From Nitrospirota bacterium (GTDB lineage Bacteria; Nitrospirota; Thermodesulfovibrionia; Thermodesulfovibrionales; UBA6898): DNA of 46,848 bases. The stretch spans positions 1-46,848 of the forward strand of contig JACRLQ010000005.1 in the NCBI GenBank assembly GCA_016215155.1, written 5' to 3'. Below the pieces are notes generated by a model. The model was not told the origin of the DNA, ran no database searches, and was given only the letters and a program-made list of their open reading frames with translations. Of this stretch, positions 1 through 46,848 are shown piece by piece (within the stretch, counting starts at the first letter, position 1; every line of letters begins with the position of its first letter). Position numbers and translations under genes: made by a program.

Positions 1-1
1 A

Positions 2-517
2 GCCAACGCATACTCTTATGACTCCTTCGGCGCTGTGCTTAATCAGGTGGAGACCATCCCGCAGCCGTTTAAGTACGTCGGCCAGTATGGTGTTATGACA
101 GAGCCGAATGGACTGTACTACATGAGGGCGAGGTATTATGAACCGAAGGTCGGGAGGTTTATAAGCGAAGATCCGATTGGGTTTGAGGGGGGAACGGTCA
201 ATTTGTATGAGTACGTCGGCAGCAACCCCGTGAATAACATTGATCCTACGGGCACTTTTTCATGGCCATTTGGCATTGACTGCGGCCAGTATGTTGAAAA
301 GTTCATGGCGGCAAGGAAAAAATGTCTTAACGAGTGCAGTTTAGAGGATGAGTTAAAAAAGTATGAAAAATATGGTGGGGGTTCAAGCGATTATTCTGCG
401 AACCTTGATTGTATTTGCACGAAAATGGGAAAAGACGGCTGGGGATATAATGAGTGCATCAAGACATTTAGGTCTTGTTTTTCTGTAGCTCCGAAATTTC
501 CGGGAAAACCGAAATGA
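2..517 (+). CDS. RHS repeat-associated core domain protein, C-terminal fragment (5' end outside window)
   Basis: The reading frame is open from the first bases of the window, so the gene starts upstream. The visible part carries the conserved RHS core (GLYYMRARYYEPKVGRFI, then SEDPIGFEGG and NNIDPTG), which closes the RHS shell in secreted or surface polymorphic toxins and wall-associated proteins. After DPTG comes a variable tip of about 87 residues, rich in cysteine (about 8 Cys) and ending in PKFPGKPK, that I do not recognise. In RHS proteins this tip is where the toxin domain sits, but none is identifiable here. The stop overlaps the start of the next gene (ATGA), which suggests translational coupling. 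The RHS core call is firm; a toxin role is inference. Confidence 0.85.
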   Translation, partial: ANAYSYDSFGAVLNQVETIPQPFKYVGQYGVMTEPNGLYYMRARYYEPKVGRFISEDPIGFEGGTVNLYEYVGSNPVNNIDPTGTFSWPFGIDCGQYVEKFMAARKKCLNECSLEDELKKYEKYGGGSSDYSANLDCICTKMGKDGWGYNECIKTFRSCFSVAPKFPGKPK

Positions 518-888
518 GCAAGGGCAAAATAGTATTATTTGCTGGATTATTTGCAGTAATAATGTTCATTTCAGGTATGTTTGTCGGTAAAAAGTATTAC
601 CAACAACAGCTTTATGGTCAGGCTATATGGTATTGGATGATGGGTGTTGACAGTTTGAAAAAACACGAAAATGATTACGCGTTATTATATTTGAGCCAAG
701 CTACAGGGATAAAGGATGATCCAATGTTTTATGAATCGCTTGCCAACGCTTATGAAATTAACCAGAATGATACGATGGCTCTTTTTTTTTACAAGCTTGC
801 GTTGAAAGGATACCAGGCGGAAAAAAATGGACCAATCAAAAAATTGGAAAGCAAAGTGTTACAGTTAGAAACAAGTATGAAAAAGTAA
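514..888 (+). CDS. Small membrane-anchored TPR-like protein, possible immunity partner of the RHS tip
   Basis: Predicted 124-residue protein. The start is placed at the ATG that overlaps the upstream RHS stop, because it is followed directly by a short basic segment (MSKGK) and one hydrophobic helix (about residues 5-24). An in-frame start 13 codons upstream would lie inside the RHS gene. The remainder is helical and TPR-like (ALLYLSQATG, YESLANAYEINQNDTMALFF, YKLAL), facing the cytoplasm or periplasm. Position directly behind an RHS tip is where immunity genes of polymorphic toxins usually lie, so that role is plausible, but no immunity family is recognised. Confidence 0.6.
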   Translation: MSKGKIVLFAGLFAVIMFISGMFVGKKYYQQQLYGQAIWYWMMGVDSLKKHENDYALLYLSQATGIKDDPMFYESLANAYEINQNDTMALFFYKLALKGYQAEKNGPIKKLESKVLQLETSMKK

Positions 889-893
889 AAAAG

Positions 894-920
894 AGAGGAC
901 AACTTCACGTTGTTCCTCGT
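894..920 (+). other. Imperfect stem-loop downstream of the TPR-like gene
   Basis: GAGGACAAC pairs with GTTGTTCCTC (one bulge) around a five-base loop, just after the stop at 888. There is no following T tract, so it is not a typical intrinsic terminator. The rest of the 124-base gap up to the next gene shows only a purine-rich ribosome-binding site (about 1001-1008). Confidence 0.3.
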
Positions 921-1012
921 CAGATGCACGGAGGCCAGTCCACACATTTGACAAAATAACAAACCAAATCGAGATGGCACTAAGGGTTTTTTGAAATACG
1001 GGGGGCGAGAAA

Positions 1013-2914
1013 ATGTTGACAATTACAAAACGTAAGGCATTCCTAATACCGGTCATTCTTCTACTTCTATGCATGTCCGCCGTTTATTCATATGCTGAAA
1101 CCATCAACTATGCCTACGACGACGTAAATCGCCTTCTGACAGAATCTCATGATGACGGTACAATTATAAGCTATTCATATGACGAGGTGGGTAACCGGAC
1201 CCGGAAGGTAATTACCAGGCCCATTCTAATAACAGCTTCATCTGGAAGCGGTGGGAGTATATATCCTTCGGGCTCTATCGCCATCGCTGCCGGATCGAGC
1301 CGGAGTTTCGACATTATTCCCAAGTCCCCTTATTATATAGCCGACGTGACTGTTGACGGAATTTCTGTCGGTCCTGTGTCCAGTTATACCTTTTCTGACA
1401 TAATTACGTCACACTCGATAGACGCCCGGTTTATGGACGGCACTCCGGACACATTGCTTCTAAGCAGGCCAAACAACCCTGCATCGACTAACTCTGCTGA
1501 ATTTGTGTTTACTTCAACCGTGAGCGGCTCGACTTTCGAGTGCCGACTGGATGCAGGCGACTGGATGCAATGCTTAAGTCAAGTGTTTTATCGAGAACTG
1601 ACCCCGGGCGGCCATTCGTTCAGCGTAAGGGCAATTGGGCCTACGGGCATTATGGATGTGACCCCTGCGAGTTATTCCTGGCTGATAGATATCATGCCCC
1701 CTGTGCTTGTACAGATATCATCGGTTCCTTCGCCCACGAAGAACCAGATGCCTTCTTACACCTTCAGCTCAAATGAAGCGGGCTTGATATCTTATGGCGG
1801 CAATTGCGCGAGCCTGACAACTTCAGCTGTTGCAGGCGACAATCCAATTGTACTGTCAGGGCCTGGCAATCTGAACCTTACGGATGGAACTTACCATGAT
1901 TGCACAATTACTGTGACGGATGCCGCCGGCAATTGCAGCGCGCCTTTAATGATCAGTGCATTCATAATAGATACAGCTCCCCCTTCTGACGGCGCTCTGT
2001 TTGCTGCCCCTGAAAACGGTCAAGTGGCTCTGAGCTGGACACCGGCCTCTGATAACGGCAGCGGGCTCAAAACCGCGAACACCTATAAGTTAGTCAGGAA
2101 TGCCCGGACGGTTTCGACTATCCCCAATATCCCCGATGTCCGCTGCGCTAATGGGGCCGAGATATACAATGGCACTGCCCTTGCTTTCACTGACACCGGA
2201 TTGACTAATGACACGACTTATGACTACCGGCTTTGTGCCTATGATAACGCGGCCAACATTTCCGCGGGTTCAACCGCCAGCGCTTTTCCTGTCGCCCAAC
2301 AGGGCCATATGGCACGAAACAGCTATCATCTTACGCCTGAAGGATGGCTCGTGATGGCATATACCGAGGGGAGCAGGCCTTACACCGTAAAGCTGGCTGT
2401 CCTTGACCCATCAGCGCAGCCTGTTCCCGCTGATCAGATACAGGGGCTTGCTGCAAACCCATTGCTGATAACCGCTACCGCTAATAAGCCTGGTATAACA
2501 TTGATATTCGATGACAGCAGCCGGACGGCCTACATTATTCACGACGTTTCCGGGGTGGAAATGCTGACAGTTATTCCGAATATTGAGCTTAAACCTGCGT
2601 CTGCCCCTGTGCTGGAGGCTCCTTCAGCGGTCAATTTCGGGACAGTAAAGACCGGGACATTTATAGATATACCAGTTGCTATGTCTAACACAGGCGCCGC
2701 AGATCTACATGTTTCATCCATTACTGCGCCGTCATCGCCATTTAGTTCGGTAAGTGATAACTGCATAACCAGCGCAGTAGCACCAACGGGTGCATGCAAT
2801 ATTACAATCAGGTTTTCGCCTGCTACGAAGACAAGTTACACCGGCAGTTTCACAATAAACTCAGACGGTGGCAACAAAACAGTGTTGTTGCAAGGCGCCG
2901 GGGGCCAGAAATGA
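1013..2914 (+). CDS. Exported multidomain protein: signal peptide, YD repeat, Ig/FN3-like domains, choice-of-anchor D C-terminus
   Basis: Predicted 633 residues with a classical signal peptide (about residues 1-28, ending near YSYAE). Directly after it sit RHS/YD-type repeats (YAYDDVNRLLTESHDDGTII and YSYDEVGNRTRKV), a fragment that normally belongs to RHS proteins. The middle has Ig-like stretches (SGSTFECRLDAGDWMQC, PASYSWLID) and an FN3-like stretch (GQVALSWTPASDNGSGLKT). Residues about 535-630 match the ASPM/SPD-2/hydin choice-of-anchor D type (VNFGTVKTG, NTGAADLHVSSI, TGACNITIRFSPA). Probably secreted or surface-bound, with no enzymatic motif seen. Start ATG is preceded by GGGGGCGAG. It is followed, with overlapping stop/ATG, by a related gene, so the pair is likely co-transcribed. 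Confidence 0.75.
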   Translation: MLTITKRKAFLIPVILLLLCMSAVYSYAETINYAYDDVNRLLTESHDDGTIISYSYDEVGNRTRKVITRPILITASSGSGGSIYPSGSIAIAAGSSRSFDIIPKSPYYIADVTVDGISVGPVSSYTFSDIITSHSIDARFMDGTPDTLLLSRPNNPASTNSAEFVFTSTVSGSTFECRLDAGDWMQCLSQVFYRELTPGGHSFSVRAIGPTGIMDVTPASYSWLIDIMPPVLVQISSVPSPTKNQMPSYTFSSNEAGLISYGGNCASLTTSAVAGDNPIVLSGPGNLNLTDGTYHDCTITVTDAAGNCSAPLMISAFIIDTAPPSDGALFAAPENGQVALSWTPASDNGSGLKTANTYKLVRNARTVSTIPNIPDVRCANGAEIYNGTALAFTDTGLTNDTTYDYRLCAYDNAANISAGSTASAFPVAQQGHMARNSYHLTPEGWLVMAYTEGSRPYTVKLAVLDPSAQPVPADQIQGLAANPLLITATANKPGITLIFDDSSRTAYIIHDVSGVEMLTVIPNIELKPASAPVLEAPSAVNFGTVKTGTFIDIPVAMSNTGAADLHVSSITAPSSPFSSVSDNCITSAVAPTGACNITIRFSPATKTSYTGSFTINSDGGNKTVLLQGAGGQK

Positions 2915-2970
2915 AGAAACTATTTTCGATAAGAGATAGAAGAAAATCCATAAAAATTTGCGGAGGGCCC

Positions 2971-3681
2971 ATGAAAAGACAGATGGTTGCAGGAATTCTG
3001 ATTCTGACAATAGCAATGGCATTTGCCGGGGTTGCCTATGCTGAGGAGGCCGGCTGCTTTCAGAGCAAAGACAACTGGCTCATAAGAGTTTATTCCGAAG
3101 GAGCCGGAAGTCCGTATAGTTTCACTCTTGCGGTCATTGATCCGACGACTGGAGGACTTCTACCCCACACAGTCATTAAAGCCTTTGCAGGGGCGACCGC
3201 TCCATGTCTTAATGCCGACAGAGCGGCAACGAACCTTTGCAGAATAGAATCAGACGCTCAAAAGCCTGATATCAGTCTCGGATGTGATTCCACGGCAGGG
3301 ACCGTTCATGTAGTCCATGACCATGCGGGGCAGCTTATGATAAGCACGATACCTGATATTGTGAGATACCTTGCGGCGACCTCTGCGTTGCAGGTAACGC
3401 CGGTGTCCCTCGATTTTGGGAAGATAGTAAAGGGCAAGACGCTTTCTTTGACCGTATCGAACACGGGCACAGCGGACTTACATATAAGTTCAATAACGCC
3501 TCCGAATGCGCCATTCAGCATAGTCTCAAACTCCTGCACTAATTCGACAATTGCCCCGGCAACAGGGTCATGCGGCATATCCATAAATTTTGATCATGCC
3601 TCAAAAGGGACCTATACGGATACTATCAATATCTCTTCTGACGGCGGGAATGTTACAGTCCAATTGACAGGATCAAAATAG
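2971..3681 (+). CDS. Exported choice-of-anchor D domain protein
   Basis: Predicted 236 residues from the ATG at 2971, chosen because it gives a clean signal peptide (MKRQMVAGILILTIAMAF, cleavage near AYAEE) and has a CGGAGGG ribosome-binding site 4 bases upstream. An earlier ATG at 2911 overlaps the previous stop but adds a basic leader without signal-peptide features. The mature protein has two parts. The first (WLIRVYSEGAGSPYSFTLAV) parallels residues about 440-460 of the preceding gene; the second is an anchor-D domain (LDFGKIVKGKTLSLTVSNTG, then TGSCGISINF). The same two modules end the upstream protein, so this looks like a shortened duplicate. Function unknown. Confidence 0.75.
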   Translation: MKRQMVAGILILTIAMAFAGVAYAEEAGCFQSKDNWLIRVYSEGAGSPYSFTLAVIDPTTGGLLPHTVIKAFAGATAPCLNADRAATNLCRIESDAQKPDISLGCDSTAGTVHVVHDHAGQLMISTIPDIVRYLAATSALQVTPVSLDFGKIVKGKTLSLTVSNTGTADLHISSITPPNAPFSIVSNSCTNSTIAPATGSCGISINFDHASKGTYTDTINISSDGGNVTVQLTGSK

Positions 3682-3718
3682 CAGGGTGTTGATGCGTCAC
3701 ACATATAGAAATTGACTC

Positions 3719-5413
3719 TTAGCCCAGTTTCATTCCTTCCAGTGCCCTGGCATTGTCAGGGGCGATTTTCAGGGCCTTTTCGAAGAGGCCTCTGGCCCTT
3801 TTAGGCAGACCGAGACCCAGATATACAAAACCGAGTTCAGATATATATTCAGCGTTGGACGGATCGAGGCTGTGGGCCTTTTCCAGCGCGTTTGCCGCGG
3901 ACTTGAACTTGTTCTGCCGGGCCAGCGACAGACCGTAATAATAATGGTGCTCCGCCGCCCCGCTGTAATAGGAGGCCTGTCCAAAGAGCCTTTCAGCCTC
4001 CTGGAAGTCGCCGTTATTGAAATATCTGGTCCCCTCTTCGAAAGCGGACCTGGCCTTCTCCCCGGCCCCGGCAATCCTTCCGGATCTGACGCCGGAACCA
4101 CCGTCATATTCTTTTCTTTTAGCCGGGTCCGAGAGGGTCTTGTAAGCTTCATAGACATAAGAAAATATATCGCTTAATTTGCCTTTTAGCGACCGGTCGG
4201 AAAGATAAAAGTGCATGTCGGGGTGGAATTTCTTGGCGGCCTTGTAATAGGCGGTCTTTATTTCAGCGACCGATGCGTTTCCATTTACCCCCAATATCTC
4301 ATAACACCCCAGACCTTTATATCTGCGGTGGGTATCTTCGATTATTTCACTGAAGGCTTTTTCCATGACCTTCCGCTGGTCCGGTTCCGCTTTTTCCTCT
4401 ATTATCTCTTCTATAACGTTTTGAGGGACATCGAAATCCCCGGAGTCGTCACGCAGTTCGATAAATCTGGTATTTATTAAGGCGTATATTGTTTTTAATG
4501 TCTCAAATTTATCGAGACTGGAGTTCGACAGGATCTCCCTTATGGATGTCCTGCCGTCTATCAGGGAGATCACTCTCTGGCCCGTCAGGTCGAGCCGTAA
4601 GTCCTGGAACAACGACAGCGGATCGTCCGAAAAATGGGGGATGCTGTCGAGGGACGGGACCTCCTCATTGATCCGCGCGGGGTTTTTGATCCCCTTGACA
4701 CCATAATAGATGAGGCTTGCGGCCGAGAGCTTCAGAGGTATGACCTCCTCCGGGGAAAGAGGCCGTTCTTCCAGGGAAAATACCCCTTCTTCCATAAGGA
4801 AGATACTTCTTATTATCTCCTCGACGCGGTATTTTTCGGCCGTTATGACCCACGTCGGATCGATATATCCGAGCCTCACAAGTATCATCCCCTGCTTCTG
4901 GCCTGTACGATTTTGCTCTGTTACGGACTGGTCGAATTGCTCGGACGAAATTACGCCTTCCCTGAGCAGGATGTTTCCGAGCCGGTCGCTGTCGCTGTTG
5001 GAGTCGGCATAGACAATGTCTCCGTCAACGATGAAGATCTTCTTGATCGTACCCTGTGCTTCGAAGGTCAGCACCCCGGTCTTCCTGCCCCTTTGGAGGC
5101 CGATCAATGTGTCCGAGAACCTGAAGTCTTTTGAAAAGCCCTTCACACGCATGACGTTTTTCACCCCGATCTTAAGGGATGACCTCTCTATCATGGACCA
5201 GACGACCTCTCCGCTTATCTTTATACCGGGGTCTTCAGCCGATAGTTCCACAATATCGCCTTTTCCCACCGGAATAATCCTGTCAAAGACGGCTGATGCG
5301 CCGTCGAGGGAATAATTGGTGAGTCTTCCGCTGAAGTATTTCTTCCTGAACTTAAGCTCAACGCCGGAATCTTTGGTATACCTGTTAAAAAGCCTGAGTT
5401 CTTTTTTTGGCAT
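3719..5413 (-). CDS. PilZ–DUF4388–J-domain–TPR protein
   Basis: Predicted 564 residues. Residues about 1-90 resemble a PilZ domain (RKKYFSGRLTNYSLDGASAV, RSSLKIGVKNV), which in the family can bind cyclic-di-GMP; the arginines before the motif are weakly placed, so binding is uncertain. Residues about 95-235 match DUF4388/PATAN-like sequence (LIGLQRGRKTGVLTFEAQG, VDGDIVYADS, LLREGVIS). Residues about 368-440 form a J domain with the catalytic HPD (CYEILGVNGNASVAEIK, KKFHPDMHF), so it may stimulate a DnaK partner. The C-terminus has three TPR-type repeats (EEGTRYFNNGDFQEAERLF; AANALEKAHSLDPSNAEYI; ARGLFEKALKIAPDNARAL). Cytoplasmic scaffold or signalling role is inferred. Transcribed alone, divergent from porGDAB. 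Confidence 0.8.
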   Translation of the reverse strand: MPKKELRLFNRYTKDSGVELKFRKKYFSGRLTNYSLDGASAVFDRIIPVGKGDIVELSAEDPGIKISGEVVWSMIERSSLKIGVKNVMRVKGFSKDFRFSDTLIGLQRGRKTGVLTFEAQGTIKKIFIVDGDIVYADSNSDSDRLGNILLREGVISSEQFDQSVTEQNRTGQKQGMILVRLGYIDPTWVITAEKYRVEEIIRSIFLMEEGVFSLEERPLSPEEVIPLKLSAASLIYYGVKGIKNPARINEEVPSLDSIPHFSDDPLSLFQDLRLDLTGQRVISLIDGRTSIREILSNSSLDKFETLKTIYALINTRFIELRDDSGDFDVPQNVIEEIIEEKAEPDQRKVMEKAFSEIIEDTHRRYKGLGCYEILGVNGNASVAEIKTAYYKAAKKFHPDMHFYLSDRSLKGKLSDIFSYVYEAYKTLSDPAKRKEYDGGSGVRSGRIAGAGEKARSAFEEGTRYFNNGDFQEAERLFGQASYYSGAAEHHYYYGLSLARQNKFKSAANALEKAHSLDPSNAEYISELGFVYLGLGLPKRARGLFEKALKIAPDNARALEGMKLG

Positions 5414-5571
5414 CTCGTTTCATTCTACCGCCTGCATGGATATGCGTGTCAATCCTACGCAGGGAGGGTAGGCCCTGCTCCCGTCCTCCGGCAGGTCATT
5501 AAAAATTTAAATAAGCGGATACGTCCTTGCAAAAAACATTTTTAATCAACTAAAATATCGATTCATTTCAT

Positions 5572-5600
5572 TATAATATGGCTGATCAACAGACAGGAGG
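5572..5600 (+). promoter_or_regulatory. Putative -10 box and strong ribosome-binding site of the por operon
   Basis: A perfect TATAAT lies at 5572-5577 and an AGGAGG at 5595-5600, seven bases or less before the porG ATG. No convincing -35 hexamer stands at 16-18 bases upstream; the region is simply AT-rich (5500-5570). The 193-base gap to the divergent minus-strand gene holds nothing else convincing. Confidence 0.45.
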
Positions 5601-5606
5601 ATAATT

Positions 5607-6182
5607 ATGTCTTTAACGACCGAGATCAGATGGCACGGAAGGGGCGGACAGGGCACTGTCACGGCCGCCAAGGTACTGGCCGACGCATGTTTAAGCGGAG
5701 GCAGGCACGTTCAGGCGTTCCCGGAATACGGGCCTGAAAGGGCGGGCGCTCCACTGAGGGCCTATAACAGGATAAGCGCTAAAGAACTCAGAATGCATTG
5801 TCCGGTACTTAACCCTGATGTGGTAAGCGTTGTGGATTCCACCCTTATCGAAAGCATCAATCTGGCCGAGGGCGCAAAGGAAGACACGATCTTCGTTATA
5901 AACACCACCAAAGACCCCAAAGAGATCAGGGCGAGGCTAAATGCGGGTCCTAAGCAGCGTGTGGTTACCGTTGACGCGACAAAGATCGCCATCGACTGTT
6001 TCGGCAGGGCGATGCCCAACTCCCCGATGCTCGGGGCAATATGTAAAGTGACCGGTCTTATCACGCTTGAGCATCTGCTTGAGGATGTCAGGAAAAGCTT
6101 CGGCAAGAAATTCTCCCAGAAGGTCATTGACGGAAACCTTGAGGCCACAAGGAGAGGATACGAGGAGGTACACGAAGGATGA
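5607..6182 (+). CDS. porG: 2-oxoacid:acceptor (pyruvate:ferredoxin) oxidoreductase, gamma subunit
   Basis: Predicted 191 residues, the usual size for a free gamma subunit. The N-terminal signature (EIRWHGRGGQGTVTAAKVLA) and FPEYGPERAGAPLRAYNRIS are diagnostic of the PorG/VorG/KorC family, which contributes to coenzyme-A binding in the cytoplasmic heterotetramer that decarboxylates a 2-oxoacid to acyl-CoA and reduces ferredoxin. First gene of porGDAB: its stop overlaps the start of porD by four bases. Substrate cannot be read from sequence with certainty; pyruvate is favoured by the overall resemblance to the four-subunit POR type. Confidence 0.92.
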   Translation: MSLTTEIRWHGRGGQGTVTAAKVLADACLSGGRHVQAFPEYGPERAGAPLRAYNRISAKELRMHCPVLNPDVVSVVDSTLIESINLAEGAKEDTIFVINTTKDPKEIRARLNAGPKQRVVTVDATKIAIDCFGRAMPNSPMLGAICKVTGLITLEHLLEDVRKSFGKKFSQKVIDGNLEATRRGYEEVHEG

Positions 6183-6439
6183 AACAAAAAGGTTGGAAAG
6201 ATCTGGTCCCTGGTTCCGTGATCCTTGAAGGGGGAAGCGCCGCCAAATTCAAGACCGGCTCCTGGAGGGCCTTCAGGCCTGTATGGAAGGAAGAACACTG
6301 CATCCAGTGGGTAAAGGTGAAGGACGGCAAAAGGGGAGAGTTCGACTATGATTACTGCAAGGGCTGCGGCATCTGCGCCCTTGAATGCCCCGGCAAAAAG
6401 GGCATTAAAGCGATTGTAATGGTTGAGGAGGGCAAATAG
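6179..6439 (+). CDS. porD: 2-oxoacid:acceptor oxidoreductase, delta (ferredoxin-like) subunit with a single cluster motif
   Basis: Predicted 86 residues, shorter than the roughly 95-105 usual for PorD. One complete [4Fe-4S] motif is present (YCKGCGICALECPGK). The first motif expected near residue 42 is missing: the sequence reads HCIQWVKVKDGKRGEF, where most PorD proteins have a C-x2-C-x2-C-x3-CP stretch after HCI. The N-terminus (WKDLVPGSVILEGGSA) and the GEFDYDYCKGCGICA core are typical. The subunit therefore appears able to hold one cluster rather than two, or has suffered an in-frame deletion of about a dozen residues. It overlaps porG and abuts porA with no gap. Confidence 0.88.
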   Translation: MKQKGWKDLVPGSVILEGGSAAKFKTGSWRAFRPVWKEEHCIQWVKVKDGKRGEFDYDYCKGCGICALECPGKKGIKAIVMVEEGK

Positions 6440-7618
6440 ATGGCCAAGGTCGTAGCAGTTACCGGAAATGAGGCCTGCGCAAACGCTCTGCGCCAGGTCA
6501 ACCCTGACGTATGCGGGATCTATCCAATAACACCCCAGACTGACATGATGCAGAGGTTTGCCTCGTTTATAGCCGACGGCAAGGTCGACACCGAACCGAT
6601 CCTTGTCGAAAGCGAGCACAGTTCGATGTCTGCCTGTATCGGGGCTTCGGCAGCGGGCGGAAGGGTTGTTACAGCCACTTCTTCCCAGGGCCTCGCCCTT
6701 ATGTGGGAGATGCTCCATATCGCCTCCGGAGACAGGCTCCCGATCATCATGCCCCTTGTAAACCGGGCCCTTTCCGCCCCCCTTAACATACACGGCGACC
6801 ATTCCGACGGCATGGGCGCCAGGGACACCGGCTGGATACAACTCTGGTCGGAAAACGCGCAGGAGGCATATGACAATACGATCCAGGCCTTCAGGATAGG
6901 CGAGCATATGGACATCAGGCTCCCTGTCATGATATGTCTGGACGGGTTCATCATAAGCCATTCCATCGAGAGGATGGAATACCTCGAAGACGACGAGGTC
7001 AAAAATTTCGTGGGTGAGTTCAAGAACATGTACCCTCTGCTTGATCTCGATAAACCGAAAAGTTACGGGCCCCTTATCCTGACCGATCTTTACCACGAGT
7101 ACAAGAGGGCCCAGCATGAGGTAATGCTCAAAGTCAAGGACGTGGTCCTCGGGGTGGCGAAGGACTTTGAGAAGTTAAGCGGCAGGAAGTACGGCCTCTT
7201 TGAGTCGTACAGGCTCGAGGACGCTGATATTGCGCTTGTGATAGTGAACTCGGCTGCGGGGACCTCAAAGGACGTTATTGACGAATTCAGGTCGAAAGGG
7301 ATCAAGGCTGGTCTGCTGAAGCCCAGGCTGTTCAGGCCTTTTCCTTATGACGAGGTCGCTGAGGCGCTTAAAAACACAAAGGCGGTATGCGTCATGGACA
7401 GGGCCGACTCTTTCGGCGGCTACGGGCCTCTCTTTATGGAGATCAGCTCCGCCCTTTACCAGCTCAAGGAAAGGCCGCTCATGATAAACAAGATATACGG
7501 CCTGGGCGGAAGGGACTATCTCCCGTCTCACGCTGAACTGGTGCTGAATGAACTCAATGAGATTGCGCAAAACGGCAAGATAAGAACAATCAAAGAATAT
7601 ATAGGAGTGAGGGAATAG
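6440..7618 (+). CDS. porA: 2-oxoacid:acceptor oxidoreductase, alpha subunit
   Basis: Predicted 392 residues, normal for a free alpha subunit. The N-terminal pyrimidine-binding domain is marked by VTGNEACANALRQVNPDV and GIYPITPQTDMMQRFASF, followed by ESEHSSMSACIGASAAGGR and TSSQGLALMWEMLHIASG, all typical of PorA. The C-terminal half carries domain II (LVIVNSAAGTSKDVIDEFR, then AGLLKPRLFRPFPYDEV, and VCVMDRADSFGGYGPLF). Together with PorB it forms the thiamine-diphosphate active site. The ATG follows the porD stop directly. Confidence 0.95.
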   Translation: MAKVVAVTGNEACANALRQVNPDVCGIYPITPQTDMMQRFASFIADGKVDTEPILVESEHSSMSACIGASAAGGRVVTATSSQGLALMWEMLHIASGDRLPIIMPLVNRALSAPLNIHGDHSDGMGARDTGWIQLWSENAQEAYDNTIQAFRIGEHMDIRLPVMICLDGFIISHSIERMEYLEDDEVKNFVGEFKNMYPLLDLDKPKSYGPLILTDLYHEYKRAQHEVMLKVKDVVLGVAKDFEKLSGRKYGLFESYRLEDADIALVIVNSAAGTSKDVIDEFRSKGIKAGLLKPRLFRPFPYDEVAEALKNTKAVCVMDRADSFGGYGPLFMEISSALYQLKERPLMINKIYGLGGRDYLPSHAELVLNELNEIAQNGKIRTIKEYIGVRE

Positions 7619-7620
7619 AT

Positions 7621-8556
7621 ATGGCCACTGCACTTACCTTAAAAGAGCTTTCGAAGAAAGAGGACCTTTTGACCCACGGTCACCGCATGTGCTCGGGCTG
7701 CGGCGCTCCGACAGTCGTCAAGATGGTCCTTCTGGCGACCGAATTTCCTGTCATAGCCGCCAATGCGACCGGCTGTCTTGAGGTCTCTACCTGCATCTCT
7801 GAATATACCGCGTGGAAGATCCCCTGGATCCACACCGCCTTTGAAAACGCGGCCGCGACGCTCTCCGGCGTCGAGACAATGTACAGATCGCTTAAAAAGC
7901 AGGGGAAGATCGACAAAGAAGTAAAGTTCATAGCCTTCGGCGGAGACGGCGGCACCTATGACATCGGGTTCCAGAGCCTCTCGGGAGCGATGGAGCGGGG
8001 ACACGATATGACGTATGTATGCTACGATAACGGGGCGTATATGAATACCGGCATACAACGTTCAAGCGCGACGCCCCTGGGCGCCGACACCACGACCTGC
8101 CCGGCGGGTTCCGTCATCCCCGGCAAACTCCGCGCGAGGAAAAACCTCACGAAGATAATGGCTGCCCACAACATCCCCTATGCCGCGCAGGCGTCGCCGT
8201 CTCACTGGATGGACCTTATGAAGAAGGTCCAGAAGGCGCATTCGTATGAAGGGCCGAAGTTCCTCAATATAATCGCCCCCTGCAACCGCGGCTGGCGGTC
8301 AAAGACTAACGATTCGATCGCCCTGAGCAGACTGGCGGTAAGCACCTGCTATTGGCCGCTCTATGAAATAGAAAACGGCGTAACGAAAATAACCAGCACT
8401 CCCAAGGAGAAAGTGCCCGTGGCAGAGTTTATGAAACCGCAGGGCAGGTTCAAACACGTGTTTGAGCCCGGCAATGAATGGCTCCTTACCAGAATCCAGG
8501 AAGAAGTGGACGCGGAATGGGAAAAATTGAAGCATGCCGAAAAATGCGGTTGCTAA
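7621..8556 (+). CDS. porB: 2-oxoacid:acceptor oxidoreductase, beta subunit (TPP-binding)
   Basis: Predicted 311 residues, standard for PorB. Cysteines of the proximal [4Fe-4S] cluster are visible (HRMCSGCGAP near residues 21-30, ATGCLEVSTC near 50-60), and the TPP/Mg motif appears as FGGDGGTYDIGFQSLSGAME followed by CYDNGAYMNTGIQRS. The C-terminus ends in AEKCGC, giving further ligand cysteines. Last gene of porGDAB, two bases after porA. In anaerobes this complex either oxidises pyruvate or, in autotrophs, carboxylates acetyl-CoA; the window does not decide which. Confidence 0.95.
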   Translation: MATALTLKELSKKEDLLTHGHRMCSGCGAPTVVKMVLLATEFPVIAANATGCLEVSTCISEYTAWKIPWIHTAFENAAATLSGVETMYRSLKKQGKIDKEVKFIAFGGDGGTYDIGFQSLSGAMERGHDMTYVCYDNGAYMNTGIQRSSATPLGADTTTCPAGSVIPGKLRARKNLTKIMAAHNIPYAAQASPSHWMDLMKKVQKAHSYEGPKFLNIIAPCNRGWRSKTNDSIALSRLAVSTCYWPLYEIENGVTKITSTPKEKVPVAEFMKPQGRFKHVFEPGNEWLLTRIQEEVDAEWEKLKHAEKCGC

Positions 8557-8588
8557 ACAGGCATGAATTATGATATTTTGAAGGGGTC

Positions 8589-9083
8589 ATGAGCAGTTCA
8601 GACCTTATAATGTATGAAGAGGAGTTCAGCCGTATCGACGAAGAACTCCAGAAGCTGTATGTGCAGACAAATGCCATGGTGGTGTTCCTTGTCGACAAAA
8701 ACGGGCAGCTGATCGCGTCCGCCGGCGACACCTCCGACATCGACACGACCTCCCTCGCGTCCCTGACCGCCGGCAATATCGCCGCAACCGGCGGCATCGC
8801 CAGGCTCCTGGGTGAAAAGGAGTTCACGATCCTTTTTCATGAAGGTGAAAAGGAAAACATACATATATCACTCATAGGGCAGAGGGTGATCCTTGTCGTA
8901 ATATTCGACAAGAGGTCATCCCTCGGCCTTGTCAGGTTGCGGGTAAAAAAGGCCTCTGAGGCCTTTGTCAAAATATTCAGTGATATCACAAGCAAGTCTG
9001 AGAAGGTCAAGAGTTCCGACAGTTTCGACGAGTCGCCTTTTGCCGAGATCAGCGACGAGGATATCGACAATCTCTTCAAATAG
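8589..9083 (+). CDS. Roadblock/LC7 domain protein (MglB-like GTPase-activating partner)
   Basis: Predicted 164 residues. The first about 120 residues fit the roadblock/LC7 fold as seen in MglB (YEEEFSRIDEELQKLYVQTN, AMVVFLVDKNGQLIASAGD, LASLTAGNIAATGGIARLLG, HISLIGQRVILVVIFDKRSS). The acidic tail (SFDESPFAEISDEDIDNLF) is typical of MglB-like proteins. It lies 12 bases upstream of an MglA-type GTPase, the conserved gene pairing for the polarity and motility switch in which MglB acts as the GTPase-activating protein. It starts 32 bases after porB and may read through from that operon. Confidence 0.85.
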   Translation: MSSSDLIMYEEEFSRIDEELQKLYVQTNAMVVFLVDKNGQLIASAGDTSDIDTTSLASLTAGNIAATGGIARLLGEKEFTILFHEGEKENIHISLIGQRVILVVIFDKRSSLGLVRLRVKKASEAFVKIFSDITSKSEKVKSSDSFDESPFAEISDEDIDNLFK

Positions 9084-9095
9084 GTACATGCTCCA

Positions 9096-9683
9096 GTGTC
9101 GTTCATAAACTATTCGTCCCGCGAGATAAACTGCAAGATCGTCTATTACGGGCCGGGCCTCTGCGGCAAGACCACGAACCTGCAGTATGTCTATAAAAAG
9201 ACGAACCCGGACCAGAAGGGCAAGCTCATCTCTCTTGCTACGGAGACGGAGAGGACGCTTTTTTTCGACTTCCTTCCCCTTGCCTTGGGCGATATAAAAG
9301 GGTTCAAGGTAAGGTTCCATCTTTATACGGTCCCGGGGCAGGTCTTTTACGCGGCCAGCAGAAAACTCATCTTAAAGGGCGTTGACGGCGTGGTCTTTGT
9401 CGCCGACAGCCAGATCGAGAGGATGGAAGCGAATATAGAGAGCCTCGACGACCTCAGGATAAACCTCGCTGAACAGGGTTATGACCTCGACAAGCTTCCC
9501 TATACCGTCCAGTACAACAAGAGAGACCTTCCAAATATCGCGCCCGTAGAGAGCATGAACAAACTCCTCAACCCCAGGGAAGTGCCCTATTTCGAGGGCG
9601 TTGCAGTCACCGGTCCCGGTGTCTTCGAGACCCTCAAAAACGTGGCGAAACAGGTTCTGACGGAGCTTAAGAAGCATTACTAG
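9096..9683 (+). CDS. mglA: MglA-type small Ras-like GTPase
   Basis: Predicted 195 residues, the usual MglA length. The start is a GTG giving [20 protein letters not shown], the canonical MglA N-terminus; the nearby ATG at 9088 is out of frame. The P-loop is [10 protein letters not shown], the [13 protein letters not shown] segment is the switch II region of MglA, and YNKRDLPN supplies the NKxD guanine-specificity motif. Known role: polarity determinant for gliding or type IV pilus motility and other polar organelles, cycling at the membrane under control of the neighbouring roadblock protein. Confidence 0.93.
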
Positions 9684-9920
9684 CGTTGCAATTATATTGT
9701 CCGCTTAGGCCGTCTCGAAAAAAGACAAAAAAATAACTCGAGCGGGGCGACCTTCGTAAACAGGATGAAGAGCTCACCCTCAGGAGCATAAGGAGGCCGC
9801 CAGTCCGCAAGCCGGCATCCGTTTTTTTCGGGAAGTCACGGAACAATTCCGCGAAATGATTTGATACTGAGGCCCCGCTGCAACGCAATAAATGTTCCGG
9901 TCATGTTAAAATTCCAGATT

Positions 9921-11996
9921 ATGATAGCCGGTTTTGTTGACTTACCCATGAAAGCCCTTGAAAAACTTAAGGCCTCCTTTTTTTCACATCTGCCCTATGC
10001 GGCCCTTATGGCCGTGGTCCATGCAGTCGTGTATCGCGACTACTGGACCGGACACAAGATAATCGGCAGCAGGGATTTTTTGTTTCTGGAGGTTCCGACC
10101 GCGAATTTTAACGCCGATTGCCTGGCTTCAGGAAGTTACCCGCTTTGGAACCCCTTCATTAATTTCGGCTTTCCGTGGGTGGAGCATTATCTTAATACGA
10201 GCTTTTCCCTGACCCATCTGTTTGCGGCGTTTATTTCCGGGTCTAACCTCGAAATTGTTCAGCGGGAGTTATTTTTCTGGATCTTTCTTGGCGGCGCGGG
10301 CATCTATTTGTGCTTGCACGAACTGGGAAAATCGAAGGTATCGGCAATGATAGCCGGAATCTGTTTTATGTTCAGCGGTCAGATATTCATGCTCCCCTCG
10401 GAAAATTACATGATTTATAATGCATGCGCCTTTCCATTTATCATTTACGGTTATCTGCGCGCGAGAAATTCCGGAGGCGCCCTAAGTCTTGTCTCCATAT
10501 TCTTCATGACACAATTTCTTCTTGCCGGCTATATAGCCACGGCGGTTCTGGGCTGCTATCTGTTGATCTTCTATGTGCTTTTCGACTCGCTCCTTGAAAA
10601 GAAAATTATATCCGGCCTGAAATTTCTTGCCCTTACGTTTATAATTTCCCTGCTCTTGTCCGCCCCCAAACTGCTTCCTCTTTATATGGGAATGAAGGCC
10701 ACGGCGCGTCTCAGTGGAGACTACGGCAGTGTGGCTGATCCCTTCAATCTGTTGTCGCTCTATGACCTGCAGAGCCTCCTGATACCGGTCAAATATTTCT
10801 TTTCCGTCTATGCCGGTATTCCTTGTGTCGCCGGCCTGGCATACTGTATTGTCAAAAAAAGACTTAGACCGGACCCGCTTCTGATTCTTGCCGTTCTCAG
10901 CGGCTGGCTGCTTATTACGGATGAGTTCGGAAATCTTTCATGGCTGCGACAGGTCTCCTACAACCTGCCGTTTGCGAGGCTCGTCAGGGTGGAATGGCTC
11001 CATTGGTATTATCCCACGATATTTGCGATTCTTTATTGCTGTCAGTTTCTAGACGACATTTTCAGCGAGGCGGATATTAAAGTCAGGATAGCGGCGGCCC
11101 TGGGGAGTGTCGTTGTCGTATCAGGTTTTTTCCTATGGCAATACGATACGAACCTTCACCTGATCGCATACCTCACTTCAGTATCGATGCTGGTTTTATG
11201 GTTTGTCCTGCCGCATTTTCTGAAATTCGAGAGACATCCGGCGGTCTTTGCGCTCGCCGCCGCACTGCTTCTTTCGATTGAATTCGGCGCTTTTATAGAA
11301 CGTGTTGACATCAATGAGCCGCCCAGGCGGGACGAAAGGTATATTGAGATCAGGACCACTGATCAGTGGGGAGCGAGCCATTCTTTTCGTGATGATAACC
11401 GTGTTTCCAAGATGAAGTACATCGTTTATTTGAGAGACGGCACGCGTCCCTCAATAGATGAAAGCAGAAAATGGCCCTATCTTATATCTGCTCAGGAATC
11501 CCAATGGCAGGAGAATCTGCTGGTTGATCTGGTGAATCAAAAGCGGTTCGCGGGGTGGTGGAACAATGCGATGGTCTCTTTTGAATTCGGGCGGATGTAC
11601 GGCGCCGAGCTTGACGCTCTGGACAGGAGCCCGTTATACGCGCTCATCGACAGGGCTGCTGCTTCACCGAATAAGACGGTCTCTCTCGACAACGTTTCAT
11701 GTTCGGGCTTTACCTTTTCGACTGAGTCCGACGCCGACGGCGCCCTGCTTCTCAACCAGATGTGGGACCGTCGCTGGAGGGCGTATATTGACGGCGCCGA
11801 GACCCCTGTCGAAAGGGCGAACACTCATTTCATGGGAGTCGATGTCCCGGGAGGACGACATACTGTCCGGTTTGCGTTCCGCGACAACATTTTTTATCTG
11901 TCCCTCTGTATAAGTTTTTTGACTCTGGCCGCCCTTGTACTGCTCATGCTGTTGCGTAAACGGTCGTTTTATTTCACAAGAGGGCCTGTCGTATAA
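9921..11996 (+). CDS. YfhO-family polytopic membrane protein (probable GT-C glycosyltransferase), copy 1
   Basis: About 691 residues with roughly 12 hydrophobic segments. The N-terminal half has the YfhO/GT-C pattern: AALMAVVHAVVYRDYWTGHK, an acidic residue in the first outer loop (SRDFLF), and YPLWNPFINFGFPWVEHY. The C-terminus carries the periplasmic beta-type domain of the family (MWDRRWRAYIDGAETPVERA, GVDVPGGRHTVRFAFRD) and a last helix pair. Such proteins are thought to modify lipid-linked or surface glycans using polyprenyl-phosphate sugars. The start is uncertain: TTG 9861, ATG 9903, 9921 or 9948 are in frame with no clear ribosome-binding site. I chose 9921 because HLPY then falls at the same position as in the downstream paralogue. 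Confidence 0.75.
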   Translation: MIAGFVDLPMKALEKLKASFFSHLPYAALMAVVHAVVYRDYWTGHKIIGSRDFLFLEVPTANFNADCLASGSYPLWNPFINFGFPWVEHYLNTSFSLTHLFAAFISGSNLEIVQRELFFWIFLGGAGIYLCLHELGKSKVSAMIAGICFMFSGQIFMLPSENYMIYNACAFPFIIYGYLRARNSGGALSLVSIFFMTQFLLAGYIATAVLGCYLLIFYVLFDSLLEKKIISGLKFLALTFIISLLLSAPKLLPLYMGMKATARLSGDYGSVADPFNLLSLYDLQSLLIPVKYFFSVYAGIPCVAGLAYCIVKKRLRPDPLLILAVLSGWLLITDEFGNLSWLRQVSYNLPFARLVRVEWLHWYYPTIFAILYCCQFLDDIFSEADIKVRIAAALGSVVVVSGFFLWQYDTNLHLIAYLTSVSMLVLWFVLPHFLKFERHPAVFALAAALLLSIEFGAFIERVDINEPPRRDERYIEIRTTDQWGASHSFRDDNRVSKMKYIVYLRDGTRPSIDESRKWPYLISAQESQWQENLLVDLVNQKRFAGWWNNAMVSFEFGRMYGAELDALDRSPLYALIDRAAASPNKTVSLDNVSCSGFTFSTESDADGALLLNQMWDRRWRAYIDGAETPVERANTHFMGVDVPGGRHTVRFAFRDNIFYLSLCISFLTLAALVLLMLLRKRSFYFTRGPVV

Positions 11997-12033
11997 TATC
12001 ATCGGTAAAATAATGAGCTATTTAATAATCGAT

Positions 12034-12166
12034 GAGGCCCTTGCAAAAGTCCCACTTCCGTCATTTCGAATGAAATGAGGGACCTTTCATTGTGTCGATG
12101 AAAATAAGATTTCTTCCTTTGGTCGAAACGGCAGCCCTCTGTTATTTTGACTTTCACAAGGGCCTC
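12034..12166 (+). repeat. MITE-like imperfect palindrome between the two YfhO genes
   Basis: A 133-base intergenic element ends in 18-bp inverted repeats with two mismatches: 12034-12051 (GAGGCCCTTGCAAAAGTC) against 12149-12166 (GACTTTCACAAGGGCCTC). The interior is also weakly self-complementary: a stretch reading CGTCATTTCGAATGAAATG near 12059 has a degenerate mirror in GGTCGAAACGGCAG near 12121. No open reading frame. This organisation is that of a small non-autonomous element or a long REP-type repeat. Confidence 0.65.
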
Positions 12167-12183
12167 CGACATCCTTTATCGCC

Positions 12184-14271
12184 ATGCGGATAGCGGCATC
12201 TGATTTTTCACGCGTGCTGCGGCCTGCGTTCGAGGCCTCGGCAAGACATCTTCCCTACCTTATAATCCTCGCCGCCACCAGCCTTCTTGTCTACAGGGAC
12301 TACTGGATGGGAGACAGAGTGATTACGAGCAAGGACTTTCTGACAGGCCTGTATCCTCTGTTTAATTTCCAGGCGGATTGTCTTCAGGAGGGGAGCTGGC
12401 CGCTATGGAACCCGTTTATGAACTACGGCTTCCCGATCCTGGAACATATTTCCAGCACCGTTTTTTTTCCGTCGCACCTGATTATCGGGCTTCTGAGCGG
12501 CTCTTCCCTGAGGATTTTGCAGTGGGACCTTCTTGGCTGGATCGTAGTCGGCGGTTTCGGTGTATACCTGTGCGTCCGGGAGTTCGGCCATTCCTCGACC
12601 GCCGCATTGACAGCCGGCATATGCTACATGTACTGCGGGCAGTCGATGATACTGCCCCAATGGCTACATATCGTCTATAACGCAAGCTGCTTCCCGTTTC
12701 TGATTTACGGGTATCATCGCGCCAGGAAGGCCGGCGACGCCTTCAGCCTTATCTCCATAGCGTTTATGGCTATGCCCATACTGGGGGGCTATGTTGCCAC
12801 TTCGGTCCTCGGTATGTATTTTTTTATTGCGTATGTCGCGGTAGATTGCTTGCTCGAGAGGCGTTTCCTCTTCGCGGTGAAATACCTGCCGATCACCATT
12901 GTCAGCGCGTTTTTGCTGTTATTGCCGAAACTGGTCCCGTTTTACAATGGGATGATGATGGGACCCAGGACCGCTTCCTATGAACCCTCGAAGGACCCTC
13001 TCAACATAATAAACACGTACAACTTTCTCAGCCTTTTTCTTCCCGTGAAGTTTTTCTTTTCCCTGTATCTCGGAGAGATCATCATTCTGGCCTTCTTCTA
13101 CGGCGCCCTGAAGAGGAAGCTCACGGTCAACGCGCCGCTTGTAATGACGCTGCTGACCGCCTGGTTTCTGATGGTTGATGCTGCGGGGAATGTGTCGCTT
13201 TTTCGCGAGGCCTCCTATGTCCTGCCCTTGCTGAAGGTCATAAGAAATGAATGGATAAATTGGTATTACCCGTCCCTTTTTGCGATACTCTATGCGTCCG
13301 GCTATATTGACGGCCTGTTGTCTGATTTCGGCCGGGGGTTGAAGATCGCCGCCGTCGGCCTTTATCTGGCCCTGCTGACGGTATTTTTCTTCTCCGCGTA
13401 CGACCGGTCTCTTTACCTGTCCGCCTTTATCGCGCACCTGCTGCTGGCCTTGTGCTGGCTTGCCATCGTCTCTTACAGGGGAAAGCGCCTCCAGTCGATG
13501 CTTGCGGTGGCCCTTATCACCGTGGAGTTTCTGGCGGTCTTCGGCAGGGTCGGCGTCGATGAGCCGCCGGTCAGGGAAGGGGACAAACTGAAGATCGCGG
13601 TAGGGGACCAGCTGGTTGTCAGCCCGTCGTACCGGGATAATTACGTGATGAGACCGAAATTTTATGCATTTATGACGCCTGATGAGACCCGGCCGGCAAT
13701 AAGCGACAGCAGGAAGTGGCCGTATCTGATCTCAGGCCTTGGAGGGGCGCCGACATACAACATGTTCCCGGAACAGTACGGATATTTTATCGACTACATG
13801 AACCAGAAGAGGTTCGCGGGGTGGTGGCATAACGGCACGGAGCGGTTCGATTTCATCCAGCTCAAAGATAGTCCCCGGCTGGCCGCCATGGAAGGACAAC
13901 CGCTGTTCTCGCTTTTCGACCGCGCCACGCAGCGGCCCGTGGAAAATGCCGTCAGTTTTGACGGGATATCCTGTTCGAGCTTCGACTTCGGCGTGAATGC
14001 TTCGTCGGATGGATTTTTTCTGCTCCGCCAGATGTTCGATCCACGCTGGCGTGTATATGTGGACGGCGCCGAACAGCCCGTGCGTCAGGCGGACACCTAT
14101 TTCATGGGGCTGGATATGGGCCCGGGAAAGCACCGGGTCGAGTTCCGTTTTCGCGACAGGTCTTTTACCGTGTCCTTGTTCATCAGCCTGGCCACCCTTA
14201 TCGGCCTGTTCATAGCGGCGTTTGTCCGGTCGAGGCGGTGTCCTGCGGCCGGCGCCGAAAACCGGCTTTGA
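12184..14271 (+). CDS. YfhO-family polytopic membrane protein (probable GT-C glycosyltransferase), copy 2
   Basis: Predicted 695 residues. It is a clear paralogue of the preceding gene along its whole length: LLVYRDYWMGDRVITSKDF, WPLWNPFMNYGFPILEHIS, KRFAGWWHNGTERFDF, MFDPRWRVYVDGAEQPVRQA and GLDMGPGKHRVEFRFRDRS all have counterparts there. About 12 membrane segments precede a C-terminal periplasmic domain. Conserved tryptophan/proline and acidic residues in the first loops support a GT-C fold. Start at the ATG; no strong ribosome-binding site is visible. The duplication is old, judging by many substitutions. The specific donor and acceptor are unknown. Confidence 0.78.
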   Translation: MRIAASDFSRVLRPAFEASARHLPYLIILAATSLLVYRDYWMGDRVITSKDFLTGLYPLFNFQADCLQEGSWPLWNPFMNYGFPILEHISSTVFFPSHLIIGLLSGSSLRILQWDLLGWIVVGGFGVYLCVREFGHSSTAALTAGICYMYCGQSMILPQWLHIVYNASCFPFLIYGYHRARKAGDAFSLISIAFMAMPILGGYVATSVLGMYFFIAYVAVDCLLERRFLFAVKYLPITIVSAFLLLLPKLVPFYNGMMMGPRTASYEPSKDPLNIINTYNFLSLFLPVKFFFSLYLGEIIILAFFYGALKRKLTVNAPLVMTLLTAWFLMVDAAGNVSLFREASYVLPLLKVIRNEWINWYYPSLFAILYASGYIDGLLSDFGRGLKIAAVGLYLALLTVFFFSAYDRSLYLSAFIAHLLLALCWLAIVSYRGKRLQSMLAVALITVEFLAVFGRVGVDEPPVREGDKLKIAVGDQLVVSPSYRDNYVMRPKFYAFMTPDETRPAISDSRKWPYLISGLGGAPTYNMFPEQYGYFIDYMNQKRFAGWWHNGTERFDFIQLKDSPRLAAMEGQPLFSLFDRATQRPVENAVSFDGISCSSFDFGVNASSDGFFLLRQMFDPRWRVYVDGAEQPVRQADTYFMGLDMGPGKHRVEFRFRDRSFTVSLFISLATLIGLFIAAFVRSRRCPAAGAENRL

Positions 14272-14363
14272 CGATTACGCCCTCCGGCATAACGACATAC
14301 GCGGCGTATATAATATTTCGATGATAATTACATATAATATATCTGATGCAAGGGGCTTCTAAC

Positions 14364-15356
14364 ATGGGACTCAGGGACAAACGGGTGCTGGTAACCGGCG
14401 CGGACGGCTTCATCGGGAGCCATCTCGTGGAGCAGCTTGTGCGGGAAGGCTGCAAGGTGAGGGCGCTTTCCTGTTACAATTCGTTTAATAACTGGGGCTG
14501 GCTGGAAGATATCGCCTGCAAAGAGGACGTGGAGGTCGTCGCCGGCGACGTAAGAGACCAGCAATGCTGCAGACATATAACGAAAGGGTCGGATGTCGTC
14601 TTTCACCTTGCCGCGCTCATCGCAATCCCCTATTCGTACACGGCCCCCGAGAGCTATATCGACACAAACGTCAAGGGGACGCTTCATATGTGCCAGGCCG
14701 CGCTCGAAAACGGCGTCGGCAGGGTTATCCAGGTCTCGACCAGCGAAGTGTACGGGTCGGCGCGATACGTTCCTATCGACGAAAAACATCCCCTGCAGCC
14801 TCAGTCGCCCTACAGCGCGAGCAAGATCGGAGCGGACGCGGTCGCCATGAGTTTTTTCCATTCTTTTGACCTTCAGGTGGCGGTCGCGAGGCCCTTTAAC
14901 ACGTATGGGCCCAGGCAGTCCGCAAGGGCTGTAATCCCGACTATCATTACCCAGATGGCGGCGGGCCGCAAAGAGATAAAGCTTGGGGATGTCACGCCGA
15001 CGCGCGACATGAATTACGTAACGGATACATGCCGGGGACTGATTGCGATCGCGGACAATGAAGCCGCCGCCGGTGAAGTGGTGAATATCGGTTCTAATTA
15101 TGAGATCAGCATCCGGGACCTGGCTGAAACGATCAGGCAACTGATGGGCAGCGACGCGGACTTTGTTTTCGATGAACAGCGTGTGAGACCCCCGGTCAGC
15201 GAGGTCCAGAGGCTGTGGTGCGACAATGCAAAGATCCGCAGCCTGACGGGTTTCGAGCCCCGGCATTCCATCGAGGAGGGACTGAGGCGGACTATCGAAT
15301 GGTTCAGCGACCCCGAAAATCTCAAGAGATACAAAACGGATATCTACAATGTCTAA
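14364..15356 (+). CDS. legB: LegB-like NAD-dependent sugar-nucleotide 4,6-dehydratase
   Basis: About 330 residues. The start at 14364 is preferred over 14346 because AAGGGG lies eight bases upstream and the protein then begins MGLRDKRVLVTGADGFIGSH. Extended SDR features: the GxxGxxG NAD motif (VTGADGFIGSH), catalytic region STSEVYGSARYVP, and the YxxxK (SPYSASKIGAD). The segment CYNSFNNWGWLED is characteristic of LegB, which dehydrates UDP- or GDP-N-acetylglucosamine to the 4-keto-6-deoxy sugar in legionaminic-acid and related pathways. First gene of a six-gene operon with overlapping ends. LegB assignment rests on the motif; a related dehydratase is possible. Confidence 0.72.
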   Translation: MGLRDKRVLVTGADGFIGSHLVEQLVREGCKVRALSCYNSFNNWGWLEDIACKEDVEVVAGDVRDQQCCRHITKGSDVVFHLAALIAIPYSYTAPESYIDTNVKGTLHMCQAALENGVGRVIQVSTSEVYGSARYVPIDEKHPLQPQSPYSASKIGADAVAMSFFHSFDLQVAVARPFNTYGPRQSARAVIPTIITQMAAGRKEIKLGDVTPTRDMNYVTDTCRGLIAIADNEAAAGEVVNIGSNYEISIRDLAETIRQLMGSDADFVFDEQRVRPPVSEVQRLWCDNAKIRSLTGFEPRHSIEEGLRRTIEWFSDPENLKRYKTDIYNV

Positions 15357-16053
15357 AACGGCGGTAATTCTGGCGGGGGGGCTGGGTACGCGGCTAAAGC
15401 CGTTTACCGAGGTGATACCGAAGCCTCTGCTGCCCATAGGTGAAAAGGCCGTCCTTGAGATACAGATAGAGCATTTCAAGCGGCACGGGTTTACCGACAT
15501 TTTCCTGGCGACGAACTATAAGTCAGACTATATAGAAAAATTCTTTGGAGACGGTTCACGGTACGGCGTAACTTTGACGATAAGCCGGGAGGACATCCCG
15601 CTGGGCACGGCCGGCCCTCTGAAGCTGCTGCAGAAACATCTCACTGGACCTTTCGTCGTGATGAACGGCGACATCCTGAGTCTTCTCGACTTCTCCAGGT
15701 TCTATGCCTTTGCCCTGGCTAAGGAGGCGCTCCTGACTGTGGCCATCAAAAAGATCATAACCCCATATGCCTTCGGGAACATTTTTTTCGACGGCGATTT
15801 TGTGACGGACATCCAGGAGAAACCTGACATGGTCACTTATGCGCTCGCCGGCATTTACTTGATGAAACCTGAAATTCTTGACCTCATCCCCGAGCGCGAG
15901 TATTTCGGCATGGATGCGCTGATCAGGGCGATGCTCACGAAGAAATTGGCGGTGGCAAAGTACGATATGGAAGAGTACTGGCTCGACATAGGCCGCATTG
16001 ACGATTACGAAAAGGCGCAGGACGTGTACCAGACGCATTTCAATACCCGGTAA
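15349..16053 (+). CDS. Sugar-1-phosphate nucleotidyltransferase
   Basis: Predicted 234 residues. The N-terminal signature VILAGGLGTRLKPFTEVIPK followed by PLLPIGEKAVLEIQI is the nucleotide-binding loop of the RmlA/GlmU/ManC superfamily, and MNGDILSLLDF holds the metal-binding aspartate. It lacks a C-terminal beta-helix, so it is a single-domain enzyme. Its place next to a LegB-like dehydratase recalls PtmE, which makes GDP-glucosamine for the GDP-based legionaminic-acid route, but base specificity cannot be read here. The start overlaps the upstream stop by eight bases. Confidence 0.8.
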   Translation: MSKTAVILAGGLGTRLKPFTEVIPKPLLPIGEKAVLEIQIEHFKRHGFTDIFLATNYKSDYIEKFFGDGSRYGVTLTISREDIPLGTAGPLKLLQKHLTGPFVVMNGDILSLLDFSRFYAFALAKEALLTVAIKKIITPYAFGNIFFDGDFVTDIQEKPDMVTYALAGIYLMKPEILDLIPEREYFGMDALIRAMLTKKLAVAKYDMEEYWLDIGRIDDYEKAQDVYQTHFNTR

Positions 16054-16055
16054 TC

Positions 16056-17201
16056 ATGGAATACAGGATACCCTTGTTCAGCCTTAATTACTCCGAGGAG
16101 GAGGAGGCGGAGGTCCTCCGGACCATCCGCTCGCGATGGATTTCAACCGGCCCCCGGAACGCTGAATTTGAGGAGAAGTTCAGCGCCATGCTCGGCGCCC
16201 GCTATGCGGTGGCCCTGGCGAACTGCACCGTCGCCCTGCACCTGGCTCTCCGGATCCTCGGCGTCGGCGACGGCGATGAAGTCATCGTGCCTTCCATGAC
16301 CTTTGTCGCTACGGTCAATGCGATTCGCTATGTCAATGCCGTTCCGGTGTTCTGCGATATCAGGGGCAACGAGGACCCGACCCTCGATCCGGATGCGGTA
16401 GGCAGCCTGATTACCGCCAGGACCAGGGCGATCATGGTGATGCATTATGCCGGATTCCCCTGTAATATGGACAAAATAATGGCGATTGCCGCGAGCTGCG
16501 GCCTCGCTGTCATCGAGGACGCATGCCATGCCCCCCTTTCCGAATACCAGGGAAAGAGACTGGGCACGATAGGCGACATCGGGTGTTTCAGTTTTTTCTC
16601 GAACAAGAACATAAGCACGGGTGAGGGCGGGATGCTGGTCACCGACAATCCGGCATATAATGAAAAAGCGCGGCTGCTGCGGTCCCATGGCATGACGTCG
16701 CTCTCCTACGACAGGGCAATGGGCCACAGCACTTCATACGACGTCGTCGCCCTGGGATTCAATTACAGGATGGATGACCTGCGCGCCTCTTTGGGCATCG
16801 CGCAACTCAATAAACTGGGGCCCGACCTTAAGAGGCGCTCTGAGGTCCGGCAGCGGTATATCCGGGGACTGGAGGGCATGGAGGGGCTGACGGTCCCCTT
16901 TAGCGGACACGCCGGCTACGTTTCCAATTATATTTTCCCGGTGGTCCTGGAACAGTCAACCCCGGTGAAGCGGGAATTCGTCAGGTCGGAGCTCCGGCGC
17001 ATGGGGATCCAGACCAGCGTGCACTACCCGGCTGTGCATGCGTTTGAGATCTACCGGTGGTCGAAGGCGGTCCTGCCGCATACCGAGTACTTCGCGGACA
17101 ACGAGATCACATTGCCGATGCATGCGGCGCTGAGCGATGCCGACGTCGATTATGTCTGCCGGTGTCTCAGGGACGCGGTCCCGCGGAGCGCGGCGGCATG
17201 A
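16056..17201 (+). CDS. DegT/DnrJ/EryC1/StrS-family sugar aminotransferase
   Basis: Predicted 381 residues, normal for the family. Motifs seen: ALANCTVALHLALRILGVG (phosphate binding), VPSMTFVATVNAIRYVNAV, VIEDACHAPLSEYQGKRLG, and FFSNKNISTGEGGMLV, in which the lysine of SNKN is the PLP Schiff-base residue. These enzymes transaminate 4-keto-6-deoxy nucleotide sugars. Following a dehydratase and nucleotidyltransferase, the likely product is a 4-amino-4,6-dideoxy sugar (LegC/PglE-type reaction). It starts two bases after the nucleotidyltransferase stop and overlaps the next gene (ATGA). Confidence 0.88.
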   Translation: MEYRIPLFSLNYSEEEEAEVLRTIRSRWISTGPRNAEFEEKFSAMLGARYAVALANCTVALHLALRILGVGDGDEVIVPSMTFVATVNAIRYVNAVPVFCDIRGNEDPTLDPDAVGSLITARTRAIMVMHYAGFPCNMDKIMAIAASCGLAVIEDACHAPLSEYQGKRLGTIGDIGCFSFFSNKNISTGEGGMLVTDNPAYNEKARLLRSHGMTSLSYDRAMGHSTSYDVVALGFNYRMDDLRASLGIAQLNKLGPDLKRRSEVRQRYIRGLEGMEGLTVPFSGHAGYVSNYIFPVVLEQSTPVKREFVRSELRRMGIQTSVHYPAVHAFEIYRWSKAVLPHTEYFADNEITLPMHAALSDADVDYVCRCLRDAVPRSAAA

Positions 17202-18034
17202 AATGCAATACCTGCGAAACTGAGGGGGGCGTCCTGCTCTGGAGTGTCGGCGGCTACAGGGTCTACCGTTGTCCCGTGTGTGATCTCATATATGCGGATT
17301 GTTCGGGGGCGGACCTGACGGGCCTCTACGAGGAAGATTACTACAAGAAAGTATATCCGGATTACGAAACAGACCGGGAAGTCCATAACAGAAACCATGA
17401 GGCCATGCTTGAGAGGATCGAACATATGACAACCAGGGGCAGGCTCCTCGAGATCGGCAGCGCCTTCGGGTTTTTTATTGAAAGCGCGCGCCGGCGCGGT
17501 TGGGAGGCCACCGGCTATGAGTTGTCGGAGTATGCGAGTTCCGTGGCGAGGGTGAAATACGGGGCCAACGTCATACATGCCGATTTTCTCGACGCGAAGA
17601 TTGCGGAGCGCTACGACTGCGTGTGTATCTTTGATACGATCGAACACGTCGCCGATCCCAAAGGACTTGTCGGGAAGGTGGCGTCCGTACTGAAGCCCGG
17701 GGGACACCTCATCGTCAGTACCGGAGACATCGCCTCGCCGTTTGCCAGGGTTATGGGGAAGCGATGGCGTATGGTCCAGCCGCCGCTCCACATCTACTAC
17801 TATTGTCCGCGGAGCATCACCTCGTTGCTTGAAAAACAGGGTTTTTCAGTGGAATCCATCACACATGACGGAAAATATCATAACCTCGGGAGCATCGCCC
17901 AACACCTCTTCGGGGCGCCGAAGAAAGCCTTTCCCGCTATGCCGGTCAGTATAAACCTCGGTGATATCATGACGGTGGCCGCGCGACTGAAGCCGGCGCG
18001 CCGTACGGACGACAACGGGAAGGCAAACTTATGA
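17198..18034 (+). CDS. Class I SAM-dependent methyltransferase with N-terminal zinc-ribbon
   Basis: About 278 residues from the ATG overlapping the aminotransferase stop. Two CxxC pairs at the N-terminus (MKCNTCETE and YRCPVCDLIY) form a putative zinc-ribbon. The SAM-binding core follows (RLLEIGSAFGFFIESAR; FDTIEHVADPKG; LKPGGHLIVSTGD), then YYYCPRSITSLLEKQGFSVE. This architecture is common in polysaccharide and secondary-metabolite clusters. Its acceptor may be the amino sugar made by the operon or a glycan built with it; neither can be shown here. Confidence 0.83.
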   Translation: MKCNTCETEGGVLLWSVGGYRVYRCPVCDLIYADCSGADLTGLYEEDYYKKVYPDYETDREVHNRNHEAMLERIEHMTTRGRLLEIGSAFGFFIESARRRGWEATGYELSEYASSVARVKYGANVIHADFLDAKIAERYDCVCIFDTIEHVADPKGLVGKVASVLKPGGHLIVSTGDIASPFARVMGKRWRMVQPPLHIYYYCPRSITSLLEKQGFSVESITHDGKYHNLGSIAQHLFGAPKKAFPAMPVSINLGDIMTVAARLKPARRTDDNGKANL

Positions 18035-18651
18035 ATAATGGGGTAATCCTGATCGGGGGCTCCGTCGAGCTTATCGAACTTTGCGACCTCTGCGGCGTGC
18101 GGGTCGTCGGGATCGTTGACAAAGAACCGGGGGGGGCTTTCCCGGGGCACAAGGTGTTCCATGGGGACGAGGTGGCGTCTACGCTGTACCGGCGTCACGG
18201 AGGTATCCCTCTTGTGATCTCGCCCGACATGCCCGAGACAAGGAAACGGCTTGCCGCCTACTATGCGGAATGCGGGTTCGTTTTCTCGAGCCTGGTTTCT
18301 CCCCGCGCCCTTGTGTCTCCCTCCGCGCGGCTCGGCAGAGGGGTCGTCATTCAGAGCGGGGCCAATGTTTCCGCGGGGGTCACCCTCGGAGACTTTGTAA
18401 GGGTGAACACCTGCGCAAACATCATGCACGATTCTTTCATCGGTGACTATAGCACGATTGCGCCTAACGCCGTGATACTGGGAAGGGTGAAGGTCTCTGA
18501 AGGCGCGTACGTGGGAGCAAATGCGACAGTCCTGCCCGGCAAGACGGTGGGCCGGGGCGCGGTGGTGGGGGCCGGGGCGCTGGTAACACGCGATGTTCCG
18601 GCGAAGACCACCGTCATGGGGAATCCGGCGCGGCGGCGGGTCAAAAAATGA
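18031..18651 (+). CDS. PglD/NeuD-like sugar acyltransferase (left-handed beta-helix)
   Basis: Predicted 206 residues. The N-terminal Rossmann-like part (NNGVILIGGSVELIELCDLC, GVRVVGIVDKEPG) and the hexapeptide-repeat C-terminus (VSAGVTLGDFVRVNTCANIM, HDSFIGDYSTIAPNAVILG, VTRDVPAKTTVMGNPARR) give the PglD/NeuD/LegH architecture. These enzymes N- or O-acetylate amino sugars with acetyl-CoA; the histidine in MHD fits the catalytic base. Following the aminotransferase, N-acetylation of the 4-amino group is the natural expectation. Overlaps both neighbours by ATGA. Confidence 0.85.
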   Translation: MNNGVILIGGSVELIELCDLCGVRVVGIVDKEPGGAFPGHKVFHGDEVASTLYRRHGGIPLVISPDMPETRKRLAAYYAECGFVFSSLVSPRALVSPSARLGRGVVIQSGANVSAGVTLGDFVRVNTCANIMHDSFIGDYSTIAPNAVILGRVKVSEGAYVGANATVLPGKTVGRGAVVGAGALVTRDVPAKTTVMGNPARRRVKK

Positions 18652-19619
18652 CGATGCTCGATATATCGGTTGTCATACCTGTCCGCGACGAGGAGCAGAC
18701 TCTCCGCGAACTTGTCGGCAGGCTTTCACGGGTACTGGGCGGGATGGGGAAGAGTTACGAGATCATCTTTGTGACCGATGCGAACAGGGACAATACGTTC
18801 GGGGTGCTCAGGCAGCTTAACGCGGAGCACGCCCCGGTCAAGGCGGTGAAGCTGACAAACGCCCTCGGCCAGCACGTGGCGATAATTGCCGGCCTCGAAC
18901 TGTGCCGCGGCAGGACGGCGGTCATAATGGACGGAGACCTGCAGGACTACCCCGAGGATATCCCGCGCCTTCACGCGAAGCTGGAAGAAGGCTATGATGT
19001 CGTATACGGGGTGAAGGACAGGAAGAATGACTCGTTCGTGAGGAATGTCTATTCAAAACTGTTCGTCGGCCTGATGGAAAAACTCTCTGACGTCAGGCTG
19101 CGGCATACGACCAGCATGTTCAGGATAATCAGCAGAAGAACGGTCGATGAAATACTCCGGTTCAGCGAGACCCAGCCGAGTCTCACGTTCATTATGGGGC
19201 TCATAGGCTTCCCGTCTTCGACCGTAAAGGTGACGTCAGGGGAAAGAAAAGAGGGCAAGACCAAATACAATTTCTTCAGGCTGATGAATTTCGCCATAGG
19301 GTCCCTCATTTCATTTTCCACAAAGCCGATAAGGATAATAGCGGTCATGGGTTTTTGCGTGTCTGCGTTGAGCTTTATGTATATGTGCGTGGTGCTCGTT
19401 CAGAGGGCATTTTTCAAGATAGAAGTTTTGGGGTGGTCCACGACGATTTTCCTGATCACCTTTCTTGGGGGCGTTCAGCTCCTGGGAATGGGGGTAATCG
19501 GTGAATACATAGCGAACATCTTCGTCCAGACCAAGCGAAGGCCGCTTTACTTCATCGATCAGAAGATAGGCGAGTTCGACACCGCCTCTCCTGAGGAACA
19601 AAGAAACGTCACCGATTAG
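18648..19619 (+). CDS. GtrB/ArnC-like GT2 glycosyltransferase with two C-terminal membrane helices
   Basis: Predicted 323 residues. GT2 motifs: ISVVIPVRDEEQTLRELVG, VTDANRDNT, IMDGDLQDYPEDIP (DxD region) and TSMFRIISRR. Two hydrophobic helices (IRIIAVMGFCVSALSFMYMC; TIFLITFLGGVQLLGMGVIG) precede a short tail RRPLYFIDQKIG. This is the topology of polyprenyl-phosphate glycosyltransferases such as GtrB and ArnC, which load a sugar onto undecaprenyl-phosphate at the inner membrane face. It would feed GT-C enzymes such as the YfhO pair. The first ATG overlaps the upstream stop. Confidence 0.9.
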   Translation: MTMLDISVVIPVRDEEQTLRELVGRLSRVLGGMGKSYEIIFVTDANRDNTFGVLRQLNAEHAPVKAVKLTNALGQHVAIIAGLELCRGRTAVIMDGDLQDYPEDIPRLHAKLEEGYDVVYGVKDRKNDSFVRNVYSKLFVGLMEKLSDVRLRHTTSMFRIISRRTVDEILRFSETQPSLTFIMGLIGFPSSTVKVTSGERKEGKTKYNFFRLMNFAIGSLISFSTKPIRIIAVMGFCVSALSFMYMCVVLVQRAFFKIEVLGWSTTIFLITFLGGVQLLGMGVIGEYIANIFVQTKRRPLYFIDQKIGEFDTASPEEQRNVTD

Positions 19620-19643
19620 AGGCCACCCTGGCAGCGCCGGCAG

Positions 19644-21152
19644 TTACTCCCATTTTGGGCGCAGTTTGGTGGCCAGGGCCGTCTTGCCGAAAAATTTTAT
19701 GAGCCGAAATGTTTTTGGCAGATTTGAGCCGTACGCGCGGTGGATCAACCTGAGAAATAAAACCGGGTTCAATATCAGGGTGTTGACCAGAATAATCATA
19801 TCTATGACAAGCAACGTAAACGCGCTGTTCCGACGAGAGATGAAGTATTCGATCATTGATTGAGGGACCGTCGGCGCCATGATTATCAGCTTGTTGAGCG
19901 TGTTTGGAGTCAGTTCATGTCTGTCGGTTTTCGGGTCTTTGAAAGACAGGCCGTCTTTTTGCGCTCTTTTGTGCAGTTCCGTGCCCTGGAAAAAAGATAA
20001 TGAAAAAAGTTGCAGCTGAAACGGCCTGGGAATTTGCAAAATTACTCTTAATGTATTCAGGGTGTCCTCTTCCGTTTCATAAGGGTTGTCCAGAATGACA
20101 TCATAATAGGCAAAAATGTCCAGGCTATGGATAAGTCTCGTCGCGTTCAAAAATGCGTCGCCCGTCACAGGACGCTTGAAAACCTCTCTGTTGACCCTAT
20201 CGCTTCCTGATTGCAGACCCATGCTTAACATCATCAAACCGGCTTCCTTAAGGAGGGTCAGCTTTTCTAAATTGATATGCCGGGGGGTCGTCCTGACTAT
20301 AAAGGGGACATTGATCTTGTCCTTGTATTGCCTTGTAAATTCACTGACCCAGTTATTGTCGTATGTCAGAAAACAATCATCCTGTATATTCAGGCAAAGA
20401 CAGTCCTTATGCTCAGTGATTATTTCCGAGATCTCCGCAATGACCGATTCCACGGAACGTTTTCTGACAGGGTAGTGTCCGTAGAATTCTTTTAAAGCGG
20501 AATTGCAGCAATATGTGCATGAAAAAGGACAGCCGCGCGTCGTGATTATATTGGGGAATGTCCCCTTATACCTCGAAATAGACCTGAACAATTCCCCGTC
20601 CACTTCAAGGACCCTGTTTTTATGAACGACGTACATGTCTTTGGGCAGATGCTTTGGAAAAGGGAACTTGTCTATGTCGGGCTCAAGTGATCTGGGAGGG
20701 TTTAGTTTCAACTGACTGTTTTCAATCAGACAAATCCCCGGAATTCCACTGAAGTCCCGGCGCTCTTCAATGCAGCCCAAAAGTTCCAGGAGGGTATGTT
20801 CGCCTTCACCTCTGACAACGATATCACCAACCGACAGACATTCCTCAGGGGCCACAGTCGCATGTATACCGCCGAAGATCAGCGGAATGTCCTTAAATCG
20901 ACGTTTGAATTCTTTGGCGAACTGCGAAGCACGGTAAAACTCACAGGACATAAGGCTGATACCCGCAACCTCGATATTGTTATCGGCAATGAACTTTAAA
21001 ACAGCGGTGTCGGAACCGCAATCGGGGTCGCTTTGAAGTATAAGGTGACTTTTGTGGTTATGCGACATAAGAAACGCATGGATATATTTTGCTCCGATAA
21101 TATCCGCATTGTCCTGAAACGATATGATCGCAATGTTCACGGCGCCTCCCAT
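19644..21152 (-). CDS. B12-binding-domain radical SAM protein
   Basis: Predicted 502 residues. The N-terminal about 150 residues form a cobalamin-binding-type domain (NIEVAGISLMSCEFYRAS, DIPLIFGGIHATVAPEECL, DIVVRGEGEHTLLELLGC) without an evident DxHxxG. The radical SAM core has TTRGCPFSCTYCCNSAL (CxxxCxxC for the [4Fe-4S] cluster), LNIQDDCFLTYDNNW, and GLQSGSDRVNREVFKR. A hydrophobic stretch near the C-terminus (LLVIDMIILVNTLILNPVLF) suggests membrane association. Members act as methyltransferases or in lipid and glycan tailoring. It is convergent with the GtrB-like gene and divergent from the GT-C gene at 21304, so it is its own transcription unit. Confidence 0.87.
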   Translation of the reverse strand: MGGAVNIAIISFQDNADIIGAKYIHAFLMSHNHKSHLILQSDPDCGSDTAVLKFIADNNIEVAGISLMSCEFYRASQFAKEFKRRFKDIPLIFGGIHATVAPEECLSVGDIVVRGEGEHTLLELLGCIEERRDFSGIPGICLIENSQLKLNPPRSLEPDIDKFPFPKHLPKDMYVVHKNRVLEVDGELFRSISRYKGTFPNIITTRGCPFSCTYCCNSALKEFYGHYPVRKRSVESVIAEISEIITEHKDCLCLNIQDDCFLTYDNNWVSEFTRQYKDKINVPFIVRTTPRHINLEKLTLLKEAGLMMLSMGLQSGSDRVNREVFKRPVTGDAFLNATRLIHSLDIFAYYDVILDNPYETEEDTLNTLRVILQIPRPFQLQLFSLSFFQGTELHKRAQKDGLSFKDPKTDRHELTPNTLNKLIIMAPTVPQSMIEYFISRRNSAFTLLVIDMIILVNTLILNPVLFLRLIHRAYGSNLPKTFRLIKFFGKTALATKLRPKWE

Positions 21153-21303
21153 GTTAATCGATGTCCATCTTCGTATCCAAAACTTCCGGGTGCATGATTC
21201 CTGAATTTAACCGGGTTATGTTATCGTAAATATTATGACATATTACGGGCCTCTTTCTGACGGCAATTCGGGAAGAGGTATCAGTATATCATGGAGTTAG
21301 AAA

Positions 21304-22932
21304 GTGATTGACAAGTTTCCTGCTTTAATAAAAAAAGTCGGGTTGGCTGCGCTTGTGATCTACGCCGCCGCGGGTTTTCTGATCTATTCGAATGTCCTGA
21401 CTGACGGCATTTTCATATTCGACGACTTTGAATATATTGTCGATAATCCGACCCTGAAGAACATGTCTTTTTTCTCCCATATGACCGACCCCCGGCATAT
21501 CGGATACCTCAGTTTCGGACTGAATTTTGCTCTGGACGGAATGGACCCCTACGGTTTCCACCTTTTTAATATTATCATTCATATCTTAAACGCGCTGCTG
21601 GTCTTCTCCTTCGTCCGGCTTACGCTCAAGATACTGAGGCAGGGGGACGGACGCCTCGCCAAATGGGACGATCTGTCGTCGTTTACGGCGGGCTTGATCT
21701 TTCTCGTACACCCTATAGAAACGCAGGCGGTCTCTTATATAACCCAGCGTTTTACGTCCATGACCTCGCTCTTTTATCTTTCGTCCGTGGTCTCATATCT
21801 AAGCGCGCGCTGGAGACTTGAACGGTCTGACGGTCCCGCGGTCCCGTATGTCCTTTACGGGGTCTCCATAGTGAGCTGTATGCTGGCCATGAAGACCAAG
21901 GAAATCGCCTTTACAATCCCTTTTATGATAGGAGCGCTGGAGTACCTTCTGTTTAAAGGGTCCGCCCTGGCCGGCAGGCGTTTTATCTATCTCATTCCCT
22001 TGTTTGCGACACTTGTGATTATACCCATGTCACTGTTCGGCCCGGAATACGGCCTGATGGATTACGGCCAGGGGGTCGATGAGGTCACAAGAAGGGACAA
22101 GATATTCGATCTTCAGGAGAGGTCGACGTTCGAATATCTTATAACCCAGTTCAGGGTCATCGTAATATATCTTCGCCTGCTCGTATTGCCTGTTCACCAG
22201 CTTGCGGTTTATGACCTGAGGGCATCTAACTCAGTGCTTGACCTCAGAGTTTTGACGTCTCTGGCTTTGCTGCTTGCTATCGCCGCCACCGGATTTTACT
22301 GCTGGAGAAAAGCGGCCAAGGCAGGGCCCAAGGACGCTCCTGTTTACATGATTACAGCTCTTGGCATTCTCTGGTTTTATGTCACTCTTTCCATCGAATC
22401 CTCGATAATCCCGATAAAGGACCTGATATTTGAGCACAGGGCATATCTTCCAAGCGTCGGGATTATTGCGCTGTTCTCTGTAGTGTCGATCAATATGCTC
22501 GGGAAGTTTCTTGCCGGAGAGCGCGTATTTGCAAAAGCAGCGGCCTGTATCCTGGTGGTTGTCATTCCTTTGTCCGTTGCGACATATAGGAGGAATTTCA
22601 TCTGGACTGATGAGGTCCTGTTTTGGGGTGACATCGTGGAGAAGACCGGCAAGGCCATCGGCTACAACAACAGGGGCAATGCCTATCTCAAAAACGGACA
22701 ACTGGACCTGGCGCTGAAAGACCTGACCAAGACCATAAGTTTCTTCCCGAATGCGACCGATGAGATGGCATGGGAGAATTCGGATTTTACGCCTATGAAT
22801 ATGGCCAAGACGTATCAGAGCAGGGCAAATGTTTTCGCGGCGATGGGCGATACCATACGCGCGCAGGCTGATTTCGACACGGCCCGGGCCATCATGGGCC
22901 TTGGCATGAGAAGGGCCCCGGCAGGGGAATAA
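21304..22932 (+). CDS. GT-C-type membrane protein with C-terminal TPR (TMTC-like)
   Basis: Predicted 542 residues from a GTG with GGAG upstream. The first loop after helix 1 has the GT-C acidic signature (FIFDDFEYIVDNPTLKNM), followed by GYLSFGLNFALDGMDPYGFH and HPIETQAVSYITQRFTSMTS, a pattern seen in TMTC-type and bacterial TPR-containing glycosyltransferases. About 10-11 membrane helices precede a C-terminal TPR region (NNRGNAYLKNGQLDLALKDL; YQSRANVFAAMGDTIRAQAD). Probably transfers a sugar from a polyprenyl carrier to a protein or glycan outside the cytoplasm; specificity unknown. Confidence 0.75.
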   Translation: MIDKFPALIKKVGLAALVIYAAAGFLIYSNVLTDGIFIFDDFEYIVDNPTLKNMSFFSHMTDPRHIGYLSFGLNFALDGMDPYGFHLFNIIIHILNALLVFSFVRLTLKILRQGDGRLAKWDDLSSFTAGLIFLVHPIETQAVSYITQRFTSMTSLFYLSSVVSYLSARWRLERSDGPAVPYVLYGVSIVSCMLAMKTKEIAFTIPFMIGALEYLLFKGSALAGRRFIYLIPLFATLVIIPMSLFGPEYGLMDYGQGVDEVTRRDKIFDLQERSTFEYLITQFRVIVIYLRLLVLPVHQLAVYDLRASNSVLDLRVLTSLALLLAIAATGFYCWRKAAKAGPKDAPVYMITALGILWFYVTLSIESSIIPIKDLIFEHRAYLPSVGIIALFSVVSINMLGKFLAGERVFAKAAACILVVVIPLSVATYRRNFIWTDEVLFWGDIVEKTGKAIGYNNRGNAYLKNGQLDLALKDLTKTISFFPNATDEMAWENSDFTPMNMAKTYQSRANVFAAMGDTIRAQADFDTARAIMGLGMRRAPAGE

Positions 22933-22966
22933 ATCCCATCCGTGGAATGAGTGGAAGGAAAGGTTT

Positions 22967-23935
22967 TTGGCGTATCGCGTGAATTTCGACAGATCACGAC
23001 TGAAGATAAGACCCCTTGCCGAGCGTTTGAATGACCTGGGACCAGGTTGCATCAGGCCGCTGGAGAGGACCGGGCACTGCAATGATTCCCTCAAAAGGGT
23101 CGCGCAGCGGATCGTGGCGGCCAGAAAAAGCGGAAGCCCGGTCATAATGATGGCGGGAGGTCACGTGGTCAGGTCCGGCGTCCAGCGCTATATCATAGAC
23201 CTCATGGAAAAGGGATACATTTCCTGCTTTTCGATGAACGGTTCGGTCATGATCCATGATTTTGAGTTTTCCCTTATCGGGGCCACGACCGAAAGTGTCG
23301 CGAAGTATATCGTGGACGGGCAGTTCGGTCTTTGGGCCGAGACAGGCCGGATCAACGATATCGTAAACCGCGCATACAGGGACTTGCCGGGCGGCATGGG
23401 CGAGGCCGTGGGCCGGGCGATCCATGAGGGTGACTACCCGTCAAAAGATATAAGTCTTCTCGCGGCATGTTACAGACTTGGTATTCCGGCCACCGTTCAT
23501 ATCGGGATAGGATATGACATAATACATGAGCATCCCAACTTCGACGGCGCTGCCGCCGGCGCGATGTCCTATAACGATTTCCTGAAGTTCGCGTCAGTCA
23601 CGGAAGGACTTGAGGGGGGTGTAGTCATGAACTTCGGGAGTGCCGTAATGGCCCCGGAGGTCTATCTGAAGGCCCTCAGCATGGCCAGGAATGTGGCCCG
23701 CCAGGAAGGCCGCCAGATCAGACACTTTACCACCCTGGTCTGTGACCTCCATCCACTGCCGGCTGGTCCGGCCGGCGAACCCCGAAAAGACGACCCTGCC
23801 TATTATTTCAGACCTTGGAAAACGATGCTCATAAGGACTGTCTCTGACGGCGGTGAGAGTCATTATGTTCAGGGAAGACATGACGAAACGATCCCGGCGC
23901 TATGGACCGCCCTCAAAGACCTTGAAAGTCAGTAA
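22967..23935 (+). CDS. Deoxyhypusine-synthase-like protein
   Basis: Predicted 322 residues from a TTG preceded by GGAAGGAAAGG at 4 bases. Conserved segments are VIMMAGGHVVRSGVQRYIID, SMNGSVMIHDFEFSLIGATT, VHIGIGYDIIHEHPNFDGAA, VMNFGSAVMAPEVYLKALSM and YYFRPWKTMLIRTVSDGGES. The order of the first two resembles the NAD-binding region of deoxyhypusine synthase (glycine-rich strand, then a G-x-x-HD helix), but the catalytic lysine region of true DHS is not evident. Bacteria do not usually have hypusine, so a different reaction is likely. It sits 34 bases after the GT-C gene and before cytidylyltransferase-type genes. Family resemblance moderate; function unknown. Confidence 0.55.
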   Translation: MAYRVNFDRSRLKIRPLAERLNDLGPGCIRPLERTGHCNDSLKRVAQRIVAARKSGSPVIMMAGGHVVRSGVQRYIIDLMEKGYISCFSMNGSVMIHDFEFSLIGATTESVAKYIVDGQFGLWAETGRINDIVNRAYRDLPGGMGEAVGRAIHEGDYPSKDISLLAACYRLGIPATVHIGIGYDIIHEHPNFDGAAAGAMSYNDFLKFASVTEGLEGGVVMNFGSAVMAPEVYLKALSMARNVARQEGRQIRHFTTLVCDLHPLPAGPAGEPRKDDPAYYFRPWKTMLIRTVSDGGESHYVQGRHDETIPALWTALKDLESQ

Positions 23936-23956
23936 CACTGAAAGTTATTATAAACA

Positions 23957-24448
23957 ATGAAGATTTTAGATCTGGATACGCTCGCTTCGAGAATAAGCAG
24001 GCTTAAGTCGGAAGGGAAGAAGATAGTCCATTGCCACGGCTGCTTTGACCTTATGCATCCCGGGCATATCAAGTATTTTCAGGCCGCCAAAAAGATGGGG
24101 GATGTTCTTGTGGTCACCATCACCCCTGATGAGTTTGTGGACAAGGGGCCCGGCAGGCCTGTTTTTAACCAGCAACTGAGGGCCGATTCCATCGCCGCGC
24201 TTGAGTGTGTCGATTATGTGGCTGTAAATAAATGGCCGACCGCGGAAGCGACCCTGCGGTTATTGAGACCGGATTATTACGTCAAGGGCCAGGAGTTCGA
24301 ACAGCTTCATGACAAGACCGGGAAGATCCAGAGGGAATACGAGGTCGTCAGAGAGATAGGCGCTGAAATGCGGTTTACCCACGAGGTGGTGTTTTCCTCG
24401 ACCCGGCTCCTTAATAAATGGTTTACAGGTCCGGATGCAAGCAAATGA
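23957..24448 (+). CDS. RfaE/HldE-type cytidylyl/adenylyltransferase
   Basis: Predicted 163 residues. The nucleotidyltransferase motif HGCFDLMHPGHIKYFQAAKK contains the HxGH signature, and SSTRLLNKW near the end corresponds to the SST region of the superfamily. Closest in character to the C-terminal domain of HldE (heptose-1-phosphate adenylyltransferase) and glycerol-3-phosphate cytidylyltransferases. It would activate a sugar or polyol phosphate with a nucleotide. The neighbouring GmhA-like isomerase and kinase-type domain suggest a heptose-like substrate. The stop overlaps the next gene (ATGA). Confidence 0.82.
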   Translation: MKILDLDTLASRISRLKSEGKKIVHCHGCFDLMHPGHIKYFQAAKKMGDVLVVTITPDEFVDKGPGRPVFNQQLRADSIAALECVDYVAVNKWPTAEATLRLLRPDYYVKGQEFEQLHDKTGKIQREYEVVREIGAEMRFTHEVVFSSTRLLNKWFTGPDASK

Positions 24449-25792
24449 ATAAAACCGCGAAAGAAAAAATTCATTCCGTTCATGATCTGGCAGGGATAAT
24501 AGAGGGCCTTAAAAAGCAGGGCAAGACCGTTGTCCAGAGCCACGGTGTGTTCGACCTTATTCATCCGGGAATCATCAATCACCTTGAACTTGCCGGGCAG
24601 CAGGGCGATGTCCTTGTGGTTACCGTAATCAGGGACCGGGACGTAAGGAGGGGACCGGGGCGGCCTATTTTCACCGACGCGCTCAGACTGGAAAACGTCG
24701 CCTCCCTGGAACTGGTCGACTATGCCTGCGTTGTTGACGATGAGGTGCCTTTTGAATGCGTCAGGATTTTGAAGCCCGACGTGCTGGCGAAGGGCCAGGC
24801 ATATAAGGAACGCGACCGTAAGGTGCATGAAAAGATTTTCGAGGAGGAGAAGGAGTTTTACCTCGGCAAAAGCAGGGTGCATGAGACCGGAGGCTTCTCG
24901 TTCAGCTCGTCCCAGATTGTAAACAACTTCCTCGATATCTATCCTCAGGAGACGAAGGATTTCCTCAGGGAATTTTCGGGGAAGTACAGCTTCAATGATG
25001 TCGCGGAAGGAATCAACAGCCTCGGTAAAATGAAGGTCCTGCTCATAGGGGACGGGATCATTGATGAGTATCACTATTGTTCAGCGATGGGAAAGTCCGC
25101 CAAGTCCCACCTTGTCGTAAGCAAGTACCTTATGCACGAAGTGTTCTATGGCGGGGCCTTCGCCATCGCCAACCATATAGCGGGCATATGCGGTAAGATT
25201 CATCTTGTGTCCCTTCTGGGAGGGACTGATTCAAAGGAAGAGTCGATCTCAAAAAACCTCAAACAGAACGTCTCTACAAGGTTTTTTTATCGTGAGGACG
25301 GCCCTACCATCGTCAAGAAACGCTATGTGGACCAGTACCTTAACCAGAAGATATTCGAGGTGAATTACCTCAATGATGATTTTATCAACAGGGAGTGCGA
25401 GACCTCTGTTATAGACTATCTAAAATCCGTGATAAACGGGTATGATCTTGTGCTCGTGTCCGACTTCGGTCATGGCTTTCTTACGAAAGAGATCATCTCG
25501 GTGATCCGGGACCACTCAAAAAAGTACGCGGTGAATACCCAGACCAGTCGGGATTGACGCCGAAGGAAGGATCAACAGGACCCCTATTTTTTCGTCCAAG
25601 GTTGTCGATACCATAGGCGCCGGTGACGCCTTCTTTGCCTTTACCGCGCCGTGTTTTTCAAACGGACTGCCTATGGACATGGTATCATTTATCGGGAACG
25701 CCGTGGGCGCGCTGGCGGTACAGATCGTCGGAAACAAAAAGCCCGTCGAAAAATACGAGCTGCTCGAATTCATAGACGCGATCCTGAAATAA
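24445..25792 (+). pseudogene. Cytidylyltransferase–PfkB sugar kinase fusion with internal deletion and frameshift
   Basis: The first reading frame (24445-25557, 370 residues) has an N-terminal nucleotidyltransferase domain (SHGVFDLIHPGIINHLELAG; the final H of HxGH is replaced by I) and the start of a PfkB kinase (KVLLIGDGIIDEYHYC, GGAFAIANHIAGICG, LVLVSDFGHGFLTKEI, then YAVNTQTSRD and stop). The rest of the kinase continues in another frame (about 25545-25792): GIDAEGRINRTPIF, then VVDTIGAGDAFFAF with the catalytic GAGD, to a stop just before the SIS gene. Compared with family members roughly 60-70 residues are missing between these parts. The kinase is therefore probably inactive, or the assembly is wrong here. 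The order NTase-kinase is the reverse of HldE. Confidence 0.72.
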
Positions 25793-25808
25793 AAAGGAAT
25801 AAGATGAT

Positions 25809-26375
25809 ATGACCCAATTTGCAGACGAATACTACAGAAGGCTCTTCGACACCGTAAACCGCATAGGCGTCAGAAACGGAAGCGGGGACGGTATGACCTT
25901 CTCCGAAGGGGTCTCCGGCGCCGTCGGGCTTATAAAGGCCGGCATAAAGGGGCATAAGCTGATGTTCATCGGAAACGGGGGAAGCGCCGCCATTTCGAGC
26001 CATATGTCGGTTGATTTCTGGAAAAACGGCGGCATGCGGGCGGTCGCCTTCAACGACAGCTCCCTGCTGACATGCCTGGGGAATGACTACGGTTACAGGC
26101 ATGTCTTTGAGAAGCCCGTGGAGATGTTCGCCGACGGCGGCGACATACTGATCGCCATAAGCAGCTCCGGCAGGTCTGAAAATATACTCCTCGGAGTGGC
26201 GGCGGCAAGAAAAAAGGGGTGCGCGGTCATTACGCTTTCGGGGTTCGACCGGGACAACCCGCTTTCTTCCATGGGTGACATAAATTTCTACGTGCCCTCA
26301 AGCGCATATGGGCCTGTCGAGGTCCTGCACCACTCGATCTGCCACTGCATTTTAGATGCGATCATGGGAAGGTGA
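25809..26375 (+). CDS. SIS-domain sugar isomerase (GmhA-like)
   Basis: Predicted 188 residues. Signature segments: LMFIGNGGSAAISSHMSVDF (the GNGGSA loop of phosphoheptose isomerases), VAFNDSSLLTCLGNDYGYRH, LIAISSSGRSENILLGVAAA and the C-terminal HHSICHCILDAI helix. GmhA converts sedoheptulose-7-phosphate to D-glycero-D-manno-heptose-7-phosphate at the start of ADP/GDP-heptose synthesis. Neighbouring nucleotidyltransferase and kinase-type genes fit such a route. Spacing of 16 bases after the kinase relic, with AAGGAAT upstream. Confidence 0.85.
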   Translation: MTQFADEYYRRLFDTVNRIGVRNGSGDGMTFSEGVSGAVGLIKAGIKGHKLMFIGNGGSAAISSHMSVDFWKNGGMRAVAFNDSSLLTCLGNDYGYRHVFEKPVEMFADGGDILIAISSSGRSENILLGVAAARKKGCAVITLSGFDRDNPLSSMGDINFYVPSSAYGPVEVLHHSICHCILDAIMGR

Positions 26376-26379
26376 CTTT

Positions 26380-27447
26380 ATGGACGAATTCAGAATAGAC
26401 AGCCATAAGCTTGTGTTTCACCCGGACGCGGTGTCCCGGTGGATGTCCGGTGAAGAGATTTACCCGATCTATCTTGAGATCTCGCCCTCGGGCGCATGTA
26501 ACCACCGCTGCACTTTCTGCGCGCTCGACTATATGGAATACAAGCCCAGGTTTCTGGATACCTCAGTGCTTAAAGAGAGACTTTCGGAGATGGGAGGCCT
26601 CGGCATAAAGAGCGTCATGTACGGCGGCGAGGGCGAGCCTTTTTTACATAAGGACATCGGCGATATCATAGTCCACACAAAGAAGTCGGGCATTGATGTC
26701 GGAATAACGACAAACGGCGTGCTCCTGAGCGAAAAGTTGGCCCGGACGATCCTGCCGAGCGTCACCTGGATAAAGGTCAGCATGAATGCCGGGACCCCCG
26801 AGACCTATGCTAAAGTCCACAGGACTGGCGTGGAAGACTTTAACAGGCTTGTGGGCAACCTGACTGAGGCCGTAAGGATCAACGAAGAGACGGGCGCCGG
26901 CTGTACTCTTGGGGCGCAGGCCGTGCTGCTGCCTGAAAACGCGGAGACCATGGAGGCCCTGGCCGAGACCGTCAAGGGCATCGGCCTCAGGTATGTCGTG
27001 ATAAAGCCCTATTCCCAGCACCATAAAAGCCATACCCATGTTTACAGCGATGTCGACTACAGGTCGTTTAATTACCTGAAGGAAAAACTCTCTCGTTTTA
27101 ACGACGAGCGCTTCAGCGTGATATTCAGGGAACAGACGATGAAGAAGATCTTCAGGGGCAAAAGAGGTTATGAGCGCTGTTTAGCTCTGCCTTTTTGGTC
27201 CTACATAGATTCCGGAGGCAATGTGGTGGGCTGCAGCGCCTACCTGGGAGACGAAGAGTTTCGTTACGGCAATATCCATGAGAACACCTTTAAGGAGATA
27301 TGGCTCGGGGAACGCCGCAGGCAGTGCATGAAGAGGGTGGCCACTGAGCTCGACCCCGAGGGCTGCAGGATGAACTGCAGAATGGACGAGATCAACTTGT
27401 ACCTCTGGGAACTCACCCATCCGTCGGGGCACGTAAATTTCATATGA
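26380..27447 (+). CDS. Radical SAM/SPASM protein, copy 1
   Basis: Predicted 355 residues; the start at 26380 is preferred because GGAAGGTGACT precedes it and the N-terminus (MDEFRIDSHKLVFHPDAVSR) aligns with the paralogue at 30182. Cluster motif: ACNHRCTFCALDYM (CxxxCxxC). Core features: YGGEGEPFLHKDIG, TTNGVLLSEKLA, KVSMNAGTPETYAKVHRTG. The C-terminus has SPASM-type cysteines (ERCLALPFW, VVGCSAYLGDEEFRYGNI, EGCRMNCRMDEIN). Probably tailors a sugar or a small precursor. Overlaps the TPP enzyme gene downstream (ATGA), so its product may act in the same pathway. Confidence 0.85.
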   Translation: MDEFRIDSHKLVFHPDAVSRWMSGEEIYPIYLEISPSGACNHRCTFCALDYMEYKPRFLDTSVLKERLSEMGGLGIKSVMYGGEGEPFLHKDIGDIIVHTKKSGIDVGITTNGVLLSEKLARTILPSVTWIKVSMNAGTPETYAKVHRTGVEDFNRLVGNLTEAVRINEETGAGCTLGAQAVLLPENAETMEALAETVKGIGLRYVVIKPYSQHHKSHTHVYSDVDYRSFNYLKEKLSRFNDERFSVIFREQTMKKIFRGKRGYERCLALPFWSYIDSGGNVVGCSAYLGDEEFRYGNIHENTFKEIWLGERRRQCMKRVATELDPEGCRMNCRMDEINLYLWELTHPSGHVNFI

Positions 27448-28427
27448 TCAATACCGGAGATACAGCAATAGCGCCCGCGACCCTGAGAGGCCTTTATGAG
27501 GTCATGCTCAGGATCAGGATGTTCGAGGACCGTACCGCTGCCCTTTATTCCGAGCAGCTGATGAAGTGTCCCGTGCACCTCTGCATCGGACAGGAGGCGA
27601 TCGCGGCCGGGGTCTGCGCCCATCTTAATAAGGAAGACTATATATTCAGCACTCACCGGTCCCACGGTCATTGCATCGCCAAGGGCATGGAGCTGAAACC
27701 GATAGCGGCCGAATTGTACGGCAGGTCGACCGGCTGCGCGGGAGGCCGCGGCGGCTCGATGCACCTGGTGGCCCCTGAAATCGGGGTCCCCGGCACCACA
27801 GCGATTGTAGGCGGCTGCATTCCCCTGGCGGCGGGAGCCGCTCTTTCGTCGAAGATGAAGAAAAACGGAAGGATCTCCGTCGCTTTTTTCGGCGACGGCG
27901 CGGCGGATGAGGGCGCGTTCCACGAAAGCCTGAACTACGCCTCGCTTAAAAAACTGCCGGTCATCTTTGTCTGCGAAAACAACAATTACGCGACCAATTC
28001 TCCCCAGAAGGCGAGGCAGCCTGATGTGCGCATCGCGGACAGGGCGGCGGGTTACGGCATGCCCGGCATATGGGCCGACGGCAATAATGTAGTCGAAGTG
28101 TACAAGGCCTCGGAAAAAGCGGTTGCGCTGGCCCGTGAAGGCAATGGGCCGACACTGCTTGAGTTCAGGACTTACCGCTGGAAGGCCCATGTCGGTCCCA
28201 ACCCTGATATCGAGTCCGGATGCAGGCCCGCTGACGAGTATGAACAGTGGCTCAAGAGGTGCCCCGTGGACATGTTCGGCAGTTATCTCACTGATAATGG
28301 TATCATGTCGGAGGCCGAAATTGACGCGATGGCGGCGGCCGTTGAAAAGGAGATTGACGAGGCGATCGAATTCGGGAAATCCGGTCCCGAGCCGCCTGCG
28401 TCTGAACTATATGATTATGTGTATTGA
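27444..28427 (+). CDS. TPP-dependent dehydrogenase E1 component, alpha subunit (AcoA/PdhA-like)
   Basis: Predicted 327 residues, standard size. Motifs: RMFEDRTAALYSEQLMKCPV, CIGQEAIAAGVCAHL, STHRSHGHCIAKGM, GCAGGRGGSMHLVAPEIGVP, and the TPP motif GDGAADEGAFHESLNYASLK, ending with CENNNYA. In classical complexes it pairs with E1 beta and with E2/E3, which are absent here. In glycan clusters such stand-alone E1 pairs may use the TPP for decarboxylation or two-carbon transfer; that is inference. Starts on the ATGA of the radical SAM gene. Confidence 0.9.
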   Translation: MINTGDTAIAPATLRGLYEVMLRIRMFEDRTAALYSEQLMKCPVHLCIGQEAIAAGVCAHLNKEDYIFSTHRSHGHCIAKGMELKPIAAELYGRSTGCAGGRGGSMHLVAPEIGVPGTTAIVGGCIPLAAGAALSSKMKKNGRISVAFFGDGAADEGAFHESLNYASLKKLPVIFVCENNNYATNSPQKARQPDVRIADRAAGYGMPGIWADGNNVVEVYKASEKAVALAREGNGPTLLEFRTYRWKAHVGPNPDIESGCRPADEYEQWLKRCPVDMFGSYLTDNGIMSEAEIDAMAAAVEKEIDEAIEFGKSGPEPPASELYDYVY

Positions 28428-28442
28428 GGACGGCGTTTAGAC

Positions 28443-29427
28443 ATGCCCTGGACGAAACTCCAGGCCGATGATTCCCGAAGCCATGTCGTCTTTGACAGTC
28501 AGGTCAGGGCGGGGCGCGAGATATCCTACCGCGACGCGATCAGGGAAGGGCTTTCGCAGGCGCTTGAGACCGACGGGTCCGTCTTTCTTATCGGCGAGGG
28601 TATCGACGACCCCGGCGGGGTATTCGGCACGACCGTAGGCCTGAAGGAAAAATTCGGGGCCGACCGGGTGCTCGACAGTCCGATCGCCGAAAACGGCATG
28701 ACGGGCGTCGCCATAGGCGCGGCCATGACAGGCATGAGACCGGTCTTTATCCATATGCGCGTGGACTTTCTCCCGATGTGCATGGACCAGATAATAAACC
28801 ATGCCGCGAAGTGGAGTTATATGACGGGCGGAAAGGTGAAGGTGCCGCTTACGATCCGGGCCATTATCGGAAGAGGGTGGGGTTCGGCGGCCCAGCATTC
28901 CCAGAGCCTGCAGGCCCTTTTCGCCCACATCCCGGGATTAAGGGTGCTTATGCCTGCCTCTCCTTACGATGCCAAGGGGCGGCGGCTGGGAAGCATCGCC
29001 GGCAACTCCCCCACCGTCATTATCGAACACCGGTGGCTCTATGACCAGAAAGAGGTCGTCCCGGAGCGGCCGTATGTCATCCATCCGGGCATCGGACTGG
29101 TAAGAAGGCAGGGGAGGGACGTTACGATCGCGGCGGCATCGTATATGGTCTATGAATCTCTCCGCGCGGCGGACGAACTTGCCAAAGACGGCATCAAGGC
29201 CGAGGTGATCGACCTGAGGTCCATTCTGCCCCTCGACGAGGACCTGATAATAGAGTCTGTAAAGAAAACGGGGAGGCTTGTAGTGGCCGACACAGGCTGG
29301 AGGCATTGCGGCATCTCGGCCGAGGGTATGCCTTCCGTTTGTGCCCGCGCCGGCGTGTCACTCCCTGGAGAAGGCCTATTATCCGACTCACACGGACATC
29401 CTCGACGCGGTCAGGGGCATTTTATGA
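28443..29427 (+). pseudogene. TPP-dependent dehydrogenase E1 component, beta subunit, with C-terminal deletion/frameshift
   Basis: The main frame runs from 28443 with EISYRDAIREGLSQALETDG, EGIDDPGGVFGTTVGLKEKF, SPIAENGMTGVAIGAAM, MRPVFIHMRVDFLPMCMDQI, TIRAIIGRGWGSAAQHSQSL and VADTGWRHCGISAEG, all typical of AcoB/PdhB. From about 29325 the expected C-terminus continues in another frame: RVCLPFVPAPACHSLEKAYY, THTDILDAVRGIL and stop at 29425-29427. About 18-20 codons expected between SAE and RVCLP are missing. In the main frame translation instead runs on into the next gene, giving a false fusion. Real decay and assembly error are both possible. Confidence 0.75.
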
Positions 29428-30185
29428 ACACCTATAAAATCAGCGCGATAATGCCCTCGCTCAATGAGGCGAAGAACATCGAAAACGCCGTCAACAACGT
29501 CATCGACAGCTTCCGTGCGTTCGGCGTAAACGGGGAGATCGTGATAGTAAACGACGGAAGCAGCGACGACACGGGGAAGATAGCCGACGGGCTCAGTCAG
29601 AAATATCCGTTTATAAAGGTCATCCACCACGAAAGACCGCAGGGCATAGGCGCCTCCTTCCTCGATGGCGTCTGGAAGTCCGGCGGAGAGACCGTGACGA
29701 TGATCCCGGGAGACGGTGAAAACGACGCGCTCGAAACGATCAGATACCTCCCGCTGATGGACCACGTCGATATTCTGGTGCCCTTTGTTTATAATAAAAA
29801 CGTGAGGACGAAACAAAGAAGGTTCCTGTCAGTAGTCTATCGCGGCATAATCAACCTGGCATTCGGACTGACCCTGAACTACATGAACGGGACGGTAATC
29901 TACCGCAAGGCGATCCTGAGGGGACAGGTCTTCAGGTCCAAGGGGTTTTTCTATCAAACAGAGCTTCTTATCAAGACTATCAGAAGCGGGTATCTCTTCG
30001 CCGAAGTGCCCTACGCGCTCAGACAGAGGGCCGGGGGTGTTTCCAAGGCCACTACCCTCAGGTCGCTCGTGAAAGTCGCGTCAAACTTCATCTCGATCCT
30101 GATGGATGTATATGTCCGCGACAAGGGAAACAAAGAGATATCGCCTGATTCCGTGACCGCGCTCAGGTGGAATGAGATAAAATGA
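29424..30185 (+). CDS. GT2 glycosyltransferase (DPM1-like)
   Basis: Predicted 253 residues, starting at the ATG that overlaps the true E1 beta stop (TGA). Motifs: KISAIMPSLNEAKNIENAVN, IVNDGSSDDTGKIADGL, HERPQGIGASFLDGVWKSGG, MIPGDGENDALETI, then FFYQTELLIKTIRSGY and PYALRQRAGGVSKATTLRSL, the polyprenyl-phosphate mannosyltransferase type. It probably transfers a sugar to a lipid carrier at the cytoplasmic face. No C-terminal membrane helices are evident. Ends overlapping the second radical SAM gene. Confidence 0.85.
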   Translation: MNTYKISAIMPSLNEAKNIENAVNNVIDSFRAFGVNGEIVIVNDGSSDDTGKIADGLSQKYPFIKVIHHERPQGIGASFLDGVWKSGGETVTMIPGDGENDALETIRYLPLMDHVDILVPFVYNKNVRTKQRRFLSVVYRGIINLAFGLTLNYMNGTVIYRKAILRGQVFRSKGFFYQTELLIKTIRSGYLFAEVPYALRQRAGGVSKATTLRSLVKVASNFISILMDVYVRDKGNKEISPDSVTALRWNEIK

Positions 30186-31303
30186 CCGTGACCCCCGCGC
30201 AGGACAGGATAATACTCGACGGACATAAGCTTCAATGGCACAAAGAGCGTGTTGAGGCCTGGCTCCGGGGTGAGCGGATAGCCCCCATAACCATAGACTG
30301 CTCGCTCACCAGGGCCTGCGGATATAAGTGCGTCTATTGCTACGGCCAGCTCCAGGCGAACGATGAAAAACGCATGACCAAAGAGGTCATATTCCGGTTT
30401 CTGGATGACGCCGCCGAGATAGGGGTCAAGGCGATCAGTTTTGTGAGCGACGGAGAGAGCACCTGTTCTCCTCATCTCTACGATGCGGTCCTCCGCGGCA
30501 GATCAAACGGGCTCGACATGGCCCTCGGCACGAACGGGTTTCTGCTTAAGGACGAGCGGCTCGATGAGATACTGCCTGCGCTCACCTATCTGAGATTCAA
30601 CATTTCCGCCGCCGAGCCTTCGAGATATGCCGGGATACACGGATGTCCGGAGTCGGCCTACCATAAGGTGCTGGGAACGATCAGGAAGGCGGTAGAGCTC
30701 AAAAAGTCCCGGGGGCATGAAGTCACGATCGGACTCCAGATGGTGCTTCTGCCGGAGTTCGCGGACCAGATCCTCCCGCTTTCTAAACTGGGCAAAGAGC
30801 TCGGGGTGGATTACCTCGTCATCAAGCATTGCAGCGACGACGAAAACTCAAGCCTGGGGGTCGACTATTCAAAATATAATGACATGGTCGATCTCCTCAA
30901 AGAGGCGGAGACGTATTCCGACGCCGATTATCTCGTAAGGGCTAAGTGGTCCAAGATATTAAGCGGGGGCGCCCGCTGTTATACACAATGTTTCGGCCCT
31001 CCTTTTATCATGCAGCTTTCAGGCTCCGGTCTGGTCGCCCCCTGCGGGATGCTGTTTAATACAAAATACAGCAAATACCATATCGGCAACATCGCCGATA
31101 CCTCGTTCAAAGAGCTCTGGAAAGGGGAGAGATACTGGGAGGTCATAAACCTTATCGCATCAGAAAAATTCAACGCAAAGAACATGTGCGGCTCGCTCTG
31201 CCTTCAGCATAAGGTAAATGAATTTTTGTGGGAGCTGAAGCACGGCAGGGTAACTCTTGAGGCGCCTCAGGGGCTGCCGCCGATGCACTGCAATTTTATA
31301 TAG
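30182..31303 (+). CDS. Radical SAM/SPASM protein, copy 2
   Basis: Predicted 373 residues. It is a paralogue of the gene at 26380: shared LDGHKLQWHKERVEAWLRGE versus SHKLVFHPDAV pattern, cluster motif TRACGYKCVYCYGQLQ, LGTNGFLLKDERLDEILPA, and the C-terminal SPASM-type CYTQCFGPPFIMQLSGSGLV, APCGMLFNT, YHIGNIADTSFKELWKGER and NMCGSLCLQHKVNEFLWELK. Two related radical SAM enzymes around a TPP E1 pair imply successive tailoring steps. The start overlaps the GT2 stop (ATGA) and the next gene begins immediately after its stop. Confidence 0.85.
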   Translation: MTVTPAQDRIILDGHKLQWHKERVEAWLRGERIAPITIDCSLTRACGYKCVYCYGQLQANDEKRMTKEVIFRFLDDAAEIGVKAISFVSDGESTCSPHLYDAVLRGRSNGLDMALGTNGFLLKDERLDEILPALTYLRFNISAAEPSRYAGIHGCPESAYHKVLGTIRKAVELKKSRGHEVTIGLQMVLLPEFADQILPLSKLGKELGVDYLVIKHCSDDENSSLGVDYSKYNDMVDLLKEAETYSDADYLVRAKWSKILSGGARCYTQCFGPPFIMQLSGSGLVAPCGMLFNTKYSKYHIGNIADTSFKELWKGERYWEVINLIASEKFNAKNMCGSLCLQHKVNEFLWELKHGRVTLEAPQGLPPMHCNFI

Positions 31304-33157
31304 ATGGGTATGGAGATCACGTCAACTCCCGGCGCTATAGCGTCCAGGTTCCGGAAAATAAACCCCTGGCATATCGCTCTGACCATATTCCTGGTGGTCC
31401 TGATGACCTTTCTCAGTGTAAGGGCGTCCGACAACTACCGCTGGTCCGACTGGGGGTTCGGGGACGCGCAGACGATGTTGTCCCTGAAACAGTGGGAAGA
31501 GGGCGGGTGGTTCGCGAATTATTTCCTCTTCGCCCCGCAGGGCTACGCCAAGGTCTGCAGCATATTCGATGATCCCCAGCTGAGGCACCACGCGCACGGC
31601 ACCTGTCCCGGCAGTTCTCCGAGGGTCGGGCCGCGGCTTTTGTACACGCACTATCCGGCGGGCTATCTCGTGCCGTACGCCTTTTTATTCAGGATCGGCA
31701 TCGACGGCCTTTTCGGGGTAAGGATGCTCTCGGTGCTTTTTTCGGTCGGCGCCCTTGTCCTGATGTATATGGTCTTTTCTAAGATCACGAATCCGGGCAT
31801 ATCTTTTTTTGCCGTCCTTTTTTACGGGCTTACGCCTACCTTCCTCGGGTATGCGGACACCCTTGCCAACCAGCCACTGGACGACCTTCTGAGGTTTGCG
31901 TTCATGCTCGCCGTCGTAATGTCCACCAGGGCCGGCTCAGATGAAAGGAGGAATATCTGGCTTATCGGCGCGTGGGTGGCGGAGTTTATGCTTTCCCTGT
32001 CGTCTTTTGACTCCGTATTTTTCATATATGTCTGGCTTATAGGCTGGGATATCATCGATAAAAAGGGGTTCAGGCTTAAACGTTACCTTTTATTCAGCCT
32101 GGCGCCCATTTCCGCCCATGGCATTCAGTTTATGCAGAACGTATGGTACCTTGGCTTTAGTGACGCGCTCATCGACATTAAAGACGCCTTTTTGCTGAAA
32201 AATGCCGCTGACCCGAATTATAATCTCGGCCAGGGCAGGATGACGGTCATTGCCGACACGATCGTGATCCTGTTTAACAATCTGTACAGCCCCGCCATGA
32301 TTTTGGCCGGTCTCGCCGGGCTGTATGTTATTTACGTGATACTGGTCAAAAAGAAGACCGACACGGACATGCCGTCCGCGCTTCTGCTGTTATTGCTTTT
32401 TGTCTGCGGCATGTCTTTCGTGATCATCCTGCCGCACGCGGCAAGGATGCCTTACGAATCACGCCAGATGATACCCTTTGCGGCGCTGCTTGTAGGCGGT
32501 TTTACGTATTCGTTCGCCAGGGAGTTCCGAAACAGTATACGGGTCGCTGCTGAGGGCGAGGCCCCGGCGCCGGACAGAGTGCGTAAAATCGTGAGGCCTT
32601 TGTACCTGCTCGTTTCGGCGGTGTTCATGATAGTCTTCTGGTACCGTTTTTCTCTCAATGAAAGGCAGCCGGTTTATTACATACCCGACGAGAAGACCGA
32701 TGCCGAGTTTGCGCTTGCCATCCAGAACAGCCAGAGGTTCGACCTTACGCGTTTTCGCTCTTTGAGGGCCGAGACCCTGCTTGCCGAACAGCTTGCGAAG
32801 GTCAGGACGTCCTATGAGCCTGTTTTCTTCAGTGTCGATGCGTTCCAGCTTTTCTGGGACCCCAAATATGTGCCGGGGTATCCTCAGATCATGCCGATAA
32901 CGGAATATTACACCGGAAGCCGGCCGGTGCTCTGTTTTGATGCCTCCGACGGACTGGCCAAAGACCTGGCCTATATGATCGAGAAGACCCCGGCCAGATT
33001 TTCACCGGTCGTGATCTCGAATGATATCGAGAAATTGAAACGGATAGTCGAGAGTCTGGCGTCGGGCGGATATCTTACCTCGATGCCTCCAATGCCCTTC
33101 AATATTATGGGTACGTCCGTCCTGGACCTTTCGAATTTTATAGCCTGGCGGAGATAA
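31304..33157 (+). CDS. GT-C-type polytopic membrane protein
   Basis: Predicted 617 residues with roughly 10 hydrophobic segments. After helix 1 the outer loop has an acidic motif (YRWSDWGFGDAQTMLSLKQW), and later RLLYTHYPAGYLVPYAFLFR, GYADTLANQPLDDLLRFAF and LSSFDSVFFIYVWLIGWD. This order is seen in GT-C (GT39/GT83-like) glycosyltransferases that use polyprenyl-phosphate sugars. The C-terminal about 150 residues are a soluble periplasmic domain. It follows the second radical SAM gene with no gap and is the last gene of the glycan region. Confidence 0.72.
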   Translation: MGMEITSTPGAIASRFRKINPWHIALTIFLVVLMTFLSVRASDNYRWSDWGFGDAQTMLSLKQWEEGGWFANYFLFAPQGYAKVCSIFDDPQLRHHAHGTCPGSSPRVGPRLLYTHYPAGYLVPYAFLFRIGIDGLFGVRMLSVLFSVGALVLMYMVFSKITNPGISFFAVLFYGLTPTFLGYADTLANQPLDDLLRFAFMLAVVMSTRAGSDERRNIWLIGAWVAEFMLSLSSFDSVFFIYVWLIGWDIIDKKGFRLKRYLLFSLAPISAHGIQFMQNVWYLGFSDALIDIKDAFLLKNAADPNYNLGQGRMTVIADTIVILFNNLYSPAMILAGLAGLYVIYVILVKKKTDTDMPSALLLLLLFVCGMSFVIILPHAARMPYESRQMIPFAALLVGGFTYSFAREFRNSIRVAAEGEAPAPDRVRKIVRPLYLLVSAVFMIVFWYRFSLNERQPVYYIPDEKTDAEFALAIQNSQRFDLTRFRSLRAETLLAEQLAKVRTSYEPVFFSVDAFQLFWDPKYVPGYPQIMPITEYYTGSRPVLCFDASDGLAKDLAYMIEKTPARFSPVVISNDIEKLKRIVESLASGGYLTSMPPMPFNIMGTSVLDLSNFIAWRR

Positions 33158-33184
33158 CCAGTAATTGGACTGGCCAAGAGTGGT

Positions 33185-33270
<86 letters not shown>

Positions 33271-33272
33271 TA

Positions 33273-33506
33273 TTAAAGAGATTTTAAATACTCTCTGCCG
33301 ATTCCTGATTTTAAATATTTTTCTCTTATTCTTGCTTCGTTTCTCGTATCGTAGTTTTCTATCAGGATAATTCTAAATGGCGCATACGAACGAGTTGTTT
33401 TTTCTTTCTTATTATTATGTTCTGCTATTCTTCTTTCCGTATTATTAGTTAGACCCACATACATATAGTTTTTTAACAGGCTTTTAATTGCATAAATATA
33501 ATACAT
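33273..33506 (-). CDS. GIY-YIG nuclease-superfamily small protein
   Basis: Predicted 77 residues. The N-terminus MYYIYAIKSLLKNYMYVGLT gives the Y-x-Y / Y-V-G form of the GIY-YIG motif, then NNTERRIAEHNNKK with the conserved arginine and YAPFRIILIENY, REKYLKSGIGREYLKS of the UPF0213/UvrC-like single-domain group. The coding sequence is AT-rich and unlike the GC-richer neighbours, suggesting recent acquisition. It lies exactly between two copies of the tRNA-Leu 5' end. Such small orphan genes are often found next to tRNA or rRNA genes; their role is not established. Confidence 0.85.
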   Translation of the reverse strand: MYYIYAIKSLLKNYMYVGLTNNTERRIAEHNNKKEKTTRSYAPFRIILIENYDTRNEARIREKYLKSGIGREYLKSL

Positions 33507-33520
33507 TTAACTCCAATTTG

Positions 33521-33570
33521 AGCGCGCCTGCCTGCCGGCAGGCAGGTCTGCCAATTCCGCCACTCTCGCA
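33521..33570 (-). repeat. Direct-repeat copy 2: tRNA-Leu 5' fragment split by a 20-bp palindrome
   Basis: AGCGCG (33521-33526) and 33547-33570 together equal the 30-base 5' end of the tRNA-Leu gene at 33241-33270. Between them sits CCTGCCTGCCGGCAGGCAGG (33527-33546), a perfect 20-bp palindrome. No anticodon or 3' half of a tRNA follows, so it is a fragment, not a second tRNA gene. Confidence 0.85.
33527..33546. repeat. Perfect 20-bp palindrome inserted in the tRNA fragment
   Basis: CCTGCCTGCCGGCAGGCAGG is its own reverse complement. The insertion point is defined by comparison with the intact copy, where AGCGCG and TCTGCC are adjacent. Palindromes of this composition occur as dispersed insertions in many environmental genomes, where they show up as ACRQAG-type peptides when translated. 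Confidence 0.8.
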
Positions 33571-33911
33571 ATCATTGATTTTAAAGGATTATCTTCCTTC
33601 CGGTCAAACCTTGAAAGCTATTTTCCGCCAAAGTCTAACGGTCAGGATGTTTTCAGCTTTTCGGACCTGCCCCCTGCTTGCTTCCAAGAAGATATCCATG
33701 ATCTTCCGCGGTGAGATTCCATTACTGCTTTTCCTGCAATAACAGAATACGCAAATTATACCGGTACGGTATAATATAGTCCACGGCGGTGTTATTCGGG
33801 ACCGGTTTGTCGGAAACGGGACATTAGTTCGAGTTATCTGCGGCTATGCAGGACGTAACATTAAAAGTAAAAATAAATGGGAGAATGTTGGGTTCACCGG
33901 AGGACTGAAAT
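33571..33911. other. Gene-poor stretch with a 21-bp palindrome
   Basis: About 340 bases with no supportable gene. I see one palindrome, ATTATACCG-GTA-CGGTATAAT at 33755-33775, which contains a TATAAT on each strand and could be an operator or a divergent promoter core. No further RNA gene or terminator recognised. Confidence 0.5.
33755..33775. promoter_or_regulatory. 21-bp perfect inverted repeat with a -10-like TATAAT in each arm
   Basis: Nine-base arms (ATTATACCG / CGGTATAAT) surround GTA. Each arm contains TATAAT on one strand. It lies 136 bases before the small membrane-protein gene at 33912. No clear -35 box is paired with either TATAAT, so promoter activity is uncertain; an operator is equally likely. 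Confidence 0.4.
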
Positions 33912-34067
33912 ATGGCAATGAAGCTGATAGCTGTTGCAAACGTCATGATGATCCAGTATTTGATTACATCATACTACAATGTGCCTTATAAGTGGGCGTG
34001 GCTGGTGGTGACTGCAATCATCCTTCCCGCAATCCTGTTGTGGCGTTCGATGCCGCCCAATAAATGA
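33912..34067 (+). CDS. Small membrane protein (51 residues)
   Basis: Predicted MAMKLIAVANVMMIQYLITS followed by a second hydrophobic stretch (YKWAWLVVTAIILPAILLW) and RSMPPNK. The ATG is preceded by GGAGG at 33899-33903 with an eight-base spacer, which supports translation. One or two membrane segments. No family recognised. It is flanked by long untranslated stretches and has no partner on the same strand. Confidence 0.55.
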   Translation: MAMKLIAVANVMMIQYLITSYYNVPYKWAWLVVTAIILPAILLWRSMPPNK

Positions 34068-34183
34068 AATCGTAAGACAGGGAAAGTGCCACCTCTCAAA
34101 ATTCAATGATGAAACAGACGAAGCCCTTCCAGAGCAGGACGGGACTCGGACCAGCACCTCGATGCTCTATATCGGTCAACGAC

Positions 34184-35035
34184 TTAGGGCAGGGTGATAT
34201 CCGTTAATTTAAAGCCGGTCTTCATCAGCGACTTGGGGGTCATCATAAAGATCCTCAGCCGGGCATCCGGGGGCATAGGCTTATCGAATTCGTAAACCCT
34301 GATATCTCCGGTTTTCATTGTAGAGAAGCTCTTTATCGCACCGCCGCCGGCATCCAGAAATTCAAGTTCGATCACCTTCGAGTCGGGGTCGGCAATGTTC
34401 AGGATGACGCTGTTTTCACCGATCTCCATCATCCCCTCAAAAAGGGCCCCTAAGGCCTTGGCCATGGCCTCGCCAAGTTCCCTTATTATTTCCCCTTCCT
34501 TTGCCTTGACCTCTTTTTTCTGTTTTTCCTTGAAATCGTCGAACTGTTTTTTGGTCATTATAGCGATCTCAACGTGCGCGTTTTTCAGAGCGCTGTTTTC
34601 GACCGGTTTGCCGGCCATGGTCATGAACGCGGCTATTTCAGCTGTAGCATTGGGGTCTTTTTTTGGGGCGAAGATGACTATTTCCCCAGAAAGTTCGCTG
34701 ACTGAAGCCGCCTTTCTGGAGGGGTTTTTCAGTTTGATCTCTATCTCAGCCTGGCCCGAATTGTTCTCGTCAGGTTTTGTGAATTCGGTCCTCTTGTCCG
34801 AATCTTTTTTGAGGAGGTCCCGTCCGGTGTCGTCGATGGCTTTCGTGACGTTCATGCGGATGCCCCTGGCGTCGGCGATATTGTCACCCATGGCCTTTAA
34901 TTTAATTTCAAGCCCGGCGAAGAACTGGCCGGTGGTCCGCGAATCCCGAACTTCGCTGACTGATACCTTGACGTCTTCCGCGGAAACGGACGACGCGATA
35001 AGGGTAAGCATCACGCACAATATAAAATTTTTCAC
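34184..35035 (-). CDS. Exported protein of unknown function
   Basis: Predicted 283 residues from a GTG with GGAGG five bases upstream. A signal peptide is evident (MKNFILCVMLTLIASSVSAE). The mature part contains two beta-rich regions (VSVSEVRDSRTTGQFFAGLE; ENSVILNIADPDSKVIELEF) linked by a lysine/glutamate-rich helix (FDDFKEKQKKEVKAKEGEII). It resembles periplasmic proteins of unknown role; I do not recognise a family. Single gene, reading away from the BrnA/ORF6N remnants to its right. Confidence 0.7.
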   Translation of the reverse strand: MKNFILCVMLTLIASSVSAEDVKVSVSEVRDSRTTGQFFAGLEIKLKAMGDNIADARGIRMNVTKAIDDTGRDLLKKDSDKRTEFTKPDENNSGQAEIEIKLKNPSRKAASVSELSGEIVIFAPKKDPNATAEIAAFMTMAGKPVENSALKNAHVEIAIMTKKQFDDFKEKQKKEVKAKEGEIIRELGEAMAKALGALFEGMMEIGENSVILNIADPDSKVIELEFLDAGGGAIKSFSTMKTGDIRVYEFDKPMPPDARLRIFMMTPKSLMKTGFKLTDITLP

Positions 35036-35151
35036 GGTATCCTCCCGAATTATTCCTGAGTAAACTATATCACTTTTCGGGCTGATACGCCAGAGCCGGA
35101 TTTGCAGGCGTTACATCGCTCTTTCAGTTGATTTGAAAAAAACAGCCTATA

Positions 35152-35375
35152 ATGGATAGGACAAAGCGGAGGGGTATCCTTTCAAATCAAGAGACTATTA
35201 TCCCACTCTGGACAAGGATTTTTTTAAAAAGGCTGTCCTCTGGCCGGGCACAAAAAAACAGCTGACACTCCGCCTTGACCCGGACGTCATCGATTTTTTC
35301 AAGAAACAGGGTCGCGGTTACCAGACGACCATCAATGCCGTTTTGCGCAAGTACGTAGAGGCTCACATGCGCTGA
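35152..35375 (+). pseudogene. BrnA-like antitoxin, frameshifted near its start
   Basis: The frame ending at 35375 encodes a BrnA-type DNA-binding antitoxin C-terminus: FKSRDYYPTLDKDFFKKAVL, WPGTKKQLTLRLDPDVIDFF, KKQGRGYQTTINAVLRKYVE. No start codon exists in that frame after the in-frame TAG at 35157. An ATG at 35152 opens another frame (MDRTKRRGI) that joins the first if one C is added to the CC at 35178-35179. One-base loss, or a sequencing error, is therefore likely. The BrnT toxin gene that usually precedes it is absent. TATAAT overlaps the ATG, so this reading of the start is not certain. Confidence 0.6.
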
Positions 35376-35383
35376 AATGACTG

Positions 35384-35412
35384 ACATGATATTCCATTTT
35401 GGAATATCATGT
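35384..35412. repeat. 29-bp near-perfect palindrome in the ORF6N remnant
   Basis: Thirteen-base arms ACATGATATTCCA and TGGAATATCATGT flank TTT. It directly precedes the TGG-GGC-GGT (W-G-G) codons of the ORF6N remnant, the same position as the palindrome in the intact ORF6N gene. Confidence 0.85.
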
Positions 35413-35517
35413 TGGGGCGGTACACGCAAATGGCTCTATGCCGCCATACGCGGCCTTACGTCGCCGCCGGAGACTAAAAAGGGGAAAATAGGGTTTAAAG
35501 GAGAGAGGGAGGTCTGA
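35386..35517 (+). pseudogene. ORF6N-domain gene remnant
   Basis: A 43-codon frame reads MIFHFGISCWGGTRKWLYAA, then [20 protein letters not shown]. The second part equals the C-terminus of the intact ORF6N gene ([20 protein letters not shown]), and CWGGTRK corresponds to its SWGGIRR. The N-terminal domain and about 60 codons between the two parts are missing; the inner junction falls at a shared ATGC. It starts nine bases after the BrnA-like stop. Confidence 0.75.
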
Positions 35518-35865
35518 ATACAGACGACATATTTGTGTGGGATAAAAAGTTTCACTGATCCAATGCAATTTCTGGTATAATCAGCAACAAAAGGGGGGCC
35601 TGCAATAAAAACCAACGAGCATATAGCGCATGTCGAAAAAATCAATGTTCCGTCGCGCCTTTGTAGGGGCATTGACGTGCGGCCGTATCGGGTACGAACG
35701 CGTGCAGGGGAGAAGTCTTCTCCTCCCCTTGGCAAGGGGAGGGTGGGAGGGGTGGTTTGAGAAGCAGAGAATAGGGATTGACCTCCCCAACCCCTGCTTA
35801 AGGCACCTACTTCTGGTCCTTGTCAAGGAGGGGATGAAACACATTACGTGCAAGGGAGCGAGATC
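35518..35865. other. Gene-poor stretch holding a REP/MITE-like repeat
   Basis: No supportable gene. A TATAAT (near 35575) is present without a good -35. The right half is dominated by the repeat at 35722-35834. An open frame across this stretch runs into the DnaQ gene in a wrong frame and lacks coding character. Confidence 0.5.
35722..35834. repeat. REP/MITE-like element with GC-rich hairpin
   Basis: Begins with arms CCTCCCCTTG and CAAGGGGAGG around one base (35722-35742), continues with GGTGGGAGGGGT, and ends in CCTTGTCAAGGAGGGG, which is a degenerate mirror of the start. Such elements built on CTCCCCTTG/CAAGGGGAG are common intergenic repeats in environmental bacterial genomes. Confidence 0.55.
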
Positions 35866-35982
35866 ATGGCTTATGGAGCGAAAAAAACAGAACATGCCGG
35901 GGCAAAGAAAGGAAAAGGGGCATACCGGGGCCGAGGGGCGGCGGGACGTAGGACATCATTTGGGGGAGGTCTGGGAGTATAA
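35866..35982 (+). CDS. Small basic protein, possibly truncated
   Basis: A 38-codon frame beginning MAYGAKKTEHAGAKKGKGAY with AAGGGAG seven bases upstream of the ATG. The N-terminus recalls short conserved bacterial proteins starting GAKxTEHxGAKKGxGAY(W)G; in those the sequence continues as a lysine/arginine-rich tail. Here it becomes glycine-rich (RGRGAAGRRTSFGGGLGV), so a frameshift after codon 22 is possible. Function unknown. Confidence 0.35.
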   Translation: MAYGAKKTEHAGAKKGKGAYRGRGAAGRRTSFGGGLGV

Positions 35983-35983
35983 T
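35978..35983 (+). promoter_or_regulatory. Putative -10 box before the DnaQ–ORF6N–cas operon
   Basis: TATAAT stands 27 bases before the GTG start of the exonuclease gene. A -35 match is weak (ATCATT at 17 bases). GAGGGTG (35997-36003) provides the ribosome-binding site. Confidence 0.35.
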
Positions 35984-36009
35984 GAATATGACAATGAGGG
36001 TGAATTTCA

Positions 36010-36543
36010 GTGCTTCATGCCGATGATAGATTTATCTCTATTGACCTGGAGACAACCGGGCTTTTTCCTCACAGGGGGGACAGGGTGATCGAAATTGGCG
36101 CCGTCATGGTTTCCGACAGCGGAAATATCCAGGAATTCCATAGCCTTATTAATGTACGAAAACGTATTTCTTTAAAAGCAAGCCGGATTCACGGGATAAC
36201 AAACGACATGCTTTCTGATCAGCCAAAGGCGGAAAATATATTTCCACAGTTTATGGATTTCATCCGGGACGGCATTCTTGTCGCCCATAACGCTATATTT
36301 GACGTGAGTTTTCTAAGATATGAATTATCTCGCCTTGGCCTGCCATTCAATAACAGATACCACTGCTCTCTTGAGATGTGCAAAGCCCGCCTTCCAGAGT
36401 TACGAAATTACAGGCTCGGGACTGTTTATAAAAGCCTGTTCGGTAAACTTCCTGAAGGGGCTCAAATTCACCGTGCTTTAAGCGACGCGAAAATGGTGGC
36501 CGAGATATGGAGGGAGATTAATGGGGAGGGGAAATGGAAATAA
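36010..36543 (+). CDS. DnaQ-family DEDDh 3'-5' exonuclease
   Basis: Predicted 177 residues from a GTG, giving [20 protein letters not shown]. All catalytic residues of the DEDDh family are visible: D and E in SIDLETTG (Exo I), D in [16 protein letters not shown] (Exo II), and H and D in [14 protein letters not shown] (Exo III). The protein has only the exonuclease domain. Its last ten bases overlap the ORF6N gene, which lies seven bases before cas3, so it appears to be the first gene of the cas transcript. In some type I-E systems DnaQ is fused to Cas2, and DnaQ-like exonucleases trim prespacers in E. coli; a similar role here is inference. Confidence 0.88.
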
Positions 36544-37040
36544 TAGTGCAGAAGGAAGTAATCGAGGGAAAGATCTATATGATCAGGGGGCATAAAGTTA
36601 TGCTGAGCACGGACCTTGCCGAGCTTTACGAGGTGCAACCAAAGGTCCTGATGCAGGCCGTAAAAAGAAACATAGAACGATTTCCTGCAGATTTCATGTT
36701 TATGCTGTCAAATCAGGAGGTTATAAACTTGAAGTCACAATTTGTGACTTCAAGTTGGGGCGGGATTCGCCGTGCAAACCCTTATGCCTTCACTGAGCAA
36801 GGCGTTTCCATGCTTTCGAGTGTCCTGCGCAGTAAACGAGCTGTGCAGGTCAATATCGAGATTATGAGGACTTTTACAAAGATCAGGGATATGCTCTCCA
36901 GTCACAAAGACCTCGTCAAACGTCTCGATGACCTTGAGAGGAAGTACGATAACCAATTTAAAGTCGTGTTCGATGCGCTACGCGGCCTCATGTCGCCGCC
37001 TGAGACTAAAAAGGGGAAGATAGGCTTTAAAAGAGAGTAG
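36534..37040 (+). CDS. ORF6N (KilA-N-related) DNA-binding protein
   Basis: Predicted 168 residues. The ORF6N domain spans about residues 8-100: [81 protein letters not shown] coiled helix ([20 protein letters not shown]) and the tail [11 protein letters not shown] follow. ORF6N proteins are common in phages and mobile regions, where they are presumed DNA-binding regulators. Coding sequence contains a 31-bp palindrome. Overlaps dnaQ upstream and is seven bases from cas3. A relic of a second copy lies at 35386. Confidence 0.88.
36726..36756. repeat. 31-bp palindrome inside the ORF6N coding sequence
   Basis: Arms AACTTGAAGTCACAA and TTGTGACTTCAAGTT match over 15 bp around a single T. It encodes the [10 protein letters not shown] residues and ends at the first base of the tryptophan codon of SWGG. 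Confidence 0.9.
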
Positions 37041-37047
37041 GGGGACA

Positions 37048-39693
37048 ATGAGCGGATTATATTACAAGTATTGGGGTAAGGCTGAAAAGGATGGGGCTGG
37101 GTATCATCTGTTGCCGTATCATTGCCTGGATGTGGCGGCGGTGGGGGCGGTATGGTGGGAGCAAAGCCCCGTTATTAGCAGGAGCTTTTGTACTCATACT
37201 TCATTGTCTTCCGCTCAGGTACGCGCATGGATTCTGTTTTTCATTGCTCTTCACGATTATGGAAAATTCGATATTCGATTTCAGCGGCGAGTTAAACCAA
37301 TATGGCAAACACTTTATCCTGATGCCGGAACGTATACCGGCAATCTTCCATCCGAGCGGGACTGCAAAGAATATTATCACGGCAACGCCGGGCTATTCTG
37401 GTTTAAGCAAGATCACGGCTCATTGCTTGGCATTGAATCTGCAGAGCCCGATGCTGGCCTGTCCTTTCTGGATTTCTCAGAGGATTCTTATTCTGACCAA
37501 TGGCAGACGTGGAAGCCGTGGCTTGAGGCTGTTGCCGGTCATCATGGTCAAGTAATAAAGTCTGAAAATATAAGTCCTGTTTCATTGCCGCCGACTTATG
37601 ATACCCGCCTGGCGCAGGTTGACCTACAGGCGAGAAAAGAATGGGTTGAGGCATTGGGAGAGTTGTTCTTGCAGCCCGTCGGCCTGTCTGTCAATGATTC
37701 ACCGCCTCAGTGTTCACCTTTGATGGCCGGGTTCTGTTCTGTTGCCGACTGGCTTGGCTCAAGGTGTGCTGATGGAAACTTTCTATTCCACCAGAATACG
37801 CAGGATTTGCAAGGCTACTTTAATGAAAAGATTAAGGCTGACGCTTACAGAATTTTGGAATTCTCCGGGATAATCGGAAAGGCACGCTTATATAATGGGG
37901 TGTCTGCCTTGCTTAAGGACGATCAGCAGCCGCGCTCACTGCAAACAATAGTTGACGATATTCCCCTGAAGCCGGGATTAACACTTGTTGAGGCTCCTAC
38001 AGGAAGCGGAAAAACAGAGGCCGCGCTTTCCTATGCCTGGCGTCTACTTGCGGCTGGTTTTGCGGACTCTATCGTTTTTGCCCTCCCGACACAGGCGACA
38101 GCGAATGCAATGCTTGACCGTCTTGAATGTATCGCACCTCTGCTTTTTGAAAAGCATTCAAACGTGATCCTTGCTCACGGCTCCGCGCGATTCAATGAGA
38201 AATTCTCAGCATATAAAAAAGCGGCAATTGAGGGGTATGAAGAAGACGGCTGGATTCAGTGTAGTCAATGGCTGGCGGAAAGCCGCAAGCGTGTCTTTCT
38301 CGGACAAATAGGCGTCTGTACTGTTGATCAGGTGTTGATTTCAGTTCTGCCGGTAAAGCATAGATTCGTTCGCGGCTTTGGAGTCGGTCGAAGCGTCCTG
38401 ATTGTGGACGAGGTTCATGCCTATGACTCATACATGTACGGTCTTCTGGAAGAGGTCTTAAAACAGCAAAAGTCGGCTGGCGGATCTGCAGTGCTTCTTT
38501 CAGCCACGCTTCCCGAAATTCTGCGCGCACGACTGCTTGGCGCATGGGGCTCGGAGACAATCCTGTGTGATAAACAGGCAGTTTATCCCCTCATTACATG
38601 GACTGAAGGAGAAAAGTCCAAACCGTTTAGGCTTGCCGAAGACCAAATGCCTTTAACCCTGAGCGTGAGGTTGGAACCGTCTATATCTAAGGATATGCTG
38701 CCTGATGATGTTTTGCTCAATCGAATAATAACTGCTGCAGAGTCAGGGGCTCAGATTGCGATTGTCTGCAATCTTGTCGATGATGCTCAAATAATCGCTA
38801 AGAGGTTGAGAGAAAAGACCTCACTGCCGGTTGATCTGTTCCACGCGCGTTTTTGCTATAAACATAGGCAGGAGAAAGAACTGGACGCGATTGCTCGATT
38901 CGGCCCAAATGGCAGCCGGGATGTGGGGCGCATCATGGTAGCAACGCAGGTTATAGAGCAGTCTCTCGATCTTGATTTCGATTGGCTTATCACACAGCTT
39001 TGTCCGATCGACCTTCTTTTTCAACGGATGGGCCGCTTGCACCGCCACGACCGGCCAAACCGACCGTTTGGATTCGAGAAACCGATATGCACGGTTCTCA
39101 TGCCCGAGGGCCATGATTACGGACTTCATGGTGTGATCTATGCCAATACTCGCGCTCTCTGGCGTACTGCAAGAAAGATTCTCAATGCTCCGGAAAACAT
39201 GGTGAATTTTCCAAATGCTTATCGTGACTGGATTGAAGAAGTATACCGGGAAGACCCGTGGGGGGATGAACCTGTTGATATCGATGCTGCGTATGAGAAG
39301 TTTAGGGATGAGGTAGAGTTTGTAAAACGCTGCAATGCCCAAAGCATGATAAATTCCGCGATCAATCCATTTCCTGATACTGACCATACAATTACGGCAG
39401 TTACACGCGATGGGGAGATGAATTTAACCGTCTTGCCGTTCTGTGCTGTTTCAGAAGGAACTATGATGATGGACGGAAGTATTCTGGAGACGGTAGACGA
39501 ATATAAGCGGCTTGAGGTGCTGGCATTGAACAGCCTTGGGGTTCCAAAGTCGTGGAGAGGTTATCTTGGCGAAGCGGATAAAGAGGGGAGGTATTGGCTT
39601 GAAATGAGAAAAGACGGCGATTTTTTCTCAACCACATCAAAAGGCAAGAACTTTCGTTATAACAAAGACACAGGAATGGAGAAAGAAAAATGA
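37048..39693 (+). CDS. cas3: Type I-E Cas3 (HD nuclease/helicase)
   Basis: Predicted 881 residues, the usual size. N-terminal HD nuclease: YHCLDVAAVG, IALHDYGKFDIRF (HD at residues 69-70), VAGHHGQ. Helicase domain: Walker A VEAPTGSGKTEAAL (about 314-327), DEVHAYDSY (Walker B, from about 454), SATLP (about 484), and QVIEQSLDLDFDWLITQL followed by QRMGRLHRHDR (motif VI). A C-terminal Cas3 domain follows. It degrades DNA once recruited to the Cascade R-loop. Start ATG has AGGGGG six bases upstream. It overlaps cas8e by ATGA. Confidence 0.97.
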   Translation: MSGLYYKYWGKAEKDGAGYHLLPYHCLDVAAVGAVWWEQSPVISRSFCTHTSLSSAQVRAWILFFIALHDYGKFDIRFQRRVKPIWQTLYPDAGTYTGNLPSERDCKEYYHGNAGLFWFKQDHGSLLGIESAEPDAGLSFLDFSEDSYSDQWQTWKPWLEAVAGHHGQVIKSENISPVSLPPTYDTRLAQVDLQARKEWVEALGELFLQPVGLSVNDSPPQCSPLMAGFCSVADWLGSRCADGNFLFHQNTQDLQGYFNEKIKADAYRILEFSGIIGKARLYNGVSALLKDDQQPRSLQTIVDDIPLKPGLTLVEAPTGSGKTEAALSYAWRLLAAGFADSIVFALPTQATANAMLDRLECIAPLLFEKHSNVILAHGSARFNEKFSAYKKAAIEGYEEDGWIQCSQWLAESRKRVFLGQIGVCTVDQVLISVLPVKHRFVRGFGVGRSVLIVDEVHAYDSYMYGLLEEVLKQQKSAGGSAVLLSATLPEILRARLLGAWGSETILCDKQAVYPLITWTEGEKSKPFRLAEDQMPLTLSVRLEPSISKDMLPDDVLLNRIITAAESGAQIAIVCNLVDDAQIIAKRLREKTSLPVDLFHARFCYKHRQEKELDAIARFGPNGSRDVGRIMVATQVIEQSLDLDFDWLITQLCPIDLLFQRMGRLHRHDRPNRPFGFEKPICTVLMPEGHDYGLHGVIYANTRALWRTARKILNAPENMVNFPNAYRDWIEEVYREDPWGDEPVDIDAAYEKFRDEVEFVKRCNAQSMINSAINPFPDTDHTITAVTRDGEMNLTVLPFCAVSEGTMMMDGSILETVDEYKRLEVLALNSLGVPKSWRGYLGEADKEGRYWLEMRKDGDFFSTTSKGKNFRYNKDTGMEKEK

Positions 39694-41213
39694 ACCTATT
39701 GAAAGACGAATGGATACCGGTTCGTCCGCTCCCAAAAGGCAGCCCGGCAAAGATTTCATTGCGGAGTCTGCTGTGCGGTGATGAGAAGTGGGAAGTTTGC
39801 CTGCCAAGGGACGATATGGAGTTGGCTACAATTCAGTTACTTGTTTGCATTACACAAACGCTTTTCATTCCTAAAACAGCCGCCGAATTGAAACAGCGTA
39901 TAGCCGGACCTCTGTACGAGACAGAGTATGATACCGCCATAATCCCTTATAATGACTGGTTTCAGCTTGATCATCCTAAATACCCGTTTATGCAGGTGCG
40001 GGGTGTTACAGCTACTGAAGTGACACCAATGGATAAATTGCTTGCCGGATTAAATAGCGCCACAAACAGTTGTTTTGTCAATGAATCCGGGATCGGAGCA
40101 ATTCTCTGCAGCGGATGTGCGTCTATTTCTCTTTTTAATCAAGCAACCTGCGCTCCTAGTTTCGGTGGTGGTTTTAAGGCAAGTTTGCGGGGTAGTGCCC
40201 CGATTACCACTCTTATTCAAGGGATGCACCTACGTCAAACCATATGGCTTAATGTATTGTCTGAAGATCACGTTCTCTCCCAATTACCATGGTTCAAAGA
40301 GACTGCGCTGCAAAAACCGACATGGATGGACCCCGTAAAGTCGGGAGATACAATACCGTCACAGCGGCTCGGATTGGTTCGTGGTCTTTTTTGGCAGCCT
40401 GCTTATGTGGAGCTTATGCCGTCAGAGAAAGCCTCATTCTGTGACTGTTGCGGAGTATTGACGAGACAGTCATATATAGGTTTTAAAAAAGCGAAATTCA
40501 ATTATGTCGTCAATGGAACCTGGCCGCATCCGCATTCCCCTCGGGTTACAAGCAACAAGAAAGGTGAAATCCAAGAGAAGTTTGCTGCCTTTACTACTGC
40601 TTCTCCCTCATGGACGCAATTAAGCCGTTTTGTTGTTCGACAGCAAATGAGCGATGAGAATGCAGTTGGACAACAACCTGCCGCTGTTGTACTTCAGGCA
40701 CGGCAGTTCTCCAGTCGCCTGCACCTTTTGATTGGAGGCTATCGAAACAATCAAGCATCAATTCTTGAACGGCGGCATGAGGTCTTTACTCTCAACCACG
40801 GTTGGGAGGGCAATACGACAGCCGTTCACTATTTGGTTCAACAGGGTTTGGGGTATCGGGATGCGCTTTATAAGGCATTATATGTTTTTTCAAAAGGAAT
40901 TAAAGACATTAAAGGAGCTGGGATAAAGCTTAATCAGGTCGCTGAAATGCAGTTCTACCGGAGATCTGAACCTGTGGTACAGGATACACTTGCGCGGATA
41001 GACTTCAATGACCCAGCGCCTGCTTTAGCTTGCATGCAAGTGTCGTTGAAGAGCTTGGCAAAAGACTTATTTGATGAATCTATCCGCCCATATCTGCAAG
41101 ACCCTGAACTGATCAAGACGATGGCTGTAGCAAGGCGAACCCTCAATAAACATTTAAGAAATCTCGAACCACAGAAGGACGAAGGAGGGAATAATGGAAC
41201 ACCAGTTGCCTGA
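39690..41213 (+). CDS. casA: Type I-E Cascade large subunit Cse1 (Cas8e)
   Basis: Predicted 507 residues. The N-terminus MNLLKDEWIPVRPLPKGSPA, the segment LLVCITQTLFIPKTAAELK, and YPFMQVRG, ATNSCFVNESGIGAILCSGC, TTLIQGMHLRQTIWLNVLS and QPAYVELMPSEKASFC are characteristic of Cse1/CasA. A cysteine cluster (FCDCCGVLT) suggests a zinc site, as in some family members. The subunit recognises the PAM and recruits Cas3. The start overlaps the cas3 stop and its end overlaps the start of cas11 by 20 bases. Confidence 0.95.
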   Translation: MNLLKDEWIPVRPLPKGSPAKISLRSLLCGDEKWEVCLPRDDMELATIQLLVCITQTLFIPKTAAELKQRIAGPLYETEYDTAIIPYNDWFQLDHPKYPFMQVRGVTATEVTPMDKLLAGLNSATNSCFVNESGIGAILCSGCASISLFNQATCAPSFGGGFKASLRGSAPITTLIQGMHLRQTIWLNVLSEDHVLSQLPWFKETALQKPTWMDPVKSGDTIPSQRLGLVRGLFWQPAYVELMPSEKASFCDCCGVLTRQSYIGFKKAKFNYVVNGTWPHPHSPRVTSNKKGEIQEKFAAFTTASPSWTQLSRFVVRQQMSDENAVGQQPAAVVLQARQFSSRLHLLIGGYRNNQASILERRHEVFTLNHGWEGNTTAVHYLVQQGLGYRDALYKALYVFSKGIKDIKGAGIKLNQVAEMQFYRRSEPVVQDTLARIDFNDPAPALACMQVSLKSLAKDLFDESIRPYLQDPELIKTMAVARRTLNKHLRNLEPQKDEGGNNGTPVA

Positions 41214-41658
41214 TTTTATGTTGCTATACAACGCATGGAGGCAGTTGTCACCCGGTCAGCAGGCCGAATTGAGGCGTGTCAGCAAACCGGATGAATTGCT
41301 GGGAACCCCGGCATTTTACCGGCTTTTCAGTGGCGCTGCAAAAGAGGAGTGGGGGAAAAAGGCCCTTCAACGATTGATCTTTTGTCTTCCTTGTGTTACT
41401 CACACGGATAAGCAGGTCAGTATCGGAGCTGCGCTTGCGCGTTACGAGCGAGGTGTGAGCGAAAAGAGACTCTTTCAGATAATTAGATCAGAAGCACCCA
41501 ATGACTTAATCCAAATGAGAAGAATTCTGAAAATGGTTGAGCCGGTCATAAACTGGCCTATGGCTGCAAAGCTGCTGTGGTATTGGAACACGCGCAGCAA
41601 ACGCGATTTACTTGAAGATTATTTTATGAGTCAAACGGCTGATAAAAAAGCGAGCTAA
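41194..41658 (+). CDS. casB: Type I-E Cascade small subunit Cse2 (Cas11)
   Basis: Predicted 154 residues, mostly helical and basic: LRRVSKPDELLGTPAFYRLF, LIFCLPCVTHTDKQVSIGAA, VSEKRLFQIIRSEAPNDLIQ. In Cascade two copies stabilise the crRNA-DNA hybrid. The ATG is preceded by GAAGGAGGG within the end of cas8e. The call follows from position, length and Cse2-like sequence pattern. Confidence 0.9.
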   Translation: MEHQLPDFMLLYNAWRQLSPGQQAELRRVSKPDELLGTPAFYRLFSGAAKEEWGKKALQRLIFCLPCVTHTDKQVSIGAALARYERGVSEKRLFQIIRSEAPNDLIQMRRILKMVEPVINWPMAAKLLWYWNTRSKRDLLEDYFMSQTADKKAS

Positions 41659-41672
41659 AAAGGAGGATGTCA

Positions 41673-42759
41673 ATGAACAAATTTTATCAACTTTCACGTC
41701 GTTATCTCTCACAGTCCGTCATGTCTGAACAGGGATGACATGAATATGCAGAAGTCATCAGTATTCGGGGGCAAACGGCGGGTGAGAATTTCAAGCCAAA
41801 GCCTAAAGCGGACCATGCGCAAAAGCGATTATTACAAACAGCATCTCGGAGAGGCAAGTATTCGCACAAAAAAGCTCGGCGATCTTAAGGATCAGATAGT
41901 CGAGTCATTAACGGACCGTTACAAGTCTGATCTTGTCCTGAAGGCAATGACGGTTATTGCGGGTAAAGACTTTAAGGCTGAAGTTGCAGTTGAAGGCGAT
42001 GCTGTTGCGCCATGGGTTACGGCTGAAGTGGCCTGGTACTGCGAACAGATCAACAAATACGGCGATGATGAAAAGAAACTTGCCAAAGAACTAAAGAATG
42101 AGACGGTAGCTATGCGGACAGCTTTAGCCTCTGGTGTCGATATAGCGCTTTCTGGTCGTATGGCAACATCAGGTCTTATGAGTGAATTAGGAAAAATTGA
42201 CGGAGCGCTAGCCGTTGCCCATGCGATCACTACGCATGCGGTTGACGCAGACATCGACTGGTTCACAGCCGTTGATGACTTGCAGGAATTGGGATCAGGA
42301 CACTTGGACACACAGGAATTTTCGAGCGGAGTTTTTTATCGCTATGCAAGCCTTAATCTTAGACAGCTACAGGAGAATCTTGGCAATGCCACTCGCGAAA
42401 AGGCTCTTGAAATAGCCGCCCATGTACTTCACATGCTGGCGACCGAAGTTCCGTCCGCCAAACAGCAGAGCTTTGCGGCGCATAATCTCGCCGACGTGGC
42501 GATGGTCTCCTTTTCCGACCTTCCGGTATCGCTGGTGAATGCATTCGAAAAGCCGGTAAAGATGGAGAATAATGGCGGATTCCTTAAGCCCTCAATCGAT
42601 TTGCTTCATGAGTACTGGACAAGCGTACACAATGGGTATGGACTTGATGAAATTTGCTGTGAATTCGCTCTTGGTCCCGTGACTCAGCCAAAGGGGATTA
42701 ATAAGGCCGATAATCTTAATGTCTTGAAAGAATGGATAAAGAAAGACGGTAAGGAGTAA
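41673..42759 (+). pseudogene. casC: Type I-E Cascade backbone Cas7 (Cse4/CasC), apparent one-base frameshift near the start
   Basis: AGGAGG precedes the ATG at 41673, but that frame stops after 21 codons. The expected N-terminus is found one base on: [20 protein letters not shown], leading directly into [20 protein letters not shown]. The two frames join if the four T's at 41682-41685 are three. The rest (41740-42759) is intact: [60 protein letters not shown], ending near 361 residues in total, normal for Cas7e. Translation from the internal ATG at 41740 would lack the first beta strand. The extra T may be real or a homopolymer sequencing error. Confidence 0.85.
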
Positions 42760-42764
42760 AACTT

Positions 42765-43424
42765 ATGCGTGATTTTCTTATTCTTAAACTTCAAAGCCCC
42801 ATGCAAGCATGGGGCGAGCATACATTTGAAGGTCTAAGGCCATCTGCCAATTTTCCAACCAGAAGCGGATTATTGGGACTGCTCGGCGCATGTCTCGGTA
42901 TCAGACGCAATGAACCGGACCGGCAACAGCAACTTGCGGACAGCATAGGGATTGCAGTCCGGCAGGATTATGTGAAGGATCGGCAAATACTGAAGATAAC
43001 CGATTATCATACTGTTAGAAACGCACGGGCGGATTACACAGGGAAGGAGAGGCCGCACGAGACCATACAGACATGGCGCGAATATCTTTTGGATGCTCAT
43101 TTTACTGTTGCCGTTTGGAATCATACTGACGCTGTGATCAGGCTTGATGACCTCGAATTAGCTGTTAAGCAGCCATTCTTTACCCCATTTCTCGGAAGGC
43201 GAAGCTGTCCTATATCCCGGCCGCTTTTTGAAACACGGATGAAGGCGGCAAATCCGCAGGACGTCTTGCGAGAAATTGTGCCTAAGGCCGGGATAATTTA
43301 TAGCGATGAAGGAGATGAGACCGTGCGCAGATTCCGTGTGCGGGACATTCCTCTTGTCCGGCAGCCTCGTCAGTTTGTCGGTCGAAACATCTTTGTCTAC
43401 GGAGGTGAGCATGTTCCTGAGTAA
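42765..43424 (+). CDS. casD: Type I-E Cascade subunit Cas5e (CasD)
   Basis: Predicted 219 residues. The N-terminus (DFLILKLQSPMQAWGEHTFE) and GLRPSANFPTRSGLLGLLGA, then ACLGIRRNEPDRQQQL, are diagnostic of Cas5e, which caps the 5' handle of the crRNA. FTPFLGRRSCPISRPLF is the usual C-terminal motif. Starts with GGAG at 11 bases; the end overlaps cas6e by 14 bases. Confidence 0.96.
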   Translation: MRDFLILKLQSPMQAWGEHTFEGLRPSANFPTRSGLLGLLGACLGIRRNEPDRQQQLADSIGIAVRQDYVKDRQILKITDYHTVRNARADYTGKERPHETIQTWREYLLDAHFTVAVWNHTDAVIRLDDLELAVKQPFFTPFLGRRSCPISRPLFETRMKAANPQDVLREIVPKAGIIYSDEGDETVRRFRVRDIPLVRQPRQFVGRNIFVYGGEHVPE

Positions 43425-44016
43425 AGTTCTGATAACGGGCGCAGCCTGCCGTAATCCTTACGAAATTCATAGGGCGGTGTGGGAACTGTTTCCAGTGAAT
43501 GCCGTCGCTGACCGGGATTTTCTCTTTCGTGTTGAAAAGTCCGATGGCAGACAGGCGGAAATCCTGATGCAGTCTGTCAGGGAACCAATAAATAATCAAG
43601 AGACGGCGCAAATAATTGCATGTCGGGCATATCCGATGTCATTACGCTCAGAGCAAAGACTGAGGTTTTTGCTTGTGGCTAACCCGGTCAAGACTATTAA
43701 TGACGAAAGGGGGCGACAGAACGCCAAGGGTGAAATCAAAAAGTGCCGTGTGCCATTGATTGATGATGAATCTCAACGCGCCTGGCTCGTCAGAAAACTT
43801 GAAAACGCCGCCTCACTGGAATCCCTGATTGTGGACAATAAGTTGCCGCTATATTTCAGAAAGCTCAGGGAAGATCGTGCAGGAAAGATTCAGCCTGTTA
43901 TGTATCAGGGGATTCTTCAGGTTCAAAAGGCTGATATATTCCAGAAGGTTATCCTACACGGAATCGGCCCAGCGAAGGCCTTTGGCTGCGGGCTATTGTC
44001 TCTGGCGAGAGCATGA
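43411..44016 (+). CDS. casE: Type I-E crRNA endoribonuclease Cas6e (CasE)
   Basis: Predicted 201 residues from the ATG with GGAGGTG three bases upstream, giving MFLSKVLITGAACRNPYEIH. The histidine of YEIHRAVW is the conserved His near position 20 that acts in catalysis in CasE. The C-terminal glycine-rich signature is present (LHGIGPAKAFGCGLLSLARA). It cuts the repeat hairpin of pre-crRNA and stays bound. This is the last of the interference genes; a 131-base gap follows instead of the usual direct passage to cas1. Confidence 0.95.
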   Translation: MFLSKVLITGAACRNPYEIHRAVWELFPVNAVADRDFLFRVEKSDGRQAEILMQSVREPINNQETAQIIACRAYPMSLRSEQRLRFLLVANPVKTINDERGRQNAKGEIKKCRVPLIDDESQRAWLVRKLENAASLESLIVDNKLPLYFRKLREDRAGKIQPVMYQGILQVQKADIFQKVILHGIGPAKAFGCGLLSLARA

Positions 44017-44058
44017 TACAGAGTCTTATGCTGGTGAGGCGGGTATAAGTGTTTGGTA

Positions 44059-44091
44059 TTGTCCTGACAAAGGGTAGGTACAATTTGTACC
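44059..44091. promoter_or_regulatory. Two adjacent palindromes before the YhcG nuclease gene
   Basis: TTGTCCTGACAA (44059-44070, arms of five) and GGTACAATTTGTACC (44077-44091, arms of seven around T) lie in the 131-base gap after cas6e. They look like operator sites. The centre ACAATTTGT of the second also forms the centre of the palindrome in the ORF6N gene. CTGACA (44064-44069) resembles a -35 box but no good -10 follows. Confidence 0.45.
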
Positions 44092-44147
44092 ACTCCTTTG
44101 AAGTTCAGTCGTCGACAGCATTGCGCCAAGATGGAGGTGCTTTAGGA

Positions 44148-45312
44148 ATGTCAACAAAACTTGTTCATTATTCCGAACTGCTCGGCCAGATCAAGCTCCG
44201 AATCCGGCAGGGACAGACCCGTGCTGTACTTTCCGCCAATTCGGAGCTGATCAGCATGTATTGGGACATTGGGCGGATACTTCACGAGCGACAGCACAGG
44301 GAAGGATGGGGCGCGGCTGTCATACCCCGGCTGTCACGTGATCTGCGCAATGAACTTCCTGAAATAAAAGGGTTTTCTGAGAGGAATATAGGGAGGATGA
44401 TTGCATTTTACCGCGCATATCCCGCTCTCGGTCCATTTTTGCCACAGGCTGTGGCAAAAATGCAGTCGATGGGAAATAGCGACGATATAAAAATGCCACA
44501 GGCCGTGGCAAAATTGCCGACCGGTGATTCTTCGGAAATTTTGCAGCAGTTTGTTGCACTAATTCCATGGGGGCATAATATCCTTCTCATGGAAAAGGTC
44601 AAGGATATGGAGAGCCGCCTCTGGTACATGCAACAGACTATCAACCAAGGCTGGAGCCGCGATGTTTTGGGTCTTATGATCAGAAGCAAAGCGCATGCTC
44701 GCCAGGGCAAGGCGACACATAACTTCGAGAGCCGATTGCCTTCTCCCCAGTCGGATCTGGTACAGCAGGCGTTAAAAGACCCATATATCTTCGATTTCCT
44801 TACTCTTGAAGAGCCGTTCCATGAGCGGGAGTTAGAGGCAGGACTGATCCGCCACTTGGAGAAGTTTCTGCTGGAATTGGGGCAGGGTTTTGCATTTGTT
44901 GGGCGACAGTTTCACCTCGATATCGGAGATGAGGATTTCTATATTGACCTGCTTTTCTATCATCTCAGGTTGCGCTGCTTTGTGGTGATAGAGTTAAAAA
45001 AGGGCGTATTCAAGCCTGAATATGCAGGCAAGATGAATTTCTATTGCAATGTCGTGGATGATCGGTTACGACATGAGGGGGATAATCTTACTATTGGATT
45101 AATCCTTTGCCAGGATAAAAAGTCATTGCTTGCAGAATATACGCTGCGTGGCGTCGACAAGCCGATTGGCGTTTCGGAATACGAACTGACACGCGCTCTG
45201 CCCGACTGTCTGAAGTCAGCCCTTCCCAGTGTTGAAGCGATTGAGCTGGAATTGGGCGAGCATGGGGCACGATCAAAAAAATATAAATCAAAAAGATCAG
45301 AGAGGATCTCTC

Positions 45313-45320
<8 letters not shown>
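44148..45320 (+). CDS. YhcG/DUF1016-family PDDEXK nuclease embedded in the cas operon
   Basis: Predicted 390 residues from the ATG at 44148 (GGAGGTGC and AGGA upstream). The DUF1016 N-terminal helical domain is clear (YSELLGQIKLRIRQGQTRAV, ISMYWDIGRILHERQHREGW, VIPRLSRDLRNELPEIKGFS, NIGRMIAFYRAYP). The C-terminal YhcG nuclease domain shows D in EDFYIDLLFYHLRL and E-x-K in FVVIELKKGVFKPEY, the PDDEXK core. The linker holds two near-copies, LPQAVAKM and MPQAVAKL, each encoded by a palindrome. Its stop overlaps the start of cas1 by eight bases, so it is co-expressed with the adaptation genes. Family members occur as solitary restriction- or defence-like nucleases; a place inside a type I-E operon is unusual. 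Confidence 0.9.
44436..44460. repeat. 25-bp perfect palindrome inside the YhcG coding sequence
   Basis: Arms TTTTTGCCACAG and CTGTGGCAAAAA flank one G. It encodes F-L-P-Q-A-V-A-K in the linker between the two YhcG domains. Confidence 0.9.
44494..44510. repeat. Second, imperfect copy of the YhcG linker palindrome
   Basis: TGCCACAGGCCGTGGCA repeats the core of the palindrome at 44436-44460 with one arm mismatch (CCG for CTG). It encodes M-P-Q-A-V-A-K in the same frame, 34 bases after the first copy. Confidence 0.85.
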
Positions 45321-46522
<1,202 letters not shown>

Positions 46523-46594
46523 TTCTCTCATGTTTTTGTCGGTAGATTTCAGCTCTTTGAAAATCGACTTATAATTCAGTATGTTATAAGAAGT
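46523..46594 (+). promoter_or_regulatory. CRISPR leader
   Basis: A 72-base AT-rich stretch between cas2 and the first repeat. TTGAAA (46557-46562), a 17-base spacer and TATGTT (46580-46585) could be the promoter for pre-crRNA, starting close to the first repeat. The array is read away from cas2, so new spacers would enter here. Confidence 0.65.
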
Positions 46595-46848
46595 ATGTTC
46601 CCCGCATATGCGGGGATGAACCGATTTCGGCAACCTCGTCAGGCCTCAGGAGCACATGTTCCCCGCATATGCGGGGATGAACCGACTCTGTCCGCCAAAG
46701 ACCTGTCGGACGACAAATGTTCCCCGCATATGCGGGGATGAACCGTTTGCAGTAATGAAGGTGGCTGCTATGGTGCTATGGTCCCCGCATATGCGGGGAT
46801 GAACCGCAACCACGGCCTTATCAACCCGATCGATATGCATGTTCCCCG
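46595..46848 (+). CRISPR. Type I-E CRISPR array, four complete repeats plus one cut by the window end
   Basis: 29-bp repeats at 46595-46623, 46656-46684, 46717-46745, 46778-46806 and a partial one from 46839, with 32-bp spacers between (61-base period). Each repeat starts ATG(T/G)TCCCCG, contains the 16-bp perfect palindrome CCCCGCATATGCGGGG and ends ATGAACCG, which resembles the E. coli type I-E repeat. The fourth repeat has G for T at 46781. The four spacers are all different, and I saw no match to the window by eye. The array continues beyond the window. Confidence 0.97.

Follow-up and report, generated by a model that had tools for sequence, protein, structure and literature searches.

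ParB, Spo0J and Noc proteins bind palindromic sites, and PrrC in EcoprrI is a guest toxin housed in a type I restriction operon. YhcG (DUF1016, COG4804) has been a predicted nuclease since 2005, in a study that saw only one restriction-linked homologue (PMC1189080), and PADLOC carries it as PDC-S02, which is a candidate phage defence label only. Toxins linked to CRISPR loci have been discussed (PMC3506569), the CreTA systems have been reviewed (PMC12737573), and a report on Bacteroides fragilis places RhuM genes beside cas1, between cas1 and cas9, in type II-C loci (PMC5704556). In the open-licence literature, we found no description of YhcG ahead of cas1, of a self-palindrome code, or of coding palindromes in the YhcG, RhuM, ORF6N and BRO families. 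Here we analyse a yhcG gene in a CRISPR-Cas locus of a Nitrospirota bacterium; the whole stretch of DNA under analysis, 46,848 nucleotides of contig JACRLQ010000005.1, is referred to as the window.

A yhcG gene between the interference and adaptation genes

The window terminates in a full CRISPR-Cas locus, in which cas3, cas8e, cas11, cas7e, cas5e and cas6e are followed by yhcG, cas1, cas2 and a CRISPR array; all eight cas genes and the array are present, placing the locus in type I-E (Table 1). The yhcG product matches the Pfam families DUF1016_N (E 1.4e-38; 132.6 bits, cut-off 32.8) and YhcG_C (E 6.2e-65; 218.3 bits, cut-off 32.5), as well as the PADLOC profiles PDC-S02 (E 6e-143) and CAS-associated PD-DExK. 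Pfam and gene order thus bear out the preliminary description of a yhcG/DUF1016 PD-(D/E)XK gene within a type I-E cas operon, parting the interference from the adaptation genes. The span given there, from 44017, had to be corrected: 44017 is the first base past cas6e, an in-frame start codon is absent there, and 44017-44147 is intergenic. The gene starts at ATG 44148, with GGAGG ahead of it at about 44133; an extension to GTG 44049 was rejected, as it would cross a conserved intergenic block.

Table 1 Features of the type I-E locus and associated palindromes, in window coordinates
Feature	Position	Strand	Remarks
ORF6N-domain gene preceding cas3	36534-37040	+	coding palindrome AACTTGAAGTCACAATTTGTGACTTCAAGTT at 36726-36756
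cas3	37048-39693	+	
cas8e	39690-41213	+	
cas11	41194-41658	+	
cas7e	41740-42759	+	
cas5e	42765-43424	+	
cas6e	43306-44016	+	final interference gene ahead of the slot; probably begins at 43411
Conserved block of 50 nt ahead of yhcG	44069-44118		perfect 7+1+7 palindrome GGTACAATTTGTACC at 44077-44091
yhcG (DUF1016), 390 aa	44148-45320	+	Pfam, alignment, AlphaFold model, fold comparison
Predicted recognition helix ERNIGRMIAFYRA, codons 78-90	44379-44417	+	palindrome bases covary with residues 82, 83 and 86
Main yhcG coding palindrome CATTTTTGCCACAGGCTGTGGCAAAAATG, 14-bp arms, in linker	44434-44462		inverted-repeat scan and homologue complementarity
Second, imperfect palindrome copy (second PQAVAK motif)	44494-44516		direct repeat D5, inverted repeat I2
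cas1 (type I-E), start ATGACTGA	45313-46236	+	8-bp overlap with yhcG stop
cas2	46217-46522	+	
CRISPR array	46595-46848		61-nt period

YhcG comprises a helical N-terminal domain (residues 1-186), a linker (about 97-127) that is disordered in the AlphaFold model, and a PD-(D/E)XK nuclease domain (206-360). The active-site pattern D267, E282-x-K284 is intact, as had been stated; neither D267 nor K284 varies across 45 homologues, in some of which E282 is replaced by D. Comparison with the counterpart in the genome SURF_45 (pN 0.144, pS 0.64) points to clear purifying selection on yhcG. Sequence searches returned no homologue in the PDB, and no small partner (antitoxin) gene lies beside yhcG in the slot between cas6e and cas1. 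A sigma-70 scan yielded no more promoter-like sites than shuffled sequences, and an Rfam scan gave no credible match.

The stop of yhcG overlaps the cas1 ATG by 8 bp (45313-45320), as the preliminary description noted in proposing that cas1 translation depends on yhcG. Such dependence is possible but would not be special to yhcG, since unrelated genes in the same position show the same 4-bp and 8-bp overlaps. The start of cas1, ATGACTGA, contains TGA in both other frames; because this conserved sequence supplies the stops, the overlaps cost the preceding genes nothing, and we rejected the overlap as a sign of special yhcG-cas1 coupling.

Further genes stand at the margins of this and related loci. 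A DEDDh exonuclease gene (window 36010-36543) lies just 5' of the ORF6N gene and cas3, and its relatives (53-65%) precede cas3 in G176, G146 and G258 despite differing interference genes; prespacer trimming is one possible role. Directly 5' of cas3 in two loci, L132 (G198; 3338-3937) and L137 (G258; 2647-3318), are genes that by eye resemble REP-associated Y1 transposases, and one type I-E locus (L093, G382; 46-672) has a second, partial cas1 5' of cas6e.

Rapid exchange of guests ahead of cas1

Type I-E cas1 genes were sampled from four sets of genomes, namely Nitrospirota (396), the order (176), Desulfobacterota (395) and Pseudomonadota (398), the last two phyla according to the centre genomes' names. 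Where cas1 is at least 80% identical to that of the window, a guest gene or its remnant separates cas1 from the last interference gene in 25 of 30 loci, from Nitrospirota and Desulfobacterota; below 80% identity, a guest was found in 1 of 58 (Fisher p 4.6e-15 for slot occupancy; earlier count, 23 versus 5). Most numerous are BRO-N genes, in 10 loci plus one with an internally deleted copy (G669). YhcG occupies three slots (the window, SURF_45 and G732, the last with a copy of the canonical subfamily), and a truncated, decayed DUF1016 gene lies in a fourth (G130). The remaining contents are RhuM (two loci), BrnT/BrnA (two), BrnA with MNT and HEPN (one), and, in one locus each, Fic, an addiction antidote protein, a 23S-IVP protein and DUF433 with DUF5615, while the slot of G502 holds palindromes only. 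The BrnTA, Fic and HEPN-MNT guests are ordinary toxin-antitoxin genes.

The guests lie on the correct strand, closely in register with cas1, and the Cas1 tree demands 18 changes of slot content. Loci L084, L083 and SURF_45 have near-identical Cas1 proteins (branches of 0.016-0.021) and carry BRO, BrnTA and YhcG, respectively; the nearest relative of the window Cas1, from the same genus, is preceded by BrnT/BrnA. Guests of the slot are thus exchanged far faster than cas1 evolves, in a recurrent process of occupancy, replacement and decay. The survey also answers the objection that yhcG might be a unique insertion in this genome: YhcG is found in the slot of SURF_45 (type I-E) and G732, decayed in G130, and in type I-C and I-G loci (L006 and L007). 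Accordingly, yhcG is not an isolated case, and its product is not a dedicated Cas protein. With relatives' slots holding guests as unrelated as BrnT/BrnA, BRO, RhuM, Fic and HEPN-MNT, a specific role of YhcG in spacer processing, as had been suggested, is unlikely.

BRO and RhuM guests were also observed 5' of cas4/cas1 in other CRISPR loci of the same genomes (L254 and L258 in G1239; L252 in G438), so that the slot habit is not confined to type I-E. A 13.5-kb contig, JACRPZ010000047.1 (G234:C30), is 99.4% identical to window 33309-46812, although its genome is assigned to another family, and reflects either a recent transfer or mis-binning. As this near copy includes non-cas flank, the locus (L003) was not counted as independent support.

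The intergenic space before yhcG has features of its own. The 50-nt block of the window is 94% identical to one in SURF_45 (L004, 7920-7969), both blocks hold two palindromes resembling those within BRO genes, and the block recurs in the empty slot of G502; because this identity is retained where synonymous sites are near saturation, the block is probably functional. The possible yhcG operator proposed in the preliminary description is the perfect palindrome GGTACAATTTGTACC, in a block kept at a distant locus. GGTACAATTTGTACC occurs once in the source genome; GGTACAAWTTGTACC, considered as a multi-copy element, is likewise single-copy there and was dismissed as such. In the cas6e-cas1 gap of G502 (L160), five distinct palindromes follow one another in tandem. 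Each resembles the palindrome inside the coding sequence of a BRO or RhuM allele, a different allele in every case, and the row is either a fossil record of past guests or an operator array.

YhcG homes and movement between CRISPR subtypes

The 80 closest YhcG genes were drawn from GTDB genomes, and those most similar to the window copy belong to CRISPR loci, namely SURF_45 (I-E), Hainich H32 (I-C) and SKS1 (I-G). Between SURF_45 and the window, YhcG is 75% and cas1 89% identical, with cas7, cas8, cas5 and cas6 at only 41-47%. The CRISPR-linked genes, together with a gene at a contig edge (L005), form one clade (SH-aLRT 99), and its 23 sister genes lack CRISPR. Most commonly, YhcG resides in type I restriction operons, with hsdM on one side and hsdS on the other: N6_Mtase lies upstream in 22 of 55 cases and HsdS downstream in 17 of 54, and in an example hsdM-yhcG-hsdS operon, 4-bp overlaps flank yhcG on either side. 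The second yhcG of the source genome (L002; G000:C1:191113-191580) belongs to the canonical subfamily. An obligate ORF6N-YhcG pair was also considered and rejected, ORF6N being among the neighbours in some cases.

In the Hainich H32 type I-C locus (L006), BRO, YhcG and RhuM lie between cas4 and cas1. The end of its RhuM gene runs into ATGACTGAACCCATACTTCCTCCACTA, which encodes MTEPILPPL, the first nine codons of type I-E cas1; 30 of 32 nt match G130, with divergence thereafter. Across the loci, no further peptide resembling the start of type I-E Cas1 was seen that is not followed by that gene. The cassette therefore came from a type I-E slot and has moved from one CRISPR subtype to another.

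Hypervariable palindromes within coding sequences

Outside the CRISPR array, the longest inverted repeats of the window lie in yhcG (arms of 14), in the ORF6N gene (36726-36756, arms of 15) and in a decayed ORF6N copy (35384-35412, arms of 13). When 78 yhcG homologues were anchored on one PQAVAKL codon, the palindrome proved 82.7% complementary over 13 positions, compared with 14-33% for centres shifted by 1-9 nt. Several positions stay paired via different base pairs, that is, the palindrome is conserved as a palindrome while its arms vary, and 59 of 80 yhcG genes beat all 20 of their synonymous-codon shuffles. One high centre was likewise found in each of the other families, ORF6N (0.879, 33 genes), RhuM (0.807, 24) and BRO (0.793, 29), over background means near 0.25 (sd 0.055-0.072, 1034-1740 centres). 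Hypervariable coding palindromes are therefore present in all four families, being 79-88% complementary against about 25% elsewhere. No palindrome was detected in the canonical YhcG subfamily (L002 of the source genome and L158), so that it is a property of a large part of the YhcG family only.

Non-complementary cells comprise 20 GT/TG and 41 AC/CA, with no sense-strand G-U excess; given also that like palindromes stand outside genes, a role at the level of DNA is likelier than an RNA hairpin. Two yhcG genes (L031 and L039) have at least four palindromes in a longer linker. The decayed second ORF6N copy (window 35384-35512), the 3' end of which repeats 36979-37044 (86%), has its own 13-arm palindrome, ACATGATATTCCATTTTGGAATATCATGT. 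On viral contigs, only two ORF6N relatives were found.

Covariation of the palindrome with a predicted recognition helix

We set the bases of the palindrome against all variable columns of the protein other than those of the linker. Covariation links position 5 of the palindrome to residue 83 (normalised MI 0.63, z 8.4) and to residue 86 (0.49), while position 9 is linked to residue 82 (0.66, z 9.0) and position 4 to residue 142 (0.48, z 6.5). The pairings read almost as a code: R83 goes with G and other residues at 83 with T in 69 of 71 genes, K82 with C in 69 of 71, and F or I142 with C in 70 of 71. In independent pairs, taken on a tree built without the helix and palindrome parts, the base changes the same way with residue 83 in 11 or 12 of 12 (p 0.0005), and with residue 82 about 10.4 of 11 agree (p 0.002); those control columns of the C-terminal domain that could be read showed no trend. 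Synonymous third bases of conserved codons near the helix have no association with the palindrome, and linkage through segment exchange was therefore rejected as the cause. Residues 82, 83 and 86 share one helix (78-90) in the AlphaFold model. In RhuM, ORF6N and BRO, the palindrome associates with predicted helix-turn-helix helices (24-32 genes each, kinship ignored).

ParB, Spo0J and Noc DNA-binding domains make up most of the first twelve fold matches of YhcG residues 1-186, with Z up to 9.3 and an rmsd of 3.0 over 113 residues, although Z values of 8-9 for a helical domain are within the range of common arrangements and are at times reached by chance. Foldseek returned no match of the YhcG model below E 0.001, and sequence methods gave no link from DUF1016_N to ParB; by itself, the modelled resemblance is suggestive only. 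Judged from the covariation, YhcG probably binds the palindrome within its own gene, with CATTTTTGCCACAGGCTGTGGCAAAAATG (44434-44462) as the proposed target. Substitutions R83Y/A86R are predicted to shift the half-site from CTGTGGCAA to CTGTTGCAA, and G82K to shift TGGCAA to TGGCAC.

Proposed role and alternative explanations

We propose, with a probability of roughly 0.7, that yhcG is a mobile guest of defence operons that, in the slot before cas1, would bind its own palindrome and act as a self-regulated second-line defence, tying the output of cas1-cas2 to itself. The N-terminal domain would be a DNA-binding domain of the ParB/Noc type, gripping the palindrome in its own gene as a dimer. 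Carrying its own site, a guest would bring its regulation along to any new location, and binding of the protein within the gene ahead of cas1 would also affect transcription into cas1-cas2; control of the neighbouring genes by YhcG may thus follow. The nuclease domain would cut DNA bearing the cognate palindrome, or cut upon disturbance of the operon. In a broader version, for which we see the chances as even, YhcG, RhuM, ORF6N and BRO would constitute one guild, each member recognising the hypervariable palindrome of its own gene as an identity tag for autoregulation, exclusion or cutting of incoming copies of the same allele, and, before cas1, control of spacer acquisition.

The main rival is a guard or addiction arrangement, in which YhcG would be a latent toxin nuclease that an intact CRISPR-Cas complex, or one of type I restriction, keeps silent, and that is freed when this system is lost or inhibited, like PrrC in EcoprrI or CreTA with type I CRISPR. 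It is compatible with the toxin-antitoxin genes of the slot, known modules of this kind (BrnT/BrnA, MNT-HEPN, Phd-PIN, DUF433-DUF5615) occupying the same position, and it draws on the chief home of YhcG, the type I restriction operon, and on the case made for a coupling between suicide nucleases and immunity loci (PMC3506569). However, YhcG has no adjacent antitoxin partner and shares one cassette with BRO and RhuM, and its self-palindrome code is compatible with a guard but not predicted by it; we regard this arrangement as possible, though somewhat doubtful. We think it unlikely that the cas6e-cas1 junction just tolerates insertions, with mobile defence genes arriving as neutral passengers by chance: quick turnover and the decayed guests of G130 (truncated DUF1016), G669 (internally deleted BRO) and G502 (empty, with palindromes) would be expected, but slot use is confined to one cas1 lineage (25/30 versus 1/58), the guests keep the right strand and a tight register with cas1, and yhcG is under purifying selection.

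Since yhcG adjoins and overlaps cas1, and Cas4 is one of the many proteins that its nuclease domain resembles (8d3q, Z 7.3), YhcG could be taken for an accessory adaptation nuclease that, as a Cas4 analogue, trims or selects prespacers for Cas1-Cas2. This has little to recommend it, for unrelated non-nucleases refill the slot while Cas1 remains near-identical, no stable association with cas1 holds across the subtype, and most YhcG genes reside in restriction loci or elsewhere; we consider it highly improbable. Finally, instead of binding a protein, the palindrome might fold into a hairpin in the mRNA, or might have arisen merely as a by-product when mutation was templated by a quasipalindrome. 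Template switching can perfect short palindromes, and the linker encoded there is predicted to be disordered. Yet the mismatches show no sense-strand G-U enrichment, like palindromes stand outside genes in the slot, and covariation is strong with specific helix residues and absent at synonymous sites, all of which makes a hairpin or by-product very unlikely.

One CRISPR lineage thus has a defined site before cas1 for swapping defence and toxin-antitoxin genes, which ties the adaptation genes to whichever guest is in place, and the guests preserve fossils of moves between CRISPR subtypes. Four families that are widespread, and for the most part catalogued only as candidate defence or phage-regulator genes, bear strong signs, at the sequence level, of binding a palindrome in their own gene through a readable protein-DNA code. 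Families of unknown function hereby become directly testable, as to which site and which residues, and the own-gene palindromes suggest why these families are so mobile and variable.

Comparison with known systems

With its full-length DUF1016_N and YhcG_C domains and intact nuclease motif, the protein encoded ahead of cas1 belongs to the YhcG/DUF1016/COG4804 family (PDC-S02). The RhuM genes of B. fragilis type II-C loci are likewise guests in a cas operon beside cas1, although in another CRISPR type, and the available part of that report describes neither slot turnover nor a palindrome (PMC5704556). As with ParB and Noc and their parS and NBS palindromes, the best structural match of the YhcG N-terminal domain, a palindrome would be the target; in YhcG, by contrast, the putative site is a hypervariable one inside its own gene that evolves in step with the protein, and a nuclease domain follows. 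Like PrrC in EcoprrI, YhcG between hsdM and hsdS is a guest nuclease lodged amid restriction genes, but by its fold it is a DNA nuclease. CRISPR-linked toxins and CreTA are also toxin-type genes embedded in CRISPR-Cas loci, whereas the genes that replace one another here, always at the same place before cas1, are whole type II toxin-antitoxin pairs and DNA-binding guests.
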